A stretch of DNA of 64,000 nt from Streptomyces sp. GC420 (GTDB lineage: Bacteria; Actinomycetota; Actinomycetes; Streptomycetales; Streptomycetaceae). Below the pieces are notes generated by a model. The model ran no database searches. It was not told where the DNA came from and saw nothing but the letters and a program-made list of their open reading frames with translations. Made by a program: the position numbers and the translations under genes. The DNA lies in assembly GCF_009916105.1 (NCBI RefSeq), contig NZ_JAAAXQ010000003.1, forward strand, positions 24,142-88,141. The letters are read 5' to 3'. Positions within the stretch are counted from its first letter, which is position 1; each line of letters begins with the position of its first letter. Below are positions 1 to 64,000 of the stretch, piece by piece.

Positions 1-3000
1 AGAGCCAGTTGGTCCTCGCCCAGGGCGAGCGCGTCCGCGAGGTGCGCCCAAGAGCTCTCCTCGTCGTCGATGTCCAGCAGCCGGAACCTGCCGGGGTGTT
101 CCGTCCGGGCGGAACGGATCAGGCCCCAGACGGACGCGCCGGGGAGGCTTTCGACACTGTCCTCGCCACCGGTGGCGAGCGCGAGGCGGGTGAGGACCAC
201 CAGCGTGGATCCGGCCAGCGCGTCCTCGGCGAGGAACCGCTGGACCTGTGCCAGCACACGCGTGTCCGTGGCGAGCAGGTCGGGCTCGGCATCGACGAGA
301 TCGTCCACGCAGAGCACGAGGTGTCGGGGTGTCTCCCCCGCGAGGACGTCGTCGAGGGACGCGTAGAGCACACCCGCCTCGGAGAGGCGAGACGCCAGGC
401 CGTCCTTCGCGCCGAGAACTCCCCACCGCCCCCGATCGGTCTCCCGCTCGCCCGGCCGGACCGGCCGCCATGCCACTTCGTACAGCGACTGCCCGGGGCC
501 GCCGTGCGCCGACCGCAGTTGCCCGGGGCTCACCGGCCGGAACGTCAACGCCCCGATGTGCGCGATCCCGTGGCCGTGCTCGTCGGCGACCGCCACCGAC
601 ACGGCGGCCTCCCCGGCCGGGGAGACCCGGATCCGCACGGTCGGGCCGCACTCCCCGGCCGGTTCCACCCCGGACCACGAGAACGGCATCCAGCCCTGGT
701 CACCCGCGATCTCGATGACCCCGCCGGCCACCACCGCGTGCAGCACGGAGTCCATCAGCGCCGGATGCAGGGTGAACCCGGCACCGCCCGAACCGTCGGC
801 GGCCGTCGGCAGCGTGGCCGTGGCGAAGAGGTCGTCGCCGCGCTGCCACACCTCGCGCAGCCCGCGGAAGGCCGGGCCGTAGTCGAAACCCGCGTCCGCG
901 AAGGAGTCGTACAGGCTGTCGATGGGCAGGAGCTTCGCTCCGGCCGGTGGCCATACGGCGAGGGAGCCCGCTTCATCGGTCCCTCTGGCCGTCGGCAGTG
1001 TGCTTGGTGCGAGGCTCCCCGTGGCGTGCCGGGTCCAGTCGCCGACCGTTCGGTCGTCGTCGCCCGGGCGCCCGTACACGTCCAGGGTGCGGTGCCCCCT
1101 CTCGTCCGCCGCGCCGATGACGACCCGCACCCGCACGTCGCCCGGGTCGGGAAGGACCAGGGGGACTTCCAGGGAGAGTTCGTCGACAGCGGCGCAGCCG
1201 ACGAAGTCGCCCACCGACAGCGCCAGGTCCAGGTAGGCCGTCGCCGGTACGACGACCGAGCCGAACACGGTGTGATCGGCCAGCCAGTCGTGGGTCCGCA
1301 GGGACCACAGGCCGGTGAAAACCACCTCGCCGGTGCCGGGGTGTTCAACCACCGCGCCCAGCAGAGGGTGTTCCGACGCCGACAGGCCGGCGGAGGTCAC
1401 GTCCGCGGTACGCGTCCCGGCAAGGAAGTCCAACCAGTACCGCCGCCGTTGGAACGCGTACGTCGGAAGGTCCACCCGGCGGCGGGGCCCGAACAGGGCG
1501 TCCCAGTCCACGTCTCCGCCCCGGACGTGCAGGTGGGCCAGCGAGCCGACCAGCGTCTCCACCGCGCCCCGCCCCCGCCGCGCCGCCGACAGGATTACCG
1601 CGTCGTCCACGCCCTCGGCGGCGAAGGCCTCCTTGGTGATGCTCGTGAGGGTCGAGCCCGGGCCCAGTTCGAGGAAGACGTCGGTCCCGGCTGCCCGGGC
1701 GTACTCCACGGCGTCGCGGAAGCGCACGGGTTCGCGGATGTGCCGCACCCAGTGCGCGACGGACGTCAGTTCCCGGAGCGTGGCCTCGCGGCCCAGTCTG
1801 GTCGAGACGACCGGAACGGTCATGCGGCCCGCGGGGAGTTCGCCGATCGAGCTCGCGAACTCGTCCAGGACCGGGTCCATGAGCGGGGAGTGGAAGGCGT
1901 GGTCGACGTCGAGGAGTTTCGCCGATGTGCCGCCGGCGACGAGACGGTCCCGGAGGCCGAGGACCTCGTCGCGGATGCCCGAGACCACAACCGACTCCGG
2001 GCCGTTGACAGCGGCGACGCCGATCCGGTCGTACGGGCCGAAGAGGGCGCTCACCTGCTCTTCCGAGGCGCGTACCGCCAGCATTGCGCCCCGCTCGGCC
2101 ATCTGCATGGCTCGTCCGCGCGCGGCCACGAGCCGTGTCGCACTGTCGAGGTCCAGGGCGCCGGACACATGAGCGGCGGCGATCTCGCCGATGGAGTGGC
2201 CGATCAGGTGGCCCGGCTGCCCGCAGAACGTCACCATCAGCCGGTACCGACTGACCTCCAGCGCGAACAGGGCCGGCTGCGCGATGTCGGTCCGGCCCTG
2301 TCCGCCTTCCGCGGGCACGTCGGCGAGGAGCAACGGCTTCAGCGCGTAGGGGAGATGGGCGTCAAAGTGTGCGCAGACCTCGTCGAGGGTGCGCGCGAAG
2401 ACGGGGAAGGTTTCGTACAACTGCCGTGTGGTGTCCTCCCATTGGGTGCCCTGCCCGGGGAACAGAAAGGCAGTGCCGCCGACTTCACCGGCGACACCCC
2501 GTACGACCCCGGCGGACTCCGTGCCGTCGCGCAACGACGTGAGACCGAGCAGCAGTTCGTCCCGGTCGTGCCCCAGCACCACCGCGCGGTGCTCGAACCG
2601 CGACCGGCTTGATACCAACGACGCGCCGATGTCGGCGACTTCGGCATTCGGATCCGCCACGACGAAGTCGCGCAGTCTCTCCGCCTGCGCCCGCAGCGCG
2701 CCCTCCGAGCGTGCCGATACGACCCACGGCACCAAGCCGGTCAGGTGCTCGGAGGCGCAGGGCGCCACCTCTTCCTCGGGCGCCTCCTCCAGGATCAGGT
2801 GCGCGTTGGTGCCACTGGCCCCGAAGGCGGACACGCCCGCGCGCCGGGGCCGTCCCGGGACGCTCGGCCACTTCACGGTCCCGGTCAGCAGTTCCACCGC
2901 CCCCGCCGACCAGTCCACATGGGTCGTCGGGCGGTCCACGTGCAGTGTCTTGGGCATCGTCCGATGGCGCATCGCCATGATCATCTTGATGATCCCGCCG

Positions 3001-4162
3001 ACGCCCGCGGCCGCCTGCGTGTGCCCGATGTTCGACTTCAACGCTCCGAGCCACAGCGGCCGGTCGGGATCTCGGTCCTGTCCGTAGGTGGCCAGTACTG
3101 CCTGGGCCTCGATCGGGTCGCCCAGCGTCGTGCCGGTGCCGTGCGCCTCCACGACGTCCACCTCGCTCGCCCGGACCCGGGAGTTCGCCAACGCCGCGCG
3201 GATCACCCGCTGTTGGGACGGACCGTTCGGTGCGGTCAGCCCGTTGGACGCCCCGTCCTGGTTGATCGCCGAGCCCCGGATCAGCGCCCAGATCCGGCGT
3301 CCGTGGCGCCGCGCGTCCGACAGCCGCTCCAGGACCAGCATGCCCGCCCCCTCGGAGAAGCCGGTGCCGTCCGCCGCTTCGGCGAACGCCTTGCACCGGC
3401 CGTCCACCGCCAGGCCCCGCTGCCGTGACATCTCCCGGAACACCTGTGTCGTCGCCATGACGGTGACGCCCCCGGCCAAGGCCAGCGTGCACTCGCCCTG
3501 TCGCAGCGACTGCACCGCCTGGTGCACTGCCACCAGCGACGACGAGCACGCGGTGTCGGTCGACACCGCCGGGCCCTCCAGACCCAGCGTGTACGCCACG
3601 CGCCCGGAGGCCACGCTCAGCAGCGAACCGGTCTGCCCGTAGCCCGCGATGGCCTCGGGGGTGTGCAGGTGATTGCCGTACCCGAAGTACGCGATACCGG
3701 CGAAGACACCGGTGCTGCTGCCGTGCAGGTTCCGCGGGTCGATACCGGCCCGCTCCAGGGACTCCCACGAGGTCTCCAGGAGCAGCCGCTGCTGCGGGTC
3801 GGCGGCCAGCGCCTCGCGTGGGCTGATCCCGAAGAAGTCGGCGTCGAAGTCACCGGCGTCGTGCAGGAACCCGCCGGAGCGCGTGTAGCAGGTGCCGGGC
3901 CTGTCCGGATCCGGGTCGTACAGGCCCTCCAGGTCCCAGTCGCGGTCCTTCGGGAAGTTCGATATCGCGTCCCGGCCCGCCGCCACCAGCTCCCACAACG
4001 CCTCCGGGGACGCCACCCCGCCCGGGAAGCGACAGGCGACACCGACGATGGCGATGGGCTCCGCGGCGGCCTCCGTCAGCTCGTTCAGGCGCTGGCGGGT
4101 TTCGATCAGCTCGATCGACGTCCGCTTGAGGTAGTCGAGAACATCGGCGTCGTTGTCGTGTG

Positions 4163-4166
<4 letters not shown>
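1..4166 (-). CDS. Modular type I PKS, KS-AT-DH-..., 3' part outside the window
   Basis: This gene starts at ATG 4166 and runs off the left edge, so only about 1,388 residues are visible. A short coiled-coil docking segment (residues 1-35) is followed by a KS at about 36-460 with Cys in DTACSSSL and His in EAHGTGT and KSNIGHT. The AT (about 560-880) has GHSIGE and the HAFH specificity motif, which indicates malonyl-CoA. The DH (about 930-1210) keeps both catalytic residues, His in [11 protein letters not shown] and Asp in [11 protein letters not shown], so dehydration is expected. The visible sequence ends in the spacer that normally begins a KR. The start overlaps the stop of the upstream PKS gene (ATGA), which implies translational coupling. 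It should be the third PKS protein, after the loading protein and the module with a dead DH. Confidence 0.93.
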
Positions 4167-9625
<5,459 letters not shown>

Positions 9626-9647
9626 CAGGGCCTCCCCCACGAGTTGC

Positions 9648-12670
<3,023 letters not shown>

Positions 12671-12674
<4 letters not shown>

Positions 12675-13408
12675 CGCCAAGAGGTCAACAACCTCCGCAA
12701 TTCGTCGGGCGCCTTCGCGAAGTCGTGGTGCCCGCCCTCGACGACCCGGATGTCGACCGACTCCGCGTACCGATGCCATCCCTGCAGGTGGTCGAGGCTC
12801 ACGTCGGGGTCGTCCCGCCAGTGCAGTACGACGATGGGGCAGCCCACCGCGACCGGCTCCGCCCGGCGGTACCGACGCGCGGCGGCGTGATCGCGGAGCA
12901 GAACGGCCATGCCCATGTCGATCAGGTCCGGCCGCGGCTCGATGCCCCGGCCGCGGACGAACGCCTCGACCTCGGCGCGCAGTTCGGGCTCGGTCAAGGT
13001 GAGCATCCGGTCGCGTGCGGCATCGTGCGGCGCCGGCTGGCCCGACACGAAGAGACGGTCCGGACCGGGCAGACCCAGTTCGGCGAGCCGGAGCACGGTC
13101 TCGTAGGCGGGCAGCGCGCCCGCGCAGTGCCCGAAGAACGCGAACGGCCTGTCGAGCAGCGGTGCGAGCGGTTCGACCAGGTCGGCTGCGAGGTTCTCGT
13201 AGGTGTCGTAGTGGGGTTCGCCCAGCCGGTTCTCGCGGCCGGGGAACTGGAGGGGGCAGACCTCGATGTCGTCGAGGGCGGCCGGCCAGGCGCTGAAGGC
13301 CGATGCCCCGGTGCCGGAGTAGGGGAAGCAGAAGACGCGGGCGGAGTGGTCCGTGGACTGCGGCCGGACGAACCACGGGGACGTGGCGGCGGCGTAGCCG
13401 GATGTCAT
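12671..13408 (-). CDS. Stand-alone thioesterase/acyltransferase-fold protein with Cys nucleophile
   Basis: The 245-residue alpha/beta hydrolase matches type II thioesterases in length and in motifs such as FPYSGTGAS, PGREN and the C-terminal His in GGHHDF. The nucleophile elbow is GHCAG instead of the usual GHSxG, so the nucleophile is Cys (codon 13124-13126). Cys-nucleophile members of this fold include carrier-to-carrier aminoacyl shuttles such as SyrC and CmaE. Because the gene sits directly after a free carrier protein and a P450, I infer that it may move an oxidised aminoacyl group from the free carrier to the assembly line. Ordinary editing is the alternative. Its ATG start overlaps the P450 stop, and its stop overlaps the loading PKS start. 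Confidence 0.85.
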
Positions 13409-14655
13409 GGTGTCTGTCGTTTCTGGGCGACGATGGGGAGGTGGGTCATTCCGGCGATGAAGAACGACCGCAAGTGCTGTGGCTCGCCGTCGAGTTCGAT
13501 CGACGCGAACCGCTGGAGCAGTTCCTCGAAGAAGACGCGCAGGGTCAGCCGGGCCAGCGGTCCGCCGATGCAGAAGTGCGGTCCGAACCCGAACGCGACG
13601 TGGCGCTTCGCGGCGCTCCGCGTGATGTCGAAGGTGTGCGGATCGGGGAACTGGGAGTCGTCCCGGTTGGCGGACCCGATCCACGCGACGACGGCGCCCA
13701 GGGCCGGAACGGTGCCCCCGCCGATCTCGGTGTCGTGCACCGCGTACCGCATGAAGTTGCACGCGGCCGAGGTCCAGCGCAGCCCCTCCTCGACGAGGTT
13801 GGGGACCAGCGAGGGGTCGGCCTGCGCCTTCTGGAACTGCTCGGGCCGCTCGATAAGCGCGTGCACCGTGCCCGAGACGGTGTGCGGGGTCGTTACGTTG
13901 GCGCCCAGCAGAATGCTGTAGCCGTCGAGGGCGATCTCCTCGTCGGTCAGCGGCGCGTCTCCCGCGCGGACGTTCATCAGGTGGTCGAGCAGGCTGCCGT
14001 CCTCGCCGCCGGCCGACCGCCGCCGGCCGACCCACTCGGTGACGTAGGTGACGAGTTCGTGGTGGGAGATGGCCAGCGTCGCGGCTTCGCTGCCGTGCTG
14101 GAAGTGTGGGTCGGAGGGGGCCGTCACCATCGCGGTCAGCTGCACGAGTTCGTCCCAGTCGCGCTCTGGGATCCCCAGGATCGGGCCCGTGACGATCGCC
14201 GGGAGGAGCAGCGCCCGCTCGGCCAGGTCGAAGCTGCCGCCGTCCAGCGCCGGTTCGAGGAAGCGCACGACCGCCTGCCGGATCCGGTCCTCCCAGGGCG
14301 CCACCGCCCGCGCGGTGAGCCTGGAGCCGATCGCTCTGCGGACCTGGGTGTGCCGCGGCGGATCGGTGGACGTCATCAGCTTGCCCGCCGCGACGTCGTC
14401 CACGCCGAGGTGGGTCACCACAGTGCCGCGTTCCGAGGTGAACTCGCGATGGTCGCCGAGCACGCGGCAGACGTCGTCGTAGCGCGTCACCGACCAGAAC
14501 TCCCGTCCATCCGGCAGGACTTGGTGGTGCAGGGGCGCCGTCGCCCTCATCACGTCCCAGATGGCGTGCGGATCGCCCGCGGTGTAGAGATCGAGGTCGA
14601 ACAGGTCGACCCGACCGAGATCGATGTCGTTCCCGGTACCCGGCGCCAATCTCAC
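13405..14655 (-). CDS. Cytochrome P450, probably acting on a carrier-bound substrate
   Basis: The 416-residue bacterial class I type P450 has an ExxR helix (EEGLR) and the heme loop FGFGPHFCIGG with Cys ligand. The I-helix reads GANVTT where the family usually has AGxD/ETT, so the acidic partner of the conserved Thr is Val. It starts with GTG at 14655 and shares GTGA with the stop of a free carrier gene. The arrangement carrier-P450-thioesterase fits beta-hydroxylation of a carrier-tethered amino acid, as in known amino acid hydroxylase sets, but late oxidation of the polyketide chain cannot be excluded. No redox partner genes are visible. Confidence 0.93.
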   Translation of the reverse strand: MRLAPGTGNDIDLGRVDLFDLDLYTAGDPHAIWDVMRATAPLHHQVLPDGREFWSVTRYDDVCRVLGDHREFTSERGTVVTHLGVDDVAAGKLMTSTDPPRHTQVRRAIGSRLTARAVAPWEDRIRQAVVRFLEPALDGGSFDLAERALLLPAIVTGPILGIPERDWDELVQLTAMVTAPSDPHFQHGSEAATLAISHHELVTYVTEWVGRRRSAGGEDGSLLDHLMNVRAGDAPLTDEEIALDGYSILLGANVTTPHTVSGTVHALIERPEQFQKAQADPSLVPNLVEEGLRWTSAACNFMRYAVHDTEIGGGTVPALGAVVAWIGSANRDDSQFPDPHTFDITRSAAKRHVAFGFGPHFCIGGPLARLTLRVFFEELLQRFASIELDGEPQHLRSFFIAGMTHLPIVAQKRQTP

Positions 14656-14963
14656 GTCCGTGCCCTCCCCTGCGCGATCAGCTCGGCGACCCGGGCCGGG
14701 GTCTGCGCCACATAGAAGTCGCGCACGGACAATTCGACGTTGTAGTCCCGGGACACCCGATCGATGATCTTGATTCCGATCAGGGAATTGCCGCCGAGTG
14801 CGAAGAAGTCGTCATCCGCGCCGACCTCGCGACCATCGAGGTACTCCCCCCACAGCGCCGAGATCTCATGCACGAGTGACACCGGCGCGCCGGAAGGCTC
14901 GGCCGGTGGTTCTGACGCCTCATCCTGTCCGTCCTGCTGGTGGACCCGTGGCCCCAATTCCAT
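14652..14963 (-). CDS. Free-standing peptidyl carrier protein
   Basis: This 103-residue protein has one carrier domain with the phosphopantetheine site in DDDFFALGGNSLIG, closer to PCPs than to ACPs. An N-terminal extension of about 40 residues is polar and probably disordered. A longer reading to 15086 exists, but GGAAAGG lies six bases before ATG 14963, which fixes the start. It is the first gene of the PKS operon and overlaps the P450 gene by GTGA. I infer that it tethers the amino acid (or another acid) that the P450 oxidises. No adenylation enzyme is adjacent; the nearest free one is at 45380-46966. Confidence 0.9.
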   Translation of the reverse strand: MELGPRVHQQDGQDEASEPPAEPSGAPVSLVHEISALWGEYLDGREVGADDDFFALGGNSLIGIKIIDRVSRDYNVELSVRDFYVAQTPARVAELIAQGRART

Positions 14964-15117
14964 TACCAGCCTTTCCTTCTCCGCCGGACGAGTGGCTCGT
15001 GCCCCGATGTCATGGATCACGTACTGGACATGTGGATCCGGGACCATCGCGACGCCAAGGTAAATAGCCGAGGAAACCCCGCGCAAGAGATGACCGGGCG
15101 GGACACCCGGGCATCCG

Positions 15118-15139
15118 GCTGTCCCGCCGACGGGACAGT
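15118..15139. promoter_or_regulatory. Dyad operator candidate, site 1
   Basis: CTGTCCCG-CCGA-CGGGACAG is a perfect 8-bp inverted repeat with a four-base spacer, inside the divergent promoter region of the PKS operon and the hydroxylase gene. The same dyad occurs at 19993, 48128 and 53867. A partial copy, GCGGGACA, lies just to its left at 15098. A further 13-bp palindrome (CCGCACCGTGCGG) lies at 15170-15182. I see no gene in 14964-15266. Confidence 0.6.
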
Positions 15140-15266
15140 AGACGGCAGACCGGGCTCTCTGGCCATTAACCGCACCGTGCGGCTAGCCTGCGAATTATCG
15201 TGACGACCGGCGCGTCTTACGGTGACGGCCGACGCGTCAAAAAATCATGCAGTGAAGGGGATTTCG

Positions 15267-16103
15267 TTGCTTAAGTCGCAACGGCTTGCGGTGCTGCCCA
15301 TCGACTCATACGATCTGGATGCCGAGTTGTCCGTCGTGGACCGCCACGAGTACGGCGGCGAGTACGACGCCCTCACCTTCGGGGCGTGGTCGTGCCATGT
15401 TCTGGCCAACGGCAGCGGTGCAGAGTCCGACATCGCCTTCCGCCCCCACAGTGGCCGTCTGGCCCTCACCGAACTGGGCAAGCAGTTGCCGGGCATCATG
15501 TCCCTGGTGACCGAGCATTTCTCCCTGGACCGGTTGCAGTGGGTGCGTATCTTCAGCCTCCGCGACGGAATCATGGCCCCGCATGTGGACTTTCTCGAAT
15601 TCGCCGAACCCGGCACCAGGTTGCAGGTTCCGTTGCGCACCAGCGAGGAATCCCTCCATTCCGAGAATGACATCGTCTATCACCTCCGTCGCGGTGAGGT
15701 GTGGAAGATACACACGACCGAGCCGCATTCCGCGCGCAGCACCGCCAGGACCGCCCGGCTCTCCCTCTGTCTCGACTTCTCGGACGCCGAGGAGCCCGTG
15801 GCGATCCGCAACGACGTTCCCGCGACCGAGCCGATCCGCATCATCGAACGCCCTGCGGCGACAGAAGCGGAACTCGAAGAACTCGTGGGCTCCGGCCGGA
15901 CGATGACCCCGGAAACCATACGGGCGGACTTCCGTCGATTCGCCGCACTCCACTACGAGCGGCACGCGCATGCCGCAGCGGTCTTCGACTGGTACGAAGA
16001 GGCCGCGCGGCGTTCCGGGGACGCCGGCATCGTCGCGAAGGCTCAGGCCTTCCGCCGGTACTGCATCGAGAAGCGGGCCGACGGGGAGACGTTCGACTGG
16101 TGA
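15267..16103 (+). CDS. Fe(II)/2-oxoglutarate dioxygenase, proline 3-hydroxylase-like
   Basis: The 278-residue protein resembles the aspartyl/asparaginyl beta-hydroxylase superfamily, especially bacterial L-proline 3-hydroxylases, with a double-stranded beta-helix core followed by a helical C-terminal domain. The metal ligands are His and Asp in APHVDF and a distal His in EPHSAR, whose Arg would bind 2-oxoglutarate. The open frame extends to GTG 15222, but AAGGGG six bases before TTG 15267 and family length favour the TTG start. The likely role is hydroxylation of a free cyclic amino acid (proline, pipecolate or piperazate) before activation by the NRPS. It is divergent from the PKS operon and shares operator site 1. 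Confidence 0.8.
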   Translation: MLKSQRLAVLPIDSYDLDAELSVVDRHEYGGEYDALTFGAWSCHVLANGSGAESDIAFRPHSGRLALTELGKQLPGIMSLVTEHFSLDRLQWVRIFSLRDGIMAPHVDFLEFAEPGTRLQVPLRTSEESLHSENDIVYHLRRGEVWKIHTTEPHSARSTARTARLSLCLDFSDAEEPVAIRNDVPATEPIRIIERPAATEAELEELVGSGRTMTPETIRADFRRFAALHYERHAHAAAVFDWYEEAARRSGDAGIVAKAQAFRRYCIEKRADGETFDW

Positions 16104-16357
16104 GGGGCCGCGGGCCGGGGCGCGATCCCGCGTGCCGGCCCGCCTGCCGCGTCGGGCGGGTGTCTGCTTCCTCGCTTCCGGCGCCGAGTCGAATCCTTCG
16201 ACCGCTGTTGTGATCATGTCGGTCCGAGGCCGGTTGCAGTGGCGACGGTGTTGATGTCGAGGCACGTCGGGCCCCGCCCCCTCGCATCCTCTGCCGGATT
16301 CCCGGCATGCGCATCGAGAGCCTGGACCTCGCCGCGCACCACGCGGTTGCACACGCA
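16104..16357. other. Non-coding stretch after the hydroxylase gene
   Basis: I see no credible gene here. Short open frames have no ribosome binding site and no recognisable product. The stretch leads into the repeat-rich regulatory region before the next gene. Confidence 0.5.
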
Positions 16358-16456
16358 TGGCGCCGGATGGCGCCGCTTGGCGTCACGCAATGGCACACAG
16401 CGCCAGCCGGCGCCACCGAAAGCGAGTGGGCGGGCGCGGCGCCACGATGGCGCACA
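16358..16456. repeat. 10-bp direct repeats and a cluster of TGGCGC/GCGCCA motifs
   Basis: Three adjacent 10-mers, TGGCGCCGGA, TGGCGCCGCT and TGGCGTCACG (16358-16387), repeat with an exact 10-bp period, one helical turn. Inverted copies (GCGCCA) follow near 16400, 16411 and 16439, the last facing a TGGCGC to form a small dyad. Helically phased short repeats of this sort are typical multimeric binding sites for small DNA-binding proteins. The next gene encodes a protein with a ribbon-helix-helix-like segment, so autoregulation is plausible. Confidence 0.5.
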
Positions 16457-16516
16457 TTTCCTTCCTCACGTTTCCCCACGTCAGAGGCGCCTCCCTCGCG
16501 GCCGCCCGACACAAGG

Positions 16517-16563
16517 TGCCATTCAGGCTTGCGTAGGCGCCAGGGTGATGCCATTCTGGCGTC
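16517..16563 (+). promoter_or_regulatory. Candidate promoter for a leaderless transcript, with two direct repeats
   Basis: TTGCGT (16529-16534) and CATTCT (16551-16556) are separated by 16 bases, and the ATG of the next gene follows seven bases after the second hexamer with no ribosome binding site, as in leaderless actinobacterial genes. TGCCATTCAGGC (16517) and TGCCATTCTGGC (16549) form a direct repeat 32 bp apart, about three helical turns. The repeats abut the -35 and overlap the -10, positions suited to repression. Confidence 0.4.
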
Positions 16564-17082
16564 ATGGACCTCACCCCCTACGTCGACACGCTCCGCCGCG
16601 AACTCGCGGTGGCCGCGGAAGCCGGCGGCGACGAAGCTCGCGAACTGGCCGAGAGACTCACCGCTCCCCTGGAGTCGGCGACCCGGCTGGCCATGCTCAA
16701 TGTGCTCTCCGCCGCGATGGACGAGGTCACCCGCGAGCTCGCCCCCGGCTCGGTCGACGTACGGCTGCGCGGGATCGACCCCGACTTCGTGGTGACACCG
16801 CCCCCCACCGACAGCGGCCCCATCCAACCCGCCGAGCGCCTCGAACCGCTCAAGGCACCGGCTCCGGCCGACGGCGACGAGGGGAGCATCGCCCGCGTCA
16901 ATCTGCGACTGCCGGCCCATCTCAAGGCACGCGCCGAGGAGGCCGCGAGCCACGAGGGCCTGTCGGTCAACGCATGGCTGGTGCGGGCCGTGTCGGCCGC
17001 GGTCGACGGCGGCGGCGCACGGCAACGTCCGACGCAACGGACCCGCAACCTCGGACAGAGCTTCACGGGCTGGGTGCGCTAG
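16564..17082 (+). CDS. Small DNA-binding protein, HicB/Arc-type ribbon-helix-helix
   Basis: The 172-residue protein has a helical N-terminal half and, around residues 118-145, the segment VNLRLPAHLKARAEEAA followed by SVNAWLVRAV. That strand-helix-helix pattern is typical of HicB C-terminal and CopG/Arc DNA-binding folds. No toxin gene is adjacent. Genes of this type often precede a DUF4097 gene and a DrrAB-like ABC exporter in Streptomyces, and that is the order here. It probably represses its own operon. Its biosynthetic role is unclear; the unit could be an inserted or resident export system. Confidence 0.7.
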   Translation: MDLTPYVDTLRRELAVAAEAGGDEARELAERLTAPLESATRLAMLNVLSAAMDEVTRELAPGSVDVRLRGIDPDFVVTPPPTDSGPIQPAERLEPLKAPAPADGDEGSIARVNLRLPAHLKARAEEAASHEGLSVNAWLVRAVSAAVDGGGARQRPTQRTRNLGQSFTGWVR

Positions 17083-17173
17083 CCGCGCCCGCGCCCCCAA
17101 GACAAGAAGTACAGCGCCCACACCACGTCCCACCGGCTGGGACGGCCCAAGGACTCATGAGGACGGGACAACC

Positions 17174-18016
17174 ATGCCTGCTTTCGACACTCTCAAACCG
17201 ATTTCGGTCACTGCCTATGTGTACGCCGGTTCCATCCGGTTCACCGCGGGCGACCGCCTCGACACCGTCGTCGAGGTGCGGCCCCGCGACCCGAAGAAGG
17301 ATCTCGACGTGCGGACGGCCGACCAGACCGAGGTCACCTACACCAGCGGCATCCTGACCGTCAGCACGCCCAAGGCCAATCTGTTCGGGCGCGGCGGCAC
17401 CGTCGACGTGACGGTCGAACTGCCCACGGGCTCGGACATCGACTTGGACGGCGCCGGGGCCCATGTGATCGGCGAGGGCCGACTCGGCGAGGTCCGAGTG
17501 AAGACCTCGGCCGGCGACGTCCGCCTGGACACCACCGGCACGCTGCAGCTGAAGGCGCCGCACGGCTCAAGCACCGTCGACCGGGTCGAAGGCATGGCCG
17601 AGATCACCAGCAGCACCGGCAACGTGCGCGTCGGCCTGGTCGACGGCCCCGCCGTCCTGAAGAACTCGCACGGCACCACGACCGTCGGCGCCGTGACCGG
17701 CGAACTGCGGCTGAACGGCGCCAACGGCGCCATCGACATCGCGCGCGCCGAGTCCTCGGTCACCGGCACCACCACCAACGGCGTCGTTCGCCTCGGCGAA
17801 GTCACCCGTGGCGAAGTCCAGTTGGAGACCTCCAACGGCTCAGTCGAGATCGGCATCCGCGAGGGTACCGCCGCCTGGCTCGATGTCAACACCAACCACG
17901 GGCAGGTGCGCAACACGCTCGCCACGGCCGAGGCCCCGGCGCCGACCGAGGACTCCGTCAAGGTCCGCGTACGAACAAACTGGGGCAACATCGACATCTT
18001 CCGCGCGAAAGCCTGA
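17174..18016 (+). CDS. DUF4097 beta-strand repeat protein
   Basis: The 280-residue protein consists of short beta-strand repeats with recurrent T/S-x-G/N-x-V/I units (for example SAGDVRLDT, STGNVRVGL, TTNGVVRL, SNGSVEI), which predicts a right-handed beta-helix or adhesin-like fold (DUF4097). No signal peptide or membrane segment is seen. It follows the RHH gene by 91 bases and precedes the ABC transporter genes by 72 bases in the same direction. Its biochemical function is unknown. Confidence 0.8.
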   Translation: MPAFDTLKPISVTAYVYAGSIRFTAGDRLDTVVEVRPRDPKKDLDVRTADQTEVTYTSGILTVSTPKANLFGRGGTVDVTVELPTGSDIDLDGAGAHVIGEGRLGEVRVKTSAGDVRLDTTGTLQLKAPHGSSTVDRVEGMAEITSSTGNVRVGLVDGPAVLKNSHGTTTVGAVTGELRLNGANGAIDIARAESSVTGTTTNGVVRLGEVTRGEVQLETSNGSVEIGIREGTAAWLDVNTNHGQVRNTLATAEAPAPTEDSVKVRVRTNWGNIDIFRAKA

Positions 18017-18088
18017 GCACCCTCGTCCCCACATCAGCCTCGTCTCCTCCGATCCCCCATCACTCCAGCCTTCACAAGGGAGGACTCC

Positions 18089-19090
18089 ATGTCCCCTTCT
18101 GTCATGCCCACATCCAGGCAGGGTGACGGTCACCCGTCACCGACCGCCGTCTCCGCCGTCGGCCTGCGCAAGTCCTTCGGCGACAAGCTCGTGCTCGACG
18201 GCATCGACCTGCGGATCCCGGTCGGGTCCGTGTTCGCCCTGCTCGGCCCGAACGGCGCCGGCAAGACCACCGCCGTCAAGATCCTCTCCACGCTCATCTC
18301 CCCCGACGCCGGCGATCTGCGCGTCGGCGGTCACGACCTGGCCACCGACCCGCAGGCGGTGCGGGCCGCGATCGGCGTCACCGGGCAGTTCTCCGCCGTC
18401 GACAATCTGATCACCGGCGAGGAGAACATGCTCCTCATGGCGGACCTGCACCACCTCTCCCGCAGCGAGGGCCGCCGCACCGCCGCCGAACTCCTTGAGC
18501 GCTTCGACCTGGTGGATGCCGCGAAGAAGCCCGCCTCCACCTACTCCGGCGGCATGAAGCGCCGCCTCGACCTTGCCATGACCCTGGTCGGCAGCCCGCG
18601 GATCATCTTCCTCGACGAGCCGACCACCGGCCTCGACCCCCGCTCCCGCCACAGCATGTGGCAGATCATCCGCGGGCTGGTCTCCGACGGCGTCACCGTC
18701 TTACTCACCACCCAGTACCTGGAAGAGGCGGACGAACTCGCCGACCGCATCGCCGTCCTCCACAACAGCAAGATCGTCGCCGAAGGCACCGCCGAGGAGC
18801 TCAAGCGACTCATCCCCGGCGGCCACGTCCGGCTCCGCTTCACCGACCCGGCCGCCTACCAGTCCGCCGCCACCACACTGCGCGAGGCCGCCCGGGACGA
18901 CGAGGCGCTGGCACTCCAGCTCCCCAGCGACGGCAGCCAGCGCGAACTGCGCTCCATCCTCGACTGGCTGGACTCGGCCGGCATCGAGGCCGACGAGCTC
19001 ACCGTGCACACCCCCGACCTCGACGACGTGTTCTTCGCCCTCACCGACAGCACCACCGTCTCCACGCAGGCCAAGGAGGCCACACGATGA
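18089..19090 (+). CDS. ABC transporter ATP-binding protein, DrrA family, with a TTA codon
   Basis: This 333-residue nucleotide-binding subunit has Walker A GPNGAGKTT, signature YSGGMKR, Walker B IIFLDEPTTGLD and the DrrA-type C-terminal extension. With the following permease it should form a two-plus-two exporter that removes a drug-like compound, possibly the product of this cluster (self-resistance). Codon 205 is TTA (18701-18703), so translation should depend on the bldA leucyl-tRNA and hence on developmental stage. The stop overlaps the permease start by ATGA. Confidence 0.93.
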   Translation: MSPSVMPTSRQGDGHPSPTAVSAVGLRKSFGDKLVLDGIDLRIPVGSVFALLGPNGAGKTTAVKILSTLISPDAGDLRVGGHDLATDPQAVRAAIGVTGQFSAVDNLITGEENMLLMADLHHLSRSEGRRTAAELLERFDLVDAAKKPASTYSGGMKRRLDLAMTLVGSPRIIFLDEPTTGLDPRSRHSMWQIIRGLVSDGVTVLLTTQYLEEADELADRIAVLHNSKIVAEGTAEELKRLIPGGHVRLRFTDPAAYQSAATTLREAARDDEALALQLPSDGSQRELRSILDWLDSAGIEADELTVHTPDLDDVFFALTDSTTVSTQAKEATR

Positions 19091-19905
19091 GCACCCCCCT
19101 GGCTCCGGCCCGCCCGGCCGGGCTCTCCCTCGCCGTCCGCGACTCGAACACGATGCTGCGCCGCAACCTCCTGCACGCCCGGCGCTACCCGTCCCTCACC
19201 CTGAACCTGCTGCTCACGCCGATCATGCTGCTCCTGCTCTTCGTCTACATCTTCGGAGACGTGATGAGCGCGGGCATCGCGGGCGGCCACGCGGACCGCT
19301 CCGTGTACATCGCCTACATCGTCCCGGGCATCCTGATGATGACCATCGGCAGCACCGTGATCGGGGCCGCGGTGTCCGTCGCCACCGACATGTCCGAGGG
19401 TGTCATCGCCCGCTTCCGCACCATGGCGATCCACCGCGGATCGGTGCTCATCGGTCACGTCGTCGGAAGCGTGCTTCAGGTGCTCGCCAGTCTGGTCCTC
19501 GTCGGTGCTGTCGCCGTGGCCATCGGCTTCCGGTCCACCGACGCCACCGTCGTCGAGTGGCTGGCGGCGTTCGGACTGCTCGCGCTGTTCTCCCTGGCAC
19601 TCACCTGGATCGCGGTCGGCATGGGCATGGCCAGCCCCAACGCCGAAGCCGCCAGCAACATGGCGATGCCGCTGATCCTCCTCCCGCTCATCTCCAGCGC
19701 CTTCATCCCCGCCGACACGATGCCGGGCTGGTTCCAGCCGATCGCCAAGTACCAGCCGTTCACGCCCGCCAACGAGACCCTGCGCGGCCTGTTGCTCGGC
19801 ACCGAGATCGGCAACAACTGGTGGATCGCCCTCGCCTGGTGCCTGGGCCTCATCGTCCTCGGCTACCGCTGGTCGCAGGCACAGTTCAACCGCGACCCGA
19901 AGTAG
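19087..19905 (+). CDS. ABC transporter permease, DrrB family
   Basis: The 272-residue integral membrane protein has about six hydrophobic segments (first near residues 40-60, last near 245-262) and belongs to the ABC-2 permease family. It is translationally coupled to the ATPase gene (ATGA), and a strong hairpin follows it. It is the partner of the DrrA-like subunit in drug export. The substrate cannot be read from sequence. Confidence 0.92.
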   Translation: MSTPLAPARPAGLSLAVRDSNTMLRRNLLHARRYPSLTLNLLLTPIMLLLLFVYIFGDVMSAGIAGGHADRSVYIAYIVPGILMMTIGSTVIGAAVSVATDMSEGVIARFRTMAIHRGSVLIGHVVGSVLQVLASLVLVGAVAVAIGFRSTDATVVEWLAAFGLLALFSLALTWIAVGMGMASPNAEAASNMAMPLILLPLISSAFIPADTMPGWFQPIAKYQPFTPANETLRGLLLGTEIGNNWWIALAWCLGLIVLGYRWSQAQFNRDPK

Positions 19906-19946
19906 GCGACATGAGCGGCGGGCAACTCCCGCGGCTCGTCCCGCCC

Positions 19947-19987
19947 GGGGCGGCGTACGCCGACACCACGTCGGCGTACGCCGCCCC
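19947..19987 (+). terminator. Strong hairpin terminator after the exporter genes
   Basis: GGGGCGGCGTACGCCGAC (19947-19964) pairs perfectly with 19970-19987 across a five-base loop, an 18-bp GC-rich stem. There is no long T-run, which is usual for Streptomyces. It lies 42 bases after the permease stop and insulates the exporter operon from the dioxygenase gene. Confidence 0.85.
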
Positions 19988-19992
19988 ATATA

Positions 19993-20011
19993 TGTCCTGT
20001 CAGCGGGACAG
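19993..20011. promoter_or_regulatory. Dyad operator candidate, site 2
   Basis: TGTCCTGTCAGCGGGACAG matches the 18-bp dyad seen at 15119, 48128 and 53867, with identical half-site spacing. It lies directly after the exporter terminator and about 310 bases before the PhyH-type gene, in a 336-base region (19988-20323) without any gene. I infer that this gap carries the promoter and a long leader for that gene. Confidence 0.6.
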
Positions 20012-20323
20012 TCGCCTTTCGCCGCATTGCCGACGCTCCGGTCGGCATCTGTCACCCTATTGCCATTGTTACTTCACCGAGAAGCATCATTTCCAGTGGA
20101 GACCTACGGTGATTTCGATCGGATATGCCAGGGGCGGGCCCACGATTGACACCCTCCTGCTCCGCGGGCAGAGTATTGAACTGCTGAGGAACCGCGGAAA
20201 GGCCCGGGGGGGTGCTGCCGACAGCGGCTGGGCACAAGGGGTGAATCCCGCGTAGGCCGTGGCGGCTCCAATGAACTCATTCCGCACGGCAAGCACCTGG
20301 CAAACCCGAGAAGGAGCCGACGC

Positions 20324-21250
20324 ATGAACAAAATTGGCGATGGCATTCTGGAGAAGGCAGCGGCGGAATACGCCGAGCAGGGCTTCTCCATCATCCGCAA
20401 CGTCGTGCCATCGGAACTCCTGGACGAGGCACGCGCCCACGTCGAATGGCTCACCCGTAAATATCCGGATCTGCGTCCCGAGCACTTCCACCACCCCCTG
20501 ATCCGCAATGACGCCTTCTGGGCACGTCTGGTCTCGGACTCGCGTCTGGTGGACATCGCGGAGTTCTTCCTCGGCCCGGACGTGGCGTGTTTCACCGCCC
20601 ACTACATCTGCAAGCCGCCGTACGACGGGCAGCCCGTGCTGTGGCACCAGGACGGCGCGTACTGGACGCTGAGTCCGATGGAGGCGCTGACGGTGTGGCT
20701 GGCCGTCGACGAGAGCACCACGGAGAACGGTTGCCTGCGGATGATCCCCGGTAGTCACGAACTGCCGCTGCACAAGCCGTCGGTCCGCACGGACGAGCCC
20801 AACATGCTGTTCTCCGCCTCCGACGAGAACCTGGTGCGGGAGTGGGCGGAGAAGCGCGGCATCGTGGAGATCGAACTCCAACCTGGCGACGTCTCGATCC
20901 ACCATCCCCATCTGCTGCACTGCTCGGAGGCGAACACGTCCGCCAAGCGGCGGTGTGGTCTCGACATCGGCTACATCTCGACGACCACGCGGATCCACAG
21001 TGAAGGGATCTACCTCGACCCGCTGCTCGTCCGCGGAACCGACACGGGCGGCCTCAACAGCTATCGCCCGTTCCCCGCTTACCAGGACGGCGAGACGATT
21101 CCCTTCGCCGGGCGGGACGCGTGGAGTGACAGGGTGGCCACGCTCAACGAGGCGCTGCCGGCGCGCTCACGGGACCTCCCCGACAAGAGCCCGATCGAGT
21201 CGACCCGGCACATGATCGAGCGTCTGCGCGCGGGCACCGTGAAGCGCTGA
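20324..21250 (+). CDS. Phytanoyl-CoA dioxygenase (PhyH) family hydroxylase
   Basis: The 308-residue protein shows the PhyH Fe(II)/2-oxoglutarate fold: His and Asp in WHQDGAYW, the distal His near HPHLLHCSE and an Arg (KRRCG) placed to bind 2-oxoglutarate. GAAGGAG lies seven bases before the ATG. Members of this family hydroxylate free or carrier-bound amino acids and polyketide chains in secondary metabolism, so it probably makes one hydroxyl group of the product. It is a single-gene unit between operator site 2 and a convergent terminator shared with the second P450. Confidence 0.87.
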   Translation: MNKIGDGILEKAAAEYAEQGFSIIRNVVPSELLDEARAHVEWLTRKYPDLRPEHFHHPLIRNDAFWARLVSDSRLVDIAEFFLGPDVACFTAHYICKPPYDGQPVLWHQDGAYWTLSPMEALTVWLAVDESTTENGCLRMIPGSHELPLHKPSVRTDEPNMLFSASDENLVREWAEKRGIVEIELQPGDVSIHHPHLLHCSEANTSAKRRCGLDIGYISTTTRIHSEGIYLDPLLVRGTDTGGLNSYRPFPAYQDGETIPFAGRDAWSDRVATLNEALPARSRDLPDKSPIESTRHMIERLRAGTVKR

Positions 21251-21261
21251 CCGACACCTCG

Positions 21262-21306
21262 CGTACGGGCGCCCCCGAACGCATCGCGTTCGGGGGCGCC
21301 CGTACG
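21262..21306. terminator. Bidirectional terminator between the PhyH and P450 genes
   Basis: Two 21-base arms (21262-21282 and 21286-21306) are perfectly complementary around a three-base loop. The hairpin sits between two convergent genes, 11 bases after one stop and 17 bases from the other, so it should stop transcription both ways. Confidence 0.9.
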
Positions 21307-21323
21307 TGCCGTCGGCCAGGTCC

Positions 21324-22556
21324 TCACAAGCGCACCGGAAACCTGTTGAACAGCCGGGCGCCGCCGGGGATGACCTCGCGGTACCGCAATTCACTGCTGT
21401 TCACGGCAAGTTCGAGAGTGTCACGCTTCAGGAACAGGTGATCGATGGCCACCTCGCCCTCGAGTTCGGCGAGCGCCGCACCGATGCAGCGGTGCGGGCC
21501 CGCACCGAAGGCGAGGTGGCCTTCCCCACGCTTCAGCTCACGCTCCACATTGCAGCGCTCGGGCTCGGAGAAGACGCGCGAGTCGTAGTTGACGGACTGA
21601 AGGGAGCCCGTCACGGCATCGCCCTTGCAGATCGAGACCCCGGCGAGCTCCATGTCCTCGGCCGCGTACCGCGGTCCGGCACTCGGGATGGGGTTGGCGA
21701 TCCGCATCAACTCGTTGATGGCGTGCGGCAGAGCTTCCGGCCTGGCGCGCAGCAGAGCCAGCTGATCCGGATTCTTGAGGAGGGTGAGCACCGCGTTCGG
21801 GATGAAATGAGCCGTGGAATGGTAGCCGCCGTTCACCAGTACGCCCACCATCGCGATGATCTCGTCTTCGCTGAGCCGGTCACCGTTCTTGTCCGTCGTA
21901 TGCACCAGGGTGGAGATCATGTCGTCCGTGGGCTCGGCCCGGCGCCGCTCGATGAGCTTCTTGGTGTAGTCGAACAGGCCCAGGGCGCTCGTTGTGAAGT
22001 CGGCGTCGACGTTGGCGTATTCGTCCATCCACTGCCGTATCTGCGGCTGGTCGGGCTCGTCGATGCCGACGAGTTCACAGATGACGGCACCGGTCAACGG
22101 TGTGGCGTACTCCCGGAGGAGATCGCCGGATCCCTTCTCTGCGAAGGCATCGAGGAGCCGGGTGGAGACCTCTTCGATGCGCGGCCGCAGTGCCGTGATG
22201 CGCCGGACGCTGAAGGCGGGCGCCACGAGCCGGCGCAACCGAGCGTGATCCTGGCCGTCCTGGAGCATCAGGTTGGACGTGAAGTAGCGCAGGAGTTCCT
22301 TCGGCACGTCGAGAGACATGAGTGCTTGGTCCGCGATGCTGGGCCCCTGGTGGCCCGGCACATTGCTGATGTTCGTCACGAGCCGCGTGTCGCTCCACGC
22401 CGCCTTGAACTCCTCGCTGCGCGTGATCAGCCAGACCGGCGGCCCGCCGGGAAATCCGATGCGGACGAGCGGGGCCTTCTCCCGCAGGCGCGCGAAGGCG
22501 CCGATGGGGTCGTCTTCGAATTCAGGGTTGAGCAGGCTCACGATCGGCTCAGCCAT
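21324..22556 (-). CDS. Cytochrome P450, last gene of the NRPS operon
   Basis: The 410-residue P450 has an ExxR helix (ELMR) and the heme loop FGAGPHRCIGA. The I-helix reads GGYHST, so the usual acid/Thr pair is replaced by His and Ser, which suggests altered proton delivery or a substrate-assisted mechanism. AAGGAG nine bases before ATG 22556 sets the start, which lies inside the end of the type II thioesterase gene (eight-base overlap). It probably oxidises the peptide, an NRPS-bound residue or the polyketide side chain. It ends at the bidirectional hairpin. Confidence 0.93.
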   Translation of the reverse strand: MAEPIVSLLNPEFEDDPIGAFARLREKAPLVRIGFPGGPPVWLITRSEEFKAAWSDTRLVTNISNVPGHQGPSIADQALMSLDVPKELLRYFTSNLMLQDGQDHARLRRLVAPAFSVRRITALRPRIEEVSTRLLDAFAEKGSGDLLREYATPLTGAVICELVGIDEPDQPQIRQWMDEYANVDADFTTSALGLFDYTKKLIERRRAEPTDDMISTLVHTTDKNGDRLSEDEIIAMVGVLVNGGYHSTAHFIPNAVLTLLKNPDQLALLRARPEALPHAINELMRIANPIPSAGPRYAAEDMELAGVSICKGDAVTGSLQSVNYDSRVFSEPERCNVERELKRGEGHLAFGAGPHRCIGAALAELEGEVAIDHLFLKRDTLELAVNSSELRYREVIPGGARLFNRFPVRL

Positions 22557-23295
22557 GATCGTCGTCTCCTTCACTTCTTTGTACAGATGCCGCTTCGATC
22601 AGGTCCAGTACCTCCCGGGCCTGATCGACCAAGTACATGTGGTCGCCCGGGAGCTCCGCGCAGCTGAATTCACCCGTGGTCGCTCTCCGCCATTCCCGCG
22701 CCTGCTCCGCCGAGACCAGGCCGTCGGAGCTTCCCCGAATCGAGCAGATCGGCACCGACAGTGGTTCGTCGACGCTCGGAACGTAGTTCTCGTGCATTTC
22801 GCAGTCGGCCTGGAGCACGGGGAGAATCAGTTCGCGCATCTCCGGGTGATCGAGAGCCTCGTGCCTGAATCCCGCGAACTCCTCGACCCGGGCGAGGAAC
22901 TCGTCGTCCTCAAGCCCCGTCGCCCGCCTCTCCCGCTGGGTCCACGGCCCCGGCGAACCACTGACGACCAGCCGCTCGACGCGCACATCGCGCGTGCTCA
23001 GCAGATGCGCCAACTCGTACGCGAGCACCGCGCCCAGGCTGTGCCCGAACAGCACGGTCCGCGTTCCCTCGCCGAGGGCCGCGGCGACGGCGTCGACCTC
23101 GTTCTTGGCCGCTTCGACGACATTCCGGTACGGCGTCTCCAGGATCCGCCGCTCCCTTCCGGGCAGTTCGACCGGGACCACGCGCCAGCGGCCCGCGGAC
23201 AACTCCCGCCACGGGTGGAAGAACGAAGGCCCTGCTCCGGCGAACGGCACGCACAGCAGCGCGGCCTGGTCCCGCTCGCCCCCCTCCACCGTCAC
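22549..23295 (-). CDS. Type II thioesterase
   Basis: The 248-residue alpha/beta hydrolase has the Ser nucleophile in FGHSLGA, a C-terminal His in GDHMYL and PGRERR near the N-terminus, the classic type II thioesterase pattern. Such enzymes remove misprimed acyl groups from carrier domains. The start is taken as GTG 23295, which overlaps the NRPS stop (GTGA); other in-frame GTG codons lie close by. Unlike the thioesterase at 12671, it keeps the normal Ser, so the two probably do different jobs. Confidence 0.92.
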   Translation of the reverse strand: MTVEGGERDQAALLCVPFAGAGPSFFHPWRELSAGRWRVVPVELPGRERRILETPYRNVVEAAKNEVDAVAAALGEGTRTVLFGHSLGAVLAYELAHLLSTRDVRVERLVVSGSPGPWTQRERRATGLEDDEFLARVEEFAGFRHEALDHPEMRELILPVLQADCEMHENYVPSVDEPLSVPICSIRGSSDGLVSAEQAREWRRATTGEFSCAELPGDHMYLVDQAREVLDLIEAASVQRSEGDDDHG

Positions 23296-26200
23296 CACGC
23301 GAACTTGCGGGTGATGACCTTCATGATCTGGCCCGCGGGTTTGGGCATGTGCAAGTCGTGGTGCGATGCGTCCACGTCGTGCTCCTCGATGGAACCGAGG
23401 ACGAACGGCCGCCAGTCGGGCGCATAGGTCGACATCCCGTCGGGCCTGTCCAACGTCGCGTTGAAATACAGCACATCGCCGCGGAAGACCGGCGATTGGA
23501 ACTCGGCCATCCTGTTCAGGTTGTTGGCGCCCACCTTCGACATGTTCTCCAGGAAGTCGTCCATGTTGCCGGTGTTCATGAACTTGCCGAAGACATCCTC
23601 GATGTCCGCCCGGTAGAGCTCCTGCGTCCTGCCGGCCACCGCCTGGAACCCGTTCTCCGGGGCGTCGCTCGCGGGCTGGGTGTCCAGGATGGCCAAGAGG
23701 GCGACCTCCTGCCCGCGCCGGTCCAGCGCCTCCGCGACGGCATGCGCGACCGGGCCTCCGAAGGACCAGCCGATCAGGTAGTAGGGTCCTTCCGGCTGGG
23801 TCTTGAGGATCTGGGTGAGGTAGTCGTCGACCATCTCCTGCACCGATCCCGCCAGTGGCTCCGTGCCCTGGAAGCCTCGGGACTGGAGGCTGTAGGCCGG
23901 CCGGTCCGTCACGTACGGCGCGAAGGTGAAGTACGCCCAGCCGAGGCCACCCCCTCCGTGGAAGAACCACACCGGCGGCTTGCCCGTGCCGGGGTCCCTG
24001 TTCAGCGGCAGCACGACCGCGAACGAGTCGACGTGTTCGTCGGGGATGCCGCCGACGAGCACCAGCGCGGCCAGCTCGGACACCGTGGGGTACCGGACGA
24101 TCGTCCTGACGGGCATGTCGACTCCGAACTGCTTACGGATGCGGGCGCTGAGCCGGGTGGCCAGGAGCGAATGACCGCCGAGCGTGAAGAAGTCGTCGTC
24201 GATACCGACGCTCTCCACGCCGAGCAGTTCGCTGAAGACGGCGCACAGTTTCTCTTCGTGGGCGTTGCGAGGCTCTCCGTCGCTCGTGGTGGTCGTGGCC
24301 TCCGACGGCAGCGCTCGCCGGTCGAGCTTGCCGGCCGGAGTCAGGGGAAGCTCCGGAAGCGGCACCACCGCGGCCGGAACCATGTAGTCCGGCAGCCGCT
24401 CCCGCAGGTACGGGGGCAGCTCGGCCACCAGCGGACCGATCGACTTGGCCAGCGCGGGGGCGTTCACCTGGGTCCGCCGGACCACACCACTGGGAACGAA
24501 CCCGTTGGAAACGGCCCGCTCTTCGGGCAGCAGCACCGCGTCGAAGGTGTGGGCGGTCTCGCCCGACCAGGTGAGGACCGCGTCCCGGCCCTGCTGCCGT
24601 GCCCATGCGGCGAGGTCCTCCGGGTCGACGGGCACGGTGGCGGGAGCGGCCGCGTTCAGCACACCCGCCGACATCGCCGCGGCGAACTCCTCCACCAGCC
24701 GCGCGTTGGGTATCCCGGTCACCCTCAGCGGGGCGCCGCCCGCCCGGTCCAGACGGTCGCCCAGGCCGGCCAGGTCGGACACCTCCCGGCCCCACGGCGC
24801 CGTGGGCACACCGGTCAGATCCAGGAGATCGGCCGGGTCCTTGTGCAGGACCACCTCGTAGCGGTGCCGGGTCAGCTCGTTGTGCGCCTGTCCCGCCTTC
24901 AGCCGGATGTCCACGCCACCGGCATGCTCACGTGCCCACGCGGCGAACCACTCCGGGGCGACCACCAGCTCCCGCTCGGCCAGCACCGCCTGCTCCACCA
25001 TCGCCCGCATCTCCTCCTGCGAGGCGTGCGGCCGCGCGGCACGCTGCACCGCGGTCAGCAGCAGCCGGAGCGTCGAGGCGTTGCGGACGTCGCCGACGAT
25101 GATGCGGCCGCCGGGCGCGAGGAGTTCCATGGCCTGGCGCAGCACCCGGTCCAGGTATGCGGCGCTGGGGAAGTACTGCACCACCGCGTTGAGCACTACG
25201 GTGTCGAACCCGCCCCGGGGCAGTCCGGAGACGTCGTCGGCCGCCTGTGCACGCAGCCGGACCCGGTCGCCGTGGCCGGCCTGTTCGGCCTGGCCCCTGA
25301 CCCGGTCCAGCACGGTGGCGGAGATGTCGGTGCCCCAGTACTCGTCGACCTCGCCGGCGATCTTCGACAGCAGCAGACCGGCGCCCACACCGATCTCCAG
25401 CACCCGCCGCGGCGCGAACCGCAGCACCTGTGCCACCGCCGCGTCCCGCCACGCCCGCATCTGCTCGAGCGGAATCGGCTCGCCGTCATAGGCCGACTTC
25501 CACAGCTGGAAGTCCTCGCCCCATGCCTCGTCGCGGGATTTGTCATAGGTTTCGTCGTGGACTTGGCGCCACTCGTCCACCTGGTCACCGGCATCGGCTG
25601 CCGCGGCATCCGGGTCGGGCACCACATAGGCCACAAGGCGCTTGTCGCCCTGCTGGTTCTCGCGCACCACGACCGCCGCCTGTGCCACACCGGGATGCCC
25701 GGCCAGCACGTGCTCGATCTCGCCCAGCTCGATGCGGAGCCCGCGGATCTTGACCTGGAAGTCGGTGCGGCCGATGTACTCGACCTGCCCGTCCTTGTTC
25801 CACCGCACCACGTCGCCGGTGCGGTACATCCGCGTCCCCGGCTCGCCGAAGGGGCAGGCCACGAACCGCTCCGAGGTCAGCGCGGTCTGCCCGAGGTACC
25901 CCCTGGCCAGCCCGGCGCCGGCGAGGTACAGCTCACCGGCGACCCCGGCCGGGACCGGGCGCAGTGCCTCGTCCAGCACATAGACCTGGGTGTTCCAGAT
26001 CGGCGCGCCGATCGGCACCCGGTCCGCCCCCGGCACGTGCTGCCACGCGGTCACCTCGACGGTCGCCTCGGTGGGACCGTACAGGTTGTTCGCGGAGCAG
26101 CGAGGCAACAGCTCGACGAACCTGTTGGCCAGCGGGGCCAGGAACGGCTCGGCCGCGACCTCGATCCAGCGCAGGGTCGTGCACTGCTTTGCCGCGGGCT

Positions 26201-28277
26201 CGGCGACGAACGCCTCCAGCAGGGACGGCACGAAGTCCGCGCCGGTCACCCGCTCCCGCCGGATCAGCTCGGCCAGGTACGCCGGATCCTTGCGTCCGTC
26301 CGGGCGCGCGACGACGACACAGGCCCCGACTTGCAGCGGCGCGAACAGTTCCGGCACCGAGGCGTCGAAGCTCGCGGTCGTACTCAGCAGCATCCGGTCC
26401 TCGGCCGTGACGTCGAAGTGCTCCAGTCCCCACTTGATCCGGTTCATGATCGAGCGGTGCTGCACCGGCACACCCTTGGGACCACCGGTGGAACCGGAGG
26501 TGTACATCACGTACGCGGCGTTGTCCGGCACAAGGACTCGTTCCGGGTTCGCCTCCGGATACGCGGACACGTCCGGAAGGTCGTCGTCGAGCACCAGCAA
26601 CGGCTTCGCGCTGTCGAGGAACTGCCGCACCCGGTCCTCGGGGAGCTCGGTGTCGATCGGCAGGTACGCCGCACCGGCCTTGGCCACCGCGTAGATCGCG
26701 ACCATCATCTCGACGGAACGCGGGATGCGCACCGCGACAATCCGCTCGGGCCCCGCGCCTTGTTCGACCAGCCAGTGCGCCAGCCGATTGGCGCGCCGGT
26801 TGAACTCCGCGTAGCTCAGCGTCTCCTCTTCACCGATCACCGCGACCGCGTCCGGGGTCCGCTCCACCTGGACCTCGAACGCATCCGGCAGAGTGCCCTC
26901 GGCCACCGGATACGCCGTGTCGTTGACCCGCCGCACCAACCAGTCCCGCTCGTCCTCCGCCAGCACCTCGACCCCGCTCACCGGCGAACGCGGATCGGCG
27001 ACCAGCTGCTCCAGAAGACGCACGAACCGAGCGGCGATCGCCTCGACCGTGTCCCGGTCGAACAGCTGGGTCGCGTACATGACGTCGCCCCGCAGGGCCC
27101 CCGAGTCGTCCTGCGCCATGCTGAAGAACAGGTCGAACATGGCGGCCGAAACCAGGTGCTGCTCGAACTCCACCTCGAGTCCGGGGAGTTCGAAGTCCTG
27201 CTTCGCGAAGTTCTGCCAGGCGAAGGTCACCTGGAACAGCGGCTGGTACGCCGCCGAGCGGTCGGGGTTGATCAACTCGACCAGCATTTCGAACGGCACG
27301 TCCTGGTGCTCGTAGGCCGCCAGGGCCTTGTCCCGCACCTGGGCCAGCAGATCGGAGAACGACGGGTCGCCGGACAGGTCCACCCGCAGCACCTGGGTGT
27401 TGACGAAGACCCCGACCAGGTCGGCGAGCGCCTCGTCGGTCCGCCCGGCGATCGGATTCCCGATCGTCACGTCGTCCTCGGCGCCGAGCTTGCGCAGCAG
27501 CACCGCCAGCGCGGTCTGGAGGACCATCGACATGGTCATCCCGCGCTCGTCGGCCAGCTTCTGGAGCCCGGCCGCCACCTCCGGTTCCGCCGAGATGCCG
27601 ACCGTGTCGCCGTCCAGACTCCGCTCCGGGGGCCGCGGGCGGTCCAGCGGCAGGTTCAGCGGCTGCGGCACCCCCTCCAGCTCCGCGCGCCAGTACTCGG
27701 TCTGCGCCGCGGCCAGGCTGTCCGGGTCCGCCGGGTCGCCGAGCAGCTCGCGCTGCCACAGCGCGTAGTCCTTGTACTGCACGGACAACGGCTCCCACGC
27801 CGGCGCCCGGCCGTCCAGGCGTGCGGTGTAGGCGGTGGTCAGGTCCCGTGCCAGCACTCCGCCCGAGACACCGTCCGAGGCGATGTGGTGGATGAGGAGG
27901 ACCAGGAGGTGCTCCTGGGGGGAGCAGCGGAACAGGGTCGCCCGCAGCGGGATTTCGGCGGCCAGGTCGAAATGGTGCGCGATGGCCTCGTCGACCGCGC
28001 CGGACAGGTCCTCGGGCGCCACCTCGACCACCGGTACCTGCACCGATGCCTCCGCCGGCGACAGGATGCGCTGGTAGGGCTCGTCATCGTCGTCCGTCAC
28101 GTACGTGGTACGCAGGATCTCGTGCCGTTCGACCACGTCGCGGATCGCGGCGACGAGAGCGTCCTGGTCCAGTGGCCCGGTCAGCCGGAACGTCGGGGAG
28201 ATGTTGTAGGTCTCCGCCCCGCCTTCCAGTTGGTACGTAACCCACATACGGCGTTGTGCGTACGACAGCGGAATCAC
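23292..28277 (-). CDS. NRPS termination module C-A-MT-PCP-TE
   Basis: About 1,661 residues. The C domain has HHIASDG. The A domain is split between its A8 and A10 motifs by a SAM-dependent N-methyltransferase (EIGVGAGLLLSKI near residue 1080). A PCP (LGGHSLLA) and a TE (GWSFGG) follow. By my alignment the pocket residues are D-A-P-D-E-A-L-V-E-K, almost the same as module 2. The module should add the last, N-methylated residue unless the MT is vestigial, and the TE should release or cyclise the chain. GTG 28277 follows the previous stop by five bases, and its ribosome binding site GAGGAG is formed by the last codons of the previous gene. All three NRPSs start MIPLS. Confidence 0.94.
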   Translation of the reverse strand: MIPLSYAQRRMWVTYQLEGGAETYNISPTFRLTGPLDQDALVAAIRDVVERHEILRTTYVTDDDDEPYQRILSPAEASVQVPVVEVAPEDLSGAVDEAIAHHFDLAAEIPLRATLFRCSPQEHLLVLLIHHIASDGVSGGVLARDLTTAYTARLDGRAPAWEPLSVQYKDYALWQRELLGDPADPDSLAAAQTEYWRAELEGVPQPLNLPLDRPRPPERSLDGDTVGISAEPEVAAGLQKLADERGMTMSMVLQTALAVLLRKLGAEDDVTIGNPIAGRTDEALADLVGVFVNTQVLRVDLSGDPSFSDLLAQVRDKALAAYEHQDVPFEMLVELINPDRSAAYQPLFQVTFAWQNFAKQDFELPGLEVEFEQHLVSAAMFDLFFSMAQDDSGALRGDVMYATQLFDRDTVEAIAARFVRLLEQLVADPRSPVSGVEVLAEDERDWLVRRVNDTAYPVAEGTLPDAFEVQVERTPDAVAVIGEEETLSYAEFNRRANRLAHWLVEQGAGPERIVAVRIPRSVEMMVAIYAVAKAGAAYLPIDTELPEDRVRQFLDSAKPLLVLDDDLPDVSAYPEANPERVLVPDNAAYVMYTSGSTGGPKGVPVQHRSIMNRIKWGLEHFDVTAEDRMLLSTTASFDASVPELFAPLQVGACVVVARPDGRKDPAYLAELIRRERVTGADFVPSLLEAFVAEPAAKQCTTLRWIEVAAEPFLAPLANRFVELLPRCSANNLYGPTEATVEVTAWQHVPGADRVPIGAPIWNTQVYVLDEALRPVPAGVAGELYLAGAGLARGYLGQTALTSERFVACPFGEPGTRMYRTGDVVRWNKDGQVEYIGRTDFQVKIRGLRIELGEIEHVLAGHPGVAQAAVVVRENQQGDKRLVAYVVPDPDAAAADAGDQVDEWRQVHDETYDKSRDEAWGEDFQLWKSAYDGEPIPLEQMRAWRDAAVAQVLRFAPRRVLEIGVGAGLLLSKIAGEVDEYWGTDISATVLDRVRGQAEQAGHGDRVRLRAQAADDVSGLPRGGFDTVVLNAVVQYFPSAAYLDRVLRQAMELLAPGGRIIVGDVRNASTLRLLLTAVQRAARPHASQEEMRAMVEQAVLAERELVVAPEWFAAWAREHAGGVDIRLKAGQAHNELTRHRYEVVLHKDPADLLDLTGVPTAPWGREVSDLAGLGDRLDRAGGAPLRVTGIPNARLVEEFAAAMSAGVLNAAAPATVPVDPEDLAAWARQQGRDAVLTWSGETAHTFDAVLLPEERAVSNGFVPSGVVRRTQVNAPALAKSIGPLVAELPPYLRERLPDYMVPAAVVPLPELPLTPAGKLDRRALPSEATTTTSDGEPRNAHEEKLCAVFSELLGVESVGIDDDFFTLGGHSLLATRLSARIRKQFGVDMPVRTIVRYPTVSELAALVLVGGIPDEHVDSFAVVLPLNRDPGTGKPPVWFFHGGGGLGWAYFTFAPYVTDRPAYSLQSRGFQGTEPLAGSVQEMVDDYLTQILKTQPEGPYYLIGWSFGGPVAHAVAEALDRRGQEVALLAILDTQPASDAPENGFQAVAGRTQELYRADIEDVFGKFMNTGNMDDFLENMSKVGANNLNRMAEFQSPVFRGDVLYFNATLDRPDGMSTYAPDWRPFVLGSIEEHDVDASHHDLHMPKPAGQIMKVITRKFAW

Positions 28278-28282
28278 TGGAC

Positions 28283-31200
28283 TCACTCCTCTACGAGCAT
28301 CTTGCGCAGACTGGGGCGAAGGGGGACAGCCGATTCCTCCGACCATGCGGCGAGTTCGGCCACCGTCGGCAGGTCGAAGATCTTGCGGATGGGTATCTCG
28401 ATCCCCAACTCGGCGCGAGCGCGGGTGATCAGCCGGGTGGCGAGCAGGGAGTGCCCGCCGAGCGCGAAGAAGCCGTCGTCGACACCGACCCGGTCGACGC
28501 CGAGCACCTCGGCGAACAGCCTGGCCAGAGCCTCCTCGCGGGCGGTGCCGGGCGCCCGGAAGGGCGTCGCGGGGGTGAGGTCGGGGACGGGCAGGGCCTT
28601 GTGGTCGAGCTTGCCGTTGGGAGACAGGGGCAGCCGGTCGAGCGGTATGCACGCGGAGGGGATCATGTAGTCGGGCAGCCGCTCCTCCAGGTGAGCGCGG
28701 AGTACGGCCGCGTCCGGGGCCGTCTCGCCGGGAACCGGGACGAGATAGGCGGCCAGGTAGCTGGTGGTACCGGACCGCCGGGTCACCACAGCGGCCTGGG
28801 CGATGCGGTGATGGGCCGTCAGAGCGGCTTCGACCTCTCCGGGTTCGACGCGGTAGCCACGGATCTTGACCTGGGTGTCGATGCGGCCCAGGTGGTGCAG
28901 CTCGCCCTCGGCGGTGAGGCTCGCGAGGTCACCCGTGCGGTACATGCGGGAGCCGGGCGGCCCGTAGGGGTCGGGGACGAAGCGGTCGGCGGTCATCGCG
29001 GGCTGGCCCTGGTAGCCGCGTCCGGCCCCGGCCAGATAGAGCTCGCCCGGTGTGCCCGGGGGCAGCAGGTCCAGGCCGGGGCCGAGGATGTACGCACGCA
29101 CGCCGGGAAACGGGCGGCCGACGGGCACGCCGGCGGCGTACGGCTGGTCGGGGCGCAGGAGGTGAGCGGTGGCGTAGAAGGTCTCGCTGGGGCCGTAGCT
29201 GTTGATGACACGGGCCTGCGGCCAGAGCGTGCGCACCCGCTCCGCCAGGGCCGGGGTCAGTACTTCCCCGGAGATGTTCAGTGCCGTGGGCCGGATGCGG
29301 TCGCCGAGTTGGTCGACGAGTTCGGCGAAGGCCGACGGCACCGAGCAGATGACGTCGATGTCCCAGGTGTGGCGTTCGGCCAGTTCCAGCACGTCGCGCA
29401 CGATCTCGACGCTGCCTCCCGTGGTGAGCGCGGAGAACAGCTCGAAGGTGGCGACGTCGAAGCCGAACGACGCGGCGAGCAGCACCCGCCGGCCGGACGC
29501 CATTCCGGCGTGCGCGACCAGGGCGTCCACTGCGTTGACGACGGTGGCATGGGTGACGCTCACGCCCTTGGGCACGCCGGTGGAGCCGGACGTGTAGACG
29601 ACGTACGCGAGGTTGTCGGGGCCGGCTGCCGGCCGTGCCGCGGATTCCGTGGCCTCCCCGGGCGTGGCGGCCGGGGCCTCGATGTCGATGTCGTCGAGGA
29701 CGAGGACGGGGATGTCCGTGGCGGGCACGAGGTCGCGGGTGCCGGTGTCGGCCAGGACCAGGTGCGGCCGGGCACCGGTGAGGATGTGCGGGAGGCGTGC
29801 GCCGGCGAACGCGGGGTCGACGGGGAGATAGGCCGCGCCCGCCTTGAGCACGCCCAGGAGGGCCGCGACCGCGGTCGCGGTGCGCGGCAGGACCATGCTC
29901 ACCACGGTCTCCGGCCCCACCCCGTGCCGGGCCAACTCGACGGCGAGCCGTTCGGCGCGGGCGTCCAGTTCGGCGTAGGTGAGCGACTCGCCCCCGGCGA
30001 CCACGGCGAGCGCGTCCGGGGTCCGCGCCACCTGTGCCTCGACGCGCCCGGTGATCGTGTCGTCCGGGGCCGGGACCGGTTCGTCGAACTCGCTCAGCAA
30101 CCGGGCGCGTTCGGCCGGCTCCAGGACGTCGAGCTGCGCGACCGTCAGCTCCGGGGTGGCCGCCACCTGCCGCAGGACGCGGACCAGGCGGGCCGCGTAC
30201 ATCTCCACCGTGGCACGGTCGAAGACCTCCGGCGTGTACTGGAGGACGAGTTCGAGGGTCGGGTCGACCGCCGCCGCCAGGCACAGGGGGTAGTGGTTGC
30301 CCGCGGACGGGCGGAAGCCGGTGAAGGTGATCCCGTCCGCTGCCTCGCCGGCCGCGCTGAGGCCCTCCCGGTCGATGGGGTACGACTCGAAGACGACCAG
30401 CGTGTCGAAGAGGGACTGGAGGCCGACGGACTGCTGGATCTGCGCGAGCCCGTAGTAGTAGTGCTCCGTGAGGGCGGCCTGCCGGCTCTGGAGCCGGGTG
30501 AGAACCTCGGCGACGGTTTCGCCGGGCGTGTAGGTGACGCGTACCGGAACGGTGTTGATGAACATCCCGACCATCGACTCGACGTCCGGCACCGCGGGCG
30601 GGCGCCCGGAGACGGTGGCGCCGAACACCACGTCCTGGCGGCCGGTGAGCCGGCCGAGCAGCAGCGCCCAGGCTCCCTGGACCAGGCTGTTGGCGGTGAT
30701 GCCCAGATCGGACGCCAGCCGGCGCAGTGCGCTCGCCTCGTCGGCCGGAAGCGTGATGTCGACCTGGTCACGGCTCTCGGCGTCCGTGGGCGCGGAGTCG
30801 TGAGCGAGCAGGGTCGGCGCCTCGATCCCCTCGAGTTCGGCCGCCCACACGCGTGCGGACTCCTCGTGGTCCTGGCGGTCGAGCCAGGAGAGGAAGTCGT
30901 CGTAGTCGCGGATGCCGGGCAGACCGGCCGGGTCGCCGTCGGAGGCGTAGAGCAGCAGCAGGTCCCGCATCAGCAGGGGCGTGGACCAGCCGTCGAAGAG
31001 CGTGTGGTGGGCGGTCAGCACGAGTTCGGGCCGCTCGGGTTCGAGGACGACGAGTGCCAGCCGGATCAGCGGCGGGGTGTCCGCGTCGAAGTGGGCGGCC
31101 CGGTCCTGGGCGAGGAACCGCTCGAAGGTCTCGGTGCGGTCCGCCTCGTCGGCACCGGTCAGGTCGAGGTACTGCCACGGCAGGGTCACCGACTCCGGCA

Positions 31201-34200
31201 CCACCTGGACGACATCACCGTCCGCCCGGTTGACGAACGCCGCGCGGAGGCTGGGGTAGCGGTCCAGCAACGCCTGCCCGGCCCGGCGCAACCGCTCCGC
31301 GTCGACGTCACGGGACAGTTGGAACACCAGCTGAACGTGGTAGGGGTCGTACGACGACGCTCCGGCGAGCAGCGTGTGGAAGAGGATCCCGGATTGCGCC
31401 GGGGTCGCGGGCCATACCCTGGCCAGTCTGCCGAAGCGTGCTTCCCAGGCCTCGATCTCCTCCTGGTCCACGCCGACCAGGGGAGCGTCGCTGGGGGTGA
31501 GTCCGCCGGCGCCGGGGCTGACTGCGTGCCGGGCCAGGGCGGTCAGCGCCTGGACCCACAGCCCGGCCAGTTCGGTGACCTCCTCGCGGGAGAGCACACC
31601 GGTGGGGAAGCCGAAGTGGGCGGTCAGCTCCTCGCCGCCGGGCGTGGCGGTGGCGACCGCGTTGATCTCCAGAGCCGACGGCACCGGCATGTCGGCGTCC
31701 GGCGCCGGGACCAGGTCCCGGTACGTGGTGTCCGGGGCCCAGCCCAGGCCGCGCAGGTCCTCGGGGATGTCCGCGCCGGAGGCTCTGCCGAGGTAGTTGA
31801 AGCCGATCTGGGGCTGCCGCGCCTTCGCCAGCGCGGTGGCGGTCTGCGGGTTGAGGTGGCGCAGCAGGCCGTAGCCGATGCCGTGGTCGGGTACCGCCCG
31901 CAGCTGCTCCTTGATTGCCTTGATCGCCTTCCCGGCGGCCGGACCCGCGGCGAAGGCGTCCGCCAAGTCGATACCGGTCAGGTCGAGGCGTACCGGGTAC
32001 ATGGCGGTGAACCAGCCGACCGTGCCCGATAGTTCCGCGCCGGGCACCACGTGCTCTTCCCGGCCGTGGCCTTCCAGTCGGACCAGCGTCGAGGCCCGGA
32101 GCACGCCCCGCGTCCGGTGCCAACGGGCCAGCGCCAAGGCCAGCCCGGCCAGCAGCCCGTCGTCGACGCCGCCGCGGAACACCGCGGGCACCGTGTTCAG
32201 CAGAGTCTCCGTGACATCCGACGGCACCTGGACGCGGACCGTGTCCACGGTGGCCGCGACATCGCGCGCCGGGTCCAGCTCCCGTGCGCCCAGCACCGGC
32301 TCGGCCCCGGCCAGGATCTCCTGCCACACCGGAAGTTCCGCCACCCGCTCCGGGGCGGCCGCCTCGTCGGCCAGGGCGTGTGTCCACCGCCGCAACGACG
32401 TACCCGCGCCTGCCGGTTGCGGGAGGTGGCCGTCACGGACCCGTCGCCAGGCCGAGACCAGGTCCGGTACGAGAATCCGCCACGACACCCCATCGACGAC
32501 GAGGTGGTGGAGCACGATCAGCAACCGGTCCGCCGCGGTGGCAGAGGTGAACCACACGAACTGCGCCATCACCCCCGCGTCCGGGTCGAGGCGGCCCGCG
32601 GCCGCGTCCAGTTCTGCCCGCGCATCGGCATCGCCGTGGGCGACCTCCCGGACCAGCGCGCCGGCGTCCACGCTGCCGGCCGGCCCCATCCGCAGGCCCG
32701 GCCGCTCTCCGTCGAGCCGGGAGCGCAGCACGTCGTGCCGGTCGAGGACAGCCTGCAGCGTCGCGACCAGCCCCGCACGGTCGATGTCCTCGGGCAGGGT
32801 CAGCATCGCCGACATGCAGAACCGGCGGACACCGCCACCGGACGCGAGCACGTGCGCCGCCGTCGGCGGCAACGGAGCCCAGCCCACCCCGCCACCCGGC
32901 AGCTCGGCCAGCCCCACGGGCTCCTCTTGCGCCCGGCCCTCGACCAGTTCCGCGAGCCGGGCAACCGTACGCTGCTCGAAGACCTCCCGTGTGGTGACCA
33001 CGACACCGCGCGTCTTGGCCCGCGCGACCACCTGGATGGACCGGATGCTGTCCCCGCCACTGGCGAAGAAGTCATCGTCGACACCCACCTGTCGGGCATC
33101 GAGGACATCGGCGTACACCTCTGCCAGCACCCGCTCCGCCGCGCTGCGCGGCGCCCGGTACTCGGCACCCGCGAACTCCGGCTCGGGCAGCGCGGCCCGG
33201 TCCAGTTTCCCGGTCACGGTCCGCGGCAGCCGGTCGAGGGCCACCAGTTGGGCGGGCACCATGTAGTCCGGCAGCCGCTGGGCCGCGAACCGCCGCAGCT
33301 CCGCCATCGACACACCGGCCTGCCGGACGACGTCGCCGTCCGCGGTGCCCTCCGGCGGCGCCACATAGCCCACGAGCCGCGTGTTGCCGGTGTGGTCCTT
33401 CCACGCGGTGACCACTGCCTGGCCGACCGCAGGATGCTGGGCGAGGGCGATCTCGATCTCGGTCGGCTCGACCCGGATGCCGTTCACCTTGACCTGGGTG
33501 TCGGCTCGTCCCTCGTACTTCAGCTGACCGCTCCTGTCCCACTGGGCCAGGTCGCCGGTACGGTACATCCGCGCGCCGGGGGGACCGAAGGGGCAGGCGA
33601 CGAACCGCTCCGCGGTCGCCTCGCCGCTGCGGTAGTAGCCGCGGGCGAGTCCACCGGCCACATACACTTCCCCCATCACGCCGGGCGGGACCTGTGTCAG
33701 TTCCGGCCCCAGGATGTAGGTGCGCATGTTGGCGAGCGGTCGTCCGATCGGGATCACGCCGGTTTCGGTCGACTGCTGCGGGACCGGGAAGCTGGAGACG
33801 TAGAAGCTTTCTGTCTGTCCGTAGGCATGGACGACACGGACATCCGGGAAGGCCTCGTGCACCTGGTCGACCACGTCGGCCGTGAGCGGGTCGCCGCCGA
33901 GGATCGCGGTCCGCAGTTCGAGGTCGAGAGCGCCCGGCTCCTTGGCGAGGATGGGGCCGAGCAGTGCGGTGAACACCGCCGGCACGGCGCAGATGGTGGT
34001 GCCCGACCATCGGTCGCGTTCGGCGAGTTCGAGTACGTCACGGACGATCTCGACACTCGCGCCGGCAGCGAGCGCGGTGAATATCTCGAACACGGAGACG
34101 TCGAAGTTCACCGAGGTCGCGGCGAGCATACGGGATCCCGGCTCGAGCTGTGCCATCCGCCGCGAGTACCAGACACCGTTGACCACGGTGGCGTGGGTCA

Positions 34201-36070
34201 TGGCGACGCCCTTGGGCTTGCCCGTGGAGCCGGAGGTGTACATCACGTACGCCAGATTGTCCGGCCTGATATGGAGGTCCGAGGCTTCGACAGCGGGGCC
34301 GCCGGGGGCGTCGAGGTGCAGGTCGTCGAGGCGGAGTACCGGCGGTCGGCACTCCGGCAGTGCCGCCGCCGTATCACGATCGGTCAGGACCAGCGCCGGA
34401 TCGGCCGAGGTGAGCAGGAGGTCGACTCGCGCCGTCGGATGATGGGGATCGATCGGCAGGTAGGCGCCACCCGCCTTGAGCACGCCCAGCTGCGCGACCA
34501 CCAGGTCCGCCGACCGCGGCAACGCCACGGCCACCACCTCGTCCGGCCCGACCCCGCGCTCGCGCAACACCGCGGCCAGCCGGCCGGCGCGGGCCTCCAA
34601 CTCCGCGTACGACAACACGGTTCGCCCGGCCACCACCGCTGTCGCGTCCGGGTTCCGCATCACCTGAGCGGTGACGAGTTCCGGTAGCGTCGCCTCGCGC
34701 ACCGGTGCCGCGGTCTCGTTCAACCGGGCCAGCCAGTCCCGCTCGGCGTCGGCGAGCACGTCCACCCCACCGAGCCGTACTCCGGGATCGGCGACCACCT
34801 GCCGCAGCACCCGCACATAGCGGTCGGCGAAACTCGCGGCCGTGGCGTGGTCGAACAGCTCCGTCGCGTACTCCAGCCGCCCGTACGCGCGCCCGGACGA
34901 CGCGTCCGGGATGATGTTGAAGAACAGGTCGAACTTCGCGGTGTCGGTACCCGTCGCGACGGGGGTGACCCGCAGACCGGGCATCTCGATCCCCGACCAC
35001 GCGAACTGCCAGGCCAGCATCACCTGGAACAGTGGTGAGTACGAGGTGGAACGCTCGGGGTTGAGCAGCCCCACCAGGCGCTCGAACGGCACGTCCTGGT
35101 TGTCGTACGCGGCCAGCGCCTTGTCCCGCACCTGATCCAGCAGATCGCCGAACGACGGGTTCCGCGACAGATCGACGCGCAGCACCCAGGTGTTGGCGAA
35201 GAATCCGATCAGATCGTCGAGTTGCTCGTCGGCGCGCCCCTCGATCGGGCTGCCGATCGTCAGGTCGTCGCCGGCGCCGAGGTGGTGCATCAGCACCGCA
35301 AGCGCCGCCTGAGCGACCATCGGTGCCGTGGCACCGCAGTCCGCTGCCAGCTTCTGGAGCCCCGACAGCAGCTCGGGTTCCAGCTCGAACGAGACATCTC
35401 CGCCGCGGTGGTCGGCGGCCGTCGGCCGCGGCCGGTCCAGGGGCATCTGCACCGGCTGCGGGACCCCCTCCAACTCCTCGCGCCAGTAGTCGAGTTGCTC
35501 TGCGGCGATGCTCTCCGGATCCTCTTCTTCGCCCAGCAGCTGCCGCTGCCACAGCGTGTAGTCCTTGTACTGCACCGGAAGCGGCTCCCACTCCGGCGCG
35601 TCTCCCTGATGACGAGCCGTGTACGCCGACACCAGATCGCGGAGGAACGGCGCCATCGACGCCCCGTCCGCGGCAATGTGGTGGAACACGAACACCAGCA
35701 CGTGCTCCCGCGGGGAGACCCGGAGGACGGCTGTCCGAAAGGGAAGCTCCGTGTCCAGGGAGAATCCCTCACGCGCGGCTTCTTGCGTCGCGGTGTCCAC
35801 CGCGTCCGCGGCCACGTCGACCACCCGGAACCGGAAGGCCGCCTCCTGCGGCGGCAGGACCCGCTGCTCCGGCGTGCCGTCCGCGTTCTCCACGATCAAG
35901 GTACGCAGACTCTCGTGCCGGGCCAGGACATCCCGCACCGCCGCGGCCAGGGCCGCGGTGTCCAGTTCTCCCTCCAGGCGCAGCACGAACGGGATGTTGT
36001 AGGTGGGGGACGGGCCTTCCAGGCGGTAGAGGAACCACAGCCGGGTCTGGGCGAAGGACAACGGGATCAT
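28283..36070 (-). CDS. Bimodular NRPS C-A-PCP-E-C-A-PCP (modules 3 and 4)
   Basis: The 2,595-residue protein contains C (HHIAADG), A3, PCP (ASGGDSIRS), epimerisation domain ([16 protein letters not shown]), C (HHTLFDG), A4 and PCP (LGGHSLLA). The E domain predicts a D residue at position 3. Pocket residues read D-V-F-C-I-G-A-Y-V-K for A3 and D-V-F-C-N-S-S-Y-A-K for A4, both related to A1 of the preceding NRPS. The shared DVF...Y pattern suggests related, possibly cyclic imino-acid substrates such as piperazate or hydroxyproline types. AGGAG eight bases before ATG 36070 overlaps the previous stop. Length and domain order equal those of the previous NRPS, which points to tandem duplication. Confidence 0.94.
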
Positions 36071-36081
36071 CGACGCTTCTC

Positions 36082-43869
<7,788 letters not shown>

Positions 43870-43914
43870 TCTCTGTCTCCAAATCGGCAGAACCACCAGG
43901 GAGCCATCCGCCAC

Positions 43915-45102
43915 TCAGCTCTGATCGAGTACCGCCAAGAGCTGGTCGTTGTAGAAGTCGTCGAAGGAGATCGCGCCCGACAGCGTCGAGAAATACCGGT
44001 CGATCAGCTCCTGGTGACCGACCAGGCTCCGCAACATCTCCGCCTGTCCCTCGGGCTTGAGCTCAGCCACGTTGAGCGCGCCCTGGTAGAAGTTGAGGAA
44101 GATATCGGTCAGGTCGTTCTCGTAGCGCTTCAGCGCCGCATGGAGCGCGGCGTCGTCGTGCAGTCCGTCCCCGATGTGCCCGGCGAGTGACTGGGCCTGT
44201 ATGAAGGCGTCGGTGATACCGCGGGCGGTGATGGAGTCCTTGTGGTGCACGGCGTCGCCGAGGAGCACCCACCCGGGTCCGTAGGCCTTGCGGAAGTAGT
44301 TCTCCTGGTGCCCCGTGCCGTACAGCTGCTCCACCCGGCTGCCCGCCGACATCCGCTCGTACAACTCGGGGGTCGTCGTGCGGACGGCTTCGAGGAAGGC
44401 GGGTTCCACCGCGGTACGGACCTCGGAGAACTCGCTCTGCGGGAAGTAGGCCATGATCAGCTTGAGGTCGTCGTTGGTGGGGATGACGCCGATCCAGCGC
44501 CCCGGCCGCTCGTACAGCTCGAAGTGCGCGGGAACCCCGGCCCAGTAGCTGTAGTAGGTGCAGGTCATCCGCGGGTGCTCGATGACGTTCGGGGCGCCGA
44601 CCTTGCGGGCCACCAGCGATCGCATGCCGTCCGCGCCGACGACCAGGCGGGCCCGTTCCGTCGCCTCGGCGCCACCGGGCGTCGTGTACCGGACCCCGAT
44701 GACCCGGTCGTCCTCGTACAGCAGATCGTGGACCGCGCAGGCTTCCCGGAACTCCACACCGGACGCCACGGCACCGCCCGCGAGGATCGGGTCGAGCACG
44801 AACCGCCTCGGCGCGTACGTGGTCCGGTGGCCGTCGACGGGCAGGGAGAAGCCGTCCAGCCGGACACCGGGCGCCTCGAAGCTCTGATGGTCGATCGGCT
44901 GACAGCCCGCGGCGCGGAGTTCGTCGAGCAGCCCCCACCGGTCGAGCAGCGCCACGCCCGGTTGATGGATGTAGTGCGAGGACAGGGTGTCCTGCGGGAA
45001 CCGCGCTTTCTCCAGGAGCAGGACGCGATACCCCTGCTGAGCGAACAGCATGGCCGCCGGCGAACCAGCACAACGGGCGCCTATGACAACTACGTCGTAC
45101 AT
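43915..45102 (-). CDS. FAD-dependent monooxygenase/oxidoreductase of the halogenase-like superfamily
   Basis: The 395-residue flavoprotein has an N-terminal dinucleotide site (VVIGARCAGS, then E at LLLEKARF) and the second FAD motif GDAVHHKDS near residue 285. It resembles p-hydroxybenzoate hydroxylase/geranylgeranyl reductase-type proteins. It lacks the WxWxIP motif of flavin halogenases, having RWIGVIP instead, so I prefer a hydroxylase or oxidase. Its gene sits between a free PCP and the first NRPS and follows a free adenylation enzyme, suggesting that it oxidises an amino acid while the acid is tethered to that PCP. N-hydroxylation, ring hydroxylation or desaturation are all possible. Confidence 0.8.
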   Translation of the reverse strand: MYDVVVIGARCAGSPAAMLFAQQGYRVLLLEKARFPQDTLSSHYIHQPGVALLDRWGLLDELRAAGCQPIDHQSFEAPGVRLDGFSLPVDGHRTTYAPRRFVLDPILAGGAVASGVEFREACAVHDLLYEDDRVIGVRYTTPGGAEATERARLVVGADGMRSLVARKVGAPNVIEHPRMTCTYYSYWAGVPAHFELYERPGRWIGVIPTNDDLKLIMAYFPQSEFSEVRTAVEPAFLEAVRTTTPELYERMSAGSRVEQLYGTGHQENYFRKAYGPGWVLLGDAVHHKDSITARGITDAFIQAQSLAGHIGDGLHDDAALHAALKRYENDLTDIFLNFYQGALNVAELKPEGQAEMLRSLVGHQELIDRYFSTLSGAISFDDFYNDQLLAVLDQS

Positions 45103-45114
45103 GGCCCTCTCTTA

Positions 45115-45345
45115 CTATTGGGTTACCGTGCCCAGGGATTCGATGTACGCGGAAATCGACGCCACCGTCGGGTTGAGGAACATCTGATCCATCGGAACTT
45201 CGACGCCCAGTTCCTCGATAAATTCCCCCTGTATTTTGGCCATGATCACAGACTGGCCGCCCAGGGCGAAGAAATTGTCGTCGACCGATATGTCATCGCG
45301 TCGGAGTTCCCGGCACCAAATGGTGCGTACGCTGTCGGCAATCAT
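45115..45345 (-). CDS. Free peptidyl carrier protein
   Basis: The 76-residue single carrier domain has the phosphopantetheine Ser in FFALGGQSVIM. A TTG at 45369 is also in frame, but AGAGGG five bases upstream supports ATG 45345. It lies between a free adenylation enzyme (35 bases upstream) and a flavoenzyme (12 bases downstream), so the three genes probably form one load-and-oxidise unit that delivers its acid to the NRPS. Confidence 0.9.
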   Translation of the reverse strand: MIADSVRTIWCRELRRDDISVDDNFFALGGQSVIMAKIQGEFIEELGVEVPMDQMFLNPTVASISAYIESLGTVTQ

Positions 45346-45379
45346 CACAGCCCTCTCGCTCGTAATCAAGGCCGGTCGT

Positions 45380-46966
45380 CTATTCCGTCCGCCCTCTGCC
45401 GGCGTACTGCTTTCGCAATTCTTCGGCCAGCGCCGCCCGGTCCGCTTTCCCGTGCGGGCTCAACGGAATGCGCGGGATACTGAGGAATCTGGCCGGGACC
45501 ATGTTCCGTGGCAGCGTCTCGAGGAGGCGGGCGCGCACGTCGTTCTCGGCGAGGTCGTCGCCCGCCGGCTCGATGAACGCGATCAGCTCGGTCTCACCGG
45601 AGGCGGTGTGGCCGACCACCACGGCGGCCTGCCGGACCCCGGCCAGCCTGCCCAGCGCGCGTTCGACATCGGCCGGGTCGATGCGCATGCCCCGCACCTT
45701 GACCTGCGCGTCCATCCGGCCGGCGACGACGAGGTCTCCCTCCTCGTTCACCTGGCCGCGGTCGCCCGTGCGGTACAGCCGCCGCGGCTCGCCGTCGACC
45801 TCGACCGTCGTGAACCGCTGGGACTCGGGCCCTGTGCCGCCCAGGTATCCCGCGCCGACACTGGCCCCGGAGATGCAGATCTCGCCGTACTCCCCCGCCG
45901 CGACACCGCGCATCCGCTCGTCGAGCAGGTGGATGTCGGTGTTGTGGGCCGGCCTGCCGACCGGTGCGATGTCGTGGTCGCCGGGCCGGTAGTCGGCAAG
46001 ATCGAACGACGTCGCGACGTCCGTGCACTCGGCGACGCCGTACTGGTGCAGGAGGGTGCAGGTGTTTCCCTCGCGCCGGGCCCAATCCAGGAGCCGTTCC
46101 ACATGCAGCGGCTCACCGCCGAACAGCATGTAGTCGAGCCGGGTGAGCGCGTCGCCGCCCCGCGCTGTCTCCCAGTCCACCAGCACGTACAGCGTGCTGG
46201 AGGCGCAGTGCACCACGCGTATCTCGTGCTGGGTCAGCATGCGGTAGGCCATCGCGGCGTCGAAGTTCCGGCTCGCCATCAGGTACTGGGTGGCACCGCA
46301 GAACAACGGCATCATCAGGCTGCGCTGGGAGAGGTCGAACCCGAACGCGCTGACGACCAGGTTGTGCGACCCGGCATGCAGGCCGTACTCCAGCGTCAGC
46401 CAGTTCAACAGGTTGAACCAGCCCTCGTGCCGCACCGCGGTCACCTTCGGCGTACCGGTCGACCCGGACGTGAAGACCGCGTAGCACACGTCGTCCCCGG
46501 TGACCCGGACGTCAGGACCGGTCATCGGGAGTCCTTCGAGGTGCTCGGACAGCCGCTGGAGATCGACGACCTCGACGGCCGCCGACTCGACCAGCCCGGC
46601 CGTCGCCGGGGAGGCCACGATCAAGGCGAGATCGGGGACCTGCCCCAGCAGCAGCCGGAGCCTCGCCGCCGGATAGGAGGGGTCGAACGGTACGTAGGCC
46701 GCGCCCGCCTTCAGCGTGCCGAGGACGGCGACGACCATGTCGAGCGAGTAGTCGAGGCAGACACCGACCTTCGCGCCCCGGCCGTGTCCGCGCGCCGTGA
46801 GGAAGTGCGCGAACCGGTTGGCCCGCGCGTTCAGCTGTGCGTACGTCATCTGCCGCCCGGCGCAGAAGACGGCGACGGCGTCGGGGGTGGCTTCCGCGTG
46901 CGCCTCGAACTGCTTGTGGACGACGGGCGCCGAGGGCAGGGCGACCCGCTTTCCCTGGAGGATCAT
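45380..46966 (-). CDS. Free-standing NRPS adenylation enzyme
   Basis: The 528-residue ANL-superfamily enzyme carries A3 (FTSGSTGTPK), A4/A5 (FGFDLSQ, HQYGVAE), A7 (YRTGDRG), A8 and the A10 Lys (SPHGKADR). Asp at the FD position indicates an alpha-amino acid substrate. My reading of the pocket is D-L-R-H-L-G-Q-D-V-K, which I cannot match to a known amino acid. GGAG seven bases before ATG 46966 sets the start. The adjacent PCP is its likely partner. It may load the first residue of the peptide, which would bring the total to six. Confidence 0.9.
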   Translation of the reverse strand: MILQGKRVALPSAPVVHKQFEAHAEATPDAVAVFCAGRQMTYAQLNARANRFAHFLTARGHGRGAKVGVCLDYSLDMVVAVLGTLKAGAAYVPFDPSYPAARLRLLLGQVPDLALIVASPATAGLVESAAVEVVDLQRLSEHLEGLPMTGPDVRVTGDDVCYAVFTSGSTGTPKVTAVRHEGWFNLLNWLTLEYGLHAGSHNLVVSAFGFDLSQRSLMMPLFCGATQYLMASRNFDAAMAYRMLTQHEIRVVHCASSTLYVLVDWETARGGDALTRLDYMLFGGEPLHVERLLDWARREGNTCTLLHQYGVAECTDVATSFDLADYRPGDHDIAPVGRPAHNTDIHLLDERMRGVAAGEYGEICISGASVGAGYLGGTGPESQRFTTVEVDGEPRRLYRTGDRGQVNEEGDLVVAGRMDAQVKVRGMRIDPADVERALGRLAGVRQAAVVVGHTASGETELIAFIEPAGDDLAENDVRARLLETLPRNMVPARFLSIPRIPLSPHGKADRAALAEELRKQYAGRGRTE

Positions 46967-47045
46967 CAACTGACTCCGATGTGACGGGTGTCCGATCGCG
47001 CGACGAACTCCGCAGGGCGGTCCGGCACCTCTGGGCGGTGCGCCG

Positions 47046-47756
47046 CTAGGCGATGCGCCGATCGGCGGCGTCGAGCACCTGGGTCACCCACTTGTCGACG
47101 GGCAGACCGTGCGCGGCGGCCGCTTTCGAGTAGTAGTCCAGTTGGCCGGCGGACAGCTCGATGGTGAGCGTGGTGACCTTCCGCCGACGCTTGTCGGCGC
47201 CCGCCGACTCGGCCGGCCGGGGTGCCTCTTGCTTGTCGTCGCCGCTTGCCGGCGGGATGTCGATCTGGTGGCGCTGCTCGGCCAGACCGGCGCGAACCGC
47301 CCTGCGGAGTTCGTTGCGCGACCACTTGCGCTGTTCGGCTTTCCGCAGCCAGTAGTCCTGCTCCGGCGGCGACAGGCGGGTCACCTCGGCGTGGTGGGCG
47401 AAGCTGAGACCGTCCCGCCTGCGGTGGTGCTCGAACCGCCGGGCCACCCACGCGTAGTTGCGCAAGGTCTGGTAGTCGAGCCCTGTTCTCTCGATCGCCT
47501 CGCGGTAGCGCCGCAGCCCGTAGGTGGATTCCCCGAAGATCAGCCAGTCGGCGAGCCACCACGCCGAGGAGTTCGTGAATTCGCGCAGGCTGGCCCCGAT
47601 CCGTTCCCAGGACCGCTGCGACAGGTCCGGCGGGAAGACCATCCCCGTCTGCTGCACCTTTGCCTGATTCCCGACGATGGGCAGAACCACATCGCGCTGC
47701 GCGGCCTCATCACCAGTGCCCTTCGGCCCCGCCTCGTGACTGCTCGCGGTCCTCAC
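47046..47756 (-). CDS. LmbU/NovE-family transcriptional regulator
   Basis: The 236-residue protein resembles the LmbU-NovE-HrmB group of cluster-situated activators: SSAWWLADWLIFGE, then LDYQTLRNYAWVARRFE, then a basic helical region and a C-terminal segment (TLTIELSAGQLDYYSKAA) like a small DNA-binding or dimerisation fold. It starts at GTG 47756 with a G-rich site six bases upstream. It is the only clear pathway-specific regulator in the window and lies second in the large NRPS operon, so it is the leading candidate to bind the repeated 18-bp dyad. That link is inference. Confidence 0.82.
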   Translation of the reverse strand: MRTASSHEAGPKGTGDEAAQRDVVLPIVGNQAKVQQTGMVFPPDLSQRSWERIGASLREFTNSSAWWLADWLIFGESTYGLRRYREAIERTGLDYQTLRNYAWVARRFEHHRRRDGLSFAHHAEVTRLSPPEQDYWLRKAEQRKWSRNELRRAVRAGLAEQRHQIDIPPASGDDKQEAPRPAESAGADKRRRKVTTLTIELSAGQLDYYSKAAAAHGLPVDKWVTQVLDAADRRIA

Positions 47757-47813
47757 AGAACGCCCCCCACAACCTTCATTCGCGTCAGCTCCTCCCGCTG
47801 GTCCGGCCGGCGT

Positions 47814-48029
47814 TCAGTCCGCCGCCATGGCCTCCCGCAGGCTCCTCGGGCGCAGGTCGGTCCAGTTCTGCTCGACGTACTCCAGGCATTCGGTCCTGGC
47901 CGCCTCGCCGAAGACCACGCGCCAGCCTCCGGGCACCTCGGCGAATACCGGCCACAGGGAGTGCTGGTCCTCGTCGTTGACCACGACGTAGAAGCGGCCG
48001 TTCTCATCATCGAAAGGGTTCGTGCTCAC
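47814..48029 (-). CDS. MbtH-like protein
   Basis: The 71-residue protein has the full MbtH signature: [25 protein letters not shown] and [11 protein letters not shown]. MbtH-like proteins bind NRPS adenylation domains and are often essential for their solubility or activity. AAGGA eight bases before GTG 48029 fits the family start (STNPFDD) better than the GTG at 48035. It is the first gene of the NRPS operon, about 100 bases from operator site 3. Confidence 0.96.
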
Positions 48030-48127
48030 TGCCACCGTCCTTAACGGTCACGAAGTGACTCGGGATGGGAAAACAGGGTGACTCGAGAGAGGAAATCGCC
48101 AGAGCCGGGCGAGTTCACCGACGGCGT

Positions 48128-48146
48128 TGTCCTGTCGACGGGACAC
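48128..48146. promoter_or_regulatory. Dyad operator candidate, site 3
   Basis: TGTCCTGTCGACGGGACAC matches the 18-bp dyad of sites 1, 2 and 4. It lies in the 395-base divergent gap (48030-48424) between the MbtH-led NRPS operon and the E1 alpha gene, nearer the MbtH side. The flank CACCCGGCATCCG is also found beside site 1. I see no gene in the gap. Confidence 0.6.
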
Positions 48147-48424
48147 CCGGCATCCGCAGTCACCTGGGACGCCGGTGCCACCGTACGGGACCGTAAGACT
48201 CGACCGTCAACGCCGCAAGGGCGGCAGAATCGCTGAACTCCCGCTCGCCCGCCAGAACCTGTATCCCACCGGGGTTGTGTGCCACCATGACCGATCAGTG
48301 ACCCGTGAATGGGCCTGCTCAAATTCGGGTTCAGCCAATCTCCTTGCGCCGAGGCGATCGAGAGCGCGCGCAGTCAATTGCACGACGCCAGAAAGCTCAT
48401 CGACGAACCTGCGACTGGTGATCA

Positions 48425-49336
48425 ATGGCCTTGAAGTCAGAATCCGAGTACGCGACAGATCCCGACGACGACACACGGCGGTCGCTGTTGCGGCACATGC
48501 TGGTGGCGAGGGGCATCGACGAGGAGGGTCGCCAACTCCAGAAGCAGGGCGCGCTCGACCTCTGGCTTTCCTGCCAGGGGCAGGAGGCCGCGCAGGTGGG
48601 CTCCGCGCTCGCCGTGGGCCCGGCCCCGACCGTCTTCCCCAGTTACCGCGAGCACGCGGTCGCCCTCCTACGGGGCGTGACGCCGGACGAACTGTTCGCA
48701 CAGTGGGCCGGCCGCACGTTCTGCGGCTGGGACCCGCGCCGGCTGCGGTTCTTCCCCTACACGTTGGTCCTGGCCGCGCAGACGCTGCACGCCGTCGGCT
48801 ACTCGATCGGGCAACGGCTCCAGGGGCTGGAGGACTTCGTCGTCATGTACATAGGCGACGGCGCCACCAGCGAGGGCGACATGTCGGAGGCGATGAACCT
48901 CGCCGCCGTCGAGTCGGCGTCCGTGCTGTTCGTCTGCCAGAACAACGGCTGGGCCATCTCGAAACCGGCCGAGGAGCAAATGCACACCTCGCTGGCCGAA
49001 CGCGCCCGGGGTTTCGGGATCGAGTCCGCCCGGATCCCGGGCCAGGACCCGGAGACCGTCTTCTCGGCCTGCTCCCGGGCCGCCGCCCACGTCCGCGGGC
49101 AGCGGGCGCCGTACCTCGTCGAGATCCAGGTGGGGCGTATCCACGGTCACTCGACCTCCGACGCCCAGGAGGTCTACCGAACCGCCGAGGACATCGAGCG
49201 GACCAGGGCCGCGGATCCGGTGACCGCGTACGCGGCGCGGCTGAGCGGCCTGGGACTGGTGGACACCGTGTGGCTGGACGCCGTTCACGCCGAAGTGCGG
49301 GAGCTGCGCCTGCGGTTGATGAAGGAGTACGCGTGA
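48425..49336 (+). CDS. TPP-dependent dehydrogenase E1 alpha-like subunit
   Basis: The 303-residue protein belongs to the pyruvate/branched-chain 2-oxoacid dehydrogenase E1 alpha family and has the TPP motif GDGATSEGD...NN (residues about 140-175). It should pair with the next gene product and decarboxylate a 2-oxo acid, or accept a ketol unit, onto TPP. No strong ribosome binding site precedes ATG 48425. It overlaps E1 beta by one base (TGATG) and starts a six-gene cassette that lacks E3 and the E2 acyltransferase domain. This points to biosynthesis, not central metabolism. Confidence 0.92.
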   Translation: MALKSESEYATDPDDDTRRSLLRHMLVARGIDEEGRQLQKQGALDLWLSCQGQEAAQVGSALAVGPAPTVFPSYREHAVALLRGVTPDELFAQWAGRTFCGWDPRRLRFFPYTLVLAAQTLHAVGYSIGQRLQGLEDFVVMYIGDGATSEGDMSEAMNLAAVESASVLFVCQNNGWAISKPAEEQMHTSLAERARGFGIESARIPGQDPETVFSACSRAAAHVRGQRAPYLVEIQVGRIHGHSTSDAQEVYRTAEDIERTRAADPVTAYAARLSGLGLVDTVWLDAVHAEVRELRLRLMKEYA

Positions 49337-50316
49337 TGAGCACCGTACGCTCCGCCGGCCTGGCGGAATCGATCAACGCGGCCCTCGCCGACCTGCTCGA
49401 ACAGGAACCGAGACTGCTGCTGCTCGGCGAGGACATCGGACGCCTGGGCGGTGTGTTCCGGGTGACCCGAGGCCTCAGGGAACGTTTCGGCGGGGACCGG
49501 GTGCGCGACGCGCTGCTGGCCGAGTCCACCATCGTCGGCCAGGCCGTCGGCATGGCGATGAGCGGGCTGGTGCCGGTCTGCGAGATCCAGTTCGACGGGT
49601 TCACCTATCCCGCGGTGAACCAGCTGGTGACCCAGGCGGCCCGGATCGGCGGCCGGTGGAACGGACGGATCAGCCCGAGCCTGGTGGTGCGAATCCCGAC
49701 CGGCGGCGGGTTCCGGGGCGTCGAGCACCACAGCGAGTCCAACGAGGCGCTCTTCGCCCGCGTCCCGGGGCTCTCGGTGGCCTGCCCCTCCACCGGCGAG
49801 GACGCCGACCAGATCCTGCGGTACGCGGTGACGCTCGGTTCGCCCGTGGTGATGTACGAGCCGATCCGCCTGTATTGGCGGCGGAACACCCCCGCCCGCG
49901 ACCCGGAGCCGGCGAGGTCGCCGACCGCGGCCCGGGTGGTGCGGCGTGGCACGGACCTGACGATCGCCACGTACGGCGCGATCACCCACGAGGTGCTGGA
50001 AGCGGCGCACACGCTCGGCCCCGATGTCGACGTCGAGGTGGTGGATCTGCGCTGGGTGGCCCCGCTCGATCTGGACACGGTCCTTGAGTCCGTCGCCCGC
50101 ACCGGGCGACTGCTCATCGTGCACGAGGGGTCGAAGGACGTCGGCATCGGTGCCGAGATCGCCGCGGCCGTGGCCGAACACGGCTTCGACGCGCTGAGGG
50201 GGCCGGTCCGCCGGCTGGCGCCCGCCCGCCGCGCCTATCCCCCGGCGGACTTCGAGAAGGACTACCTGATCGGTGTCCAGGAGATCAAGGACGAGGTGCT
50301 GGTGATGACGGAGTGA
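49336..50316 (+). CDS. TPP-dependent dehydrogenase E1 beta-like subunit
   Basis: The 326-residue protein matches the transketolase central and C-terminal domains of E1 beta, with GEDIG near residue 34, FDGFTYPA and a C-terminal EGSKDVGIGAEI segment. It forms the second half of the E1 heterotetramer. The start overlaps the E1 alpha stop and the stop overlaps the lipoyl gene start (GTGA), so stoichiometric coupled translation is likely. Confidence 0.93.
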   Translation: MSTVRSAGLAESINAALADLLEQEPRLLLLGEDIGRLGGVFRVTRGLRERFGGDRVRDALLAESTIVGQAVGMAMSGLVPVCEIQFDGFTYPAVNQLVTQAARIGGRWNGRISPSLVVRIPTGGGFRGVEHHSESNEALFARVPGLSVACPSTGEDADQILRYAVTLGSPVVMYEPIRLYWRRNTPARDPEPARSPTAARVVRRGTDLTIATYGAITHEVLEAAHTLGPDVDVEVVDLRWVAPLDLDTVLESVARTGRLLIVHEGSKDVGIGAEIAAAVAEHGFDALRGPVRRLAPARRAYPPADFEKDYLIGVQEIKDEVLVMTE

Positions 50317-50561
50317 GCGATTCCCTCGTGGACATGCACGTCCCCGGCTTCGGGCACGGCCTCGCCGAGGCCCTGCTGATCGAGTGGGTCGCCGGTGTGG
50401 GCGACCGGGTCGAGCGGGGGGACGCCGTCGCGGTCGTCGAGACCGACAAGGCCAGCACGGAGATCGTGGCGGAGCGCGACGGCCGGGTCGCGGCCCACTG
50501 CGCCACGGCCGGCACGGTCCTCAAGTCCGGTGAGGTGCTGTACCGGTTGGCGGCCGAGTAG
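50313..50561 (+). CDS. Lipoyl-only E2-like carrier protein
   Basis: The 82-residue protein is a single biotinyl/lipoyl domain with the modification Lys in ETDKASTE. Normal E2 proteins are about 400 residues with a peripheral-binding and a catalytic acyltransferase domain; those are missing here. The domain would pick up the acyl group from E1 and must hand it to something other than CoA via an E2 core, most simply the ACP encoded next. Comparable E1/lipoyl pairs feed C2 units to carriers in the naphthyridinomycin pathway (from memory). Confidence 0.92.
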   Translation: MSDSLVDMHVPGFGHGLAEALLIEWVAGVGDRVERGDAVAVVETDKASTEIVAERDGRVAAHCATAGTVLKSGEVLYRLAAE

Positions 50562-50604
50562 CCCCCGGGATCCGATGAGCCAGTCATCCGAACGGAGAAG
50601 GAAC

Positions 50605-50853
50605 ATGAGCGACATCGAAAGCCGTATCGCGGACACCATGCTGGCCAAACTGCGCGAGCGCGACCCGTCGCTGGGCCCCGACGACCTCGCCCGGCCGGTC
50701 GGCGAGGTCGACCTCGACTCCCTCGACCTGGTCGAGCTGCACCAGCGCCTGGAGCGCGAGCTCCAGGTCAAGGGCGACCTCAAGGAGACCGCGGGCTTCG
50801 CCTTCCTGGACGAGTTCACCGCCTACTTCGTGAAGCTGGCGAGCCGGGGATGA
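50605..50853 (+). CDS. Discrete acyl carrier protein
   Basis: The 82-residue ACP has the phosphopantetheine Ser in EVDLDSLDLVE. GGAGAAGGA immediately precedes ATG 50605. It lies 43 bases after the lipoyl gene and overlaps the KAS III gene (ATGA). It is presumably the acceptor for the acyl group released from the lipoyl domain and the donor or acceptor partner of KAS III. Confidence 0.9.
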   Translation: MSDIESRIADTMLAKLRERDPSLGPDDLARPVGEVDLDSLDLVELHQRLERELQVKGDLKETAGFAFLDEFTAYFVKLASRG

Positions 50854-51788
50854 GCGCGGGCATCGTCGACATCGCCACCGCGAAGCCGGGCCGGAGGATC
50901 GACAACGACCACTTCGCGTCGATCGGACTCACCGACGAGTGGATCCGGCGCCGCAGCGGCATCGGATCCCGCTCCTGGCTGCCGGACGAGACCCCGCTGG
51001 CGGAGGTGGCGGCGGAGGCCTGCGCGCCGATCGTGACCAGGACGGACGCCCCCTCCTCGATCGACGCCCTGATCGTCGTCAGCACCTCGGTGCGGCAGCG
51101 CATCCCGGGTATCGCGCAGAAGGTGGCCCAGCTCGCCGGGCTGGGGCCCTCGGTTCTGGCCCTCGACATGAACGCGGCCTGCTGCGGCTTCGTCTACGGC
51201 CTGGTCACCGGGCTCTCCTTCTGCGACGCCGGACAGGCGCGGTCGGTCCTGGTGTGCTCGGTGGAGGCCATGTCCCGGATGGTGGACCGCGCGGACCGGC
51301 AGACGGCCTGCCTCTTCGGCGACGGCTCCGCGGCCGTCCTGCTGGAGAACCGCGCGGAGTTCACGGGCTTCTGCCGGGTCGCCGGCTGCGACGGCTCCCA
51401 GGAGGGGCTCATGCGGGAGACCGAGGCGGGCGGCATCCATCTCGACGGGATGCAGGTGTACGACCGCGCCGTGCGCCGTATGTCCGAATCGGCGCAGTAC
51501 CTCTTCGACCACGGCCCCGCGCCGACCGTCCTGGTCGGCCACCAGGCCAACAGCCGCATCCTGGAACAGGTCCGCAGCTTCAGCGCCCATCTCGACGTGC
51601 CTTTCGTGAACCGCATCGAGAACTCCGGGAACACCTCGTCCGCCTCGATCCCGCTGGCGTTCGCCGCGGAACTGGACGCCGGCTGTCTCCCCGCCGCCGG
51701 CCGGCTCGGGGCCGTGGCCTACGGCGCCGGCGAGGCGTGGGGCGGTGTCGCGGTGGACTACCGGCTGCCGGCCGTCCCGGCCCCCTGA
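50850..51788 (+). CDS. 3-oxoacyl-ACP synthase III (FabH-like)
   Basis: The 312-residue thiolase-fold enzyme carries the KAS III triad: Cys in MNAACCGF (near residue 112), His in GHQANSR and Asn in ENSGNTSSAS. It condenses or transfers an acyl group. In this context it may extend the E1-derived acyl-ACP by two carbons or act as an acyltransferase. Followed by an MDR protein, the set recalls pathways that make branched or long alkylmalonyl-CoA extender units, which use KAS III and a crotonyl-CoA carboxylase/reductase. Confidence 0.93.
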   Translation: MSAGIVDIATAKPGRRIDNDHFASIGLTDEWIRRRSGIGSRSWLPDETPLAEVAAEACAPIVTRTDAPSSIDALIVVSTSVRQRIPGIAQKVAQLAGLGPSVLALDMNAACCGFVYGLVTGLSFCDAGQARSVLVCSVEAMSRMVDRADRQTACLFGDGSAAVLLENRAEFTGFCRVAGCDGSQEGLMRETEAGGIHLDGMQVYDRAVRRMSESAQYLFDHGPAPTVLVGHQANSRILEQVRSFSAHLDVPFVNRIENSGNTSSASIPLAFAAELDAGCLPAAGRLGAVAYGAGEAWGGVAVDYRLPAVPAP

Positions 51789-51832
51789 GCGCGCCGAGGA
51801 CCCGGGAACGTACTCGATCACAGGAGGTTGTC

Positions 51833-53005
51833 ATCCACGCACCAGAAGCCTGGGTCCTGCGCTCCGGCGCGACGGCCGGCTCCCACGACGGCGGCCCCGG
51901 CCGCGCGCTGCGCCGCGGCCGGTTCTCCTTCGGCCCTCTGGAGGAAGGCGAGGCGCTGGTGGAGCCGATCCTCGGCTCCTGGGAGGCCAACATGGACCAC
52001 GCGCTGACCCGTTCACCGATCGACGTCTGCAGCAGCCGCGGCGAGGACGCGGTGGTCCTGGGCAACCTGGGCGTGGTGCGCGTGCTCGAGGTGAACGCGG
52101 GCGGGCGGGAGGCCCGGGTCCGTGAAGGGGACCTGTGCCTGCTCATGCCGTTCGGCAAGCTCGACCGCTACGACTACGCCGAACTCGCCTACGCCTACGA
52201 CTGCCCCGGCACCATCGGGCTGCTGGCCAAGCGGACCAAGCTGGACGCACGCCTGCTCCTGCCGGTCCCGGACGGCACGGCGTACTCGCTGCCCCAGTGG
52301 GCCACGTACGGGCGGTACTTCACCGCCTGGGACAACTGGCACAAGGCGTACGGCTGTTGGCGGACGCAGGTCGCCGACGACGATCCCGTCGGCCACTTGG
52401 TGTTCGGGTGGGGCGGCGGCGTGGCCTTCGCCGAGCTGCTGCTCGCCAAGCGGGCGGGGTTCCGGGTGGCGATGACGGCGGGCTCGGACGAGCGGCTTGC
52501 CTTCCTGCGGCAGAACGGCATCACGCCGGTCGACCGCCGCCGGTTCCCCGACCTCTCCCTGCCCGGCCGGCGGGAACGCGCGGACCGGGAACGGCACCGG
52601 CGGCGCCGGACGTCGGTCGAGGGCTTCCTGGAGCTCGTCGACGACCTCAGCGACGGCCACGGGGCCTCGATCTTCGTGGACAACATCGGCGAGCCCCTGT
52701 ACGACGTCACCCTCACGGCGCTGGCCCGCGAGGGCGTCGTCACCACATGCGGCTGGAAGGCGGGGATGCGCGTGTCGCATCTGCGGGGAGCCGAGGCCAT
52801 CAGCCGGCACATCCATGTGAACACCCATGTGTGGCGGCTGCCGGACTCACCGGACATCCGGGACTTCATGGAGGCCGAGGGCTGGATAGCGCCGAAGGGA
52901 TCCGACGTGATCTACGACTTCGACCAGGTGCCCGAGCTGGCCGACGACTACGCGAACGGCAGGATCGGCTCGTACTTCCCGCTGTACCGCGTGAACCCTC
53001 TCTGA
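51833..53005 (+). CDS. MDR-family reductase, crotonyl-CoA reductase-like; no canonical start codon
   Basis: The protein of about 390 residues belongs to the medium-chain dehydrogenase/reductase family. It has a nucleotide-binding segment VFGWGGGVAFAE and, before it, WATYGRYFTAW, which resembles the crotonyl-CoA carboxylase/reductase region, but it is shorter and divergent. A perfect AGGAGG (51822-51827) is followed in frame only by GTT, GTC and ATC, with no ATG, GTG or TTG at normal distance. I place the start at ATC 51833; GTC 51830 or CTG 51785 are alternatives, and a base error is possible. It may reduce, or reduce and carboxylate, the enoyl product of the cassette. Confidence 0.75.
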   Translation: MHAPEAWVLRSGATAGSHDGGPGRALRRGRFSFGPLEEGEALVEPILGSWEANMDHALTRSPIDVCSSRGEDAVVLGNLGVVRVLEVNAGGREARVREGDLCLLMPFGKLDRYDYAELAYAYDCPGTIGLLAKRTKLDARLLLPVPDGTAYSLPQWATYGRYFTAWDNWHKAYGCWRTQVADDDPVGHLVFGWGGGVAFAELLLAKRAGFRVAMTAGSDERLAFLRQNGITPVDRRRFPDLSLPGRRERADRERHRRRRTSVEGFLELVDDLSDGHGASIFVDNIGEPLYDVTLTALAREGVVTTCGWKAGMRVSHLRGAEAISRHIHVNTHVWRLPDSPDIRDFMEAEGWIAPKGSDVIYDFDQVPELADDYANGRIGSYFPLYRVNPL

Positions 53006-53019
53006 CCTGCCCCGGCGGC

Positions 53020-53835
53020 TCATTCGCGCTCGCGGAGTTCCAGGGTGCAGCACTTGGCACCGCCGCCGCCCTTGAGCAGTTCCGTCATGTCGACGCCGAT
53101 GGGCTCGAATCCGCGTTCCCGGAGCTGGTCGGGAAGCCGCTCGGCCTGTTGCGCGACCATCACGTGAAGGCCGTCGGACACGGCGTTGAGACCGAATACC
53201 GCCGCGTCGGACGCGTCCGCGATAATGGCGTCCGGAAAACGCTCCTCAAGCAGTTCCCTGCTTTCCGGAGAGAACGCCTCGGGGTGGTACATGATTTCGT
53301 TGTCGTCGAGCACGGCAAGAGCCGTGTCGAGATGGTAGTACCTGTCGTCGACCAGCGTCAGACCCAGTACGGGCTTTCCGAAGAATTCCGCTGCCTCGTC
53401 GTGCGCATTGGGCTCGCTGCGGAATCCGGTGCCCGCCAGGATGACGTCGCCCATGTACAGGAAGTCACCCTCGCCCTCGTTGACGGACTCGGCCTGCCGG
53501 GCTTCCCACCCGCGCGCCCGGAACCAGTCCAGATAGGCCGGGGACTCCTCCACGCGCTGTTCGCAACGGAAGCGGGCGACCAGCGCACGGCCGTCCACGA
53601 CCGTCGCGCCGTTGGCGGAGTACACCATGTCCGGCAGTCCGGCGACGGGTTCGATCAGTTCGACGGTGTGCCCCAGGTCGGCCAGCAGGTCGTGCAGCGT
53701 CTTCCACTGGGCGAGTCCGCGCTCCGTGGATGTGGGGCGCGAAGGGTTCATCCACGGGTTTATGGAATAGGAGACTTCAAAGAATGTCGGCTCGCACATG
53801 AGGTAATGCCGCGAACGAGCTTGCCGCTTCTCCAC
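53020..53835 (-). CDS. Dimethylarginine dimethylaminohydrolase (DDAH)-like protein
   Basis: The 271-residue guanidino-modifying enzyme has the Cys nucleophile near the C-terminus (GAKCCTLELR), His in YYHLDTA and an acidic residue in NEGEGDFL. DDAHs convert methylated arginines to citrulline; relatives act on arginine or other amidino compounds. It converges on the MDR gene with only 14 bases between stops. AGGAG six bases before GTG 53835 fixes the start, and operator site 4 lies 32 bases further upstream, which suggests co-regulation with the cluster. It could make a guanidine-derived precursor or be a resident arginine-metabolism gene. Confidence 0.88.
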   Translation of the reverse strand: MEKRQARSRHYLMCEPTFFEVSYSINPWMNPSRPTSTERGLAQWKTLHDLLADLGHTVELIEPVAGLPDMVYSANGATVVDGRALVARFRCEQRVEESPAYLDWFRARGWEARQAESVNEGEGDFLYMGDVILAGTGFRSEPNAHDEAAEFFGKPVLGLTLVDDRYYHLDTALAVLDDNEIMYHPEAFSPESRELLEERFPDAIIADASDAAVFGLNAVSDGLHVMVAQQAERLPDQLRERGFEPIGVDMTELLKGGGGAKCCTLELRERE

Positions 53836-53865
53836 TCGGATCTCCTGCCCTCTCGGTCATCCCAT

Positions 53866-53887
53866 ACTGTCCTGGTGACGGGACAGT
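53866..53887. promoter_or_regulatory. Dyad operator candidate, site 4
   Basis: ACTGTCCTGGTGACGGGACAGT is the fourth copy of the dyad, with 7-bp outer arms ACTGTCC and GGACAGT. It sits directly upstream of the DDAH-like gene, so close that a bound protein would cover the core promoter. Confidence 0.6.
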
Positions 53888-54086
53888 CGGCCCACTGCAC
53901 CGAAATTACTGCCCGCGAGGCCCATGCGGAATGCCAATTCACATACCCGGCAGCGGCACGCGGGACATGGGCGGCTGGAAATCCAGGACGGCAGGCGCGG
54001 GGAGCCACGACGGACGACGCCGGCAAGGCGCCCACAGTAACCGTCGCCGGGACCGTGACCCACCTGCCGCCCGACTTGGCACCGGC

Positions 54087-54150
54087 ACCAGTGCCGATGC
54101 CGATGCCGGTGCCGGTGCCGGTGCCGCTGCCGCTGCCGCTGCCGCTGCCA
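54087..54150. repeat. Hexanucleotide tandem repeat
   Basis: About ten copies of a GGTGCC/GATGCC/GCTGCC hexamer run without interruption. Both strands are open through it (Val/Pro/Leu on plus, Gly/Ser/Thr on minus), but neither reading has a ribosome binding site or protein-like flanks. The interval 53888-54200 holds no credible gene otherwise. Confidence 0.7.
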
Positions 54151-54199
54151 GCCACGGTCGCGGTCGCGGCAATGTGCGTGCCGCGGCCGACGCGGTCCT

Positions 54200-55130
54200 T
54201 GGCGGTGCGCGTCGTGGTGAAGTTCCTCTCGGCGATCTTGATGCCGCGCCGCCGTATCCGGCGGCCCAATGCCTGGGCGGTGAAGGCCATGTCGCCCACG
54301 CCGCCGAGGAGCCGGAAGAACCGGCGACGGCGCCGGCAGCGATGTGTGTGCGACGCTGAATGCGGCCCGTACGGCGGTGGACGGGCTGTCGCCGAGGGCG
54401 AGGAGTTCCAGCGGCCACCCTCGCGCAACGCCTCGACGAAGGACTCGACGGAGCGTCAGGGCCGTCCGGCGAGGTGTCCGGCCGCTATCCGCGGGGCGAG
54501 CGGGAGCCGGCCGCACAGTGCGACGAGCTCGGTGACGGCCGTCCTGCACAGAGTCTCCGGGACCCGGCCGAGGACGGCGGTGAGAACCTCCTCGCTCTCC
54601 TTCTGCGACAGCAGGTTGAGAGAGAAGCTGCGGGCACCGTGGACGGAGACGAGGTCGGGCCGGTACTCGCGGTGCAGGGCGAGCACGGCGCAGCTCGGCG
54701 AGCCGGGCAGCAGGTCGAAGACCCGTTCGCTGTCGTTGACGTCGTCGGTGACCACGAGCACGCGCCGGTCGGCGAGTCGGCTGCGGAGCACGCCGGTGAG
54801 CTGGTGCCGTTCGGTGGGCAGGGCGGAGCCGTCGGCGCCGGAGGCGTGCAGCAACTCGGCGATGATTCGTGCACGGACCGGACTCCGGCGCGGGCGTCGC
54901 GGAGGCGTACGTACCACTGCCCGTCGGGACACACGGAGCTGAGCCGGTGCGCTGCGCGCAGCGCGAGCGCTGTCTTACCGATGCCGGGCGGGCCGACGAG
55001 GCCGACGAGCGGGACAGCCGTACGGTGGCATGGGGTGAGCGCGGTGACGATCTGCTCCAGCAGTCCCTCCCGGCCGACGAAGCGGGTTGCCTCGGGAATA
55101 GGTTGGCGCTGCACCACCCACGGTGCGTTG
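54200..55130 (-). pseudogene. Decayed AfsR/SARP-type regulator (NB-ARC part)
   Basis: Reading leftwards on the minus strand, an NB-ARC start (FVGREGLLEQ, then GLVGPPGIGKTALALR as P-loop) occurs in one frame at about 55110-54940. After a frameshift near 54930 it continues as VLVVTDDVND and LCGRLPLAPRIAAG (54456-54870). Another frame then gives LALGDSPSTAV, and a further shift gives FRLLGGVGDM. This order matches the AAA/NB-ARC half of AfsR-like activators. The N-terminal DNA-binding and BTAD parts are absent. The gene is broken by at least three frameshifts and should be non-functional. Confidence 0.7.
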
Positions 55131-55209
55131 GGATTGATTGGCTGGACCCCGGTGTTCAGCGGATCACCGACAACGTGCTGGCCAGGGAGCAGGGGCTGGA
55201 CCGGATCCG

Positions 55210-55347
55210 ATGGGTGGCAGCGAGGGTGGCCGGGGTCGTGAACGCGACGAGCACCGGGAGCCGGGCCGGGTCCGGCTTTCCGTTCGGGGTGAGCGGGATC
55301 GAGGGAACCTCGGTGAGGGTCGTCGGCGTCATGTAGTCCGGTAGCAC
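55210..55347 (-). pseudogene. Relic of an NRPS adenylation domain C-terminus
   Basis: The minus-strand reading gives LPDYMTPTTL and IPLTPNGKPDPARLP, the A9-A10 end of an adenylation domain with the catalytic Lys. No upstream domain continues it in frame. It directly precedes the AfsR-like relic. It is a fragment of a lost or exchanged NRPS gene. Confidence 0.65.
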
Positions 55348-55395
55348 CCGCCGGGCGTCTGCGACGATCTGCCGAGGGTCGCACTTCGCAGCGCA

Positions 55396-55458
55396 TTCTG
55401 GTGTGGCTCAGGCGGCGGTTGTGGTGCGTGAGGACCAGAAGGGCGATTGGTGGCCTAT
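55396..55458 (+). pseudogene. Relic of an NRPS A8-A9 region in the opposite orientation
   Basis: The plus-strand reading gives GVAQAAVVVREDQKGD, which matches the stretch after A8 in the intact NRPSs here (GVAQAAVVVRENQQGD in the last module). It faces the minus-strand A10 relic only about 50 bases away, so the two pieces of an adenylation domain are inverted relative to each other. It stops just short of rnpB. Confidence 0.6.
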
Positions 55459-55478
55459 GCAGTGCGTGAAAAAAGCGG

Positions 55479-55886
55479 CAGACGAGTCGGGCTGTACGCC
55501 GGGTTCTGTCGCCCGGTCGCCTCGCGGCGGCCGGGGAGACGGCCATCCATCTAGGACCGGCGTTGCCGCCGGCCTCGTGCGGTCTACCCGCGGACTCGGG
55601 CGGGCAGCCCTCGAACGTCCGCGCAGGGCCGCCTTTTACAGCGGCCCCTCTTGACCTTGCTCCGGGTGGGGTTTACCGAGCCGTCCGGGTCACCCCGGAC
55701 GCTGGTGGTCTCTTACACCACCGTTTCACCCTTACCGAGGGCCGAGGCCCCCGGCGGTCTGCTTTCTGTGGCACTGTCCCGCGGGTCACCCCGGGTGGGC
55801 GTTACCCACCACCCTGCCCTGTGGAGCCCGGACGTTCCTCGGGGAGATCCAAAAGGATCCCCACGCGGCCGTCCGCCCGGCTCGTC
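55479..55886 (-). ncRNA. rnpB: RNase P RNA
   Basis: The minus strand carries the conserved bacterial type A RNase P RNA cores: GAGGAACGTCCGGGCTCC near the 5' end, GGTAAGGGTGAAACGGTG in the middle, and ACAGAACCCGG followed by GACTCGTCTGCC at the 3' end. The length of about 405 nt is normal for Streptomyces. A T6 run follows the 3' end (plus-strand AAAAAA at 55469-55474). It cleaves 5' leaders from tRNA precursors and marks the edge of the core chromosome beside the cluster. Confidence 0.95.
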
Positions 55887-55924
55887 TGCCGTGGGGACCA
55901 TGCTACCCGGCGGCACGGGGCGGC

Positions 55925-56503
55925 TCAGACGAAGTCCGACGTCTCCAGCTCGAAGCCGAACGGTTCGGGCAGCGGGAGGGGCTTGCCGAAGGGCACCCGG
56001 ATGTCCTGCCGGTAGTCGTCGTCCTCCGGATCGCTGAAGAGGGTGAGGGAGGACCTCTCCCGGTCGACGAGGAGGTAGAGGGGGATGCCGCCCCGTGCGT
56101 AGCAGCGGCGTTTGGCCTCGCGGTCGCCGTCCGGCCTGGTGGAGGTCACCTCGGCGACCATGGCCACGCCCTCGCAGGGCATCCAGGGCTCGGCGCCGCG
56201 GAAGAGTCGCAACGACAGGGGTGCGAAGGTGCCGTCGGGGATGGCGTGGTTCTTGGGACAGACACCCCCGCTCCGCAGCTTGAGGCCCTTGTTCCCGGAG
56301 AACTGCATGTCGGTGCGGGCACGCCTGATCACCTGGTTCACGATCAGGCCGATGTAGTCCTCGTGGTCCCCGTCCGGCGGCGGCGTCACAACGATCTCCC
56401 CCTCGATCAGCTCGGCCCGGAAGCCTTCCGGCGTGTCCAGCGCCAGGAAGCCCTCCAGCAGGACGTCCTGCTGCGTGCGCGGGGCATGCGCCATGGCCGT
56501 CAT
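55925..56503 (-). CDS. Uma2-family putative restriction endonuclease-like protein
   Basis: The 192-residue protein matches the Uma2/DUF820 family with a PD-(D/E)xK-like core: IPDGTF, EVTSTR and a Lys-containing helix before IPLYLLVD. AAGGAG six bases upstream selects ATG 56503. These proteins are abundant in Streptomyces and their function is unproven. It lies upstream of rnpB on the same strand. Confidence 0.88.
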   Translation of the reverse strand: MTAMAHAPRTQQDVLLEGFLALDTPEGFRAELIEGEIVVTPPPDGDHEDYIGLIVNQVIRRARTDMQFSGNKGLKLRSGGVCPKNHAIPDGTFAPLSLRLFRGAEPWMPCEGVAMVAEVTSTRPDGDREAKRRCYARGGIPLYLLVDRERSSLTLFSDPEDDDYRQDIRVPFGKPLPLPEPFGFELETSDFV

Positions 56504-56766
56504 GTCGCGCTCCTTCCTCGGTCGCTCGCCAGACTGGGACATCGGTGCACCGGCCGTCCGTGAGAGGGGAGATCCTCACTCGATCGTGGCACACGATCAC
56601 GTTCCCGTGCCGCCGAAGCCCTTTCGCGTGCGTCGCCCGCGCTGCCGGTGGTGCCCGCCCTTGACCCTGCCGCAGCGTCAACGTCTGTACTGCGCTCGAC
56701 ACCGCCGCAGACCCGGACACCCGCGACCAGGTGTACGCGGCGCTGCGCCGGGAGCGCGGCCGCCCG

Positions 56767-57420
56767 ATGAGGACCGCGACCGTGCTGCGCAGGCTGTTCG
56801 CCCACGAACCGCGCTCGATGTACAGCCTCGCGCTGTGGATCCTGCGCCGCAGGCACGGCGTACGGGACGGCGACCACCCGGCCCCGTACACCGGCCCGCA
56901 GACCGCGACGATGTACGGCTTCGTCTTCGTGTCGGTGGTCGAGACGGTCGTCCTGGCCGTGGCGGTCCCATGGCCCCTGGTGCACCGGATCACCTTGGTC
57001 GTGGACGTGTACGGCGTCCTGCTGATGCTCGCCCTGCACGCCTCCTGCGTCACCCGGCCGCATGTCGTCGGCCCGGACGGGTCGCTGCGGCTTCGTTACG
57101 GCGCCCTGGCGGACCTGCGCGTCCCGGCGGCGCTCATCGGCTCGGTGCGCGTCGACCGGCGGTTCCCCGACGGCCGGCTGGTGCGGACGGCGGACGACGG
57201 CACGCTCGATCCGATCGCGGGCGGACAGACGACGGTGACGGTGGAGCTGACGGGCCCGTGGAGTTCACCCGGCCGCTCGGCCGGCGCGAGCGGGTCACGC
57301 GGCTGCGGTTCCACGCCGACGAGCCCGCCGCCCTTCACGCGGGTGCGGGCCGCACTCGCGCCGGCCAGGTCCCCGTCGCAGACTCCGTCACCGTTTCCGT
57401 CCCCGGATCCGCTCGCCTGA
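56767..57420 (+). CDS. Hypothetical membrane protein with a possible frameshift
   Basis: The reading frame of about 217 residues has two hydrophobic segments (near residues 60-80 and 85-105) and then a soluble domain. No strong ribosome binding site is present; GTG 56731 is another start. Near 57252 the frame changes from protein-like sequence (VTVELTGP) to a Ser/Pro-rich tail, while another frame there reads VEFTRPLGRRERVTRLRF, which looks like the natural continuation. A one-base frameshift or sequence error is likely, although the alternate frame has no early stop. The function is unknown. Confidence 0.55.
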   Translation: MRTATVLRRLFAHEPRSMYSLALWILRRRHGVRDGDHPAPYTGPQTATMYGFVFVSVVETVVLAVAVPWPLVHRITLVVDVYGVLLMLALHASCVTRPHVVGPDGSLRLRYGALADLRVPAALIGSVRVDRRFPDGRLVRTADDGTLDPIAGGQTTVTVELTGPWSSPGRSAGASGSRGCGSTPTSPPPFTRVRAALAPARSPSQTPSPFPSPDPLA

Positions 57421-57631
57421 CGCGAATCCTCGGCCCGGCGGCCTGCCCCGGCGGTCCCGTTCCGCCCTCGGGCGCTCCCCAGGCCGCCTGCCCCGGCCCC
57501 TGCCCCGGCGGCAGGCGCGCGCCCGCGAGGACTCCCGGCGCAGTGGTGTCCACGGCCGGAGGCCGGGCATCCGCAACGCGGCATTACGCTGCTGCGGGGC
57601 CCGTTCCCGCTCGTACCGAAGGAGACCGACC

Positions 57632-58432
57632 GTGCTCGTCCTGCTGCCGCCGTCCGAAGGCAAGGCCTCCCCGGGGCGCGGGGCACCCCTCGACACCGGC
57701 TCGCTGTCCCTGCCGGGGCTGGCGCCGGCGCGGGCGGCCGTCCTCGACGAGCTCGTCGAGCTGTGCTCCGCGGACGGGGAGAAGGCCCGCGAGGTGCTGG
57801 GGCTGAGCGAGGGACTGCGCGGCGAGATCGCCAAGAACGCCGCGTTGCGCACCGCCCCGGCCCGGCCCGCCGGGGAGATCTACACGGGTGTGCTGTACGA
57901 CGCGCTGGGCCTCGCGGAGCTGGACGCGGCGGCGAAGCGGCGGGCCGCACGTTCGCTGCTGGTGTTCTCCGGACTCTGGGGCGCTGTGGGGATCGGCGAC
58001 CGGATCCCCTCCTACCGCTGCTCGATGGGCGTGCGCCTGCCGGGCCTCGGGCCCCTGGCCGCCCACTGGCGGCCGCACATGGCGCAGGTCATGCCGGAGG
58101 CGGCGGGCGCCGGCCTGGTGCTGGACCTGCGGTCGTCGGCGTACGCGGCGGCGTGGAAGCGGAAGGGTGAGGCGGCGGAGCGCACGGCCTCGGTGCGAGT
58201 GCTGCACTCCCAGCTCGTGGACGGGGTGGAGAAGCGGTCGGTCGTCAGCCACTTCAACAAGGCGACGAAGGGACGGATCGTTCGCGACCTCCTGGTGGCG
58301 GGGGCCGCGCCGGAGGGGCCCGCGGAGCTCGTCGAGGCGCTGCGGGACCTGGGGTACACCGTCGAGGCCGAGGCGCCGCTGCGGGGCGGAAAGCCGTGGT
58401 CGGTGGATGTGGTGGTGACCGAGATCCACTAG
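57632..58432 (+). CDS. yaaA: YaaA/DUF328 peroxide-stress protein
   Basis: The 266-residue protein starts [11 protein letters not shown] and contains [27 protein letters not shown] and HFNKATKGR, all characteristic of the YaaA family. In E. coli YaaA limits free iron and DNA damage under peroxide stress. AAGGAG lies just before GTG 57632. It belongs to the conserved core block. Confidence 0.93.
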
Positions 58433-58452
58433 CGTTGCATCATGCGCAACGC
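58432..58452. promoter_or_regulatory. Inverted repeat before the aldolase gene
   Basis: GCGTTGC (58432-58438) and GCAACGC (58446-58452) are perfect 7-bp arms around a seven-base spacer, and another GTTGC follows at 58455. It overlaps the yaaA stop and lies about 40 bases before the aldolase start, a good place for a repressor of that gene. Confidence 0.35.
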
Positions 58453-58490
58453 TCGTTGCGGGTGATGTGGGCGGCGGGCAGGATGCCTCC

Positions 58491-59141
58491 ATGACTGCCG
58501 CCATGCCCCTCCTCGATCTGGCCCCCGTGGTCCCCGTGGTGGTGCTGGACGACGCCGCCGACGCGGTACCGCTGACCCGGGCGCTGGTCGCCGGCGGTCT
58601 GCCCGCCGTCGAGGTCACGCTGCGCACGCCGGCCGCCCTGGACGCGATCCGGGCCGTCGCGGCGGAGGTGCCGGAAGCGGTGGTGGGCGCGGGCACGGTG
58701 CTGACCGCGCGGGACGTCTCGGAGGCGGTACGGGCCGGTGCGCGGTTCCTGATCAGCCCGGGGTGGTCGGAGCGGCTGCTGGACGCGATGGTGACGTCGG
58801 GCGTGCCGTTCCTGCCGGGGGTTTCGACCGTCTCCGAGGTCGTCGCACTGCTGGAGCGCGGCCTCACCGGCATGAAGTTCTTCCCCGCCGAACCCGCGGG
58901 CGGCGTCCCCTATCTGAGCTCCCTCGCGGGTCCGCTGCCCACCGCCCGCTTCTGCCCCACCGGCGGCATCACCCAGGACACCGCCCCCGCCTACCTGCGC
59001 CTGCGCAACGTCCCCTGTGTCGGCGGCACGTGGATGGTGCCGCCGGACGCGCTCGCGGCGAAGGAGTGGGGACGGGTGGAGGAGCTGGCCCGCGAGGCCG
59101 CCGCGCTGGGCGGACGCCCGCCGCCGTGTACACCGACGTGA
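58491..59141 (+). CDS. eda: 2-dehydro-3-deoxy-phosphogluconate (KDPG) aldolase
   Basis: The 216-residue class I aldolase has the catalytic Glu and Arg in VEVTLRT and the Schiff-base Lys in [11 protein letters not shown], with phosphate-binding PTGGI near the C-terminus. It splits KDPG to pyruvate and glyceraldehyde-3-phosphate, or acts on a related 2-keto-3-deoxy sugar acid. AGGA seven bases before ATG 58491 supports this start. Confidence 0.94.
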
Positions 59142-59276
59142 ACGCCGCCGCCCGGCACGTGCCGCGGCGGGGCAGCGCGGCCGCGGGCCCGGAAGGGCCG
59201 CGGCCACAGGGCCGGACGGTCCAGAAGCCGGGGCCCGCACCGGACGTGATGTGCGATCCGGTGCGCGGCCCCGGAC

Positions 59277-60605
59277 TCAGCGCAGGTGTGACGTGTCGTT
59301 CAGCAGGCGCAGGCTGGTGTTCCCGTCGGCGTAGTAGGCGACCGCCGAGATCGACGCCGCCGACAGTTCCATCCGGAACAGGGACTCCGGCGGAGCGCCG
59401 AGGGCCAGGCGGACCAGCGTCTTGACCGGGGTCACGTGCGTGACGAGGAGGACCGTACGGCCGGCGTAGCGCTCCAGGAGGCGGTCGCGGGTGGCCGCGA
59501 CCCGGCGGGCCACGGTCGCGAAGCTCTCGCCGCCGCCGCTCGGGGCGGCCTTCGGCGAGGCCAGCCAGGCGTCGAGGTCGTCCGGGTACCGCTCGCGCAC
59601 CTCGGCGAAGGTCAGCCCCTCCCACGCCCCGAAGTCGGTCTCGCGCAGGCCTTCCTCTATGCGCACGTCGAGCCCGAGGCGCGCGGCGACGGCGGCGGCC
59701 GTCTCCCGGCAGCGGCGCAGCGGGGAGCTGACGATGTCCTGGACGGTGCCGCGCGCGGCGAGTGCCGCCGCGACCCGCTCGGCCTGCGCCCGGCCGACGT
59801 CCGAGAGGACGGGGTCGGTGCCGCCGCTGCCGGAGAACCGCTTGGACGGGGTGAGCGCCGTCTCGCCGTGGCGCAGCAGGACGAAGGTGGCGGGCGGCCC
59901 CACGTCGGCGGAGGAGCCCCAGCCGACGGACCCCTGCTCCTCCGTGGACAGCGGTACCGCCTCGGCGGCGGGCCGTACCGCCTGGGCAGGGGGGCGCCCG
60001 GCGGCCACGGCCGACGACGGCGGCGGCGCCGTCTCCGCGGCACGCCCGCCCGCGAGGGCGGCCCGCGCCTTCGCGGCGCCCGCCGCCGCGTCCCCGGGCG
60101 GGCCCGCGGGAGTCCCGGGCGCGGTGACCGCGGCCGCCCGGGCGGCGCGCGCGTCGAGGGAGGCCGTGGAGCCCGAGGGCTCCCACTGCCTGCCGCGCCG
60201 GCCCGCGTCCATCGCCTCGTTGGCGAGCCGGTCGGCCTGCTTGTTGCGCTCGCGCGGGATCCACTCGTACGTGACCTGCTCGCGCGGGAAGACCAGCCGG
60301 GCCTGCGCCGCGAGCGGCTTCATGTCCGGGTGCTTGATCTTCCAGCGGCCGGACATCTGCTCGACGACCAGTTTGGAGTCCATCCGCACCCGGACGCTCG
60401 CCTCCGGGTCGAGGGCGTGCGCGGCCCGCAGCCCGGCCAGCAGCCCCTTGTACTCGGCGACGTTGTTGGTGGCGACGCCGATGTACTCGGCGGTCTCCGC
60501 GAGTGTCTCGCCCGTGTCCGGGTCGAGGACGACCGCGCCGTATCCCGCGGGCCCCGGGTTGCCCCGGGAACCGCCGTCGGCCTCGACGACGAATGTGCGG
60601 CCCAC
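59277..60605 (-). CDS. Bifunctional RNase H / acid phosphatase
   Basis: The 442-residue fusion has an N-terminal RNase HI domain (Asp in EADGGSRGNPG, Glu in NNVAEYKG, Asp in RMDSKLV, Asp in NKQADRL). An Ala/Pro-rich linker of about 90 residues follows, then a histidine phosphatase domain (LLRHGET, later VTHVTP). It degrades RNA in RNA-DNA hybrids and has phosphatase activity. The start is taken as GTG 60605, five bases after the preceding stop. The same fusion is known from S. coelicolor and mycobacteria. Confidence 0.94.
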   Translation of the reverse strand: MGRTFVVEADGGSRGNPGPAGYGAVVLDPDTGETLAETAEYIGVATNNVAEYKGLLAGLRAAHALDPEASVRVRMDSKLVVEQMSGRWKIKHPDMKPLAAQARLVFPREQVTYEWIPRERNKQADRLANEAMDAGRRGRQWEPSGSTASLDARAARAAAVTAPGTPAGPPGDAAAGAAKARAALAGGRAAETAPPPSSAVAAGRPPAQAVRPAAEAVPLSTEEQGSVGWGSSADVGPPATFVLLRHGETALTPSKRFSGSGGTDPVLSDVGRAQAERVAAALAARGTVQDIVSSPLRRCRETAAAVAARLGLDVRIEEGLRETDFGAWEGLTFAEVRERYPDDLDAWLASPKAAPSGGGESFATVARRVAATRDRLLERYAGRTVLLVTHVTPVKTLVRLALGAPPESLFRMELSAASISAVAYYADGNTSLRLLNDTSHLR

Positions 60606-60610
60606 GGCGA

Positions 60611-61354
60611 CTACAGGCCCGACTCGGAGGTGCGCACCAGGATGCGGCGGCAGTTCTCGCACCGTACGACCGTGTCGGGGGCGGCGGCGCGCACCTCGTT
60701 GATCTCGGTGATGTTCAGCTCCAGCCGGCAGCCCTCGCAGCGTCGCTGGTAGAGCCGGGCCGCGCCGATGCCGCCCTGCTGGACGCGCAGCTTCTCGTAC
60801 AGGCTCAGCAGGTCGGCCGGCACGGAGGCGGCGACGACCTCGCGCTCCTTGGTGACGGTGGCGGCCTCGGCGTCGATCTCCCTCAGGGCGGCGTCGCGGC
60901 GCGCGGTCGCGTCGTCGGCCTTGGCCTGCACGGAGGAGACCCGCCCGGTGAGCTCGGTGACACGTTCCTGCGCGGACTCGCGGCGTTCCATGATCTCCAG
61001 GACGACGTCCTCGAGGTCGCCCTGGCGCTTGGCGAGGGAGACGATCTCGTGCTGGAGGTTCTCGAGGTCCTTGGGCGAGGTGATGGCGCCGGAGTCGAGC
61101 CGCTGCTGGTCTCGGGCTGCGCGCTGGCGCACCTGGTCGACGTCCTGCTCGGCCTTGGTCTGCTCGCGCGCGCAGTCGCTCTCCTCGGTCTGCGCGGCGA
61201 CCAGGAGGTCACGGAGCTGGTTGAGGTCGGAGTTCAGGGCCTCGATCTCGGCGTGCTCGGGCAGGCTCTCCCGCTTGTGGGCGAGCTGCGACAGCCGGAC
61301 GTCGAGTGCCTGGACGTCGAGGAGTCGGATCTGGTCGGCGGGCGCGGCGTTCAG
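60611..61354 (-). CDS. CT398-type coiled-coil zinc ribbon protein
   Basis: About 247 residues: a long coiled coil (residues 25-185) followed by a four-Cys zinc ribbon (CEGC and CENC, near residues 205-235). It belongs to the DUF164/CT398-like family, thought to act with the neighbouring Nif3 protein. The frame is open to GTG 61399, but that start has no binding site. GGAG lies seven bases before CTG 61354, giving the expected N-terminus (NAAPADQIRLLDVQALD). Confidence 0.9.
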   Translation of the reverse strand: MNAAPADQIRLLDVQALDVRLSQLAHKRESLPEHAEIEALNSDLNQLRDLLVAAQTEESDCAREQTKAEQDVDQVRQRAARDQQRLDSGAITSPKDLENLQHEIVSLAKRQGDLEDVVLEIMERRESAQERVTELTGRVSSVQAKADDATARRDAALREIDAEAATVTKEREVVAASVPADLLSLYEKLRVQQGGIGAARLYQRRCEGCRLELNITEINEVRAAAPDTVVRCENCRRILVRTSESGL

Positions 61355-61417
61355 TTGGGGGCTCCAGAAGGGTGGGTGTCCGAAAGGCGCGTACGGCACT
61401 TCCGGGAGGACGGTGGG

Positions 61418-62353
61418 TTACGAGTCGGCGGGGGCGGCGGGCTCGCTGCCCCCGGGCGGGGCGCCCGCGCCGCCCGCCGTCGGCGGGACGGTGGTGTCCG
61501 GCGCGGAGGCCGGGGCGCCGGTGTCCGGGGCGGAGGCCGCGTGGGCGGTCCACGGGTCGGTGACCGTACGCGAGACATGGGTCCGCAGACCCCATCCGTG
61601 CCGGTCGGAGATCTCGTCGAGCTGGGCGGCGGCCTGCTCGCACCAGGGCCACTCGGTGGCCCAGTGCGCGGCGTCCACCAGCCCGAGCGCGGTCTGCTGG
61701 GTCGCCTCGGAGGCGGGGTGGTGACGCAGGTCGGCGGTCAGGAAGGCGTCGACGCCGGCCGCGCGCACCCGGTCGAAGAGGCTGTCGCCCGAACCGCCGC
61801 TGACGGCGACGGTGCGGACCGTGCGGCCAGGGTCGCCCGCGATCCTGATGCCCTGCGCGGTGGCGGGCAGCCGGGCGGCCGCCCGGGACGCGAACTCGGC
61901 GAGGGTGAGCGGGTGGTCGAGTTCGCAGATCCGGCCCAGGCCCCGGCGGCCCGCCGGGTCGGCGGGGTCGGGCACCAGCGGCCCCGTCACCCGCAGGTCG
62001 AGGGCGCCGGCCAGGGCGTCGCTGACGCCCGGGTCCGCGGTGTCGGCGTTGGTGTGGGCGACGTGCAGCGCGATGTCGTTCTTGATCAGGGTGTGCACGA
62101 CCCGCCCCTTGAAGTGGGAGGCCGCGACCGTCGTCGTACCGCGCAGATAGAGCGGGTGATGGGTGATCAGCAGATCGGCGCCGAGTCCGACCGCCTCGTC
62201 CACGATCTCCTGGACCGGGTCGACGGCGAAGAGGACCCTGGTGACCTCGGCCTCCGGGTCACCGCAGACCGTGCCGACCGCGTCCCACTGCTCGGCCCGC
62301 TCGGAGGGCCAGAGGGCTTCGAGGGCGGCGATGACTTCAGTCAGGCGGGGCAC
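61418..62353 (-). CDS. Nif3-like dinuclear metal-centre protein
   Basis: The 311-residue protein matches the NIF3/DUF34 family: metal-binding His in ITHHPLY and HTNAD, a GGSGDS loop, and TADLRHHPASEA near residue 235. The C-terminus has an Ala/Pro/Gly-rich tail. The likely start is GTG 62353 (PRLTEVIAAL). TAGCCT six bases upstream and the lack of a ribosome binding site suggest a leaderless mRNA. The enzymatic role is uncertain. Confidence 0.92.
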   Translation of the reverse strand: MPRLTEVIAALEALWPSERAEQWDAVGTVCGDPEAEVTRVLFAVDPVQEIVDEAVGLGADLLITHHPLYLRGTTTVAASHFKGRVVHTLIKNDIALHVAHTNADTADPGVSDALAGALDLRVTGPLVPDPADPAGRRGLGRICELDHPLTLAEFASRAAARLPATAQGIRIAGDPGRTVRTVAVSGGSGDSLFDRVRAAGVDAFLTADLRHHPASEATQQTALGLVDAAHWATEWPWCEQAAAQLDEISDRHGWGLRTHVSRTVTDPWTAHAASAPDTGAPASAPDTTVPPTAGGAGAPPGGSEPAAPADS

Positions 62354-62539
62354 GCAGGCAAGGCTACCTGTCCCCCGCGGCCCGGTCTCCTGTCGGCCGC
62401 CGGGTCTCCGGCGGGGCACAGTCGTGCGGTCCGGCCGGGCAGGACCGGGAGACCGCCACCCTTATGTGTGAAGTGCGGTGGCTGTCGTTGTCCGGAGGGG
62501 ACCGCGAAACTAGCTTCGATCACCGGAGGTGAGGGCTTG

Positions 62540-64000
62540 ATGACAGCCTGTGCCATCGAGACGGTGACGGAGAAGGGCGGCGCGCCCCGGCGGCCGGTCG
62601 GCCTGGTGATCGCCGCGGACGGTTCCTACGGGGCCCGGCTGGCGCCGCGCGGCGAGCTGTGGTTCCCGGAGCGCTGGACCCTCGGCGGCCCCGAGCCCTA
62701 CGCGGTGCCGCTGCCCGGCAGCCGGCCGGAGGAGCCGGACAGCGAGGTGCTCCCGCTCGTGGACGGGCGGGTGCTGATCAGGCGCAGGGCCGGGGAGCGG
62801 CACACCTTCTCGCTGCTCTACCCGACCGGTCCCGAGACGGGTGAGGTGCTGCTCGGCGCGGTCGACGGCGGGCCGGTCTCGCTGCTGCCGCCCGCTCCCG
62901 GCGACTGCGGGGCGTACGCGCTCGTGCCGGGTGAGAGGTCGACCGCGGTCTGGCTGGTGGCGGGCGGGGGGTACGGCCCCGAGCTGGTCGCCCGGGTGCC
63001 GGGGCGCTGTTCCGGCGGGGTGTGGCTGGACCGTGCGGGCCGGATGCTCGCACTCGACCAGGAGGCGGAGCGGGGCGGACGCGTCAAGTCCGTCGCGGTG
63101 GACCTGGGGCGCGGCGGTGAGGTGTCACCGCTGCTGCAGATCACGGAGGACAGCGACGACCGGCTGCTGCTGGCCGATCCGGAGAGCGGACTGCTGCTGA
63201 TCCGCTCTGACGCCCCCGGTCACGACCGGCTGGGCTGGGGGGTGCTGGGCAGCTCGCGCCCGGTGCGGTTCCCCGAGTGCCTGCGGCCCGCGGACTCGGT
63301 GATGACCCCCTTCGCCGTACAGCCGGGCCAGGTGCTGACCCCGGAGAGCTGCGCGGTGGCGCTGCGCGTCGACGGGGCCTGGGGCTCCTGGCTGGGCGTG
63401 TGGCGTCCGGCGGGGCGGCGGCTGCATCAGTTCGCGGCGCCGGAGGGCTGGCTGACCGGCGCCGGGGTGTGGACACCGTCCGGGGTGCTGCGGCTTCCGT
63501 ATGCGACGGCGAGCGTGCCCTGCGGGGTCGAGCGGATCGAAATCCCGCAGGACGACCAGGAGTTCGCCGCTCCGTCCGGTGCCGCGGCCACCGGTGCGGT
63601 CGGCGAGCGACGGGCCACCGCGCCCGGGGAGGAACGGGGCGAAGAGACGCCGGGTCCGCCCCCCTCCGACAGACCGTCCTCTCCCGAGGGGGCGGTTGCG
63701 GAGGCGGCGGACGCGGAGGCGGCGAAGGCGGGCCGGGTCACGGAGGGCAGCGCTCCGTACGCGGCCGTGGTCCCGCAGCGGGGAACGGTGAGGACGCTGG
63801 GGACGGTGCCCGATCCGCGTACGGGCCCGGCGCCTACGAGCGCGGGAACGGGCACCGGCTCGGTCGCGAATGCGAGCCCGGGGGCCTGTGCGGGCTCCGT
63901 GACGGATGCGAACGCGAGTGCGGGCACGGAGCGCACGGGCTCGGAGGCAACGGACGCCGCCGTGCGGCCGGGTTCCGCGGGCGGTGATCCCGCCCCGGAC
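62540..64000 (+). CDS. Hypothetical protein, open at the right edge
   Basis: At least 487 codons from ATG 62540, with GGAGG and GAGGG upstream. The first 340 residues look like repeated beta-strand units of a soluble domain. The rest is Ala/Gly/Thr/Pro-rich and low in complexity. I recognise no family. The frame does not stop before the window ends. Confidence 0.7.
   Translation, partial: MTACAIETVTEKGGAPRRPVGLVIAADGSYGARLAPRGELWFPERWTLGGPEPYAVPLPGSRPEEPDSEVLPLVDGRVLIRRRAGERHTFSLLYPTGPETGEVLLGAVDGGPVSLLPPAPGDCGAYALVPGERSTAVWLVAGGGYGPELVARVPGRCSGGVWLDRAGRMLALDQEAERGGRVKSVAVDLGRGGEVSPLLQITEDSDDRLLLADPESGLLLIRSDAPGHDRLGWGVLGSSRPVRFPECLRPADSVMTPFAVQPGQVLTPESCAVALRVDGAWGSWLGVWRPAGRRLHQFAAPEGWLTGAGVWTPSGVLRLPYATASVPCGVERIEIPQDDQEFAAPSGAAATGAVGERRATAPGEERGEETPGPPPSDRPSSPEGAVAEAADAEAAKAGRVTEGSAPYAAVVPQRGTVRTLGTVPDPRTGPAPTSAGTGTGSVANASPGACAGSVTDANASAGTERTGSEATDAAVRPGSAGGDPAPD

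Follow-up and report, generated by a model that had tools for sequence, protein, structure and literature searches.

A candidate branched alkylmalonyl extender cassette with a carboxylase/reductase-like enzyme in an azinothricin-type PKS/NRPS cluster of Streptomyces sp. GC420

Results

The window, by which we mean the whole 64,000-nucleotide stretch of DNA that was analysed, is an azinothricin-type PKS/NRPS cluster (Table 1). Six forward-strand genes at 48425-53005 form the cassette of interest, and the overlapping or near-abutting arrangement of the first five, described in the first-pass annotation, agrees with the coordinates: the overlap is 1 nt between the E1 genes, 4 nt between E1 beta and lipoyl, and again 4 nt between ACP and KAS III. 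Pfam also bore out the lipoyl protein of 82 residues, with no E2 core or E3 found among the six cassette genes, and the KAS III that comes after it and the discrete ACP. The E2 core family PF00198 has five matches in the genome, on five other contigs and none on that of the cassette. For the ACP itself there was no Pfam match at 1e-3. The best solved relatives of E1 alpha are the T. thermophilus 2-oxo acid dehydrogenase 1um9 and, after it, bacterial PDH and branched-chain 2-oxo acid dehydrogenase. Lys46 of the lipoyl protein (ETDKAS) is invariant in 17 aligned sequences (the window and 16 relatives), D38-S39-L40-D41 of the ACP in 18 (the window and 17 chosen relatives), and the intact Cys111-His231-Asn261 triad of the KAS III in 22. 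With 173 bits the KAS III falls below the cut-off of 292 of NCBIfam fabH (TIGR00747), and it is therefore a KAS III relative and not an ordinary FabH. A loss of CoA-binding positions, which could betray a CoA-free donor, was looked for in it, but the positions that we take to correspond to the CoA-binding ones of FabH are mostly kept, and thus give no support for such a donor.

Table 1. Features of the cassette and of the surrounding cluster, in window coordinates.
Feature	Position	Strand	Remarks
PKS module following 4163..9640	1..4100	-	AT at 2474-1560, HAFH; gene limits approximate
PKS module KS-AT-DH-KR-ACP	4163..9640	-	AT GHSQG...VPGH; likely extender user
PKS loading module	9648..13376	-	KSQ (GQSSS), AT with YASH
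Three NRPS genes	23292..43914	-	domain search
FAD oxidoreductase, PCP, A domain, regulator-like and MbtH-like genes	43915..48035	-	order as in plyE-plyA and artE-artA
E1 alpha, 2-oxo acid dehydrogenase	48425..49336	+	303 aa; TPP motif GDGATSEGD...NN; PF00676 (E1_dh) 5.5e-59
E1 beta	49336..50316	+	326 aa; PF02779 (Transket_pyr) 3.6e-32, PF02780 (Transketolase_C) 1.2e-32
Stand-alone lipoyl domain	50313..50561	+	82 aa, GTG start; PF00364 (Biotin_lipoyl) 6.3e-16
Discrete ACP	50605..50853	+	82 aa; Ser39 in LDSLD
KAS III	50850..51788	+	312 aa; PF08545 (ACP_syn_III) 1.6e-21, PF08541
Divergent MDR, CCR-like	51833..53005	+	390 aa; ADH_zinc_N 1.5e-8; ATC start, GGAGG 5 nt upstream

In the rest of the cluster, the NRPS genes at 36082-43914 and 28283-36070 each have three condensation-type and two A stretches and are read as C-A-PCP-E-C-A-PCP, the E domains being taken from the third condensation-type stretch and only one PCP passing the threshold in 28283-36070, and the gene at 23292-28652 is C-A-MT-PCP-TE. 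The first three of the genes at 43915..48035 were identified by Pfam, and the regulator-like and MbtH-like genes were named by position and from published gene tables. The window's contig also carries a further AT with YASH, beside the YASH, VPGH and HAFH of the window, and an ornithine/lysine oxygenase together with a PF04299 match.

When the predicted fold of the MDR was compared by Foldseek, ranks 1-21 were all carboxylase/reductases (E 9e-23 to 5e-19), the next match having 2e-18. The model used here came from an alignment of 53 sequences (the window, 6 loci and 46 database proteins; L018 was excluded because its frame runs on) and has a pLDDT of 88. An earlier model, built on 24 close relatives, reached a pLDDT of only 51 and was discarded. 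Sequence searches against the PDB did not single out crotonyl-CoA carboxylase/reductase (CCR), and the MDR is not among the 35 genome matches to the corresponding family TIGR01751, three of which pass the cut-off and are true CCRs located elsewhere in the genome. The CO2-pocket positions of the Kitasatospora enzyme are N81, F170, E171 and H365 (PMC10966969). In the MDR family N81 was paired with N53 (kept in 53 of 53), F170 with Y122 (52 Tyr and 1 Phe of 53), E171 with D123 (51 Asp, 2 Glu) and H365 with H332 (53 of 53); one of the genome's own CCRs likewise has Tyr at the F170 position. The first three pairings were given by hhalign and by all four MAFFT modes on the family, that of N81 being lost when the window alone or only close relatives were aligned, and the pairing of H365 was given by hhalign, one further alignment and two of the four MAFFT modes, and lies 12 columns off in the other two. 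Since the nearest fold is that of crotonyl-CoA carboxylase/reductases and the pocket residues are identical or conservative, it is likely that the MDR is a divergent enzyme of this kind that is predicted to carboxylate, and probably not the plain reductase that had been suggested at first.

A search for the same gene order in other genomes, proposed in the first-pass annotation, found all six genes in that order in 22 of the 43 loci fetched as KAS III relatives (for L049 the ACP was assigned by a separate comparison of relatives and alignment). Three loci of the window's own genome (L001-L003) lie outside these counts, L040-L048 (KAS III alone, 30-33%) and the fragment L050 have no cassette, and L023 is cut by a contig end. 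In all nine mycobacterial loci the five-gene core is followed by an SDR as the sixth gene, and among ten proteins scanned in two of these loci (two of the ten being SDRs) no PKS family was found. In an Amycolatopsis cluster, whose AT motif is altered, ACP-KAS III-MDR are present without the E1 and lipoyl genes, which places E1 and lipoyl upstream of KAS III. All 31 relatives that have both E1 genes show an overlap of 1 or 4 nt between them, and this together with the recurring order argues that the cassette is not due to chance. The distances between core proteins are correlated (without mycobacteria, r 0.92 for E1 beta-KAS III; the lowest pair, E1 alpha-lipoyl, has r 0.62). In a phylum sample the KAS III was found in 1 of 396 genomes, the window's own (5 candidates per genome scored among the matches listed).

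The VPGH acyltransferase of the window was searched for in 28 cassette genomes (24 non-mycobacterial and four of the nine mycobacterial), and a copy with 73-88% identity was present in 18, all among the 24 non-mycobacterial ones (in G003 and G004 in two pieces), with the motif VPGH in 17 and GQGH in one. All 17 loci with ply/art-type neighbours have the copy, the eighteenth holder being the truncated L023, and it is absent from the six cassette genomes without such neighbours. On the cassette's contig, which holds the copy in 12 of the 18, it lies 39-49 kb from the KAS III gene. Four of the six genomes without it have another unusual AT motif within about 17 kb, beside ordinary ATs (VPSH in G005 and G021, VAGH in G023, FASH in G024); near the cassettes of G014 and G020 no unusual AT motif was found.

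Discussion

The cassette in the window is a further example of the published polyoxypeptin/aurantimycin-type extender cassette. The first-pass annotation did not recall this exact six-gene combination, but it is in print as orf5-orf10 of both clusters (PMC3943440, PMC5031334). In the polyoxypeptin A cluster of Streptomyces sp. MK498-98 F14, described in 2014, these genes were proposed to supply a 2-(2-methylbutyl)malonyl unit, possibly ACP-bound, and a feeding study cited there points to Ile (PMC3943440). The same six proteins have 377, 312, 82, 82, 326 and 303 aa, the last five lengths being those of the window, and the cassette adjoins plyA-E, the cluster having, like that of the window, a KSQ loading module and an AT with VPGH; the producer's Orf5 record (P0008) matches 96% of the window MDR at 87% identity. 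In the aurantimycin cluster of S. aurantiacus JA 4570 (2016), orf5-orf10 were proposed for a Val-derived 2-(2-methylpropyl)malonyl unit, and for the ACP a homologue from mycobacteria is already listed in the gene table (PMC5031334). Here too (L014) the six genes stand in the same order, the five core proteins being 82-88% and the MDR 84% identical to their window counterparts, and the AT has VPGH. According to the homologue names in both gene tables the auroramycin producer has a homologous set (PMC3943440, PMC5031334). Among the mutants found in the two papers none is in orf5-orf10: for polyoxypeptin these are orf1, orf11, plyH, plyC, D, Q, I, S, Y, N and plyM, the abstract giving 12 (PMC3943440), and for aurantimycin artG, artB and artX (PMC5031334). 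Beyond these two azinothricin papers the cassette was not found in the literature searched, which was mainly open-access. A KSIII-3-hydroxyacyl dehydrogenase-CCR operon of germicidin/divergolide, as described in the polyoxypeptin paper, resembles the cassette in that a branched alkylmalonyl unit is supplied by a KAS III together with a carboxylase/reductase, but it makes CoA-bound isobutylmalonyl-CoA and has a dehydrogenase, and E1, lipoyl protein and ACP go unmentioned in that description (PMC3943440). To these precedents we add the CCR-like fold and pocket of the MDR, the mycobacterial core with SDR, the Amycolatopsis variant and a conserved AUC start.

On balance we favour the prediction that the six genes supply the VPGH module with a branched alkylmalonyl extender assembled on the cassette's own ACP, and a carrier-directed acyl supply set with an extender as its likely product, as first suggested, is supported to that extent. 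E1 alpha and beta would act on a 2-oxo acid from Ile or Val, decarboxylating it and passing the acyl group to the free lipoyl domain, from where it would reach the KAS III cysteine without CoA or move to the ACP first; a direct step between lipoyl and KAS III, malonyl-ACP being the partner, is as likely as the order lipoyl-ACP-KAS III. Given its intact Cys-His-Asn triad, the KAS III would condense the acyl group with malonyl-ACP to a branched 3-oxoacyl-ACP. KR and DH are not in the cassette and may be supplied by fatty acid synthesis. Judging from its fold and pocket positions, the MDR is predicted to reduce and carboxylate the enoyl thioester to alkylmalonyl-ACP, which the VPGH acyltransferase, by its co-occurrence with the cassette, would accept.

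The roles published for Orf5 and for the E1/lipoyl genes contradict each other: the polyoxypeptin authors assigned E1/E2 to beta-keto reduction and called Orf5 a homologue (46%) of the CCR TgaD (PMC3943440), whereas the aurantimycin authors gave ketoreduction to Orf5 and found no CCR in the cluster (PMC5031334). The fold and pocket of the MDR agree with the label of 2014. That the extender is made as proposed while the MDR only reduces an enoyl or 3-keto group, with carboxylation left to an acyl-CoA carboxylase or the true CCRs of the genome, would fit the aurantimycin assignment, the TIGR01751 matches without the MDR and the three CCRs elsewhere, and alkylmalonyl synthesis independent of CCR is published (PMC5187497); we nevertheless consider it unlikely in view of the Foldseek ranking, the CO2-pocket positions and the homology to TgaD. 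It is also at odds with diperamycin, a close relative of the same product family and PKS position, for which a single CCR gene is proposed to supply hexylmalonyl-CoA, although the consulted text on that cluster mentions no such cassette (PMC10888640).

The upstream steps can be read differently as well. E1 and the lipoyl protein could join a chromosomal E2/E3 to give ordinary branched acyl-CoA for the KAS III, the cassette merely boosting supply, and the five E2-core matches elsewhere, the presumed CoA-binding positions kept in the KAS III and the Amycolatopsis cluster without E1/lipoyl all speak for this; it seems somewhat unlikely, as the lipoyl domain occurs jointly with the ACP and the KAS III across actinomycetes and mycobacteria, with correlated distances, and the cassette would hardly need a lipoyl domain of its own if it relied on a chromosomal complex. 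NapB/NapD is an E1-like pair with a role in C2-ketol transfer, and both it and AviB1/AviB2 share with the cassette E1-like enzymes serving a biosynthetic cluster. C2-ketol transfer, an option of the first-pass annotation, or hydroxyethyl transfer, with ketose or pyruvate as donor, would accord with the roles assigned in other clusters to AviB1/AviB2 and Pau11/Pau12, but to our knowledge the Nap and Avi enzymes act without a KAS III or CCR-like partner. A KAS III and a CCR-like enzyme would have no evident role in ketol transfer, and this option is highly improbable because branched units from Ile/Val are the ones used by, or proposed for, the polyoxypeptin and aurantimycin clusters. KAS III enzymes usually start chains, and the mycobacterial loci, with their SDR and no PKS family among the proteins scanned, could likewise suggest a branched starter as the cassette product; seeing that the loading module combines KSQ with a YASH AT of the methylmalonyl type, and that the unusual AT motif belongs to the module after it, we find a starter very unlikely and retain the extender as the preferred product.

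More tentatively, and with somewhat less confidence than in the extender itself, the cassette may be a CoA-free 2-oxo acid dehydrogenase in which the free lipoyl domain delivers the acyl group directly to KAS III and a dedicated ACP. The five genes would then be a portable module, which occurs in antibiotic clusters and also, together with an SDR, in mycobacteria, and which in the antibiotic clusters would be completed by a minimal, carrier-specific, CO2-fixing carboxylase/reductase outside the CCR family model. If so, 2-oxo acid dehydrogenases would have a new exit, E1 and lipoyl feeding carrier-bound synthesis directly, and the cassette would be a portable source of branched extenders for engineering. 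The MDR family, with at least 341 matches, would then represent CO2-fixing reductases of a divergent branch. The form found in mycobacteria points to a function beyond the making of antibiotics.

The start of the MDR gene was set by comparison with relatives at the ATC at 51833, a start codon (AUC) conserved in 24 of 25, and from it the window MDR gains 13 residues over polyoxypeptin Orf5 as annotated.

Results

All six genes of the cassette (E1 alpha, E1 beta, lipoyl protein, ACP, KAS III and the MDR, a divergent crotonyl-CoA carboxylase/reductase (CCR)-like protein) were confirmed within the limits set by the first-pass annotation, and the tight packing described there was borne out, with overlaps of 1 to 4 nt and short gaps only before the ACP and MDR genes. 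Pfam and comparison with solved relatives showed the E1 domains of E1 alpha and E1 beta to be complete and the TPP motif to be present. As had been read from the sequence, the lipoyl protein has 82 residues and no further domain, and an E2 core and E3 are absent among the six genes according to Pfam; the five E2-core matches in the genome all lie on contigs other than that of the cassette. The lipoyl lysine was invariant in 17 aligned sequences (from 32 available including the window). Alignments of 18 ACP and 22 KAS III sequences likewise showed no variation at the ACP serine and at Cys111, His231 and Asn261 of KAS III, respectively. The cassette ACP gave no Pfam match.

Features of the cassette and its surroundings
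Feature	Location	Strand	Remarks
Cassette	window 48425-53005	+	six genes
MDR start codon	window 51833-51835	+	ATC
Dimethylargininase-type gene	window 53020-53835	-	NF045659, 428 bits (cut-off 300); adjoins cassette
MbtH-like, regulator-like, A, PCP, FAD genes	window	-	then three NRPS genes and PKS
PKS loading module	window	-	KSQ and AT with YASH
PKS module after loading module	window 4163-9640	-	AT with VPGH
Third PKS AT	window	-	HAFH
Fourth PKS AT	same contig, left of window		YASH
C-A-PCP NRPS	same contig		motifs or Pfam
Ornithine/lysine N-oxygenase	same contig		motifs or Pfam
PF04299 match	same contig		motifs or Pfam; presumably piperazate-synthase type
L-proline 3-hydroxylase C-terminal match	same contig		motifs or Pfam
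Radical-SAM/B12 protein	same contig		motifs or Pfam
VPSH AT near cassette (L092)	G005:C9:40746-41642		large modular PKS cluster
VPSH AT near cassette (L086, L094)	G021:C23:218887-219786		large modular PKS cluster

With KAS III as the query and one genome per species, 43 loci were obtained, and their cassette genes were assigned by tblastn. The same gene order, which the first-pass annotation proposed to seek in other genomes, was found with all six genes at 22 of them, although the MDR frame of L018 runs on and the ACP of L049 was recognised by reading frame and alignment only. Nine loci, every one mycobacterial, have the first five genes, L023 is truncated by a contig end, L025 has ACP, KAS III and MDR only, and the rest hold a distant KAS III alone (nine) or a fragment (one). 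The pairwise distances of the five core proteins were correlated, as expected if the genes travel together as a unit: r was 0.99 for E1 beta and KAS III (30 loci and the window), 0.92 for this pair without mycobacteria, and 0.62 for the weakest pair, E1 alpha and lipoyl protein.

Some loci deserve separate mention. In L018, from 9455, the MDR frame continues beyond its usual end (862 aa) and may represent a frame-shifted or fused gene. At L040, L043, L044, L045, L047 and L048, from Herpetosiphon-group genomes, KAS III is 30-33% identical, and tblastn found no other cassette genes in the stretches around it. The cassette of L021 (G014) adjoins merely a weak MbtH-like remnant with no AT found in the 21 kb examined, and is perhaps the leftover of a lost cluster. 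A dimethylargininase-type gene lies near the cassette also in L008, L009 and L016.

The mycobacterial version has a short-chain dehydrogenase downstream of KAS III at all nine loci (L029, L031-L035, L037-L039), detected by ORF clustering in eight and from the downstream reading frame in L029. The usual YxxxK was not seen at the expected spacing in this dehydrogenase. Ten proteins encoded around it at L034 and L035, a set that includes the two dehydrogenases themselves, were scanned, and none belonged to a PKS family.

A search for the VPGH AT of the window covered 28 genomes, namely the 24 non-mycobacterial cassette genomes and four of the nine mycobacterial ones, and found a copy at 73-88% identity in 18 (VPGH in 17, GQGH in one, Amycolatopsis); in 12 of these it shares the cassette's contig, 39-49 kb from KAS III. 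Neighbours of the polyoxypeptin/aurantimycin (ply/art) type, scored by tblastn independently of the AT search, occur at 17 of 24 loci; the AT was present in all 17 of these genomes and absent from the six without such neighbours, and L023, too short for its neighbours to be judged, comes from a genome with the AT. Of the six cassette genomes lacking the copy, four show ATs of unusual motif close to the cassette, beside ordinary ATs (VPSH twice, VAGH, and FASH, which resembles ordinary YASH); in the other two, none was found within the stretches examined. The VPSH ATs of G005 and G021 showed no match to the usual GHSxG pattern.

The MDR start is ATC (AUC) in 24 of 25 sequences, i.e. the window and 23 of 24 relatives (L008-L028, L030, L036, L049), with ATG at this position in L049. 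GGAGG precedes it in every sequence compared, 5 nt upstream, and in the codons that follow residues are conserved and changes are silent. Upstream of this codon, as far as the preceding stop, 14 of the 24 relatives offer no in-frame ATG, GTG or TTG; the window and the remaining nine relatives with ATC could formally start further upstream. Among the matches listed, 34 of the 41 more distant homologues (P0081-P0121, 56-68% identical) have Met at the start position or one residue earlier. Database copies closely related to the window MDR are often annotated at least 13 residues short, and in P0073 and P0076 the annotated start falls just past the pocket asparagine (N53).

Discussion

The cassette is real and for the most part explained, and as a gene set it has been described before. 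The same six genes are in print as orf5-orf10 of both polyoxypeptin (PMC3943440) and aurantimycin (PMC5031334), and gene content and order here are those of the two clusters as far as their gene tables go. A branched alkylmalonyl extender was proposed from Ile for polyoxypeptin and from Val for aurantimycin. In the available parts of the papers the two proposals disagree in detail: in the former, Orf5, the homologue of our MDR, is classed as a CCR homologue, the product is suggested to be bound to an ACP, and E1/E2 are given the beta-keto reduction (PMC3943440), whereas the latter assigns keto reduction to Orf5 and reports that a CCR was not found (PMC5031334). The mutants named there include none in orf5-orf10 (PMC3943440, PMC5031334); that of plyN, an aminotransferase gene, had no effect (PMC3943440).

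Next to the observed gene content, order, conservation, catalytic residues and co-occurrence, the enzyme logic of the cassette is a proposal, made testable by the comparison of loci. A branched 2-oxo acid would be the substrate, and the acyl group may pass from the lipoyl protein to KAS III or ACP without CoA. KR and DH would be borrowed from fatty acid synthesis, the MDR, on a predicted fold, is predicted to carboxylate, and the VPGH AT would take the extender. Two points speak against the CoA-free step: the cassette KAS III keeps positions that bind CoA in FabH, and the Amycolatopsis oliviviridis cluster (L025, L070; G018) works, if at all, without a lipoyl protein. This cluster keeps ACP-KAS III-MDR and lacks the E1 alpha, E1 beta and lipoyl genes, and the best E1 alpha match elsewhere in its genome reaches only 38-40%, compared with 54-88% where the other three genomes searched alongside carry E1 alpha in the cassette. 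It looks like a natural dissection, albeit a single one, in which E1 and lipoyl protein supply the acyl group and ACP-KAS III-MDR use it. In this one case a changed acyl source appears to accompany a changed AT motif, GQGH in place of VPGH.

Elsewhere in the window's own genome, three genes exceed the crotonyl-CoA carboxylase/reductase cut-off (L051-L053, on C144, C273 and C24), and in L052 Tyr replaces the CO2-pocket Phe (F170 of the Kitasatospora enzyme).
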